DNA of 40,720 bases from Lachnospiraceae bacterium (GTDB taxonomy: Bacteria; Bacillota; Clostridia; Lachnospirales; Lachnospiraceae): contig JAFUGT010000063.1 in assembly GCA_017469275.1 (NCBI GenBank), positions 1-40,720 of the forward strand, given 5' to 3'. A program made the position numbers and the translations under genes. Positions 1 to 40,720 of the stretch are shown in pieces; position 1 is the stretch's first letter; every line of letters begins with the position of its first letter. Under the pieces are notes generated by a model. It was not told the origin of the DNA, made no database searches, and worked only from the letters and a program-made list of their open reading frames with translations.

Positions 1-551
1 TAATTTTCCTCATTACTGTCTTCCGCATTTTTCGTCGCAATATCCGCAACCTTATCAAGCATATTACAGGCATCTGCCTCTATATCAATAATCTTATCCT
101 GATACAGCTTTTTCGCCTCATCAAGTTCACCCTTATCCACCATATCAAGCAGTGTCACCACATATTTATTAAATGTTACCATATCAAGCCTGCATTGATC
201 ATAATTATCTTTTTCCTCTTCGCTGTAATCAAGATTCTCGTAGTTGAACATTAATTTTGTATTCTGTTCCTGTATCTTTTCAATCTCTTTCTTGTTATCT
301 TCCTCAGATATATCATCAAATTTCTCCAAAATATCAACTATGCATTTATCAATTCTTCTGACATTGATATTAAGTGTCTTAAGATAATCTACGGTCTTAA
401 GGTTGGTCACATATATATCCTTACCATTTGTATATACTCTTCTTACATGGTAAATACTTGCTATTCCGACCAGAATCAATAGTAATACAATAAAGAAAAA
501 ACTGATAAGGAGCTGTGTTCTTATACTTTTACCGAATTTAACTTTTGTCAT
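1..551 (-). CDS. Methyl-accepting chemotaxis protein, N-terminal part (runs off left edge)
   Basis: The first 183 residues of a membrane receptor are present; the rest lies beyond the left edge. It starts MTKVKFGKSIRTQLL, with a short basic head and one hydrophobic segment at about residues 13-33. A mostly charged helical region follows (repeated E, K, D and N with heptad-like leucines), as expected for the extracellular four-helix-bundle sensor of 4HB_MCP receptors. The HAMP and signalling domains are not visible, so a histidine kinase or diguanylate cyclase with the same sensor cannot be excluded. The start is fixed by GGAGG about 9 bases upstream, which lies inside the last codons (QGGA) of the preceding EAL gene. 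The two genes are 2 bases apart and probably translationally coupled, so the receptor and the c-di-GMP enzyme are likely made together. Confidence 0.6.
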   Translation of the reverse strand, partial: MTKVKFGKSIRTQLLISFFFIVLLLILVGIASIYHVRRVYTNGKDIYVTNLKTVDYLKTLNINVRRIDKCIVDILEKFDDISEEDNKKEIEKIQEQNTKLMFNYENLDYSEEEKDNYDQCRLDMVTFNKYVVTLLDMVDKGELDEAKKLYQDKIIDIEADACNMLDKVADIATKNAEDSNEEN

Positions 552-553
552 TA

Positions 554-2569
554 TTAAGCACCTCCCTGTCTGTTTTGTTCTTTGTCTTTATCTTCCGGTT
601 TCGCATTTGGGTTCACTTCATTATCTTTATCTGCTTTCTTCTCCGGATGAAGTTTTTTCTCAAGATATTCATCTTCGAGACATAAAAGCAATTGGTCTTT
701 CGGTACAGGCCTTGAAAAATAGAACCCCTGCAGATAATCCGCTCCCATATCTGTAATCGTCTTTGCCATCTCCAGATCTTCGATACCTTCCGCAACAACC
801 TTAAGATGTATAGCTTTAAACATGGCTATTGTATGTTCTAATATTCTTCTTGATGTTATATTCTTCATGGCAGCCCATACTATATATTTATCAAGCTTGA
901 CAATTGAAAACGGAAGATCAACGATATAATTGATATTTGAGAAGCCTGAACCATAATCATCCAGTGAAAATGTTATATCGGTAAGCGCAAGTCTTGCCAT
1001 GTTTCTGATCAGTTTTTCTTCTGAATCTGCCGCCGCACTTTCTGTTATTTCCAGATTAATCATCTTTGGCGGAACGTCATATTTCTTGAGAATCCTCAAT
1101 ATATCCTGACAAATCGTATCCTGCATACACTGAACAACTGACAAATTAACTTCAATAAATTCAATGCCCTTTTGGGCAAGGTTATTACCTGAGATAAACC
1201 TGCACACTTCTTCTAATACAATTAGTCCGATTTGTAATATTGTTCCATTGCGCTCGGCAATAAGAATGAATTCTTCCGGTGAAACATATCCGTATCCGTA
1301 TACATTTAATCTGGCAAGAGCCTCCATTGAATGGAACTTTTTAGTATGCGTATCGATAATCGGTTGATAATGCACCTCGAATCTTCCCGATTCGACTGCT
1401 GATATAAGTGCCTGTTCAATTGCAAGCGTCCTGTGCATATCAGCCGTAGCATCCTCGTCAACTTCAAGGAATCTTCCCTTACCTTTGCGTTTAACCTTAG
1501 CAACTGCCTGTTCAATAGTCTGAACCAACATACTTTCCGGTATATGTATGGTATGAAGCAGACATATACATGCCGAGAGTTCTACGGTACCACCTTCGGA
1601 TAAATGCATTCTTCTCTGCACAATTCTTCTTATTCTGTCATATTCTTTGGCACCTTCGGTCTTCTCTTCCAAAACAACAATGAATATATCTCCACCAAAT
1701 CTATATATACGGTTTTCTCCGTATTCCTCAGTAAGACCTGTTACCATCATCTGCATAATTTCATTTCCACCGTCAACACCATGAATCTCATTGATAAGTT
1801 TGAAGTTATCAAGAGCAATAACAAAAATCTGCTCAGGCAGCTTCCTGTCCATATTGATATTGACATGTTGGATAAATGCTTCGCGATTAAGGGCACTTGT
1901 AACGGTGTCTTCATATATCTCCTGATTCTCATCAGTAAAATACATAACAAATATAGATAAAGCAGTTCCAACTCCGGCTAACATATATTGTGGCAGAAAA
2001 AATTGAACAATGGTAGGCGCCAGAGCGCAGGCAATTATCATCAAGGTTATCATGCATTGTCTGTGTTTAAGGATTCTATTATTTTTGATCATGTATATAA
2101 CTGAAGCCAATGCATAGAAAGCAACATTGATATACAGATACGAATGATATCTTCCATGCTGATATCCTGTACTGTCAAAATAGAAAATAAATCTTGTCCA
2201 ATAAGAAGTTACCACCATCGTGATACCAATAATAGCCGGCATCCATATGAAATAAGGTAACGGTGCTACATTCGCCTCAATACGCTGTACTTTGAAATAA
2301 ACATATAAAAGAAATATAGTAGGAATAATACATTGAAAAGATAAGAAAAGCATGTTCATAATATAGTTAAGCCATAAAGGTACAATGGTAACATCAGCAA
2401 CAGTCATGCAGGAAACAACATCAAGACAGGTATTCAGAAAACTTACAATAAAATAAATTCTGAATATTCTGTTCTGAAGGTCAGCCACACTTTTTCTGCC
2501 AAATACTATGAACATGAAAAAGATCATGAATATAATTGTACATATCTCAAAATCAACATTATAAACCAT
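554..2569 (-). CDS. Membrane GGDEF-EAL protein, probable c-di-GMP phosphodiesterase
   Basis: A 671-residue protein with about seven hydrophobic segments (about 1-215), a GGDEF domain (about 220-370) and an EAL domain (about 385-640). The GGDEF signature reads RFGGDIF, so the catalytic Glu-Phe is lost and cyclase activity is unlikely; such domains can act as GTP-binding regulators. The EAL domain looks catalytically complete: MEALARL, the Asn in EVNLSVVQ, EITES, the Asp pair in LDDYGSGFS, Lys in IVKLDK, VVAEGIED and LQGFYFSRP. The inferred activity is hydrolysis of c-di-GMP to pGpG at the membrane. ATG 2569 is preferred over an upstream GTG at 2581 because AGGTG lies 9 bases before it. It is followed 2 bases later by a chemoreceptor-like gene. 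No clear terminator separates it from coaBC upstream. Confidence 0.9.
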   Translation of the reverse strand: MVYNVDFEICTIIFMIFFMFIVFGRKSVADLQNRIFRIYFIVSFLNTCLDVVSCMTVADVTIVPLWLNYIMNMLFLSFQCIIPTIFLLYVYFKVQRIEANVAPLPYFIWMPAIIGITMVVTSYWTRFIFYFDSTGYQHGRYHSYLYINVAFYALASVIYMIKNNRILKHRQCMITLMIIACALAPTIVQFFLPQYMLAGVGTALSIFVMYFTDENQEIYEDTVTSALNREAFIQHVNINMDRKLPEQIFVIALDNFKLINEIHGVDGGNEIMQMMVTGLTEEYGENRIYRFGGDIFIVVLEEKTEGAKEYDRIRRIVQRRMHLSEGGTVELSACICLLHTIHIPESMLVQTIEQAVAKVKRKGKGRFLEVDEDATADMHRTLAIEQALISAVESGRFEVHYQPIIDTHTKKFHSMEALARLNVYGYGYVSPEEFILIAERNGTILQIGLIVLEEVCRFISGNNLAQKGIEFIEVNLSVVQCMQDTICQDILRILKKYDVPPKMINLEITESAAADSEEKLIRNMARLALTDITFSLDDYGSGFSNINYIVDLPFSIVKLDKYIVWAAMKNITSRRILEHTIAMFKAIHLKVVAEGIEDLEMAKTITDMGADYLQGFYFSRPVPKDQLLLCLEDEYLEKKLHPEKKADKDNEVNPNAKPEDKDKEQNRQGGA

Positions 2570-2640
2570 TGATAAAATCACCTAAATATAAAATAAGTCG
2601 TGCGGTTTTCGCAAAAAGTACCCTCAACGTCTTTTTGTAG

Positions 2641-2703
2641 GTTTCGCAAAATGTCAGTTTTGCACATAAGTGTACAAAACATCTACTTTACTCATTTTAT
2701 CAT
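2641..2703 (-). repeat. Structured intergenic repeat, copy A
   Basis: Read on the minus strand, it begins GATAAAATGAGTAAAG, contains a hairpin (GTTTTG, a 2-base bulge, CAC, loop TTAT, GTGCAAAAC) and ends TTTTGCGAA. The same outer segments flank different hairpins in copies at 13311 and 13391. A second A/T hairpin (CAAAAAG with CTTTTTG, 2612-2637) lies next to it. The copy sits between coaBC and the GGDEF-EAL gene. Confidence 0.6.
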
Positions 2704-2753
2704 AATTAGCATACATTGACCATATTAAATTTTTCACAGAAAAACCATGTATA

Positions 2754-3953
2754 TTACACAGTTTTATACATACTCATTAACTTGTTAAGTATTTCCTTTG
2801 CCACATCATCTTTAGACAGAATGGGTAATTCTGAAACACCGGCTTTTTCAATAAATGTTACCACATTGGTATCAGTACCAAAACCCGCTCCTTCAACCTT
2901 GAGATTATTGGCAACAATAAGATCGGCATTCTTACTCTCTAACTTTTTCTTAGCATTTTCTATAAGATCTTTGGTCTCCATAGCGAAACCACAAAGAATC
3001 TGACCATTCTTTTTATGTTCACCGAGATACTTCAAAATATCCGTTGTCCTCTTAAGGGAAATAGACATATCATCATCAGTCTTTTTCAATTTGTTATCTG
3101 CAACCTTTACCGGTGTATAATCTGCTACTGCCGCAGCTTTGATTACAAAATCAGCATCCTCCGCTTCACTCTTAACAGCTTCAAACATATCTGCAGCGCT
3201 TACCACCTCAATAATCTTAACAAATGGTGGTTTTGCTATACTTGTTTTTCCCGTTACAAGAACCACCTCCGCTCCTCTTTCCATAGCACATTTGGCGATG
3301 GCATATCCCATTTTGCCTGTGGAATGATTGGATATAAACCGTACCGGATCGATGGCTTCCCTTGTAGGTCCTGCCGTAACGACTACTTTCTTTCCGGCCA
3401 TGTCTTTTTCATAATGCAGTTCTCTCATGATATAGGCGAACAGTTCTTCCTCAGACGGAAGTTTGCCGACTCCGGTATCTTTGCAGGCAAGATAACCTGT
3501 TGCCGGATTTATTATATTGTATCCGTAATTCTCCAACTTTTTCAGATTATCCTGAACAATCGGATTTTCAAACATGTTGGTATTCATTGCAGGAGCTATG
3601 TATTTGGGAGCTTTGCATGCCATTATGGTGGTCGTGAGCATATCATCTGCTATTCCGCCCGCTATCTTCCCGATAACATTGGCACTTGCCGGAGCCACCA
3701 TGAATATGTCAGCTCTTTTTGCCAGAGCCACATGCTCCACGTTAAACTGAAAATCACGATCAAAGGTATCCACAAGGCACTTATTAGACGTAAGTGTCTC
3801 AAATGTGATGGGATTGATGAAATTAGTGGCATTCTTTGTCATAATAACATTGACATCAGCATGCTGTTTCACAAGCATACTAGCAAGATTAGCAATTTTA
3901 TATGCAGCAATAGAGCCTGTAACTCCAAGCACAATAGTCTTACCCTTTAACAT
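2754..3953 (-). CDS. coaBC: Bifunctional phosphopantothenoylcysteine decarboxylase / phosphopantothenate-cysteine ligase
   Basis: A 399-residue CoaBC. It joins cysteine to 4'-phosphopantothenate (CoaB, C-terminal half) and decarboxylates the product to 4'-phosphopantetheine with FMN (CoaC, N-terminal half). The flavoprotein half (about 1-185) begins KTIVLGVTGSIAAYK and contains APAMNTNMF, the family's PXMNXXMW-like substrate loop, with Phe replacing Trp. The ligase half (about 190-395) has VVVTAGPTREAIDPVR, a nucleotide-binding segment, then SNHSTGKMG and KAAAVADY. GAGGTGAAACT precedes the ATG. It is the last gene of the pan operon, 19 bases after panD, so pantothenate synthesis is directly linked to CoA synthesis. 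The length is normal for the family. Confidence 0.97.
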   Translation of the reverse strand: MLKGKTIVLGVTGSIAAYKIANLASMLVKQHADVNVIMTKNATNFINPITFETLTSNKCLVDTFDRDFQFNVEHVALAKRADIFMVAPASANVIGKIAGGIADDMLTTTIMACKAPKYIAPAMNTNMFENPIVQDNLKKLENYGYNIINPATGYLACKDTGVGKLPSEEELFAYIMRELHYEKDMAGKKVVVTAGPTREAIDPVRFISNHSTGKMGYAIAKCAMERGAEVVLVTGKTSIAKPPFVKIIEVVSAADMFEAVKSEAEDADFVIKAAAVADYTPVKVADNKLKKTDDDMSISLKRTTDILKYLGEHKKNGQILCGFAMETKDLIENAKKKLESKNADLIVANNLKVEGAGFGTDTNVVTFIEKAGVSELPILSKDDVAKEILNKLMSMYKTV

Positions 3954-3972
3954 AGTTTCACCTCACAAATAT

Positions 3973-4365
3973 CTATATAACAGGACTTAATTCACCGTAT
4001 TTCTCATAATTTGCCACCTTGGCAATATGGTTCTTGTCATCAACAAACACTACGCTTGGTTTGTGTTCTTTAGCTTCCTCAGGAGTCATCTGGGCATAGC
4101 ACATGATAATAACATGGTCACCGACCGAAACCTGTCTTGCCGCGGCACCATTTAGACATATCATTCCGCTGTTCGGTTCCCCTGCAATAGTATATGTCTC
4201 AAAACGGTTGCCGTTTTCCACATCGGCAATCTGGACATACTCATATTCCAATATTCCCGCCTTTTCCATCAGAACGGGATCAATCGTTATGCTTCCAACA
4301 TAGTTAAGCTCCGCCTGCTTAACTACCGCACGATGAATCTTTCCTTTTAACATATTAACCAACAT
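3973..4365 (-). CDS. panD: Aspartate 1-decarboxylase proenzyme
   Basis: A 130-residue pyruvoyl-dependent enzyme that makes beta-alanine from L-aspartate for pantothenate. The self-cleavage site is visible as YVGSITID, where the Gly-Ser bond is cut and Ser becomes the pyruvoyl group. The usual MLKGKIHRA head and the NGAAAR loop are also present. The frame is open further upstream, but ATG 4365 is chosen because GGAGG lies 8 bases before it and the protein then starts like family members. It lies between panC (98-base gap) and coaBC (19-base gap). It ends with TAG, one of several genes here using that stop. Confidence 0.96.
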
Positions 4366-4463
4366 GTTTGAATCCTCCGTATTCTCTCTCAATAAACTGT
4401 TATCAACTAAACCAAGCCCTCGACATTGCAATATTAAAGCGTTTGGAGTTTGATAAACACCGG

Positions 4464-5306
4464 TTACATTAATATACGATTATCAATAAGTCTTGTACTT
4501 CCGATATACACAGCGATTGCAATAAGTACCGCACCTTCAACCTTTTCGATAGGCTGAATCGTATCAAAACTTACAACCTCAACATAATCAATCTTAGCCA
4601 ACGGACATGTGTTAAGTTTATCGGTGATGATACTCTTTATCTTGGCAGCATCTTTTTCCCCTGCTTCAATGGCTTTCATTGCTTCCTCTAAAGACTGATT
4701 GAGAATCACAGCCTGAGCACGTTCTTCAGCAGAAAGGTATGTATTTCGTGAACTCTTGGCAAGACCGTCTTCCTCACGAATAATCGGACAACCTATAATC
4801 TCAATATCAAAGTCAAGGTCGATTACCATACGTCTTATAATTGCAAGCTGCTGTGCATCCTTTTGTCCAAAGTATGCTCTGTCTGCCGGCATTATATGGA
4901 ATAACTTAGATACAACGGTCTGAACACCCCTGAAATGAACGGGACGGCTGGCACCGCAGAGTTTTTCAGGCAAGGTATGCATATCCACAAAACCACAGAA
5001 ATTCGGCCCATACATCTCTTCTACTTCAGGATGGAATATAAGGTCTACACCCGCCTCCTCACAAATCTTTGAATCTCTCTCCAAATCTCTCGGATAGCTG
5101 TCAAGATCCTCATTGGGTCCAAACTGCATAGGATTGACAAAAATGCTGACACATACCTTGTCATTTTCTTTTCTTGCCCTCTCAATCAAACTCTTATGTC
5201 CCTCATGAAGATATCCCATTGTTGGTACAAGACCTACGCTAAGTCCCTGCTTTTTCCACTCTTTAACCTGATTTCTTGTCTCCTTAATACTTCCTGATAT
5301 TATCAT
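4464..5306 (-). CDS. panC: Pantothenate synthetase (pantoate-beta-alanine ligase)
   Basis: A 280-residue ATP-dependent ligase that condenses pantoate with beta-alanine through a pantoyl-adenylate intermediate in the cytoplasm. [15 protein letters not shown] carries the HIGH-like nucleotide motif (HEGH), followed by [22 protein letters not shown] and the KSSRN loop that replaces KMSKS. The length is typical. It lies 31 bases after panB and upstream of panD, which supplies its beta-alanine. The ribosome site is modest (AAAGGA about 10 bases before ATG). Confidence 0.97.
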
Positions 5307-5337
5307 ATTATTTTCATCCTTTCCGATAAATTATTGT

Positions 5338-6165
5338 TTAGTATAACTTCTCTAACACATCATCACTTATAGTGTACTCATGCTTTTTCTCCGGGAAAGT
5401 ACCGGCCTTGACCTCTTTGTCATAGTTTGCAAAAGCCTCCTTCATGATATCTCCGATATCCGCAAAACGCTTGACAAACTTTGGTGTGAAGTCAGAGAAC
5501 ATTCCAAGCATATCCTGATATACAAGCACCTGTCCGTCGCATACGTTACCTGCTCCTATTCCGATTGTAGGGATGGATAACTCCTTCGTCACAATCTCTG
5601 CGATTTTTGCCGGAACACATTCAAGTACCACAGCAAAAGCACCGGCTTCTTCGAGAAGTTTTGCATCATTTATCAGTTTCTTTGCTGCCGCCTCAGTCTT
5701 TGCCTGCACCTTAAAGCCGCCAAACGCATTGATTGACTGGGGTGTAAGACCAAGATGACCGCATACCGGAATTCCGCATTTAACAATTGCTCTTACCTGC
5801 TCGATAATCTCCTCGCCACCCTCTAATTTGACAGCTCCGGCGCGCCCCTCTTTCATAAGACGTCCGGCATTTACCACTGCATCATACACATTTGTCTGAT
5901 AGCTCATAAAAGGCATATCGCAGACAACCAATGCATTCTTTGCACCTCTTGAAACCGCAGCACTATGGTGAATCATATCCTCCATTGTTACGGAAATGGT
6001 ATCCTCATATCCGAGTATTACATTGCCAAGGGAATCTCCGATAAGGATTGAGTTAACCCCTGCCTCATCTATCAATTTTGCCGTAGAATAATCATATGCC
6101 GTAAGCATTGATAATTTCTCGCCTTTTTCCTTCGCCTGCTTAAATGTTAAAACTGTATTCTTCAT
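5338..6165 (-). CDS. panB: 3-methyl-2-oxobutanoate hydroxymethyltransferase
   Basis: A 275-residue ketopantoate hydroxymethyltransferase that transfers a one-carbon unit from 5,10-methylene-tetrahydrofolate to 2-oxoisovalerate. Family segments are visible: [34 protein letters not shown] with the metal-binding Asp, [17 protein letters not shown] and [10 protein letters not shown], plus IPTIGIGAG near residue 200. AAGGAGG lies before the ATG. It is 38 bases after the DUF2520 gene and 31 bases before panC, making it the second gene of the operon. Confidence 0.97.
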
Positions 6166-6203
6166 ATATATGTACCTCCTTCATCTGACAGATATTTAGG
6201 TAA

Positions 6204-7127
6204 TTACATCCCAACAATATTTTTCAGTTCTTCGTAATCCCTTTCAGGATTTTTCTCTTTAGCAATCCCAAGAAGAATCTCCGCGCATGTCCTGTATAAC
6301 TTCTTCCCGTTATCATCAAGAACATCCAAATGCTTCTTCACAGTCCCGATATCATTTCTTTCAATCGGACCTGTAAGGGCGCTTACCGAACCATCTTTTA
6401 TGACATGTTCAACATTAGTCATAACCAGCGTCTTAGTATACTTTCTGGCCTGTTCCTCACTAAAGCCGCATTCCGTAAGTAAATGATACCCTGTATCTAA
6501 AACTGCTATAACATGATTACTCAGGATACTTGCCGCAGCGTGATACTTAGGCTTCGACTCCTTTTGAATGCTGACGGTTTCATTGCCATAGGAGTGCAAT
6601 ATTTTTTCCCAGATTGAAACTGCATAAGGATGACCTTCCAGTGTAAAACACACATTATTAAGTTGTTTGTATGCGGATTCTTTGTCGCTGAATGCGAACA
6701 GAGGATGAATCGATATTGGATAACCACCATAATTCTCGATTCCTGAAAATACATCAGATGATAAGGAGCCACTCAAATGACAGATTATTCTGCCCTTAAT
6801 CAATTCTTTGTCCAGGCCGTCCCATACTTTCTTTATCTCTCTGTCAGGAGTAGATATGATTATGGAATCACTCGCCGCTATCACTTCATTCGGAGTGTCA
6901 AACATCTCCGTTTCCGTAAATGCCGCCGCCCATCTGGCTTCTTCTTTGATTAAACTGTAATATCCGGTAACCGTCACATCACATCCTGTATAGTTGCCGT
7001 TCCCGAGTCCCCGGTTAACGTCGTTATAACAATTCGTGATGTCAATTCGACCACATGTAAGATACTTCCCTATACTGCAGCCTGCCTTACCGGCGCCTAT
7101 AAAACCAACTGAATTAGTTTTGTTCAT
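6204..7127 (-). CDS. Rossmann-like/DUF2520 oxidoreductase, candidate ketopantoate reductase (PanG-type)
   Basis: A 307-residue protein with an N-terminal NAD(P)-binding Rossmann fold (SVGFIGAGKAGCSIG, residues about 6-18; ISTPDREIKKVW near 110) and a helical C-terminal DUF2520 half from about residue 180 (KYHAAASILSNHV, LTGPIERND). Proteins with this layout often neighbour panB and panC. An alternative ketopantoate reductase, PanG, unrelated to PanE, is described in Francisella and some Firmicutes, and from memory it has this kind of domain layout. Heading panB-panC-panD-coaBC, with no panE in the window, it is well placed to reduce ketopantoate to pantoate. The domain reading is firm; the function is inferred from position. 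AGTGAGGTGATGGC precedes the ATG. Confidence 0.75.
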   Translation of the reverse strand: MNKTNSVGFIGAGKAGCSIGKYLTCGRIDITNCYNDVNRGLGNGNYTGCDVTVTGYYSLIKEEARWAAAFTETEMFDTPNEVIAASDSIIISTPDREIKKVWDGLDKELIKGRIICHLSGSLSSDVFSGIENYGGYPISIHPLFAFSDKESAYKQLNNVCFTLEGHPYAVSIWEKILHSYGNETVSIQKESKPKYHAAASILSNHVIAVLDTGYHLLTECGFSEEQARKYTKTLVMTNVEHVIKDGSVSALTGPIERNDIGTVKKHLDVLDDNGKKLYRTCAEILLGIAKEKNPERDYEELKNIVGM

Positions 7128-7388
7128 GCCATCACCTCACTTTACAAAACGATTACACAATCATGTGTATCCATAATTCGTAGTGTAACTGTAAGTGACA
7201 ACACTTATCATCGATGCAGTTTCCAGTGAAACCCAGTAAAACCCGTGTTGCACTGTTAATCGAATACCGCTCGTCTGTAATGTACCATTTATTTACATGA
7301 TAAGCAAGTTCTTTTTTCTGAACAATCTGTGAAAGCAAAAGGTTTTTGGCTCGCAGATGTAAAGTTACTGTGAATAATGAATGCAGTC

Positions 7389-8141
7389 CTACTTCTCATA
7401 AAACTTCCATTTAAGTCCATTGAGAACAGCAACCGCAGAAAAAGCCGCCGCAGTCATTAAAACATATACCATAATAAGTGACGTACTTCTATCAAACACC
7501 TCAAGCATATCTTTTGTGGAAAATGCAATTAGAAATCCGGGCATAAAAGCAATTACCGCCTGACAAAGAACTTTAATTATCACACCTCTCACGGTCATCT
7601 TCTGCTCGATAAAATATATAAGCGATACAATAAGCGCAATCCCTATAACGGTAAGCAGAATTCTTTCATATCCCGACATGAGAAGTTCACCCACCGTAGT
7701 GTTAAGTTTAGAATCCTTATTTTTTGTATATTCCAAAATTGTTCTGACACCCGGATATCCAATCAGAAATCCTGTTTCCGAAACTGTATATCCCAGTCCC
7801 ATAGCAATTGCCTGTTTAAATGTAATCTGTCTCTTAAAAAGCATCACTGTTATGACCTCAGGTATTACTGCAAAAATGGCACCGAAAAGTGCCACAACAA
7901 ACAAATATGCAATGTAATGTGAAGACATAAATGTTATAAAATCCGTATGATTAAAAAGATATTGCAGTCCGTTCTGCTTAATCCCCCATTGCATGCCGGC
8001 ATAAAATAATGCCCCCAAAACAAACAAAAGTATTATTCCTTTTCTCTCATCTCTGTTCTTAATGGCAAGCACCATAAAGATTATTACCGGAATTGCTATA
8101 CATATTATCAAACTGCACACCAAAGTTAAGATTTCCACCAC
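7389..8141 (-). CDS. Multi-pass membrane protein, YhfC-like
   Basis: About 250 residues with roughly seven to eight hydrophobic segments. Two conserved-looking stretches, GLGYTVSETG (mid-protein) and GYERILLTVIGIAL (about residue 155), resemble the GxGHGGxE and ER regions of YhfC-family putative intramembrane metalloproteases. The expected His is Tyr here, so catalysis is doubtful and the family call is tentative. The start is probably GTG 8141, because GGAGG lies 7 bases upstream of it; the longer frame from TTG 8159 would put that ribosome site inside the gene. It is the last gene after the HD-GYP receptor, BMP protein and small protein, and may be co-transcribed with them. Confidence 0.55.
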   Translation of the reverse strand: MVEILTLVCSLIICIAIPVIIFMVLAIKNRDERKGIILLFVLGALFYAGMQWGIKQNGLQYLFNHTDFITFMSSHYIAYLFVVALFGAIFAVIPEVITVMLFKRQITFKQAIAMGLGYTVSETGFLIGYPGVRTILEYTKNKDSKLNTTVGELLMSGYERILLTVIGIALIVSLIYFIEQKMTVRGVIIKVLCQAVIAFMPGFLIAFSTKDMLEVFDRSTSLIMVYVLMTAAAFSAVAVLNGLKWKFYEK

Positions 8142-8229
8142 GCTTCCGCCTCCGTCCAAAAACTATTACATCAAACCATTACATATCATAAAAAATATAT
8201 ACTGTAAAAGTTATATATTCACTGCCTAA

Positions 8230-8451
8230 TCAATGATGATAATTCACAAGTCTGGCAGAATACTCATCTGCAATACTCTTATATTTTCTATAATCTTTTT
8301 CTTTCAAAGTGCCGTTTTGAAGATACTCATCCAAAGTAGCATGGAGCTTCTTTAAGGCATCATGCGCAAGGTCCTTATAATTATTCTCAAGATTCATCTT
8401 CATTTCATTCATAAGACCATCAAGTTCTATTTTCACACTTCTTTTAATCAT
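8230..8451 (-). CDS. Small charged helical protein of unknown function
   Basis: A 73-residue protein starting MIKRSVKIELDGLMNEMK, rich in Lys, Glu and Leu, and probably entirely alpha-helical. It has no cysteines, membrane segment or recognised motif. ATG 8451 is supported by GAGGGGGAG about 7 bases upstream; a TTG just before it is rejected. It lies 62 bases after the BMP gene and about 90 bases before the YhfC-like gene, consistent with one transcript. I do not recognise the family. Confidence 0.65.
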   Translation of the reverse strand: MIKRSVKIELDGLMNEMKMNLENNYKDLAHDALKKLHATLDEYLQNGTLKEKDYRKYKSIADEYSARLVNYHH

Positions 8452-8513
8452 CAAAATCTCCCCCTCATTATACTTATCAATTACGCGATTGCGAAACGCT
8501 CAAATGATATGGT

Positions 8514-9713
8514 TCATTCCACTATCGTGATAACATCCTTAAGTATATAATTAAATGCCGGTGCAGATGCGTTCTCATTCTCTATATAACCGTTTTTCAA
8601 ATCAATTGTATTATTCGGATCGTCCGGATCAACACCGATATAATCACCTTTAAATACTACAATCTGATTCTTTTTGAATTTGTTAATTGTATCATTAACC
8701 ATTTCTTCGGTGCCGTCAGCAGCTATCAAAGAGTTTATATCAAGTATTTGAACCCAATCCTGCTCGAAACCTCCACCCACATCATTACCATGGACGTTAC
8801 CTGTCACATTCTTTTCTATCTCTTTACCATGTAATACCGCTTCTACGGCAGACGTAATATATTTTGACCAGTTGATTCTGGAACTGGCCAAAGTTGTTGT
8901 AGGTGCAACGTCCATCATACTTTGATTATATCCTATGTGATATACAGTACTGCCCTTTTCGAAAGCCTCTTCACATGCAACTGCCGGACCAATCGTATCC
9001 GAATGCTGAGAAATGATAACACAACCGTCATCAATCAATTCCTCTGCACAGCTTTTTTCCAAAGTATAACTGGTCCAGGTATCCGTATATTTCACTTCCA
9101 TAACCGCATCCGGAACTATAGTTCTAACACCTAAGATAAATGCAGTATATCCGGATATAACTTCCGCATAAGGATAGGCTCCCACATAGCCAACTTTCGC
9201 CTGTTCCTTTGTAATGACGCCCTCATCTATCATCTCTTTGAGCTTCATTCCGGCAATAATACCTGTGACATATCTACCCTGATATATCTCACCCATAAAT
9301 GTGTGGTAATTAGGAAGCGGCTCATTACCTGCATTATCTCCCGTTGCCTGACAGAATTGTATGTTGGGATTTTTTTTTGCAAACTCCTTGGCAATGTTTT
9401 GATACCCATAGCTGGTTGTAAATATAATATCGCATCCTTCTTCGACAAGACCGGCTAACGCCTCTTCTCCTTTCTCCTCAGGAATATTAGTCCTTGCAAC
9501 CGTTATGACCTTTCCATCATAATTATTCTCATCCAAAATCCTCTGAGCTTTAATAAAATTATTAGTATAAGGTGCGCTCTCATCACCGTCATATACAAAT
9601 CCGACCTTAATGGTCTTCTCTTCCTCTTCCTTAAATACCAATAAACTCAAAGCAGCATATATACCAATTACGACAAGGGCAGTTACTACTGCTGTTATTC
9701 TCATTCTCTTCAT
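8514..9713 (-). CDS. Membrane-anchored BMP/Med-family substrate-binding protein
   Basis: A 399-residue protein with one N-terminal hydrophobic segment (about 5-28) followed directly by KEEEEKTIKVGFVYDGD, then a two-lobed binding fold typical of the BMP (basic membrane protein, PnrA/Med) family. Supporting stretches are GCDIIFTTSYGYQNIAKEFA, VGYVGAYPYAEVISGYTAF, and GCVIISQHSDTIGPAVAC. There is no lipobox Cys, so it is probably held by an uncleaved anchor rather than as a lipoprotein. Known members bind nucleosides or related ligands for ABC importers, but no permease or ATPase genes are nearby. Its ATG shares one base with the TAA of the HD-GYP receptor gene (TAATG), which implies tight translational coupling and a role as that receptor's ligand-binding partner. 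Confidence 0.85.
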   Translation of the reverse strand: MKRMRITAVVTALVVIGIYAALSLLVFKEEEEKTIKVGFVYDGDESAPYTNNFIKAQRILDENNYDGKVITVARTNIPEEKGEEALAGLVEEGCDIIFTTSYGYQNIAKEFAKKNPNIQFCQATGDNAGNEPLPNYHTFMGEIYQGRYVTGIIAGMKLKEMIDEGVITKEQAKVGYVGAYPYAEVISGYTAFILGVRTIVPDAVMEVKYTDTWTSYTLEKSCAEELIDDGCVIISQHSDTIGPAVACEEAFEKGSTVYHIGYNQSMMDVAPTTTLASSRINWSKYITSAVEAVLHGKEIEKNVTGNVHGNDVGGGFEQDWVQILDINSLIAADGTEEMVNDTINKFKKNQIVVFKGDYIGVDPDDPNNTIDLKNGYIENENASAPAFNYILKDVITIVE

Positions 9714-12700
9714 TAAGATTCACTCTCCTTGTCATTATTATTTGATTGCTTATTATCGGCTTTTGTAACTTTTTGTGAATTAGAATTATTATAAAGGGCA
9801 TCCACATCTATCTTGCCGTCTTCAATCAGTTTTAGCATTATATCGACCATCTGAGGATCAAATTGCGTTCCCTTGCATCTTTTAATTTCACTAAGGACAT
9901 AATCGAAATCTAATTTTTTACGATATACACGATTAGCAGTCATTGCATCAAATGCATCTGCCATACCAATGATTCTGCCGTATAACGGTATATCTTCGCC
10001 GGATAACCCCTGAGGATATCCCGTTCCGTCATATTTCTCATGATGATACAAAGTACCGTCAATAGCGTGCTCCACAAGTGTAAAATCCTTTAATATCTCC
10101 GCACCTCGTGTAACATGTGATTTCATTATTTCATATTCTTCGTCCGTTAATTTACCCGGCTTATTAAGTACCCTGTCAGGGATTCCTATTTTACCTATAT
10201 CATGTAAAAGAGCAGCTTTACGGAGATTTTCACACTCTTCCTCCGAAAACCCTAACTCTTTTGCTATCAAAACACTGTAATCAGAAACACGTTGCGAATG
10301 TTGACTTGTATTCTCGTCTTTTGCATCAACAGTCTTTGCTATGGCAAGAATCGTCTCATTACCCATTCGGAGCTGATTTCTTGCAAATTCAAGTTCTTTT
10401 CTCTGGTAATTGATAGTTCTCTGTATCTGTGTTCTTGCGATAAACCATGTGAACCATATAATAGCAAGCATTGCAACTATAAGCATATACATATGAAACC
10501 AGGTTGTATCATATATCTCATCTTCCTTGATTATCTCGAATACGCTTTCCTCTATCACATTCTCATTCTTATCATCTAATACACATAGATGGAATTTGTA
10601 CTTACCAGATGGAACATTAGTATACACTATACTGGTCAATTCACTTTGCGGCAATGTTGTTATCGGTGTATCAAATCCTTCCAGATAATATTCTACATTC
10701 GGATCATCCACAGTATAATTAATAACTTCGGGAATTATTTCTATTTTGCTGGTATCCCTGCTGACATATAAAGGCTCTCCACGCTCTATAGTATGAGCTT
10801 CATTGTCAAGATACACTGAAGATATCATCATACGATAAGATTTTCTGGTAACACTGTAATCATCAATATTCATACGATAAACGCCATTATCACAGGAGAG
10901 ATATAAGTTCCCTTTGTCATCCAAATAATCCCATGAATTAGCGGTCAAAGACGCATTTAACCCCTTCTTTGTATCAAGCAATTCATATTCAGGTTTATCT
11001 AAGGAATTAATAATTTCGCTTCTATCAGTCACATATATACCCGCACTGCTTAATACAAACAATCTTCCATCGTCAAATGGCCACACGTCATAATTATTAT
11101 AATACGGAAAATTATCCAACATACTGATGTTGTCATATCTGTCCATATAACACAGTCCGTTGCTGGTTACGATATATGCCCCTTTTTCAACGGGATCTTC
11201 TACTATTCTGAGTATAACATCCGAACTCAATCCATCATTGTCGGTATATCTTCCTATAACCTCACCATCTTTTATTACTGCAATACCGTCACCATCAGTA
11301 CCGCACAATATACGTCCGTCCGACAATTCTGCCAGACATAGGATCATAGCCTTAGAAAGTCCGCTCTCATAAGGAATAGTCTTCGTCAAAATATTGCCTT
11401 CAAAAAATCCAACACAGGTATCACAGGAAGCAACAATATTCCCATTTGAGAGTTGAATTATGACTCTCGCCCAATCACCGAATTGCTCCTCCGTACTGTC
11501 AAAAGTGGTAATTTCTCCGTCTTTTTGCACATGCCAAATCCCCTTACCGTAGGTGCAAATCCACAAACTTTCATCAGAGTCAACCATAAGACACCTGATA
11601 CGTATATCCTTAAGTTGTTCGGTAAGCTCATCTTCCACAGGAATATTGGTCTTACTATTGATTATAACAAGTCCGTTATCAGTACCAACGTATAGATTAT
11701 CATTCCACATGGTTACGGCATTTACTACTTTACCTGACAGTCCTGCTGAAAGGAATAAATCAGTAAATGGTGATTTAGATAATTTCAAAAGACCGAGTCT
11801 TGATGATGAAAACCACAAATTCCCCTGATAATCAACATCCATATTGTCTATTGAATTATTAAACGAGCCTGTATTGATCATAACGAATTTATTAAAGGAG
11901 TCCACATAACCTATTCCGTTATCAGAACAAATATACATTAAGTTATCGTCAGTAAAGAATACTCTGTTGATCGTATTCAACTCCTTACAACTGATAACTC
12001 CCTTTTTCTCAAATTTATCTGCCGATACATCATAATAATAAATATTACCGGAAGATGTTCCCACATATAGCATTCCGGATTTATCAAATGTGGCACATGT
12101 ATATATCTCCTGTTCTGCGTTTAGCTTCGCTCTTGATATAATGCTTTCACCATTTATAAGGTACATATCACCATCATTGGTTACAGTAACAATCTCACCC
12201 TCATCATTAGATGTAATGCTATGAGCATATACTATTTCTTCCAATTCCTTCACCATACCAAGTCCGCCATCAAGAGTCATTATCTGAAGACTTGATGTAG
12301 TACCGATATAATAATTACCATTTGTCGATCTTGTAATACATCTTACGGAATTAGCCGGAAGACCATCCGACTCATCAACAACATTGGTTATCTTTTCGTT
12401 AATCGCTATTGACAGACCATTATCATTAGTTCCAATCCATAATCTTCCCTCTTCATCAAGATAAAGGCAATTAACATTTCTTACCGAGTCATAATTACTC
12501 ATAAATCTGAACTCACTGCCGTTATAACGATAAAGACCTGCATAGGTTCCCACCCACAAAATACCGTCACTGGTCTGTATCACGTCATTGGCTTCTCCAC
12601 ACGGAAGACCGTTCTCACTGCTATACACAATCTGAATGTTATTTTCAAAATCAGAATTTTCAGCATTTACAGTAAGACCGTTCATTCCAATGCCACATAA

Positions 12701-13279
12701 TAGGGCTATGGGAATAATCGCAGCCGATATATTCTTTTTATTTCTAAATCTGTAAAATTTGATAGATAGATAAAGAATTAATAACGTTATTACTTTATCA
12801 AGAAAGTCCACATAGAATTCTCCGATAGAGGCAGCAAAAATATGATTGACATCCTGCTCTAACAGATAAGAGTAGACACCGTCTCCCCAAATATTACCGA
12901 CCTTTCCATCGAATAAAAGGATGTTAAGGGGAGTTGAAATCATGACAGAAAACAAAGTAACAATAACACTTGCTGTTAAAGTTCCGAACAGAGAGTCAAA
13001 TAAATTCTTTTTTGCAGCTATTCCCACACTAACTCCGATAGCAACACTTGTGATGCCGTATATGAAAGAAGTCGTATCCTTAATACCATACATAATATTA
13101 CCTGCAAGCCCTACAATCGCACCACAAAAAGGATCGCATACATATGCAGCATAAACAGTTCCAATGGAATCCATCCAGATTGGAAGGGAATAATATGCAG
13201 CTATAACTTTTCCAAAATAATTTATCAATATCATTAAAACAATAAATATAGCAATCTTATAAGTTTTCCTTGTAATCAT
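9713..13279 (-). CDS. Hybrid receptor: ECF-S-like membrane domain, beta-propeller sensor, Y_Y_Y, HD-GYP phosphodiesterase
   Basis: A 1188-residue protein. Residues about 1-180 form five or six membrane helices resembling ECF-transporter substrate-binding (S) proteins (PIWMDSIGTVYAAYVCDPF, GLAGNIMYGI). A second signal-anchor-like helix (about 185-205, ending NGLTVNAE) leads into about 12-14 two-component-regulator propeller repeats (GILWVGTYAGLYRYNG, GRLWIGTNDNGL, DNLYVGTDNGLVIIN), a Y_Y_Y domain (about 860-935), a membrane helix (about 945-968) and an HD-GYP domain (about 1000-1160). The last has HDIGKIGIPD and HHEKYDGTGYP, so c-di-GMP hydrolysis looks possible. The ectodomain is the type known from Bacteroidetes hybrid two-component sensors. 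ATG 13279 is chosen because GGAG lies 7 bases upstream; an upstream TTG is too close to that site. It is coupled to the BMP gene. Confidence 0.88.
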   Translation of the reverse strand: MITRKTYKIAIFIVLMILINYFGKVIAAYYSLPIWMDSIGTVYAAYVCDPFCGAIVGLAGNIMYGIKDTTSFIYGITSVAIGVSVGIAAKKNLFDSLFGTLTASVIVTLFSVMISTPLNILLFDGKVGNIWGDGVYSYLLEQDVNHIFAASIGEFYVDFLDKVITLLILYLSIKFYRFRNKKNISAAIIPIALLCGIGMNGLTVNAENSDFENNIQIVYSSENGLPCGEANDVIQTSDGILWVGTYAGLYRYNGSEFRFMSNYDSVRNVNCLYLDEEGRLWIGTNDNGLSIAINEKITNVVDESDGLPANSVRCITRSTNGNYYIGTTSSLQIMTLDGGLGMVKELEEIVYAHSITSNDEGEIVTVTNDGDMYLINGESIISRAKLNAEQEIYTCATFDKSGMLYVGTSSGNIYYYDVSADKFEKKGVISCKELNTINRVFFTDDNLMYICSDNGIGYVDSFNKFVMINTGSFNNSIDNMDVDYQGNLWFSSSRLGLLKLSKSPFTDLFLSAGLSGKVVNAVTMWNDNLYVGTDNGLVIINSKTNIPVEDELTEQLKDIRIRCLMVDSDESLWICTYGKGIWHVQKDGEITTFDSTEEQFGDWARVIIQLSNGNIVASCDTCVGFFEGNILTKTIPYESGLSKAMILCLAELSDGRILCGTDGDGIAVIKDGEVIGRYTDNDGLSSDVILRIVEDPVEKGAYIVTSNGLCYMDRYDNISMLDNFPYYNNYDVWPFDDGRLFVLSSAGIYVTDRSEIINSLDKPEYELLDTKKGLNASLTANSWDYLDDKGNLYLSCDNGVYRMNIDDYSVTRKSYRMMISSVYLDNEAHTIERGEPLYVSRDTSKIEIIPEVINYTVDDPNVEYYLEGFDTPITTLPQSELTSIVYTNVPSGKYKFHLCVLDDKNENVIEESVFEIIKEDEIYDTTWFHMYMLIVAMLAIIWFTWFIARTQIQRTINYQRKELEFARNQLRMGNETILAIAKTVDAKDENTSQHSQRVSDYSVLIAKELGFSEEECENLRKAALLHDIGKIGIPDRVLNKPGKLTDEEYEIMKSHVTRGAEILKDFTLVEHAIDGTLYHHEKYDGTGYPQGLSGEDIPLYGRIIGMADAFDAMTANRVYRKKLDFDYVLSEIKRCKGTQFDPQMVDIMLKLIEDGKIDVDALYNNSNSQKVTKADNKQSNNNDKESES

Positions 13280-13310
13280 TTTCAATCTCCATATATCACC
13301 ATGTGTTCAC

Positions 13311-13364
13311 TCGCAAAATATCCGATTTGCACACAAGGGTGCAACCACTTTGCTCATTATATCA
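13311..13364 (-). repeat. Structured intergenic repeat, copy B
   Basis: On the minus strand it reads GATATAATGAGCAAAG, then a hairpin (TTGCAC, loop CCTTGT, GTGCAA), then ATTTTGCGA. The outer GCAAA and TTTGC can also pair. It lies in the 5' leader of the HD-GYP receptor gene, about 30 bases from the start codon. The outer parts match copies A and C; the hairpin arms do not. Confidence 0.65.
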
Positions 13365-13390
13365 CGTCGACTGTCGTCTCCGTGTGTTTT

Positions 13391-13442
13391 TTCGCAAAAG
13401 TGCGTTTCATGCAAGCATGACGCACCTTTGCTCATTATATCA
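13391..13442 (-). repeat. Structured intergenic repeat, copy C
   Basis: On the minus strand it reads GATATAATGAGCAAAGG, then GTGCGT-CATG, loop CTTG, CATG-AA-ACGCAC (10 paired bases with a 2-base bulge), then TTTTGCGAA. The TATAAT at its edge doubles as the -10 box of the promoter at 13434-13462, so this copy would be at the start of the transcript. Confidence 0.65.
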
Positions 13443-13462
13443 AAACATCCAAAAATAATCAA
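13434..13462 (-). promoter_or_regulatory. Sigma-A promoter of the HD-GYP / BMP operon
   Basis: TTGATT (13457-13462 on the minus strand), a 17-base spacer, then TATAAT (13434-13439). The -10 box is perfect and the -35 box matches four of six. It fires toward the receptor gene with a leader of about 150 bases holding repeat copies B and C. The four 20-bp tandem repeats end 5 bases upstream of the -35 box. Confidence 0.6.
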
Positions 13463-13466
13463 CGCA

Positions 13467-13546
13467 TTATCAAACAATCCTGTAACTTAACAAAAAATCC
13501 GATAACTTATCAAAGAATCCGGTAACTTATCAAACAATCCGGTAAC
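13467..13546. repeat. Four tandem 20-bp direct repeats between divergent genes
   Basis: Four uninterrupted units, each exactly 20 bases, of the form TTATCAAACAATCCGGTAAC, starting at 13467, 13487, 13507 and 13527. Units differ at one to four positions; the AATCC core and the TAAC end are kept in all. A period near two helical turns places equivalent faces on one side of the DNA. The array lies directly upstream of the HD-GYP operon promoter and about 30 bases upstream of a possible -10 box for the subtilase, so a regulator-binding array is a reasonable inference. There are no spacers, so it is not a CRISPR array. Confidence 0.85.
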
Positions 13547-13575
13547 TTAATATTATATTCATCATATTATATAAA

Positions 13576-13581
13576 TATAAT
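13576..13581 (+). promoter_or_regulatory. Possible -10 box for the subtilase gene
   Basis: A perfect TATAAT lies 36 bases upstream of the subtilase start, but no good -35 hexamer is found 16-18 bases before it (TTATAT at best). This fits either a weak promoter or one needing an activator bound at the adjacent tandem repeats. The surrounding DNA is very A/T rich, so a chance match is possible. Confidence 0.35.
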
Positions 13582-13617
13582 CAGTTTACACATTTTTTAT
13601 TGCATGAGGTATCATAA

Positions 13618-14478
13618 ATGTCATCAGTAAAAAAAATTCCTGCCATTGTTTCCGGTGCCGTCCCCTTTCACGACAGAGGGATTACAGGAAAGAAGGTTAC
13701 AATTGCCATTATGGATTCAGGGCTTTCGCCACATAACGAAATTGCCGCCAACAGAATACTTACCTTCAAGGATTTCATATATGGAAAAAAAGCTCTGTAT
13801 GATGACTATTCCCACGGAACTCATGTTACGGGAATTGCTGCTGCCACTTCCATCGGAATAGCACCTGAGTGCAATCTGGTAATACTGAAAGTTCTAGATG
13901 AACATGGCAACAGTGAAACAGATCTCTTCATACATGCTATAAAGTGGATACTTACGAATTATCTGATCTATAACATCAGAATTGTTAATATATCTATCGG
14001 TGGTAACAGTGAAGAACTCCGTCATGAGAACAACAGATTAAATGTGTGGATAAAGAAATTATGGGAACACGGAATCATAGTATGCTGTTCAGCCGGTAAC
14101 AACGGTCCTGTAGAGGGTTCTATATCTGCTCCCGGTAACTGCCCTGAAGTAATAACTGTCGGCTCCTATGACGGACAGCATTTTTCTTCGGCAGGACCAC
14201 TACGCCCATATATAACAAAACCGGAGCTGGTCGCTCCGGGTTATCACATATTAAGTTTGAAACCTCACTCAGGCTATTCTATCAAAAGCGGTACTTCCAT
14301 GTCTGTACCTTTTATAAGCGGATACTGCGCCCTGATGTTACAGATTTGGCCTGATTACTCCAACGATCAGGTCAAAATGCATCTTATGGAATCCGCCTAC
14401 AATGTTCCGTATCTGCCTTATAACATGCAGGGTGCCGGAATAGTAAGCCTTAATAAGCTTCTATCCTTTATTCTTTAA
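13618..14478 (+). CDS. Intracellular subtilisin-family (S8) serine peptidase
   Basis: A 286-residue subtilase with the complete catalytic set: Asp in AIMDSGLSPH (about residue 33), His in YSHGTHVTGIAA (about 68), the oxyanion Asn in SAGNNGP, and Ser in KSGTSMSVPFISG (about 232). There is no signal peptide or long propeptide, and the catalytic core starts almost at once, so the enzyme is probably cytoplasmic like Bacillus intracellular serine protease. GAGG lies 9 bases before the ATG. It is the only plus-strand gene in the window, diverging from the HD-GYP receptor and converging on the uvrD-like gene. Its substrate is unknown. Sharing a control region with the receptor suggests possible co-regulation. 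Confidence 0.95.
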   Translation: MSSVKKIPAIVSGAVPFHDRGITGKKVTIAIMDSGLSPHNEIAANRILTFKDFIYGKKALYDDYSHGTHVTGIAAATSIGIAPECNLVILKVLDEHGNSETDLFIHAIKWILTNYLIYNIRIVNISIGGNSEELRHENNRLNVWIKKLWEHGIIVCCSAGNNGPVEGSISAPGNCPEVITVGSYDGQHFSSAGPLRPYITKPELVAPGYHILSLKPHSGYSIKSGTSMSVPFISGYCALMLQIWPDYSNDQVKMHLMESAYNVPYLPYNMQGAGIVSLNKLLSFIL

Positions 14479-14489
14479 CACATAGGTAA

Positions 14490-14558
14490 TTGCGAAACCC
14501 CTTTTCTTTCTTTTGCCTTTGTGCATATTATGCAGTTCCATTGCAGGCACGTTCTCAC
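14490..14558 (+). repeat. TTGCGAAA / GCATATTATGC repeat, copy 1
   Basis: The element begins TTGCGAAACC, has a pyrimidine-rich middle, then GTGCATATTATGCAGTTCC and ends CACGTTCTCAC. It matches 25244-25312 at both ends and the centre. It fills the gap between the converging subtilase and uvrD-like genes, and the TGA stop of the latter lies at its right edge. No classical terminator is seen in this gap. Confidence 0.6.
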
Positions 14559-16447
14559 CCAAGAATCTCGTCAAGAAAGCGGGAAGCCGTAAGCTCCTTA
14601 TTATAATATTCCTTAACTTCATATATATGCAGATGATGTCTTGCGCGTGTCATAGCAACATAGAACATTCTTCGTTCTTCCTCAAGTTCTTCAGGAAGAA
14701 CTGCTTTCTTATATGGTGTAAGACCTTCATTCGCTTCGGGAATCAGGACCACATCATATTCCAAGCCTTTGGCGCTGTGCATCGTAGTGACTGCCACGCC
14801 TTCACGGTTATCCTCTCTATCCTGCCTGCTGTGCTCCTCAAGTTTTCTTCTGTATATTTCAATACTGTCAAACCATTCGATATATGAATTATACTGTCTT
14901 GCCATCTCGGAAAGTTCACAAAGCACTTCATAAAGATCATCCACATTAAGATGTCTGTAATTTGCATAATCTTTGAGATAAAGATCATAGCCTATAGCTT
15001 TTCTTATAAAATTAACTGCTGCATAGGGCTTTAATTTGGAAAGGGTTTCAAGGTCGTATCTCATTTGTATAAGATTGTCCTGCGCCCAATCCTTACCTTC
15101 ATACCGCTTTATCATATCATCAAAAGAAAAATCTTTTTCCGTAAGCATTTCCCTTGAGATATAACGGTTTGGTCTGTTGATTATTCTAAGGAACAGAGAC
15201 CTTTCCCTACTTCCCATGGCAGCATTTATATAATCAAAGATATTTTTTACGACAAAATGATCGTATATACACGGAACCTTATCTCTTGTATAAAATGGTA
15301 TATTATAATCCATAAGAATTTTCACAAGATTGCCGGCCTGAGCATTGGTTCTGTATATTACACTCATCTCAGAATAAGGAATTCCTTCCTCATGATATTT
15401 TCTTATTGTATCAAGAATCTCGCTGTTTTCCTCATTTCTGTTCTTCACATGATGAATATATATGGGTTCTTCATAATCACCACTGCTTGAAAGCCGCTTC
15501 TCATATCTTGCTTTGTTATGCTTAATTAATTTCTCGGAACCGTCAACTATATTCCTGCTGCATCTGTAATTCGTACCCAAAAGTGTAGTTTTGACATTTG
15601 GATAATCTTTACCAAAACCTAACATTATCTCAGGCTTGGCCCCGCGAAAACCATATATACTCTGGTCATCATCTCCAACAATGAAAAGATTGTTATCCGG
15701 TGCAGCCAATAATTTTGTAATCTCGTACTGAAGCTTGTTGATATCCTGAAACTCATCCACCAATATATATTTGTAGCGCTTCCTAAGACTTGAAAGAATA
15801 TCCGGTCTTTGCTTAAGAAGCTCATAGCAATACACCATCATATCATCGAAATCAAGCTTGCCATTATGAACTAAACAGTTTTGATATTCCTTATATATGT
15901 CTCTAAACACTTCTTCTCCAATGACAGAAGAATAGAAATGCTCCACGGGAATCATATCTCCCTTCATAAGACTTATCTCTTTGAGAATATCAGATATCAC
16001 TTCATCTTCGTCATCATATTCAAGTCCGCTCTTTGTAATTAATTCTCTGATAAGTTTGTATTTGTCATCGGAAGATATAATATTACCTGCGTTGTAGCCA
16101 TAGGCAGTTTTAAGTATATAGAAGAATACGGAATGAAAGGTTCCAAATGTAACACTACATTCCGTATTTCTTCCCGACGATTTATCAGACTGTGACAAAT
16201 CGCCCGTTCTTTTTCTCTCATTATTCAATACATCAAGAGACATGAACCTGTCCTTCATCTCTTTAGCACTCGCCCGCGTAAATGTTATAACAAGAATATT
16301 AGCGGGATTAATATGTGCTTCTTCGATAAGATATTTTATGCGGTATACTATAGCCGTAGTCTTACCCGAACCGGGACCCGCAAGTGCGATCATCGGCCCA
16401 TTCACATGATGTATTGCTTCAAGTTGTCCTTTATTAAACTCAGGCAT
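14555..16447 (-). CDS. UvrD/PcrA-like superfamily 1 DNA helicase
   Basis: A 630-residue 3'-5' helicase of the UvrD/Rep/PcrA family, shorter than PcrA (about 720). Motifs run in order: Walker A ALAGPGSGKTTAIVYRIKYL (about 17-36), ITFTRASAKEM, VDEFQDINKLQ (motif II), GDDDQSIYGFRGA (motif III), LGTNYRCS (motif IV), VTTMHSAKGLEYDVVLIP (motif V) and YVAMTRARHHL (motif VI). It probably unwinds DNA during repair or replication restart. Its ATG overlaps the 3' end of gltX by 8 bases, so it is likely translated from the same transcript. The C-terminal Tudor-like tail of PcrA is missing, so it may be a distinct paralogue rather than PcrA itself. Confidence 0.93.
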   Translation of the reverse strand: MPEFNKGQLEAIHHVNGPMIALAGPGSGKTTAIVYRIKYLIEEAHINPANILVITFTRASAKEMKDRFMSLDVLNNERKRTGDLSQSDKSSGRNTECSVTFGTFHSVFFYILKTAYGYNAGNIISSDDKYKLIRELITKSGLEYDDEDEVISDILKEISLMKGDMIPVEHFYSSVIGEEVFRDIYKEYQNCLVHNGKLDFDDMMVYCYELLKQRPDILSSLRKRYKYILVDEFQDINKLQYEITKLLAAPDNNLFIVGDDDQSIYGFRGAKPEIMLGFGKDYPNVKTTLLGTNYRCSRNIVDGSEKLIKHNKARYEKRLSSSGDYEEPIYIHHVKNRNEENSEILDTIRKYHEEGIPYSEMSVIYRTNAQAGNLVKILMDYNIPFYTRDKVPCIYDHFVVKNIFDYINAAMGSRERSLFLRIINRPNRYISREMLTEKDFSFDDMIKRYEGKDWAQDNLIQMRYDLETLSKLKPYAAVNFIRKAIGYDLYLKDYANYRHLNVDDLYEVLCELSEMARQYNSYIEWFDSIEIYRRKLEEHSRQDREDNREGVAVTTMHSAKGLEYDVVLIPEANEGLTPYKKAVLPEELEEERRMFYVAMTRARHHLHIYEVKEYYNKELTASRFLDEILG

Positions 16448-17906
16448 TGCCTGCTACCTTAAGTTTCTCAATACCAATCTCAATACGTCTTAAAGATTCT
16501 TCCTTGCCAAGAATATCCATAATCTCAAAGGCACCGCCCGGTGTCATCTGTTTTCCTGATACTGCTGTACGAACAGGCCACAGTCCGGTTCCGTTCTTGA
16601 TTCCTTTATCCGCAATATACTTCATCAAAATATCATGCAGATTATCCAGTGACCAGTCATCAACATCTTTCAGTATTTCATATTCTTCACTGAGAATCTC
16701 TAAAGAATTCTCGCTGTTAGTTTTCATTTTCTTATGAGTGAAAAGAATGGTATCATAATCCGGCAGTTCCTCAAAGAAATCAATGTGCTCCTTAATATCG
16801 GGAAAAACTTCAATACGAGTCTTCACCAGTTCAAGTATCTCATCAATCTTGACATCTCTTGTAATGACCTCTTTGACATAGGGAAGTGCCATCTCTTTGA
16901 ATCTGTCAAAGTCCATATTCTTAATATATTCGCCATTCATCCAGCGAAGTTTAACCATATCAAACACAGCCGGAGATTTGGAAATATGCTTATAATCAAA
17001 TACTTTAACAAGCTCCTCCAATGTGAATATCTCCTGATTATCCTCCGGACTCCAACCAAGCAATGCCACAAAATTAACAATAGCCTCAGTGACAAATCCC
17101 TGTTCTAACAAATCCTCGTAAGAAGAATGCCCGCTTCTCTTAGAAAGCTTCTCATGATTCTCATTGGTAATGGTAGGACAATGAATATAGGTTGGTACAT
17201 CCCAGCCAAATGCCTGATATAGTCTGTTATACTTAGGCGATGACGAGAGATACTCCTATCCCCTTACAACATGTGTAATCCCCATTAAATGATCGTCTAC
17301 CACGTTGGCAAAATTATAAGTAGGAAAACCATCTGACTTAATAAGGATCATATCATCAAGCTCATTATTGGGAACCGTTATTGTTCCATAAAGCTCGTCC
17401 TCAAAACTTGTCTCACCCTCTAAGGGTACATTCTGCCTAATAACATAAGGTTTGCCGGCCGCAAGATTAGCCTCAATCTCTTCCTTGGATAAATGCAGAC
17501 AATGCTTGTCATATCTTCTGATACTCTTGCCGTCCACAACCTCCTCTTTTAGATTGTCAAGCCTCTCCTTATCACAGAAACAGTAATATGCCTCGCCCTT
17601 GTCAATAAGTTTTTTGGCGTATTCGATATATATACCCTTCTTTTGACGTTCACTCTGCACATAAGGACCAACACCGCCATCTTTATCAGGTCCCTCATCA
17701 TGAATTAGTCCTGTTCCTTCCATTGTACGGTATATAATATCCACTGCGCCTTCAACATATCTCTCCTGATCTGTATCCTCTATTCGCAGTATAAAATCTC
17801 CGCCTTCATGCTTTGCTACAAGATACGAATACAAAGCAGTACGCAGATTACCTACATGCATTCTACCTGTTGGACTCGGTGCAAATCTTGTTCTTATTTT
17901 GGTCAT
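16440..17906 (-). pseudogene. gltX: Glutamyl-tRNA synthetase gene with in-frame amber codon (TAG at 17256-17258)
   Basis: The frame encodes a 488-residue class I GluRS except that codon 217 is TAG. Upstream are the Rossmann fold and HIGH-like motif ([11 protein letters not shown]). Downstream, in the same frame with no indel, are SSSPKYNRLYQAFGWDVPTY, the KMSKS-like KLSKRSG and the anticodon-binding part. The stop replaces the residue after THVVRG, which in relatives is usually Gln, Asn or Glu, so one base change (for example CAG to TAG) explains it. The enzyme charges tRNA-Glu, and in most Firmicutes also tRNA-Gln, and is normally essential. UAG is a genuine stop here (rpmE, panD and prmC end with it). 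The options are a sequencing error, nonsense suppression, or a second copy elsewhere. The start at 17906 is supported by GGAG 7 bases upstream, 11 bases after the SEC-C gene. Confidence 0.9.
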
Positions 17907-17917
17907 AACCGCACTCC

Positions 17918-18418
17918 TTATCTTCCGCAACACTGCTTATATTTCTTACCGCTTCCGCAAGGACATGGATCATTACGTCCAACCTTAGGCGGTTTTACCA
18001 CAGTCTTTGAAGATTTTTGAATCTTATATAATTCTTTTCTCCTCTCAGCCGTAAGCAATGGCTCCCACTCTTCAAGGGTATATAACCACTCCGCATTACA
18101 ATCAACCATATTCATATAAAGTTTCTCAAGATCAAAATCAAGAGACACCTTAGAATCCTCGTCAATATCATCAAGATTATTAGAAGTCTTCAAACTATCA
18201 TCAATACCATCTAAGAAACCTGTCATAAGTTCAATTGTTGTATCATATTTTTCAGCAAGTTCCTTAACTGTTCCCTCTACAACCTCATCAGGGTTTGCAA
18301 GCAACTGCTTGTAGATTCCCTGTTCAACTCCAAAATAATTAAGCCAGAACTGTTTTCCCTCAGGTGTTCTGTCATCATACGAATATGCGTGATCTCTCCA
18401 ATCTTTAAGTAATCCCAT
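17918..18418 (-). CDS. SEC-C metal-binding domain protein
   Basis: A 166-residue protein ending in a SEC-C motif ([17 protein letters not shown]), a zinc-binding tail first known from SecA and found on many small bacterial proteins. The rest (about 1-145) is acidic and helical ([31 protein letters not shown]) and has no function I recognise. ATG 18418 (MGLLKDWRD) is preferred over ATG 18430, because GGATGG lies 8 bases before it and relatives begin similarly. It leads an operon with gltX and a helicase, behind a strong promoter and a leader of about 135 bases. Confidence 0.85.
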
Positions 18419-18480
18419 TTGTCTTACCATCCTTTTTTGTAAATTTCTATTAACTAGATATACTTGTATTATGATGTTGC

Positions 18481-18499
18481 GGGCAAAAGATTTTTGCCC
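18481..18499 (-). other. Leader hairpin upstream of the SEC-C / gltX operon
   Basis: GGGCAAAA, loop of 3, TTTTGCCC: a perfect 8-bp hairpin in the transcribed leader, about 65 bases before the start codon. It is not followed by a T tract on the minus strand, so it is not a standard terminator. Its role is unknown. Confidence 0.5.
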
Positions 18500-18515
18500 C
18501 CAACTGATGTCTACA

Positions 18516-18562
18516 CATGACTGTATTGCTTCGCAATTCCCGTCGTGCTAACAACAGTCATG
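18516..18562 (-). promoter_or_regulatory. Inverted repeat abutting the -10 box of the SEC-C / gltX promoter
   Basis: Nine-base arms CATGACTGT (18516-18524 on the plus strand) and ACAGTCATG (18554-18562) enclose a smaller ATTGC-GAA-GCAAT hairpin. One arm directly follows the -10 box and spans the expected start site, so much of it would not be transcribed. A DNA operator is therefore at least as likely as an RNA hairpin. Confidence 0.5.
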
Positions 18563-18591
18563 ATTATAGCAAATACCATTTTATTTTTCAA
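18563..18591 (-). promoter_or_regulatory. Sigma-A promoter of the SEC-C / gltX / helicase operon
   Basis: TTGAAA (18586-18591), a 17-base spacer, TATAAT (18563-18568), with TGC just before the -10 box (extended -10). This is one of the best promoter matches in the window. The predicted start near 18556 gives a leader of about 135 bases before the SEC-C gene. Confidence 0.75.
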
Positions 18592-18681
18592 GACATGTAT
18601 ATAATCAGCATCAGGTGGATATACTTATAACATCTGATTTCTATACAGAGAACTCAGATAAATACTTTATCCTCCCCTATT

Positions 18682-18704
18682 ACGGAGCCGCATGCCGGCT
18701 CCGT
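18682..18704 (-). other. G/C-rich hairpin, possible terminator without T tract
   Basis: A perfect 9-bp stem (ACGGAGCCG with CGGCTCCGT) and a 5-base loop lies just downstream of the small membrane protein gene. No T run follows on either strand, so a terminator is only possible. It stands out in this A/T-rich gap. Confidence 0.4.
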
Positions 18705-18720
18705 TCCCCTTAATATACAA

Positions 18721-18963
18721 TCATTTTGTCTCTTGCTTTTCGTCCTCAATGCCTTTACTTTCGGTATTATCGGTGTTCTCATCTCCTGTCACTAATCTAG
18801 TGAACCACATGAACACCCACAAAACCACAGGTACCACAATCATCAAAAACAACATTCCAAAGAAATACCTGCTTCCTGTCACAGCACATACAATCGTACC
18901 TATAATCAAACCTATTATAACAACGACAGTTAAAAGCGCCGTAATTCTTCTTACCTTATCCAT
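18721..18963 (-). CDS. Small two-helix membrane protein
   Basis: An 80-residue protein with two hydrophobic segments (about 8-29 and 34-56) and an acidic tail (TGDENTDNTESKGIEDEKQ). There is no recognised family. The ATG has only a weak ribosome site (GGAATAAG). An 8-codon reading frame, ATG to TAA, ends 2 bases before this ATG, so coupling from it is possible. It lies 72 bases after rarA. Confidence 0.6.
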   Translation of the reverse strand: MDKVRRITALLTVVVIIGLIIGTIVCAVTGSRYFFGMLFLMIVVPVVLWVFMWFTRLVTGDENTDNTESKGIEDEKQETK

Positions 18964-19035
18964 ATCTTATTCCACAATAAACCTTTCACTCATAATATTT
19001 CACCCGTATAAAATCCCAGATAAAACACTTTCTTA

Positions 19036-20358
19036 TTATTCTTCATCTCCGTATAAATTTTCAAGCCTATCCTTAACACTTGCCTCATACCCCTCTTCGG
19101 AAGGTTCGTAAAACACCTCATCTTTGATCTCATCCGGCAGATACTGTTGCTTCACGAAATGTCCGGGATAATCGTGGGGATACATATAGCCCACATGACC
19201 TAATTCCTTAGAGCCTTCGTAGTGGGCGTCCCTTAGATAAATCGGTACCAGACCGGTCTTTTTCTCCTGCACAGTTTTCTTGGCAGCAAATATGGCATTT
19301 GTTACCGCATTAGATTTCGGTGCTGTAGCCACATATATCGCAGCGTGAGCAAGTATAAGCTGTGCCTCCGGCATACCTACTCTCTCTACTGCCTGAGCAC
19401 ATGAAGTGGCTACAACAATTGCCTGTGGATCTGCCATACCCACATCTTCACAAGCACATATCATAATTCTTCTGGCAATAAATGTTACCGATTCTCCGGC
19501 TTCTAACATTTTTGCCAGATAGTAACTAACCGCCTGCGGGTCGGAGCCTCTCATACTTTTGATAAATGCGGAAATGGTATCATAATGATTATCCCCATCC
19601 CTGTCATACTGATAGGCTCTTCTCTGAATACATTCCTCTGCAACGGGAAGCGTTATATGTATTATTGAATCCTCAGAGGGTTTTGTAGTGAGAATTCCAA
19701 GTTCTATAGCATTTAATGCACTTCTTGCATCTCCATCGCACATATCCGCCAGAAAATCAAGAGCATCGTCGTCTATCATGGCATTATATACGCCCATTCC
19801 CTTTTCCTTATCATAAACCGCGCGCTTTAAGAGCTCCATTATGTCTTCTTTTGACAGGGGCTCCAGTTTGAATATATGAGATCTTGAAAGAAGCGCCTTA
19901 TTTACCTCAAAATAAGGATTCTCCGTAGTAGCACCTATTAATATAACTGTTCCGTCCTCTACAAAAGGCAATAGATAATCCTGTTGCGCTTTATTGAATC
20001 TATGTATCTCATCAATAAAAAGAATAGTTCTTTTCTGATACATGCCGTAATCATTTTTTGCCTGTGTCACAACTTCTTCCATATCCTTCTTACCGGAGGT
20101 TGTGGCATTCAAAGTCTTAAAGACTGAACTTGTGGTATTGGCAATTACCATGGCAAGGGTCGTTTTTCCCGTCCCCGGCGGTCCATAAAAAATGAGCGAA
20201 CTCAACTTGTCCGCTTCAATCATACGATATAACAGCTTATCCTTCCCCATAATATGTTTTTGACCAACAACCTCTGAAAGCGTTGTTGGTCTTAATCTCT
20301 TTGCCAGCGGGGATTCATTTTTCATATTTGTCTCTCTCATGTAGTCAAATAAATCCAT
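19036..20358 (-). CDS. rarA: Replication-associated recombination protein A (AAA+ ATPase)
   Basis: A 440-residue RarA/MgsA, a clamp-loader-like AAA+ ATPase acting at stalled replication forks. Walker A is FYGPPGTGKTTLAMVIAN (about 48-65), Walker B is LFIDEIHRFNKAQQDYLLP, sensor 1 is IGATTENPYFEVN, followed by ALLSRS. The C-terminal half has the family's tetramerisation region (SYYLAKMLEAGE, HAAIYVATAPKSNA). The length is normal and AGAGG lies 7 bases before ATG. Its neighbours are unrelated housekeeping genes. Confidence 0.96.
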   Translation of the reverse strand: MDLFDYMRETNMKNESPLAKRLRPTTLSEVVGQKHIMGKDKLLYRMIEADKLSSLIFYGPPGTGKTTLAMVIANTTSSVFKTLNATTSGKKDMEEVVTQAKNDYGMYQKRTILFIDEIHRFNKAQQDYLLPFVEDGTVILIGATTENPYFEVNKALLSRSHIFKLEPLSKEDIMELLKRAVYDKEKGMGVYNAMIDDDALDFLADMCDGDARSALNAIELGILTTKPSEDSIIHITLPVAEECIQRRAYQYDRDGDNHYDTISAFIKSMRGSDPQAVSYYLAKMLEAGESVTFIARRIMICACEDVGMADPQAIVVATSCAQAVERVGMPEAQLILAHAAIYVATAPKSNAVTNAIFAAKKTVQEKKTGLVPIYLRDAHYEGSKELGHVGYMYPHDYPGHFVKQQYLPDEIKDEVFYEPSEEGYEASVKDRLENLYGDEE

Positions 20359-20430
20359 GAAAACACCTCTGAAATATTATTATATATTCTATTGTCAGAT
20401 AACATCACGAATACGTATTATATATCAGTT

Positions 20431-20467
20431 GTAATCATCATTACTCAAAATCTTAAGTAATCATCAT
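20431..20467. repeat. Pair of 11-bp direct repeats at the end of the response-regulator gene
   Basis: GTAATCATCAT occurs at 20431-20441 and 20457-20467, 26 bases apart, the second overlapping the stop codon of the receiver gene. It may be a small local duplication; no function is evident. Confidence 0.5.
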
Positions 20468-20859
20468 TTTTCAAAACCAAGTTTAGCCAATAATTTCTCG
20501 AACTTATCAACAACAATCGGTTTGCATATATATGCGTCATAGTCGTTGCTTGCCTGAGCATTATCTATAACAACCTCATCAAGTGCACTTATCATCATAA
20601 CTTTCGCCCGGTTATCCGAATGAACATTATACTTATTCTCAGCTTCTCTAATTGCTTCTAATGTCTTATATCCGTCAAGTCTTGTCATCATGATATCAAG
20701 ACAAATCAGATCAAAAAAATCTCTTTTTTCCATAGCAGATACAGCTTCATCTACTGCAGACATACCATTATCTACAGCTACCACTTCGCCGTATTCACCG
20801 AAAATCTTTTCCATAAATCTTCTGTTAACAAAATCATCATCTGCAACTAATATTTTCAT
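20464..20859 (-). CDS. Stand-alone response-regulator receiver (CheY-like)
   Basis: A 131-residue single REC domain without an output domain. The acidic pocket is ADDD at residues 6-9, the phosphoacceptor is Asp55 (LICLDIMM), the switch Ser is in MMISA and the conserved Lys in ICKPI. It probably passes phosphate or binds a partner like CheY or Spo0F. No histidine kinase is adjacent, so it is an orphan here. GGAGGAG precedes the ATG, and a small hairpin sits just upstream of that site. Confidence 0.93.
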   Translation of the reverse strand: MKILVADDDFVNRRFMEKIFGEYGEVVAVDNGMSAVDEAVSAMEKRDFFDLICLDIMMTRLDGYKTLEAIREAENKYNVHSDNRAKVMMISALDEVVIDNAQASNDYDAYICKPIVVDKFEKLLAKLGFEK

Positions 20860-20871
20860 AAACTCCTCCAG

Positions 20872-20888
20872 AACAATGTCTCATTGTT
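20872..20888 (-). other. Hairpin just upstream of the response-regulator ribosome site
   Basis: AACAATG, loop of 3, CATTGTT: a 7-bp stem ending a few bases before GGAGGAG in the predicted leader. It could tune translation or stabilise the message. Confidence 0.4.
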
Positions 20889-20909
20889 AATCTCCCACTC
20901 TAATTAAGA

Positions 20910-20939
20910 CTTATAACATATTTACATATATTATTTCAA
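20910..20939 (-). promoter_or_regulatory. Probable promoter of the response-regulator gene
   Basis: TTGAAA (20934-20939), an 18-base spacer, TATAAG (20910-20915). Both boxes match five of six consensus bases, though in A/T-rich DNA. The leader would be about 45 bases. Confidence 0.45.
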
Positions 20940-20993
20940 GTGAATTTATTAACAGTTTTTGTTGTTATTTTAGTAACATTTTTATAACAATTG

Positions 20994-21590
20994 TTAATTG
21001 ATTTTTTCTTTGAGGAATTTGATAAACTTCACTCCAAGGGTCTGCGATACCTGTTCATGTGTGATGTTGTCATTTTTCAATCTTCTGTTAAGAAGATCTC
21101 TGTTAAGTGTCCCTAAAACTATATCCGCCAATTCTTCAGCAGTAAAATCATTACGAATCTCGCCCGCATCAATTGCCATCTGAAATTCACGTACAATGAA
21201 ATTTCTTCTTTTGACAAGACAATCAGCTATCATTTCTCTAGTATTGACGTTATGAAGAAAAACCTCATAATTAAGTGCTATCGCTGCTAATTCTGGATAT
21301 CCGGTATAATTAGTGGCCAGCATCTTGATCAGTTCAAGCGCCTTATCAAGATGCGGCATATCTTTTCCTTCGATAGTAGCTATAATACGTTCGTCATATT
21401 TTGTAAATATTCCTATAACTTCAACCAAAACTTCTTCAATGCCGCCAAAATAACGATAAAGCAATGACTCTGACATGTTCTCTTTCATAGCAAGAGTCTT
21501 GGTCGTCAAAGAAGCTATTCCTGCCTCACTAATTATTTCAATAGCTGAAGCTATTATTCTATCTTTTCTGTTAATAAAATTATTATTCAT
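20994..21590 (-). CDS. TetR/AcrR-family transcriptional regulator
   Basis: A 198-residue regulator with an N-terminal helix-turn-helix (about 5-55: DRIIASAIEIISEAGIASL, then MKENMSESLLYRYFGGIEEV, a TetR signature) and a helical ligand-binding C-terminal domain. ATG 21590 is favoured, with GGGGG 6 bases upstream, over a TTG two codons earlier. No transporter or divergent partner lies beside it, so its target is unknown. Promoter TTGACA-17-TACAAT lies just upstream. Confidence 0.93.
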   Translation of the reverse strand: MNNNFINRKDRIIASAIEIISEAGIASLTTKTLAMKENMSESLLYRYFGGIEEVLVEVIGIFTKYDERIIATIEGKDMPHLDKALELIKMLATNYTGYPELAAIALNYEVFLHNVNTREMIADCLVKRRNFIVREFQMAIDAGEIRNDFTAEELADIVLGTLNRDLLNRRLKNDNITHEQVSQTLGVKFIKFLKEKIN

Positions 21591-21636
21591 ATTCAACCCC
21601 CATATGTGTGAAGCTGATTCCAGTAATATACATTTT

Positions 21637-21665
21637 ATTGTATGTTATTGTTATGATTTTGTCAA
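21637..21665 (-). promoter_or_regulatory. Sigma-A promoter of the TetR-family gene
   Basis: A perfect TTGACA (21660-21665), a 17-base spacer and TACAAT (21637-21642) give a near-consensus promoter firing into the regulator gene with a leader of about 40 bases. Confidence 0.7.
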
Positions 21666-21715
21666 CATTGATGAAATTGTTTTTCATTTTTTGAAATAAA
21701 ATAAAGTTATATCAA

Positions 21716-22762
21716 TTATTCATTAAATATTGTTATATTATCTGCATTTCTGTCATAATAATATATATTGTCAGATAGAAGGTCGATCAGTCCAACGGAT
21801 GATTTGTTGGCATCTGATAACAAATTTTTCAGAAATTCCGGATCAGTCTCATCATCCTCCGGAACAAGCATTACTTCATGTACACTTGACGGCAATATGT
21901 ATATATTACACCCCTGAACCTTGGCAAAATTCTTAATGACATTATCGTATAACAGACATCCTGCACCAAATGCTTTAGACTGATTGGTCAATATATAGAT
22001 ATTAACTCCCAGCTCACAATTCCTGATATTATTAAGTTCCTCAACTATATCCTCCGATAATTTTTTCATCATTTTTTCATCAAAGGTGTCAAAAACCAGT
22101 TTTGAAAGCGGTTCCATACACCATGGGTATCTGTGCATAGTATTAAAAAGTGCTGTCTGAAATACTTCTTCTATATCCGTCTCCCAATTATTATACTCCT
22201 TATATGTTATCATTATCGTTGCAAGTCCGTATACATTCTCGTCAATAACATATCGGAATGTCACCGCCAGATCTAAGTATTTTATATGTGGACAGTCCTT
22301 CAACATATCTTTGTTAAGCTCATAATTAACAACCCTGATAACCAAATTATCTTTGACATTCGTGTAATCGGAAAAATCCACCGGACATATATCAGATTCA
22401 TTTTTCTCATTTCTGTATTGAAATATAATTTCTGCAAGAATAAAGTCTAAAGGCTTCCCCATAAGATAATTTTCATAATAAGGTCTCAAATATATATTGG
22501 GACTGACCTGTTCACCCTCTAAGTAGATAGATACAGCATCCAGAATTATCCCGTTATTCTTGACAACCTTCTGAATTATTATATCACAGTTATCGTATTT
22601 TTCCTCGGCTTCACGCTTTAACTTAAGCCTCTCATCCTCTGTAACACCTGCCCCCTCCGCAGTATCGACATTAATTTTATCCATATCCTCTGATATCATA
22701 ATCTCTTTATAGCAATCTGCCAAATTATCTTTAACATAATCTAAAAAATCATTATAGTTCAT
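21716..22762 (-). CDS. DUF5688-family protein
   Basis: A 348-residue soluble acidic protein. DUF5688 proteins are common in Lachnospiraceae and have no assigned function. Matching family-like segments are IIIQKVVKNNGIILDAVSIYL, SPNIYLRPYYENYLMGKPLDFIL, and the C-terminal NIYILPSSVHEVMLVPEDD, LLSDNIYYYDRNADNI. Related proteins are often encoded in several copies and near plasmid or accessory genes. The ATG is 11 bases from AAAGGAG, a long spacing. An alternative in-frame-less ATG (MNNEL then stop) sits between them. The ribosome site is complementary to an upstream CTCCTT. A terminator isolates the gene from hisC. Confidence 0.75.
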   Translation of the reverse strand: MNYNDFLDYVKDNLADCYKEIMISEDMDKINVDTAEGAGVTEDERLKLKREAEEKYDNCDIIIQKVVKNNGIILDAVSIYLEGEQVSPNIYLRPYYENYLMGKPLDFILAEIIFQYRNEKNESDICPVDFSDYTNVKDNLVIRVVNYELNKDMLKDCPHIKYLDLAVTFRYVIDENVYGLATIMITYKEYNNWETDIEEVFQTALFNTMHRYPWCMEPLSKLVFDTFDEKMMKKLSEDIVEELNNIRNCELGVNIYILTNQSKAFGAGCLLYDNVIKNFAKVQGCNIYILPSSVHEVMLVPEDDETDPEFLKNLLSDANKSSVGLIDLLSDNIYYYDRNADNITIFNE

Positions 22763-22773
22763 TATTCATATTT

Positions 22774-22811
22774 CTCCTTTATTTCAATAATTATAAGGAG
22801 TAATGAAATAA
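22774..22811 (-). promoter_or_regulatory. Possible ribosome-site switch: two mutually exclusive stems
   Basis: In the leader RNA the order is TTATTTCA (22804-22811), CTCCTT (22795-22800), TGAAATAA (22779-22786), AAGGAG (22774-22779). The first and third segments can form an 8-bp stem, the second and fourth a 6-bp stem that hides the ribosome site. The zero-length connection between them makes both together unlikely, so they appear to be alternatives. Confidence 0.4.
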
Positions 22812-22880
22812 TTATTCATACAATAGGAAAAATGCAGGATGCCTGCAAGAAATTCATAAAAATCGGGGAATTATATAACT

Positions 22881-22932
22881 AAAAAAAGAAATCCTATGAA
22901 AGTAATTTATACTATATAAGATTTCCTTTTTT
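22881..22932 (-). terminator. Rho-independent terminator after hisC
   Basis: On the minus strand, AAAAAAGGAAATCTTAT pairs with ATAGGATTTCTTTTTTT over about 17 positions (two G-U pairs), ending in a T run. Because the arms start with A and end with T it could act in both directions. It separates the hisC-like gene from the DUF5688 gene. Confidence 0.75.
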
Positions 22933-22968
22933 AAGTCAAGAACTTTTTTAGCAAAAAATTATTTATTT

Positions 22969-24024
22969 TTAATTATTCGTTAAGTATTTTTCAAAAAATT
23001 CCACCAGCCGCTTCATCTCTTCGTCTGTACCTATGGTTATTCTCAGATAATTGTCAATACGCAGATTGGCAAAATATCTAAGATAGATTTTTTCCTTTTT
23101 TGCGGCTTCAAATAATTCCTTAGCCGGTACCCTGTTATGTGTTGCAAAAACAAAATTAGTTGAACTTTCAGGATAAGAAAATCCTAATCTTTTTAGTTCC
23201 TTAGAAAACCATTCTCTCGTATTCTTTACCTTAGCTATCATATCTTTAAAGTAAACATCATCTTTGATACTCTCAACACCAAGTTTAATTTGAAGATAAT
23301 TCATTGTGTAGGAATTAAATGAGAACTTAACACTGTTAAGAGCACTTATCAATTCCGAATTTCCCATAGCATATCCGATTCTAAGCCCCGCCATGGATCT
23401 TGATTTGGAAAAAGTTCTTACCACCAAAAGATTGTCATAGTCGTCAATAAGTGAAAGAGCACTCTCCCCCGCATAGTCAATATAAGCCTCATCAACTATC
23501 ACCACAACATCACGGTTATGGTCAAGAATCCCTCTAATATTGTCTAATGGCATATACAAACATGTGGGTGCGTTAGGATTAGGAAATACTATTCCTCCGT
23601 TCTCACCATAATAGTCTTCAATATTGATCGAAAAGTCATCCTTTAACGCCTTGGTTTCATAAGGAATTCTAAGAAGTTTTGCCCATACATCATAGAAACT
23701 ATATGTTATATCCGGAAACAATATGGGCTTGTCTGAATTTAAAAATGTCATGAAGGACATAGCTAAAACATCATCCGAGCCAATCCCTACAAACACCTGA
23801 TCATTATTAAGTCCATGATATCCGGCAATGGCGCTGACAAGCTCTAATGCCTCCGGGTCCGAATAAATACGGAGTTTTTCTAAATCCATCTTCAAATTTA
23901 CCACCTTAGGCGACGGCGGATAAGGGTTCTCATTAGTATTAAGTTTAATAATGCCTTCTTCCTTAGGCTGTTCTCCCGGAACATAAGGCTCAACAAACCG
24001 CACGTTTTTCTTCCACTCCAACAA
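22969..24024 (-). CDS. hisC: Histidinol-phosphate aminotransferase-like PLP enzyme
   Basis: A 351-residue class I/II aminotransferase. The substrate and cofactor features of HisC are visible: NTNENPYPPSP near the N-terminus, VFVGIGSDDVLAMSF, FPNPNAPT, VDEAYIDYAG, and the PLP-lysine segment RTFSKSRSMAGLRIGYAMG (Lys about 205). HisC converts imidazole-acetol phosphate to histidinol phosphate with glutamate. No other his genes are in the window, so a broader aromatic or other transaminase role is possible. The start is TTG 24024 (TTG TTG GAG TGG), with GGAG 9 bases upstream and no ATG nearby. It follows prfA by about 110 bases and ends at a strong terminator. Confidence 0.85.
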   Translation of the reverse strand: MLEWKKNVRFVEPYVPGEQPKEEGIIKLNTNENPYPPSPKVVNLKMDLEKLRIYSDPEALELVSAIAGYHGLNNDQVFVGIGSDDVLAMSFMTFLNSDKPILFPDITYSFYDVWAKLLRIPYETKALKDDFSINIEDYYGENGGIVFPNPNAPTCLYMPLDNIRGILDHNRDVVVIVDEAYIDYAGESALSLIDDYDNLLVVRTFSKSRSMAGLRIGYAMGNSELISALNSVKFSFNSYTMNYLQIKLGVESIKDDVYFKDMIAKVKNTREWFSKELKRLGFSYPESSTNFVFATHNRVPAKELFEAAKKEKIYLRYFANLRIDNYLRITIGTDEEMKRLVEFFEKYLTNN

Positions 24025-24064
24025 TTTAACAATCTCCTTTTATCCCGAATTATCAGTTAATTAA

Positions 24065-24115
24065 TTGCGAAACGTTAATTTACTCTTTCTCTGCATAATT
24101 CGAACGTTTCACAAT
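24065..24115 (+). repeat. TTGCGAAA repeat, copy 3 (partial), with long inverted repeat
   Basis: It starts TTGCGAAACGTTAATTTACT, like the copy at 25244, then diverges. GAAACGTT (24069-24076) and AACGTTTC (24103-24110) are perfect 8-base inverted arms, so the element can fold into a hairpin between prfA and hisC. Confidence 0.45.
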
Positions 24116-24132
24116 CACCTATGAATATATAT

Positions 24133-25209
24133 TTACGATGTCTCATTCATCTTAGCAAGCTTTGCAGCCTGGTCGGCTGCGGTAAGACTGTCAATGATTT
24201 CATCAAGATCACCATCTAACACCTGATCGAGGCGGTGCAGAGTCAATTTGATCCTGTGATCTGTAACACGTCCCTGTGGGAAATTATAAGTTCTGATTTT
24301 CTCTGATCTGTCACCTGTTCCCACCTGACTTTTTCTAAGTTCCGCCTCTGCATCATGAGCTTTCTGAAGTTCCATATCATATAACTTTGCCCGCAGTACT
24401 TTGAGCGCCTTATCTTTATTCTTTAACTGACTCTTCTCATCCTGACAGGATATTACGATTCCTGTAGGTATATGAGTCAGTCGAACCGCTGAATCTGTAG
24501 TATTTACACACTGACCTCCATTACCGGATGCTCTAAATACATCAAATTTGCAATCATTTAAGTCCAATTCGAAATCCACCTCTTCCGCCTCAGGCATAAT
24601 CGCAACAGTCATTGTTGATGTATGAATTCTTCCACCCGACTCAGTCTCCGGAACACGCTGTACACGGTGTACACCACTCTCATATTTTAATCTGGAAAAT
24701 GCACCCTTTCCATTTATCATAAATGAACATTCCTTATATCCACCGATTCCATTCTCATTAAGACTTATAAGTTCTGTCTTCCAATGCATCTTATCAGCAT
24801 ATTTCTGATACATACGGAACACTTCTGCGGCAAACAGTGCTGATTCGTCACCACCTGCACCGGCACGAAGTTCGACTATAACATTTTTATCATCATTCGG
24901 ATCCTTTGGTAGAAGAAGAATCTTAAGCTCCTGTTCAATCACCTGTACTTTTTCTTTTGAGTCATTAAGCTCTTCTTTTGCAAGCTCACGCATTTCCTCG
25001 TCTTTTTCTTCTTCAAGCATGGCAAGGCTATCCTCAATCGCCTGTTTTGCAGCGAGATATTCCCTGTATTTTTCTGCTATAGGTGCCAATTCACTCTGCT
25101 CTTTCATAAGTGAAGTGTATTTTTCCTGATCATTTAATATGTCCTGATCTGAAAGCTGCTCTAATACTGACTCGTAACGTGCTAATATATCCTCTAATTT
25201 ATCAAACAT
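24133..25209 (-). CDS. prfA: Peptide chain release factor 1
   Basis: A 358-residue RF1, which reads UAA and UAG and triggers peptide release. The catalytic GGQ is in [19 protein letters not shown] (about residue 228-246), and the codon-recognition region is [16 protein letters not shown], with the PxT form usual for RF1 (RF2 would have SPF). A coiled N-terminal domain (about 1-100) precedes it. The length is normal. It follows prmC, whose product methylates the GGQ glutamine. RF1 being intact is consistent with UAG remaining a stop codon, relevant to the gltX amber. Confidence 0.97.
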
Positions 25210-25243
25210 TCTTTTTCTCCATTTCTATAATTAGGTTAGACAT

Positions 25244-25312
25244 TTGCGAAATGCGTATTTACTTTTTCTTTTTTGCGCATATTATGCAATTCCAACACAG
25301 ACACGTTCTCAC
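25244..25312 (+). repeat. TTGCGAAA / GCATATTATGC repeat, copy 2
   Basis: It begins TTGCGAAATGCG, then a T-rich stretch, GCGCATATTATGCAATTCC and ACACGTTCTCAC, matching the copy at 14490. It is followed by a small CCGTTGC/GCAGCGG hairpin. It fills the prmC-prfA gap. Confidence 0.6.
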
Positions 25313-25346
25313 TCCGTTGCTCACGCAGCGGTAATGAGCATCAACG

Positions 25347-26261
25347 CTACAAATGTCCATATACCACCCGATCCATACCTGCATAATCCTTCTTGATAAC
25401 CACCTCTGTAAAACCGGCATTTTTCATAAGTGATAATACCGCATTTCCCTGATTATATCCTATCTCAAAAAACAGATATCCGTTATCGCCCATATATTCC
25501 ACTGCCTGTCCCGTTATCGTTTTATAAAAATCAAGACCATCCTCACCACCATCAAGAGCAAGATGAGGTTCGTGTTCCTTCACCTCAGGCATAAGTGTAT
25601 TAATCACTTCACTCTCAATATACGGCGGGTTGCAAACAATTATATCATATTTCAACGTTCGGTCTTTATAATACTCATCTTCAAACAGATTACAACACAC
25701 GACATCAGCGTCCGTAATGTTGTATTTATCAAGATTTTTCTGCGTAACCTTAAGAGCGTCTTTCGAAATATCACTTAAAGTAAGAGCTATATTATTATGA
25801 TACATTTTCAGCGAAATCCCTATGCATCCGGAACCGCAGCAAAGATCCAACACTCTTACCTCTTTGCCATTAAATGACGCATTTGAACTGTCAGCATTAT
25901 CTCCGTTATCAGATGTATTACCCTTATGCATGTCAAACAGCTCATTAACCGTCTCTACAAGCACTTCCGTATCACTTCTTGGAATAAGCACCTTCTCATC
26001 AACAAAGAAAGTGTAATCCATAAAATGAGCTTCTCCCATAATATACTGTAACGGATAATGTTCGCATCGAAGTTCTATCAGTTTCTTATATTCTTCCTCT
26101 TTTTCAGGTGTAACAGTCTCGCTCCCATTGATAAGCATATACATATAATTGACACCAAGGACATGCTCTAACATTACCTTGCGCTCATACTTCGCATATT
26201 CATTACCTGAAAGTTCCAGCTGTTCTTTGCCATAATCCAATAATTCATTTATAGTTGACAT
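25347..26261 (-). CDS. prmC: Release factor glutamine methyltransferase
   Basis: A 304-residue SAM-dependent methyltransferase that modifies the Gln of GGQ in RF1 and RF2. VLDLCCGSGCIGISL is the SAM-binding loop (about residues 135-149) and IVCNPPYIES carries the NPPY catalytic motif. The N-terminal helical domain (about 1-85) contacts the release factor. A low-complexity insert rich in Asn, Asp and Ser (about 112-131) between the domains makes it some 20 residues longer than usual. GGTGGTG precedes ATG. It lies just upstream of its substrate gene prfA and ends with TAG. Confidence 0.95.
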   Translation of the reverse strand: MSTINELLDYGKEQLELSGNEYAKYERKVMLEHVLGVNYMYMLINGSETVTPEKEEEYKKLIELRCEHYPLQYIMGEAHFMDYTFFVDEKVLIPRSDTEVLVETVNELFDMHKGNTSDNGDNADSSNASFNGKEVRVLDLCCGSGCIGISLKMYHNNIALTLSDISKDALKVTQKNLDKYNITDADVVCCNLFEDEYYKDRTLKYDIIVCNPPYIESEVINTLMPEVKEHEPHLALDGGEDGLDFYKTITGQAVEYMGDNGYLFFEIGYNQGNAVLSLMKNAGFTEVVIKKDYAGMDRVVYGHL

Positions 26262-26315
26262 AACACCACCAACTTAACTCAAAACAAATATCTGCATTTA
26301 AATATGTTCTTTTAA

Positions 26316-27308
26316 TCAAAATCCTTCAAGATCATCAATTTCAAGCTCGTTATCCTGCGTTTTTATACCCTGAGCTTCATTTACCGCGTCTGCATACGCC
26401 TTACCATATAAAACCGCCTCAACCGCTACAATGGCAACCTGTATCATATCCTCATCCGGCTCTCTGGTAGTGAGCTTCTGCACCCACATTCCCGGTCTGC
26501 TAAGCACATTCCAGAAAGAACTATCACTTCTTCCTGCTGCACGAATAAATTCATACGATATTCCCGCAACCACCGGCACCAACAATAGTCTTAAGAGAAA
26601 ACGCAGCCACATCTGTTCGGCAGTAATGAACATGAAAACTATAATACTCACTATCATCACAACAAATATAAAACTTGTACCGCAGCGCTTGTGATACCTT
26701 GTAAATTTCTTGACATTGGCAGGTTTCAAATCTTCACCGGCTTCATAGCAATTAATGGTTTTGTGCTCTGCCCCGTGATACATAAACAACCTGTGAATAT
26801 CCTCCATCTGTGCTATCAAAAGAACATACAATAAGAATATGGCCAGTCTTATGATACCTTCTATCAAAGATAATACAAAATGATTACCTATCCATTTTCC
26901 TAATAACTCAGCAATGCCTGCAGGAAGAAACATAAATAATCCAAGAGCAAGGGCTATTGAAATCACAACAGTTACTCCTAACAACACATCCTCTGCCTTA
27001 TCCTTGAATATATCCTTAAACAGTCGATCAGCCTTTGTCTCCTCTTCGTCTTCCTCAAAAAATGATGAGGAATATGTCAACGTCTTCATGCCGAGAACAA
27101 GTGCCTCTACAAAATTAGCAATTCCACGAATAAATGGTATCTTGAACACAGGATGTTTCTCTCCATAAGACTTATACTGATGAAATTTGACGCATATATT
27201 ATTATCAGGCAATCTCACTGCTGTTGAATATCCACCCGGACCTTTCATCATTATTCCTTCTAAGACCGCCTGTCCTCCAAGAGAACCTTTGGGTATATGT
27301 TTTTCCAT
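26316..27308 (-). CDS. DUF1385-family membrane protein
   Basis: A 330-residue membrane protein. Family hallmarks are GGQAVLEGIMMKGP near the N-terminus, HRLFMYHGAEHKTINCYEAG (about 175-195) with conserved His and Cys, and YHKRCGTSF, followed by hydrophobic helices. About four to five membrane segments are visible (about 108-145, 155-170, 215-260). Family members sit between rpmE and prmC/prfA in many Firmicutes, as here; their function is not established. GGAGG lies 10 bases before ATG. Confidence 0.92.
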   Translation of the reverse strand: MEKHIPKGSLGGQAVLEGIMMKGPGGYSTAVRLPDNNICVKFHQYKSYGEKHPVFKIPFIRGIANFVEALVLGMKTLTYSSSFFEEDEEETKADRLFKDIFKDKAEDVLLGVTVVISIALALGLFMFLPAGIAELLGKWIGNHFVLSLIEGIIRLAIFLLYVLLIAQMEDIHRLFMYHGAEHKTINCYEAGEDLKPANVKKFTRYHKRCGTSFIFVVMIVSIIVFMFITAEQMWLRFLLRLLLVPVVAGISYEFIRAAGRSDSSFWNVLSRPGMWVQKLTTREPDEDMIQVAIVAVEAVLYGKAYADAVNEAQGIKTQDNELEIDDLEGF

Positions 27309-27330
27309 TACATATATTCCTCCTATATAA

Positions 27331-27364
27331 ACAAAAGGGTTGAGATTACATTCAATCCCAACCC
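27331..27364 (-). terminator. Terminator or attenuator after rpmE
   Basis: On the minus strand, GGGTTGGGATT, loop GAATGT, AATCTCAACCC (11 bp with one G-U) is followed by TTTTGTTTATAT. It lies between rpmE and DUF1385, and since no promoter is obvious in the 66-base gap it probably lets some transcripts through. Confidence 0.8.
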
Positions 27365-27374
27365 CTGATCATTA

Positions 27375-27584
27375 CTAGTTTGCCTCGTTAACACCATACT
27401 TACGATTGAATTTCTCAATACGTCCACGTGCCTGAGCTGACTTCTGCTGACCTGTGTAGAATGAATGGCACTTTGAGCAAATCTCAACGTGAATCTCTTC
27501 CTTGGTCGAGCCGGTCACAAACTCATTACCGCAGTTACAAACTACTTTTGCCTGATAATAATTTGGATGAATTCCTTGTCTCAT
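27375..27584 (-). CDS. rpmE: Ribosomal protein bL31 (zinc-binding type)
   Basis: A 69-residue bL31 of the 50S subunit. Four cysteines in the pattern CNC near residue 16-18 and CSKC near 36-39 mark the zinc-binding (C+) form. [10 protein letters not shown] and [19 protein letters not shown] are family features. GAGAGG precedes the ATG. It ends at the usual length with TAG, direct support for UAG as a stop in this genome. It has its own promoter and a leader of about 88 bases, and is followed by a strong hairpin. Confidence 0.97.
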
Positions 27585-27672
27585 TATATTACACCTCTCT
27601 AAATATATTGGCAGATTCCAACCCGCCTGTTAAAACTTATCAATCTGTAGGACTATATTTTGTCCAAACAAC
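27585..27672 (-). ncRNA. Candidate 5' leader of rpmE (possible L31 autoregulatory element)
   Basis: About 88 transcribed bases precede rpmE. A short hairpin, GGCGG with CTGCC (one G-U pair), lies about 25 bases before the ribosome site. L31 leaders that bind the protein are known in several phyla, including Firmicutes. I see only a leader of suitable length and one hairpin, so the match is tentative. Confidence 0.3.
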
Positions 27673-27678
27673 TTTTGT

Positions 27679-27707
27679 ATTCTACCACACAACCACAATT
27701 ATTGCAA
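27679..27707 (-). promoter_or_regulatory. Sigma-A promoter of rpmE
   Basis: TTGCAA (27702-27707), a 17-base spacer, TAGAAT (27679-27684). It begins just 14 bases beyond the end of the pilin gene at 27721, with no terminator hairpin seen between, so read-through from the pilus locus is possible. Confidence 0.65.
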
Positions 27708-27720
27708 GCATTTTTTATTA

Positions 27721-28392
27721 TTAATCTTTTTTGATCCAACCCCAGAAATCATTGTTAGAAAAATCCTTTCCGGATTTATTGGAAATCAGATAGTACTGAA
27801 TCTTCTTCCCCTTATATGGTCCCGAAGCAAATTCATTAGTTCCGCTTAATATTTTGTTTGAATTGTTTTTTCTCGGATTATTATCTGACCAATCACCGTT
27901 GTAATAATAAATGTGAGGTGAATCCTCCTTGTCTATATAAAGCGCATAAAATACAGTGTACTTGTCTTTGTCTGTCACTTTTGCCGTAGTTGAGTAATTA
28001 CTCCCCACTGCTATCATATAACAATACGGTTCATTATCACCTGTAAGATCGGCAGTTTCAAGTACCTTCTTTGCAAAATCAGTATTAGTAGCATCACAAT
28101 CACCATTATTACCCGGAGTTTTAGAACCAGGTATAATACTTGCATTTGCTGCAACTTCACCTCCGGACTTAGCGTATAAATCCACAAGTCCAGCCTGAGT
28201 TGCCGTCATAGCATTTCTTGCATTTAATATATATTGTTGCTTTTTCGCTCTGTCAATATATCCCATAAGAGCAGGAATCAATATGGCCGCTAAAATCGCA
28301 AGAATCACCAGAACAACTATAAGCTCAACCAGAGTAAATCCGCTGTTTTTTCTATTATTAAATTTTGAAGGTATTTTTTTACGCATAACCAT
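27721..28392 (-). CDS. Type IV pilin-like protein (second pilin)
   Basis: A 223-residue prepilin. After a short basic leader comes the cleavage site SG/FTLVELIVVLVILAILAA with Glu at position +5 of the mature protein, then PALMGYIDRAKKQQYILNARNAM. The first 50 mature residues are almost the same as those of the major pilin at 35880, but the C-terminal domain is longer and different, with VLETADLTGDNEPYCYMIAVG and WSDNNPRKNNS. The start is uncertain: ATG 28392 has AAGG 5 bases upstream, and ATG 28386 is also possible. It is the last gene of the locus, after pilB, and may be an alternative or minor pilin. Confidence 0.88.
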   Translation of the reverse strand: MVMRKKIPSKFNNRKNSGFTLVELIVVLVILAILAAILIPALMGYIDRAKKQQYILNARNAMTATQAGLVDLYAKSGGEVAANASIIPGSKTPGNNGDCDATNTDFAKKVLETADLTGDNEPYCYMIAVGSNYSTTAKVTDKDKYTVFYALYIDKEDSPHIYYYNGDWSDNNPRKNNSNKILSGTNEFASGPYKGKKIQYYLISNKSGKDFSNNDFWGWIKKD

Positions 28393-28471
28393 AACCGCCT
28401 TATAGTTCATTCAATAATTCTATCGGAATAACCCGGTCTTGGCTTAACATCAAAATATCTAAAACAGACAT

Positions 28472-30352
28472 TTAATCAAACGAAGCTACTCTTCTAAATT
28501 CTTCAACTGTAGTAATACCCTGCTCCATAAGATCTATGCAGCTCTCTCTAAGTGTCTGCATACCCTGATGTTCAATTGCATAATCTTTAATTTCCTCTGT
28601 AGTTGCACCTTGCGATATCATTTTTCTAAGCGGCTTATCAATTACCAATATCTCATGAATAGAAATACGGCCATTATATCCTGAATTGTTACAATGATTA
28701 CAACCATGTGCAACTTTAACTAACGGAATATCTCTTCCGATAAAATGTTTGTCGTCCTCCGAAAGCGGAGCTTCTGTACAGCAATAGGTACATACCTTTC
28801 TAACAAGACGCTGTGCTATGATTCCGTCTAAAGCACTGGATACCATATACGGCTCAATACCCATATCCACAAGACGGATTACCGATGAAGCCGCATCATT
28901 TGTATGAAGTGTGGAAAGCACCAAGTGTCCGGTAATGGCTGCACGTACTGAAATATTAGCCGTCTCGGCATCACGAGTCTCACCGACCATTATGATATCC
29001 GGATCTTGTCGAAGCAATGCTCTAAGTCCTACTTCAAATGTCAATCCGGCAACAGGATGTACCTGCATCTGATTAAGTTTTGGCAGATTCTTCTCGACCG
29101 GATCTTCAATCGTAGATATATTAACCGGTCGGTTAGACAGTTCCGCCAACATCATATAAAGTGTTGTTGATTTACCGGAACCTGTAGGTCCTGTCAGATA
29201 AATAATACCGTTAAGCGAACCTAGCATTTGCTGAACTTTCTTATAGTTTTCCTCATTCATACCAAAGGTACCCGGATGATCGATTGCAGAATTGTTTGCA
29301 AGCATTCTGAGAACTGCTTTTTCCCCAAAGGTGGTCGGTATTAGAGATACACGGACATTGACTATCTGATTTCTGATACGCACACGAAAATGTCCATCCT
29401 GAGGAACACGACGTTCAGCAATATCAAGCTCGCCCATAATCTTTATACGCGCAATAAGTGATGCATGAATATTCTTTTGCAAAGTAACATATTCCACCAT
29501 AGCGCCATCTATACGCATACGAACCATTGTATTTTTTTCAAAGGGTTCTATATGAATATCCGATACATTATCAGCATATGCCTTATCAAGCAAACTGTTA
29601 ACGAGATTGATTATAGGTGTATCGTAGGTTGCATCAGATGTATCAATCAACATCTCGTCCACACCGCCGTCATCCATCTCTTTGTTGGCCGCCGTAACCG
29701 CCTGTTTTGCTGAAATCTCTGCATAATAGTAATTAATAGCATTAAGGAGTGGATCCTTCTCAGAGATAAGAAGTTCAATAACCTTACCGGTTGTCTGTCT
29801 TATATCCTCAATACCATACAAATCAAGAGGATCATTAACAACTAACTGCAATCTGTCATTTTCAAGTCCCACCGGAAGCATACAGTAATTAGTGGCTAGC
29901 TGTTCCGGAATGAGATCAACCGCTTCAATATCCACCTTCATATTGGATATATCTATCATCTGAATGTTAAGCTTCTCAGCCAAAGCTCCTAACATCTGCT
30001 TCTCGGTTACAAAGCCAAGCGTAATAAGAATCGCACCAATACGCTCACCCTTGTGTTCTTTCTGATAAGCCAAAGCCTCACCCAACTGTCCGTCAGTTAT
30101 ATATCCCATCTCAATAAGAGTATCGCCAAGACGAAGTTTTCTTATCGCATTATTATCTACCATTCCTCCCTGTGCCGGAGCCGGTGCAGGCGGAGCCGGT
30201 GCAGGCGGAGCCGGAGCTGACGGAGCAGTAGCCATCGGTGTCGGAGCCGGTGCAGGCGAAACCGTTGAAGTGCCAGGTACAGTCTGTGTCGGAGTTGTAG
30301 CAGACATTGATGTGTTCGATTTATTGTCAAAATCTCCAATTCTTAATTTCAT
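28472..30352 (-). CDS. pilB: Type IV pilus assembly ATPase with MshEN domain
   Basis: A 626-residue GspE/PilB ATPase that powers pilus extension at the inner face of the membrane. An unusual Ala/Pro-rich linker (about 20-65, APAPPAPAPPAP-type) follows a short head. Then comes an MshEN domain (about 70-135) with LRLGDTLIEMGYITDGQL and a second RIGAILITLGFVTEKQM, fitting the RLGxxLxxxGxI c-di-GMP-binding pattern. Walker A is YLTGPTGSGKSTTLY, the Asp box is IEDPVE, Walker B is PDIIMVGETRD, and a zinc tetracysteine (CTYC and CNHC) follows. With two c-di-GMP phosphodiesterases in the window, control by this nucleotide is a fair inference. Confidence 0.95.
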   Translation of the reverse strand: MKLRIGDFDNKSNTSMSATTPTQTVPGTSTVSPAPAPTPMATAPSAPAPPAPAPPAPAPAQGGMVDNNAIRKLRLGDTLIEMGYITDGQLGEALAYQKEHKGERIGAILITLGFVTEKQMLGALAEKLNIQMIDISNMKVDIEAVDLIPEQLATNYCMLPVGLENDRLQLVVNDPLDLYGIEDIRQTTGKVIELLISEKDPLLNAINYYYAEISAKQAVTAANKEMDDGGVDEMLIDTSDATYDTPIINLVNSLLDKAYADNVSDIHIEPFEKNTMVRMRIDGAMVEYVTLQKNIHASLIARIKIMGELDIAERRVPQDGHFRVRIRNQIVNVRVSLIPTTFGEKAVLRMLANNSAIDHPGTFGMNEENYKKVQQMLGSLNGIIYLTGPTGSGKSTTLYMMLAELSNRPVNISTIEDPVEKNLPKLNQMQVHPVAGLTFEVGLRALLRQDPDIIMVGETRDAETANISVRAAITGHLVLSTLHTNDAASSVIRLVDMGIEPYMVSSALDGIIAQRLVRKVCTYCCTEAPLSEDDKHFIGRDIPLVKVAHGCNHCNNSGYNGRISIHEILVIDKPLRKMISQGATTEEIKDYAIEHQGMQTLRESCIDLMEQGITTVEEFRRVASFD

Positions 30353-30412
30353 AGATTCTCTTCACCCTCTATACATTATATATTAGTATCATTTTATTCA
30401 TAGCAAAATTAA

Positions 30413-31345
30413 TCAATCGACAATTGTTTCGGTTGCCTCTTCGCCGGATTCATCTGACGAACCAGCTTCAACTTTACCTTCAGTAAGATCCTTAAATGCA
30501 GAACCGTCATACATATACATCTCAAAATTAACAATCAATCTATTGCCACTCTCCTCTGCAACCTGAACAAGTTCTCCGTTAACATACTCAAAAGGAAGAG
30601 ATGTGAGATCCGTCCACTCGTAAGAAGTAACTCTGAATGCTTTATTGGTAATAATCTCATCAAGCAGTGCCTGAACTTTTCCGTGATCACCATATACATC
30701 CAACATAAGAGAGGCAGCATACACATCCGCAGGTGTTGTATCTTCAATATTGTACATTCCATCTTCATTATTGATGGAAGCAAGCGCTTCTATATCAACC
30801 ATGCCATCTGACGCCTTTGTAGTGCTGCTATCCTCAGTGTCTTCAACATTGTCCTTATCATTTTTATCTGATTTAGCATTAGCGGCTGTATCCTCATCGG
30901 CAGCTTCTTCCTCCTCCAGAACATATTGTGCAGCTTCTATCGCTTTTTGCTTAGCCGCCCACGCCTCTGAATTAACATAGGCAAGAAGCACAACCGGATC
31001 TTTGGGAGACTGAATACTGAAATTATTAACCTTAAGTCCATATCCCAAGGCTTTATTGGTAACCAATCTGTCCACATCAGCCGCCATCTGTCGCTCATAA
31101 TATCTTGAAGACAATTCATCTGTCATTTTCTCAGCATTGCTCTTGAATTCCTCTATCATATCAAGCTGCATAATCTTCATCTTGATTGAATCGTGCAGAA
31201 CCTGCGCATCATCAATTTTTTCTTCTATGGAATTGATTTTCCTGTTAAGCGGTCTGATACCAATTATAAAAAACAGTGCAGCTATGACAATCAGACCTAA
31301 CATATATAATAGTTTTTTATCTCTTGCTGTTATTCCGGTCGCCAT
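30413..31345 (-). CDS. PilO/GspM-like pilus inner-membrane protein
   Basis: A 310-residue protein with one membrane helix near the N-terminus (about 13-30), a coiled-coil stretch (about 33-95, NRKINSIEEKIDDAQVLHDS) and a C-terminal ferredoxin-like region, the layout of PilO/GspM. A strongly acidic low-complexity insert (about 140-185, with EEEEAADED and DNVEDTEDSS) breaks the C-terminal part. GGAGGTGAGTAA precedes ATG, and the pilMN gene ends 4 bases upstream. It probably pairs with the PilN part of that protein to form the alignment complex. The call rests on topology and position more than on sequence motifs. Confidence 0.75.
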   Translation of the reverse strand: MATGITARDKKLLYMLGLIVIAALFFIIGIRPLNRKINSIEEKIDDAQVLHDSIKMKIMQLDMIEEFKSNAEKMTDELSSRYYERQMAADVDRLVTNKALGYGLKVNNFSIQSPKDPVVLLAYVNSEAWAAKQKAIEAAQYVLEEEEAADEDTAANAKSDKNDKDNVEDTEDSSTTKASDGMVDIEALASINNEDGMYNIEDTTPADVYAASLMLDVYGDHGKVQALLDEIITNKAFRVTSYEWTDLTSLPFEYVNGELVQVAEESGNRLIVNFEMYMYDGSAFKDLTEGKVEAGSSDESGEEATETIVD

Positions 31346-31349
31346 TTAC

Positions 31350-32819
31350 TCACCTCCCCGCACTTTCCGACAATATGCATTCAAGATTGGCAACCCATTG
31401 TCCGGAGCTGTTAATCTCTGAGTATCCCGTATAATTAACTTCAAAGAAACAATCCTCTGCATCTAATCGGTCTATAAATGTGTTGACCATCTCCACATCC
31501 TGGAATTTGGCAGTAATGCCAATCTTTCCCTGTGTTGAATCATAACTGTCAATAGTGACATCTCCAAGCCCCACTGCTGCTTTCTTGATTATCTTATCAA
31601 TCTCAGATGTAGGCAATGGATAACTGTCTATATTCTTGTCAAGCAATCTAAGAGCATTAACATGACCGCTGTATAATTCCACATTTGCAGCAGCCTTATC
31701 ATATTCGGCTGCCATAGAAAGATTAGCAGGATTAGTATTGTAATCCTCTAATTCTTTGAGTTCTTTGTTCTTATTAACATAAGTAACAATGCGCGATACG
31801 GTTATTATCAGCATCAGGAGAAATACAGCCACATAAGGAACCGCAAGTTTAATGATTTTATTACGTTTTTCATGATCAACTATTTCACCCTTGCCATACA
31901 TCTTTAAAAGATTCTGATGGTCTGTAAGTGTCATAAGACCTGCTGTCGGATAAAACAAAGTATCCAGTGAATCTGTTGAATATGAGAATTTAACCCCACG
32001 CATTACACTTATATTATATACAACAACATTCTCAGACAAATTCATGGATATTGCTCTTTCGACATTGGTTGCATCCTCTAATGTCATTCCCGCAAGATAA
32101 ATCTGAGAAATCGCATCTTCTACCTTTTCAGACTTGGAGAACTGTTCAATCTGGCTGACCGTATTAGAAATCTCACCGGCAAATTCAAGAGTACCCGGCT
32201 GATTAAATGTACGGGCAGTTGTTGAATAGAAATATTCTCCTTTAACAAGATAAATAGCTGTAACAGTCATCGCATCCCTAAGCATAACAACACTGTTTTT
32301 ATCCGGTGCAAAATTAAGTTTCTTTAGAAAGTTAACGGATACACCGATACCACTGTTGATTTCCTTAAGTTCAATGCCCGCACCCGCAAATACATTAACA
32401 TAATTGGCTATGAATTCCACATCCGCAAGTTCAGTACATACCTTCATGGTCTTATTTTTTTTGTTCTGGCTTATAACATAGAAACCTAACAATCTCTTGC
32501 GCTCACCACTTCGCTCTTCAAACTCACGCTGCAGATATATGTCTGCTTTATTATGCGACATAATCGGCATATCAATCACTCTGACTGATATCTGAGAAGT
32601 GTTGATAACAAGTCTTATCCCCTTTTTCGGCAGCTTATGTGTATTCCACATTCCTGCAAGAGCGTATTGAATTCCTTCAGGATCTGTAATTACACCATTT
32701 AAGAAGCTGCCCTCCGGCATTGGAGTTGAGTAAACATGACTAACCGACACTCCTTTACCATTGCTCTGTCCTGAAAGCACTTCTATGTCTGTATTAGATA
32801 AATAAACAGTTAGACTCAT
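31350..32819 (-). CDS. PilM-PilN fusion (GspL-like) pilus protein
   Basis: A 489-residue protein. The N-terminal 310 residues are cytoplasmic and PilM-like (actin fold) but lack the DxGxxxxK nucleotide loop usual near the N-terminus (it reads MSLTVYLSNTDIEVLSGQ). A membrane helix (about 325-350, AVPYVAVFLLMLIITV), a coiled coil and a PilN-type extracellular domain follow. Such PilMN fusions are known in clostridial type IV pilus loci such as that of Clostridioides difficile, and the layout recalls GspL of type II secretion. AAGGAGG lies 6 bases before ATG 32819, which is preferred over an upstream start. It probably connects the ATPase to the pilus base. Confidence 0.85.
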   Translation of the reverse strand: MSLTVYLSNTDIEVLSGQSNGKGVSVSHVYSTPMPEGSFLNGVITDPEGIQYALAGMWNTHKLPKKGIRLVINTSQISVRVIDMPIMSHNKADIYLQREFEERSGERKRLLGFYVISQNKKNKTMKVCTELADVEFIANYVNVFAGAGIELKEINSGIGVSVNFLKKLNFAPDKNSVVMLRDAMTVTAIYLVKGEYFYSTTARTFNQPGTLEFAGEISNTVSQIEQFSKSEKVEDAISQIYLAGMTLEDATNVERAISMNLSENVVVYNISVMRGVKFSYSTDSLDTLFYPTAGLMTLTDHQNLLKMYGKGEIVDHEKRNKIIKLAVPYVAVFLLMLIITVSRIVTYVNKNKELKELEDYNTNPANLSMAAEYDKAAANVELYSGHVNALRLLDKNIDSYPLPTSEIDKIIKKAAVGLGDVTIDSYDSTQGKIGITAKFQDVEMVNTFIDRLDAEDCFFEVNYTGYSEINSSGQWVANLECILSESAGR

Positions 32820-32881
32820 ATTCGTCCTCCTTACATATTGCATCCATTAATAGGTAATTGCCTATATATCCGCTTAAATAA

Positions 32882-34078
32882 TTACTGTGCACCGATAGAC
32901 TGATAAGACTGGTATATAGGAACAATTACAGATATCATGATAAATCCGACTATTACCGCCATAACAACGATCATTGCCGGTTCAAGATACGCAACCATCT
33001 GACTTATTGCACGCTCTGATTCAAATTCCATATCATCGGCAATCGAGTCGAGCATAGTATCAAGTGATCCGGCTTCTTCACCAACACGGATAGATGATTC
33101 TATCTTCTTAACAAAACCATCCACTTTACCTATGGCTGAACTTAAAGATTCGCCGGCAGTTGTATCGGCAATAACCTGTTTGAACTGCTTCTCTATATAC
33201 AGGTTACCAATTGTCTTACTTGCGATATCAAGACATGTAATAATAGGAATACCTGATGAATATAAAGAACTTAATGTCCTGGCAAAACGTGCAGTATATA
33301 TGACTTTGAATAATTTACCAATCTTGGGAATATGAATCTGGATTCTGTCTAATACGTAGCATACAGCCGGTATTTTCTTAAGAAAATATATCAATAGGAA
33401 TACTGTTACCGCTCCTATAATAAGAGCATACCAATAGGCAACAACGAAATCGCTTATTGCAAGCATAATCCTTGTAGGAAGTGGCAACACCGGCATAGAA
33501 GCAAATAGTGAATCAAATTGCGGCATTACAAATCCAAATATAACCGCTACCACTAATACTATCAAACCGCTAAGAATCTTCGGATATGTCATGGCACTTT
33601 TGACCTTGGCATTTAACCTGTCTTCTTTGGTATATTGAGCAGATATTCTCATTGCCGTATCATCAAGACCACCACTGGACTCTGCCGCACGAAACATATT
33701 AATTATGAGCATCGGGAATACACCCTTCATGGATTCCATTGCAACTGAAAGAGGAACGCCCTGCATAACCTCCTTAGTAACATCATTATATATCTTTCGT
33801 TCATAAGGAGTCACCGCTTCATCTTCCGAAAGCATCTGCAGACATCTGACAAGAGGTATACCGGCATGCATCAATGTACCTATCTGCCTCGCAAATTCCG
33901 CTAAAGCCTTTGCCTTAAGAGGCTTGTAATTGGCTGTTTTGGTGAGATCCTTTGCATCCAAAAGCATCAGCTTCTTCTGCTTAAGTCTGTCGTGAAGATC
34001 CTGCTCATCAGCTGCTATCAGAACACCCGTGACAGTACCGCCTTCGGCATCCTGAGCTTTGTATCTGAAATTGGGCAT
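32882..34078 (-). CDS. pilC: Type IV pilus inner-membrane platform protein
   Basis: A 398-residue GspF/PilC protein with two repeated T2SSF domains (about 60-185 and 265-390), each ending in membrane helices. Typical stretches are FARQIGTLMHAGIPLVRCL, PLSVAMESMKGVFPMLIINMFRAAESSG and its counterpart FARTLSSLYSSGIPIITCL, KIESSIRVGEEAGSLD. It is the rotor-like platform above PilB. ATG 34078 is chosen because GGAGG lies 9 bases upstream and MPNFRYKAQD is the family start; the frame stays open upstream. A 183-base gap before it contains promoter-like sites. Confidence 0.96.
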   Translation of the reverse strand: MPNFRYKAQDAEGGTVTGVLIAADEQDLHDRLKQKKLMLLDAKDLTKTANYKPLKAKALAEFARQIGTLMHAGIPLVRCLQMLSEDEAVTPYERKIYNDVTKEVMQGVPLSVAMESMKGVFPMLIINMFRAAESSGGLDDTAMRISAQYTKEDRLNAKVKSAMTYPKILSGLIVLVVAVIFGFVMPQFDSLFASMPVLPLPTRIMLAISDFVVAYWYALIIGAVTVFLLIYFLKKIPAVCYVLDRIQIHIPKIGKLFKVIYTARFARTLSSLYSSGIPIITCLDIASKTIGNLYIEKQFKQVIADTTAGESLSSAIGKVDGFVKKIESSIRVGEEAGSLDTMLDSIADDMEFESERAISQMVAYLEPAMIVVMAVIVGFIMISVIVPIYQSYQSIGAQ

Positions 34079-34124
34079 AAGCTTATACCTCCAAGGATTA
34101 ATACTTTTTTCAAAATAATTGCGA

Positions 34125-34185
34125 TTAATATATATGATTGCATACCTGTCAATGAATATATTCAATCATATGATATGGCTGTCAA
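34125..34185 (-). promoter_or_regulatory. Promoter region of pilC with two TTGACA boxes
   Basis: Two perfect TTGACA hexamers occur at 34180-34185 and 34147-34152. The first has TATATT 19 bases on, the second TATTAA 16 bases on. Either could start transcription of pilC and the downstream genes. A TGAATATATTCA palindrome lies between them. Confidence 0.45.
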
Positions 34186-34261
34186 AAGTACCTTTTGTTC
34201 CCCCATGATATACGAGTTGCTCCATTGTTTCATAATTCCCACAACTTAGCAAAAATTGGAT

Positions 34262-35113
34262 TCATCCATGAATATATGCAGCAAACTTCATATATGCATC
34301 GATAATATCCATTCCGCATATTGTAGCAATCATGTATCCCGTACAAAGAAACGGTCCAAAGGCAAAATGATCTTTTTTTCCCTTCTTCTTTCTGATAAGA
34401 AGAATAATCCCATATATTCCGGCAGCAAAAAGACCTATAATAAAACCTATAATAGTAAGCTGCCATCCCATTATAAGACCTGCTGCAGCAGATAACTTGA
34501 CATCACCGCCACCGAAAGCTCCCGGTATAGCATACATAATCAATAACATTGGTATACTAATACACAATGCCCCGATAATATGATCTATCAAAGAAACTCC
34601 AGAAACAACCAACAGTGCCACTACTGCAACATACAACATTACAATTATGAATCTGTTGGGTATCTCCATTGTATCCATATCAACAAGAAATACTAAGTCC
34701 AGTATACAAAAAAATACAAAAATCGTCAATAAGGTTAGCAATTTCCATATGTCAAAATGTACCACAATATCTATCGGCGAGGACAGGATAAATGCACTTG
34801 ACAGATCATCCACATCTCCAAATCTGAAAAATACAAGTAATGCAATAATTCCACCTGCTATCTCGTTAACAAAATCTCTTACAGACAACTTTTCACCACA
34901 ATATCTGCATCTTCCTTTAAGAAAAATATACGAAAATACCGGAATCGTCTCATAGGGCTTAAGCTGCATTTCACAACTGTCACATTTAAAATGCTCCTTA
35001 AGTATTTTCTTCTGTTTTGGAAAACGATATGCAATAACATTAACAAAAGAAAATGATACCGTTCCAATCATCCACGCTAATATAATTGCAAGTATATATA
35101 AAAAAACTATCAT
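34262..35113 (-). CDS. pilD: Prepilin peptidase (A24 family)
   Basis: A 283-residue polytopic aspartic peptidase that cleaves prepilin leaders and N-methylates the new end. Two zinc-type CxxC pairs (CDSC and CRYC, about residues 45-75) mark the methylase-like region. The catalytic aspartates are in FLVDMDTMEIPNR and AFGGGDVKLSAAAG (GGGD). Seven to eight hydrophobic segments are visible. ATG 35113 is preferred to a TTG three codons earlier, though the ribosome site is weak. All pilin-like proteins encoded around it are expected substrates. Confidence 0.95.
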   Translation of the reverse strand: MIVFLYILAIILAWMIGTVSFSFVNVIAYRFPKQKKILKEHFKCDSCEMQLKPYETIPVFSYIFLKGRCRYCGEKLSVRDFVNEIAGGIIALLVFFRFGDVDDLSSAFILSSPIDIVVHFDIWKLLTLLTIFVFFCILDLVFLVDMDTMEIPNRFIIVMLYVAVVALLVVSGVSLIDHIIGALCISIPMLLIMYAIPGAFGGGDVKLSAAAGLIMGWQLTIIGFIIGLFAAGIYGIILLIRKKKGKKDHFAFGPFLCTGYMIATICGMDIIDAYMKFAAYIHG

Positions 35114-35200
35114 CTTATTCAAATTCCATTTCTATAATTATATTTATGTAATATTTCGATTTTGGGTTTCTCTCGAAAGAAGTTACATAATATATCAACT

Positions 35201-35253
35201 TTAGCCTTCCCCTTGAGGGAAAGGTAGTGTCAAAGACGCCGGATAAGGTGTTC
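35201..35253 (+). repeat. CCTTCCCC...GATAAGGTG intergenic repeat (MITE/REP-like)
   Basis: TTAGCCTTCCCCTTGAGGG, AAGGTAG, a small GTGTC-AAA-GACGC hairpin and GCCGGATAAGGTG form the element. Near-identical palindromic elements (CCTTCCCCTTGAGGGGAAGG, then GACGGATGAGGTG) are widespread between genes in gut Clostridia, from memory. It lies between the 153-residue pilus-locus gene and pilD. A palindrome AAAATTCTGAATTTT follows directly. Confidence 0.6.
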
Positions 35254-35310
35254 AAAATTCTGAATTTTATACATCATTTATTCTTGTTTATAATTGAATA
35301 CAATCAAACA

Positions 35311-35772
35311 TCATTCGTATTCTAGTAATTTTAATGTATAATATCCCTTCCATGTCGAAGTTCCATCACTTTGTTTTTTAAAAATAATTATGTATCTATC
35401 TTTTTGAAAAGTAAATGCAACAGGATCGTTGTTCTCTGCATCCCAAGCCTGAAGTACAATCTCTCCATCTGCATCTGCCATTTTTAGCAACTCTGCTTCC
35501 ATTCCCTTTGTCATACCATTCTTAGCTAACGGCTGATATAATGTTCCTCCAAGTCCATATTGTTCTACAGCCTTCATCTTCATGGCAATCCGAATATCCT
35601 TAGCCTCTCTCATTGCATGTCTTGTTCCCGAATTAATTCCAAACCAAAAAAAGACAACACATAAGATAACCGCCACAATGACTGCCGCGATTACTATGGT
35701 CGCAATTATATTTCTTCGATAATTAGTGGTTGTTCCTACAACCTGAACACCGTTTTCTCTTTCTTCTGCCAT
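35311..35772 (-). CDS. Pilin-like membrane protein without prepilin signal
   Basis: A 153-residue protein with one membrane helix at about 23-46 (IIATIVIAAVIVAVILCVV) followed by a helical stretch (REAKDIRIAMKMKAVEQYG) and a compact C-terminal domain ending WKGYYTLKLLEYE. The shape resembles a pilin, but there is no G/F-T-L-x-E prepilin peptidase site, and the 20-residue head is hydrophilic. GAGG precedes ATG. It lies between the major pilin terminator and pilD, so a pilus role is inferred from position only. I do not recognise the family. Confidence 0.75.
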   Translation of the reverse strand: MAEERENGVQVVGTTTNYRRNIIATIVIAAVIVAVILCVVFFWFGINSGTRHAMREAKDIRIAMKMKAVEQYGLGGTLYQPLAKNGMTKGMEAELLKMADADGEIVLQAWDAENNDPVAFTFQKDRYIIIFKKQSDGTSTWKGYYTLKLLEYE

Positions 35773-35813
35773 ATAAACCTCAAATATTGATTATACCATT
35801 CCATGATATTTAA

Positions 35814-35856
35814 TAATTAAAAAATAATAACCCTCCTCCAACATATTGGAGGAGGG
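35814..35856 (-). terminator. Strong Rho-independent terminator after pilA
   Basis: A perfect 11-bp stem (CCCTCCTCCAA with TTGGAGGAGGG), a 4-base loop, then TTATTATTTTTTAATTA on the minus strand. With the promoter at 36401 it makes pilA a self-contained transcription unit, as usual for highly expressed major pilins. Confidence 0.92.
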
Positions 35857-35879
35857 CTATATATAATCAAAATGTATTA

Positions 35880-36332
35880 TTACGGAGTAGTCGTAACTTC
35901 TGACCATGTTCCATTCTTCATCTGGAGATGTTTTCCTGTTGTTCCGTCAGCAGAATCAAATGTAATATCTAACTCTTTGATTGTAAGGCAATCCTTAGTA
36001 CCGGTAGTGCTTCTAGGTGTGTAAGAGATCTTTGTAACGGAAGTCGGAGTCACCATATCATTAATTTCATCTTTTTCGTCATCTGTAAAAGGATGTGCTG
36101 CAGTAAGTGTGGTTGATGTCGTTGCATATACTTCATCAAGAACAGCCTGTGCAGCTGTATAGATTGAACGTGCTTCCTCATAATACTTTGATTCCTTAGC
36201 TCTGTCAATGTAACCCAGCAATGCAGGTACAAGTAATGCTGCAAGGATTGCAAGGATAACCAATACAACGATCAACTCAACGAGGGTAAAACCTTTCTGA
36301 TCCTTCTTAAGTGCTTCAAGTCTCTTTCTCAT
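35880..36332 (-). CDS. pilA: Major type IV pilin
   Basis: A 150-residue prepilin: a short leader MRKRLEALKKDQKG, cleavage before FTLVELIVVLVILAILAA (Glu at +5), then PALLGYIDRAKESKYYEEARS and a small variable head with Thr-rich stretches (TTSTTLTAAHP, SEVTTTP). AAGGAGG lies before ATG. Its own consensus promoter and perfect terminator, compared with its neighbours' lack of either, mark it as the main structural subunit. Its N-terminal 50 residues closely match the pilin at 27721. Confidence 0.93.
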   Translation of the reverse strand: MRKRLEALKKDQKGFTLVELIVVLVILAILAALLVPALLGYIDRAKESKYYEEARSIYTAAQAVLDEVYATTSTTLTAAHPFTDDEKDEINDMVTPTSVTKISYTPRSTTGTKDCLTIKELDITFDSADGTTGKHLQMKNGTWSEVTTTP

Positions 36333-36400
36333 AATAAAATCCTCCTTCTACTTATAAAACTTTAAAACTATTGCGTCTCACGCACACTTAATATGTGAAT

Positions 36401-36429
36401 ATTATATCACTTTTAGTTTGATTTGTAAA
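36401..36429 (-). promoter_or_regulatory. Sigma-A promoter of pilA
   Basis: TTTACA (36424-36429), a 17-base spacer, a perfect TATAAT (36401-36406). The leader of about 60 bases contains a TGCGT-GAG-ACGCA mini-hairpin. It is too short for a c-di-GMP riboswitch, and none is recognised here. Confidence 0.75.
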
Positions 36430-36572
36430 GAGTTTTGTGAGATTTGCACATAACAAATTGTTAAAAATTACAACAATTTAATCATGTAAATACATTCTAT
36501 ATCTTTACACAGTATATATCGGATAGAAATATTTAGAAATTAATAGTTATTTAAAAATTATTTTAACATATA

Positions 36573-37439
36573 TCACTTATCACTGTACATTGTCGGTTCC
36601 AACTTATAATATACTTCGTTCTGAATGTCTATTCTTCTGGTCTTTTCATAAACTGTTTCCGAAGCACCCACTGATTCATCAATAATCTTCTTAACAAATA
36701 CAGTTACATCCACATAATCCACCACATTATTACCACTGCCATCATCACGCGGTTTAACAGAAAACTCAAGGTCTATAATATAATCCTGATACATCTCTTT
36801 GGGAAGCTTTTCCTGTGCATGCCATACGACTTCGCATCCTGATGTCAATGAACTAAAGCTTGTAAGTCCGGCCGCATATGTTCCGGGACCAAATTTGTCC
36901 ATAAAAAGATTAGCATATTCACTGTTAGTCTCTTTCATTTTTCCATAATAACGCATGGACAGATAATTTGATGGCAGAGTAGCCTTAGTAGTTGTTGTTC
37001 CCTTAATAGTTACTTCTCTTAATTTTTCATCTTTTCCATCTATCATATCCGCGTTGCAGCCTGCGGTATCAATCTGCACCGCATTTTGTCCATCGTTAAT
37101 ATTGGATGCAATGAACTCTATTGTTGTCCCGGTATAAATGCCGCCATTAACATCAGCAGCACCACTGCCATTTCTAAGCTTTACATACCCTGCTCTCCCG
37201 TTATCTGACGCCTGCATTGTCCTTATATCCTTCTTAAGTTCTGACAACACAACATCTGCAACGGTATAAGACCTCATTCTTTGCTGTTCATCGAAAAAGA
37301 AAATGATAGCATGGGAAATGCACATAGTTGAAGCAGCCAGAAAAATCGCAAGCAAAGCAAATGTAACAATCAACTCTACCATTGTCACACCTTTGTTCCT
37401 GTTTTGCATTCCTTTGTACTTACACTTCTTTGTTATCAT
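36573..37439 (-). CDS. Minor pilin-like protein (PilW/GspJ-type)
   Basis: A 288-residue prepilin with basic leader MITKKCKYKGMQNRNKG, cleavage before VTMVELIVTFALLAIFLAA (Glu at +5), then a larger beta-rich domain. VADVVLSELKKDIRTMQ after the helix is typical of the PilW/GspJ group. Clostridial loci call similar genes pilU or pilK, so no symbol is given. AGAGAG precedes the ATG, and the prior gene ends 34 bases upstream. It probably sits in the pilus tip or starts assembly. Confidence 0.8.
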   Translation of the reverse strand: MITKKCKYKGMQNRNKGVTMVELIVTFALLAIFLAASTMCISHAIIFFFDEQQRMRSYTVADVVLSELKKDIRTMQASDNGRAGYVKLRNGSGAADVNGGIYTGTTIEFIASNINDGQNAVQIDTAGCNADMIDGKDEKLREVTIKGTTTTKATLPSNYLSMRYYGKMKETNSEYANLFMDKFGPGTYAAGLTSFSSLTSGCEVVWHAQEKLPKEMYQDYIIDLEFSVKPRDDGSGNNVVDYVDVTVFVKKIIDESVGASETVYEKTRRIDIQNEVYYKLEPTMYSDK

Positions 37440-37473
37440 AATCTTTCTCTCTTTCTGAAAGTTTCAAGGTCAA

Positions 37474-37866
37474 TCAATCACCTGTAGAAAACATATATAG
37501 TTTTCTGACATTATTATCTGTCATATCATTAGTGATTTCGTATTTATCATCAGTTTTTTTGAAGGATACATTGACCGCGCTAACACTGTAATCAAACTCC
37601 GGTATAGAAGCTCCGGTACTGTCAGTTCCCGAAAAAGTATAAGTTACTGTATTACCCGATCCTAATTTGTAGGAAGTGCCATCTTTAAACTTATCAGCAA
37701 CCACCTTTTCGAACATTTCATTATTGCGATCTATGTCCGTCGCTTCCCTTAGCAGATTCGATGCAAATTTCATACAGCTGTACATTATGACCATGACTAG
37801 TGTAAGCATAACAAATGCTACCAATATCTCTATCATTGTCATACCTTTGTTAGTATTATTCTTCAA
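37474..37866 (-). CDS. Minor pilin-like protein (PilV/GspI-type)
   Basis: A 130-residue prepilin: leader MKNNTNKG, cleavage before MTMIEILVAFVMLTLVMVI (Glu at +5), then a short domain. It is similar in size and position to PilV/GspI subunits. The start codon is TTG at 37866, with GAGG 9 bases upstream and no ATG available. It lies 12 bases after the PilX-like gene and 34 bases before the PilW-like gene, so the set is one operon. Confidence 0.8.
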   Translation of the reverse strand: MKNNTNKGMTMIEILVAFVMLTLVMVIMYSCMKFASNLLREATDIDRNNEMFEKVVADKFKDGTSYKLGSGNTVTYTFSGTDSTGASIPEFDYSVSAVNVSFKKTDDKYEITNDMTDNNVRKLYMFSTGD

Positions 37867-37878
37867 TATAGTTCACCT

Positions 37879-38430
37879 CTATTCGCCATCGTCCAAAGTG
37901 TAATGATCGTAATATCCTTTAAATTCATATGCAGGCGTACCGCCGTTATCTGTAACAGCATATCTGCATACACAAGATGCCATTGTATGGTCGCCATCAG
38001 AGACAGATATGGTAATAACCAAGTCACCTCTAAAGACCTGGTTTCTATCAAGAGTCATATCAATAGCGCCATAGACACCATTAGCTCCGGCAGACAGGTA
38101 CTCTTTATCCGGCGCATCCGCATCGGAATTACTCATAAATGAATCAATATGGGCCACAAGTGGATCAGACGATACTCCAGACATTCCTTTGCCTTCAAGC
38201 CTTGTCCTTAACACCTCTGAAAATGACATTGCCTGTTGATAATATAACTCATCACGTCCCTCATCATTAACGGTTGCAAGCATCTGGTATGCAGACATAA
38301 GGAGCGTCAGGGATAGGATCATCGTAACCGCCATGACGCAGACCACTACGATCATGGCTGCGCCGCGGTTTGACTTTTTCTTTTTAACCTTATTAAGTTG
38401 ACCATATTTACTTGAACTATTATTATTCAA
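37879..38430 (-). CDS. PilX-like minor pilus protein
   Basis: A 183-residue protein with a basic head (KVKKKKSNRG), a membrane helix AAMIVVVCVMAVTMILSLTLL (about 24-45) and YQMLATVNDEGRDELYYQQAM, resembling the PilX N-terminal family (RGAAMIVVV in place of the Gly/Phe-Thr-Leu-x-Glu motif, so no Glu at +5). GspK and PilX subunits lack that Glu as well. The start is TTG 38430, with GGAG 10 bases upstream and no ATG. It precedes the other minor pilins and follows the large protein by 19 bases. Confidence 0.75.
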   Translation of the reverse strand: MNNNSSSKYGQLNKVKKKKSNRGAAMIVVVCVMAVTMILSLTLLMSAYQMLATVNDEGRDELYYQQAMSFSEVLRTRLEGKGMSGVSSDPLVAHIDSFMSNSDADAPDKEYLSAGANGVYGAIDMTLDRNQVFRGDLVITISVSDGDHTMASCVCRYAVTDNGGTPAYEFKGYYDHYTLDDGE

Positions 38431-38449
38431 TATTCACAGTCTCCTATTT

Positions 38450-40720
38450 TTACTCTATATTAGGATCAAATTGTAATTTAATCATTCCTCTATTATACTT
38501 ATTATAATCCTGAGGCATTTCGTTATTACCATCTAGATAAGTTATTCGTTCGATGAAGTACTTCGGTGAATCAGTTCCCTCGCTGTAATCAATGGTCATG
38601 GAGGTCTTATCGTGATGAGCATCAAAAATATCTTTGCTTATTGCGATTTCCGTTCCCGGAACGAAGCCCTCTTTCTCATACACACTCCATATGAAAATAC
38701 CATAATTATTAAAATCATAATCCTCAATATTAATATCACTTGGTATAGATAATTCTACATTAATCTCTTTCGTGTCACCTGCATTGATATATGTATATTG
38801 ATCTTTATTTGTCCTTGCAAGTATAACAGGATTATCGTATTTGCCTTCAATTTTAGTTTTCGGTTTTCCAATAAGAGCAATCGCAAATCCCTGTGCATCT
38901 TCAGGACATTCAGCAGTGGTATTGGTATATGTAAGTTTGGTACGGAAATTAACTGTATTAGTCTCTTTATTTACAGTATATACCGTATCACTCAATTCAT
39001 ACTTTGTGCCATCAGCTACCGGACTTCCCTTAGCCGGAATATATACAGACGCTTTGAAATCTGCACTACGCTCTACCACTTGACCATCTGAATCTTTTTC
39101 GACTGCATAAGCCACAAGTTTGAGTTTTGAACCATTAGCGTTATTATATTTTTCCATCAATGCAAGATATGGAATCTGTACAGAGCTAAGTCTGTTTTTC
39201 AGTTTTCCTCCTTTTGCAGGATCAAGTGATATCTCATACGGCACATCAGCATTTTTCTGCTTACCTTCAACTTCAACATATATCTTAACATTCTCAATAT
39301 CATATCCTTCATAGTCAGAAACATTATCAAGCTGAACCACATCACCGGGATATCCGCAAATGTTAACTGACACTTCCGGAACAGGTAAAGGCTTATTCAT
39401 AAGGAAGCATATAGGATTTGTATATGCTGAATCAGATAGTACATCTTTATACTTAACTCTGACCAGAACATAGTAATCATAATTGTCCCAATCAAGCTGC
39501 TTTGACACCTTTGTAGGCAGTGAAACTTTATAATGCGACGTCCCCTGGTCAAGATTGTCTATATTGTCATATACCTTTTTCTTTCCATTCACCTCTTCTT
39601 CTGTAACATCAACAAGGTCTGCAGCAGTCGGAACAACGCCCTTGCCAACACGATATAACCTTACATGAATATCACATTCTATATCAGAACCATCAGGTGA
39701 ATAATAAGTAGGATACATCGTCCATTCTACATATTTAACTTTACCGTCGTCAACATCATGAATATCATCTGTAACGCCATCACCCATTTTCTTAACGCTG
39801 GAAACCGTATTGGAATCTTCACGATACAGAACATAATATTTCTTATTATTAGTAGCTGTTGTAGTATCAGCGTATGTCTTATCCGCAAGCGGTGTAGCAT
39901 AGTAATACTTAGGAGCATCCACACCTTCGCTGACATCAACAATAAGTCCCTTATTTCTGGCATTAACAAATTTGCCATTCTGGAAACAGCCAAAGGTATC
40001 TGATTTTGCATCTTCTTCGGACATCTCACAATACTGCCACATGAATATATCCTTATCGGCTTCCTGCGTATTGACCGATGCCTTGGCATACCATACTGCA
40101 AAGTGGAAATCCGTATAGTCATCGATATTGATATTACTGTCCTTTCCACCGACCGATATATCCACATCCTTATAGTGTGAGTATACATCCGTAGCTTTTT
40201 GAGGCCCCGAATCCATCGGCTCATCCTTACTCATATAAAGGGTTACCGTCTCTCCCGTTTTCTTATCTGTAGCATATATCTCATATCTGTAGTACTGTGT
40301 CATATCATTACGGGAATTATATTTTATTCTACTCTTATAGGTAAGCTTATTATATGTTTTATCAGTTTCATCAGGCGCAACAGTAAATGTGTCACTTTCA
40401 GCATAAAGATTAACACTTGTACTTCCCAACAAATTATTATCAGGCATATACAATTGTTTTTTAGAAGGTGTTACATGCAGGCTGTCCGATGGCAAATTAC
40501 CTTCACTGTCTGCCTTGTATGTATAATAATTTTCCCATTTTGTAGGAATTACTGCTGCATAATCATAGATGCTATCTATTGCGTAATTACCCGTCTTATT
40601 CTTAGTTTCAGAATTAATGGTAAGCATCAGAGTATTATTATCTCTGTATATCCTTGTTCCCGGTGCATATTGATCCGCATTGGTCACTACCGCATACCAT
40701 GTAGGAGTTCTGTCCGTACA
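38450..40720 (-). CDS. Large modular surface protein of the pilus locus (cut by right edge)
   Basis: At least 756 residues; the frame remains open to the window edge (TPTWYAVVTNADQY is upstream of the first possible start at 40687). It is acidic, rich in Tyr, Asp, Asn and Lys, with no membrane helix or sorting signal in the visible part and no cysteine-rich region. Repeated motifs show tandem modules: DVSEGVDAPKYYYATPL against DYSEGTDSPKYFIERI, and SNINIDDYTDFHFAVWYAKA against SDINIEDYDFNNYGIFIWSV, with a third partial match LDWDNYDYYVLVRVKY. Fibronectin-like folds are likely. As first visible gene of the minor pilin operon it may be a large pilin or adhesin comparable in position to C. difficile PilK. 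The N-terminus is needed to decide. Confidence 0.75.
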   Translation of the reverse strand, partial: CTDRTPTWYAVVTNADQYAPGTRIYRDNNTLMLTINSETKNKTGNYAIDSIYDYAAVIPTKWENYYTYKADSEGNLPSDSLHVTPSKKQLYMPDNNLLGSTSVNLYAESDTFTVAPDETDKTYNKLTYKSRIKYNSRNDMTQYYRYEIYATDKKTGETVTLYMSKDEPMDSGPQKATDVYSHYKDVDISVGGKDSNINIDDYTDFHFAVWYAKASVNTQEADKDIFMWQYCEMSEEDAKSDTFGCFQNGKFVNARNKGLIVDVSEGVDAPKYYYATPLADKTYADTTTATNNKKYYVLYREDSNTVSSVKKMGDGVTDDIHDVDDGKVKYVEWTMYPTYYSPDGSDIECDIHVRLYRVGKGVVPTAADLVDVTEEEVNGKKKVYDNIDNLDQGTSHYKVSLPTKVSKQLDWDNYDYYVLVRVKYKDVLSDSAYTNPICFLMNKPLPVPEVSVNICGYPGDVVQLDNVSDYEGYDIENVKIYVEVEGKQKNADVPYEISLDPAKGGKLKNRLSSVQIPYLALMEKYNNANGSKLKLVAYAVEKDSDGQVVERSADFKASVYIPAKGSPVADGTKYELSDTVYTVNKETNTVNFRTKLTYTNTTAECPEDAQGFAIALIGKPKTKIEGKYDNPVILARTNKDQYTYINAGDTKEINVELSIPSDINIEDYDFNNYGIFIWSVYEKEGFVPGTEIAISKDIFDAHHDKTSMTIDYSEGTDSPKYFIERITYLDGNNEMPQDYNKYNRGMIKLQFDPNIE

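Follow-up and report, generated by a model that had tools for sequence, protein, structure and literature searches.

The gltX gene of the draft Lachnospiraceae genome analyzed here (G000), which codes for the bacterial glutamyl-tRNA synthetase, carries an in-frame TAG at codon 217, and comparison with related genomes shows, at the level of sequence, a single, private, and recent base change from CAG to TAG in an otherwise conserved gene. This TAG is probably not a working feature but an error in the consensus base, or an allele of a minority or dead strain, captured in a draft assembly of the metagenome type. Living cells would then carry CAG and make an ordinary synthetase, and the reads would be expected to show CAG. 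The window (the whole stretch of DNA analyzed) is contig 74 of G000, with 40,720 bases, and its features are collected in Table 1. G002, G005, G007, G013, and G024 denote relatives from the same genus.

Table 1. Features of the window discussed in the text, with their positions
Feature	Position	Strand	Remarks
Subtilisin-like serine protease gene	13618..14475	+	
gltX, bacterial glutamyl-tRNA synthetase	16440..17906	-	488 codons and TGA; AAGGAG-type ribosome site ahead
gltX second part	16440..17255	-	KLSKR and anticodon-binding domain
In-frame TAG, gltX codon 217	17256..17258	-	CAG in 21 of 21 same-genus copies read
gltX first part, 216 aa	17259..17906	-	Profile positions 1 to 206 of 314, catalytic domain
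prfA, peptide chain release factor 1	24136..25209	-	Intact
prmC, release factor glutamine methyltransferase	25350..26261	-	Ends in TAG
Type IV pilus-like gene cluster	27724..40720	-	
PilB/GspE-type ATPase with MshE-type domain	28475..30352		Within the pilus-like cluster

The codon reads CTA on the forward strand and TAG in the frame of gltX, and the frame is otherwise intact, as the initial annotation stated, ending after a further 271 sense codons in TGA. Read through the stop, the product scores 508.7 bits against the bacterial glutamyl-tRNA synthetase model TIGR00464 (gltX_bact; cutoff, 289.95). The stop falls within the catalytic domain PF00749, at about profile position 206/208, with the second part matching positions 208 to 314 in addition to the anticodon-binding domain, so that neither part amounts to a whole catalytic domain. 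The first part contains what we take to be the HIGH-type motif and KLSKR in the second is presumably the KMSKS-type motif, which places the TAG between these two halves, in agreement with the earlier description. The first possible starts beyond the TAG are a TTG after 49 codons, a GTG after 63, and an ATG after 100, and, with the domain cut in this way, termination at codon 217 should yield no working enzyme. A synthetase split into two separately started parts was ruled out, as all of these starts lie inside the conserved domain.

The equivalent codon is a stop in none of the 21 same-genus copies read. As for the other four relatives of the genus, the gltX pieces of G006 and G021 span codon 217 and have no stop, and for this comparison G004 offers the first 57 residues only and G011 a weak match only. 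The 82 copies from other genera have Asn at this residue, with one exception (Cys), which, together with CAG throughout the genus, indicates that this genus has Gln at the site; the replaced residue had been predicted to lie one base from TAG, and CAG does. Among the matches listed for 98 genomes, gltX stops were flagged in four, including the present one, which is the only interior stop; those of G053, G089, and G091 turned out on reading not to be interior. A family-level search of 397 genomes revealed no other genome with a gltX stop among the matches listed. By gltX, the closest relatives with a name are uncultured Lachnospiraceae, most of them metagenome assembled.

Compared with the nearest relative, G007, nonsynonymous differences are found in 8 of the 216 codons before the stop and in 13 of the 265 after it (P = 0.66), and both parts thus appear to be equally conserved, with relaxed selection visible in neither of them. 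A general decay of gltX is ruled out by this equal conservation, which fits a change with no history. The earlier impressions that the change could be very recent and that selection on the downstream half looks intact are both borne out by these counts and by the private occurrence of the amber codon.

Several observations favor an error. The G000 bin, presumably derived from a metagenome assembly, is fragmented and incomplete (2.80 Mb in 182 contigs, 82.6% complete, 3.5% contamination), and other interior stops of the genome resemble base errors. The synthetase is normally indispensable, the bin has one copy of it, and no part of that copy has the whole catalytic domain. There is also evidence against an error, as the 40.7-kb contig looks clean, a second clean CAG-to-TAG change is found in a single-copy gene on another long contig (see below), and there were no frameshift junctions in about 50,000 aligned codons.

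To describe the quality of the window, we compared 6,118 of its codons, those covered by at least three of four relatives (G002, G005, G013, and G024). The private codons of G000 comprise 350 synonymous, 30 nonsynonymous, and 1 nonsense, while the synonymous and nonsynonymous counts are 308 and 73 in G013, 345 and 108 in G002, 360 and 69 in G024, and 51 and 2 in the partly covered G005. The nonsynonymous-to-synonymous ratio of G000 is therefore below those of three of the four relatives, that of G005, only partly covered, being lower still. Within these codons, the amber is the sole private nonsynonymous single-base C-to-T change of G000, and private nonsynonymous G-to-A changes are not in excess (6 in G000 against 8, 5, and 3 in G002, G013, and G024, respectively). 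The window does not abound in errors, yet one error per tens of kilobases would be invisible, because random change in gltX is computed to give 16 to 23 missense changes for each nonsense one. Elsewhere, we noted two TGA-ended open reading frames (ORFs; L256 12986-13201 and L151 16326-17324) that are 247 and 218 residues shorter than their homologues and are followed by more stops; they look as they would after a frameshift, which adds to the evidence for an error, or they may be real truncations.

Interior stops were counted in a homology census, which used non-overlapping ORFs and a coding filter against antisense ORFs. In G000, the 49,593 codons covered contain 4 interior stops, and the 282,697 covered in other genomes contain 3 flagged stops, of which 1 was judged real, with L200 (ahead of the start of a gene) and L125 (which looks antisense) being set aside. 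With all four stops, the excess in G000 gives Fisher P values of 0.002 (versus 1) and 0.012 (versus 3), and it is weak when counting the two clean stops only (P = 0.06 and 0.16, respectively). In G000, 960 kb were scanned by coding bias, with a sensitivity of 51% at CAG codons (1,771 of 3,440). This gave 9 candidates, and 15 were obtained for G002; gltX, murI, and a pfl-like gene in the former and one receptor gene in the latter were taken as interior stops, and, apart from two unjudged TGAs (L169 and L174), the remaining candidates looked by eye like noise or like the end of one gene ahead of the start of another.

The second clean stop of G000 lies in murI (G000:C103:51381-51383; L145 11381-11383, minus strand), on a 54-kb contig. 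It is private to G000, with CAG in all 19 genus copies read at the site and no stop there in the 24 further genomes of the genus that gave a match. An Asp/Glu racemase domain was matched in this gene, which from its sequence we take to be the glutamate racemase, and it is single copy, the further genus matches being weak (22 to 27%, in G008 and G013). Both clean TAGs are at Gln, and besides them G000 has one messy TAG, one messy TGA, and two unjudged TGAs. The messy TGA, in the presumed pfl-like gene (L170 1300-1302, G000:C110), adjoins a second changed codon on a 3.6-kb contig, and the messy TAG, in a gene that we read as cheX-like (L234 7110-7112, G000:C95), lies 65 bases from the end of its contig, with several changed bases around it; both look like assembly base errors. 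Of the two TGAs counted neither way, L169 precedes a BspA-type repeat protein and L174 lies within a low-complexity protein. A chemotaxis receptor gene of G002 (L219 840-842, minus strand; G002:C18) contains a clean TAG at a conserved Gln before TNLLALNA, where G005 has CAG; this site was not among the codons that the homology census covered. G005 itself has a TAA (L136 around 1711, minus strand; G005:C12) in a gene that is presumably of the HAD-type phosphatase kind, at a position where a relative has Ser, which makes it a counterexample within the genus to the CAG-to-TAG pattern.

Thus, the three clean ambers, found in two genomes, all replace CAG. In G000, CAG is used 18.4 times per 1,000 codons and CAA 5.8 times, and CAG-to-TAG changes would make up 4% of random nonsense changes at equal rates, 13% if transitions were four times as likely, and 44% with transitions only. 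The corresponding P values for two of two such changes are 0.002, 0.018, and 0.19, of which the latter two stand among the evidence against an error. Because we noticed the pattern only in hindsight, we consider it no more than suggestive. The simplest account is a wrong or minority base in a draft that has further base errors, the two clean cases both having arisen through the transition that most often creates a stop.

TAG appears to function as an ordinary stop in this genome. It ends 104 of the 629 ORFs of at least 150 amino acids in G000 (16.5%) and 135 of 728 in G002 (18.5%). Among the TAG-ended ORFs with a homologue, 20 of 23 end where expected and three are short (gltX, murI, and the cheX-like gene); in this comparison, three TGA and two TAA overhangs were set aside as other end differences. 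A second stop within five codons follows 23% of the TAGs of G000, compared with 35% of TAAs and 37% of TGAs. ABC-type ATPases are a family with a conserved Gln, and none of the 63 ABC-ATPase domain matches in G000 contains a stop. The prfA product scores 537 to 539 bits and has one private change, from Phe to Tyr. The initial annotation had considered wholesale recoding unlikely, citing an intact prfA and genes that end in TAG; we found prfA intact and prmC ended by TAG, and an ORF that, from its sequence, we take to be panD ends in the same way. Wholesale recoding of TAG is ruled out by the normal termination, the intact release factor, and the fact that TAG is not avoided.

A search for an amber-reading tRNA, which had been proposed as a check, gave a negative result of limited reach: none of the 18 tRNA genes found in the bin has a CUA anticodon, and none of them matched tRNA-Gln either, so a suppressor tRNA could simply be missing from it. 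One further weak tRNA match fell below the cutoff, and the only match to a CUA-tRNA pattern in G000 was not a tRNA according to ARAGORN. Across the genus, 22 of 26 genomes matched a tRNA-Gln pattern, always with CUG and never with CUA, although a divergent CUA tRNA would escape such a pattern; a genus-wide tRNA-Gln search also gave second matches at 78 to 81%. The bin lacks a GlnRS-type match as well, and many relatives of the genus have both this and tRNA-Gln, so their absence is probably due to incompleteness. In G024, G013, and G004 (L295, L296, and L298, respectively), the 3' portion of tRNA-Gln(CUG) recurs as incomplete copies whose flanks differ, as left by elements integrating at this tRNA gene.

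The initial annotation had left sequencing error and suppressor tRNA side by side; we consider the error the probable reading and a natural suppressor unlikely. The latter would most likely be a tRNA-Gln with its CUG anticodon changed to CUA, as in supE, located outside the bin and inserting Gln at UAG, so that gltX and murI gained tolerated CAG-to-TAG changes. The presence of two clean ambers from CAG in single-copy essential genes speaks for it, as do the third such change, in the receptor of G002, and the lack of any tRNA-Gln match in the bin, which would leave the likely suppressor out of view. Against it are the anticodons found, both in the bin and in the genus, the frequent use of TAG as a terminator with no extra tandem stop behind it, the uninterrupted ABC-ATPase domains, and the fact that a one-step reversion would be favored. 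The broader proposal of a Lachnospiraceae lineage with a fairly efficient Gln-inserting suppressor, in which UAG is ambiguous and codon reassignment is at an early step, is improbable too; reassignment itself is excluded, and a young or weak suppressor, unlikely as it is, is compatible with the data. We hold similarly little confidence in a real but harmless amber, with an intact gltX in an unassembled part of the genome or in a coassembled sister strain. The incompleteness of the bin and the 14 of the 80 stretches taken that read wholly as N could keep a second copy out of sight, but no second full-length gltX was found in same-genus genomes among the matches listed, in which each extra gltX match is either GlnRS-like, at about 27% identity, or a gene piece. 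With murI likewise single, two separate genes would need one excuse. The second copy suggested at the outset is unsupported.

Far less probable is a conserved programmed readthrough that limits the synthesis of the synthetase. The intact frame on both sides of the stop would suit it, but the stop is shared by no genus copy read and is the only interior one among the matches listed for the 98 genomes; the mechanism was ruled out on these grounds, and the self-limiting synthetase raised in the initial annotation is not supported. Genome-wide reassignment of TAG to Gln or pyrrolysine is the least credible of all, as the two clean ambers at Gln codons stand against the normal ends of the TAG-terminated ORFs and the intact release factor. 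Pyrrolysine was ruled out, since a pyrrolysyl-tRNA synthetase (PylRS) scored over the cutoff in none of the 26 genus genomes (21 had weaker matches below it); among 14 control genomes, 1 was over the cutoff and most had weak matches below. Even taken together, conserved readthrough and recoding have a very small chance of being correct.

Suppression of the supE type, which inserts Gln at amber codons, would tolerate CAG-to-TAG changes, and the changes in G000 are alike in this respect; the difference is that no CUA tRNA is among the 18 found. In the available portion of a survey of in-frame stops in bacterial genes, readthrough, pseudogenes, and errors are discussed, and only stops common to at least two genomes were counted, which excludes sequencing errors (PMC7918605). 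As far as that portion describes them, the gltX amber resembles those stops, with TAG in place of the CAG of relatives and purifying selection still acting on the gene, but, present in a single genome, it would fail the two-genome rule. The portion available on crAss-like gut phages describes genetic code 15, which reads TAG as Gln (PMC9523058), and the TAGs of G000 are likewise at Gln positions; unlike what is described there, G000 keeps TAG as a common normal stop and has release factor 1. The part available of a work that screened 250,000 genomes describes the previously known changes of the bacterial code as reassignments of UGA, and no UAG-to-Gln change in bacteria was seen in that part (PMC8629427). 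Our literature searches gave, among the matches listed, no report on natural amber suppressors in wild bacteria and none on nonsense errors in metagenome genomes. If the amber is an error, it calls for caution when a draft genome shows a nonsense change of a single base. Should both ambers be true, UAG would be a natural bacterial codon for both stop and Gln, and early steps of codon reassignment would become directly testable; with a suppressor, the essential gltX and murI would carry an internal UAG even though roughly every sixth gene still terminates at this codon.

Last, other regions of the window contain a type IV pilus-like gene cluster, which includes several ORFs that are prepilin-like by sequence and a PilB/GspE-type ATPase with a c-di-GMP-binding MshE-type domain, and a subtilisin-like serine protease gene, located on the strand opposite to its neighbors, which matched mycosin-type models below their cutoffs.
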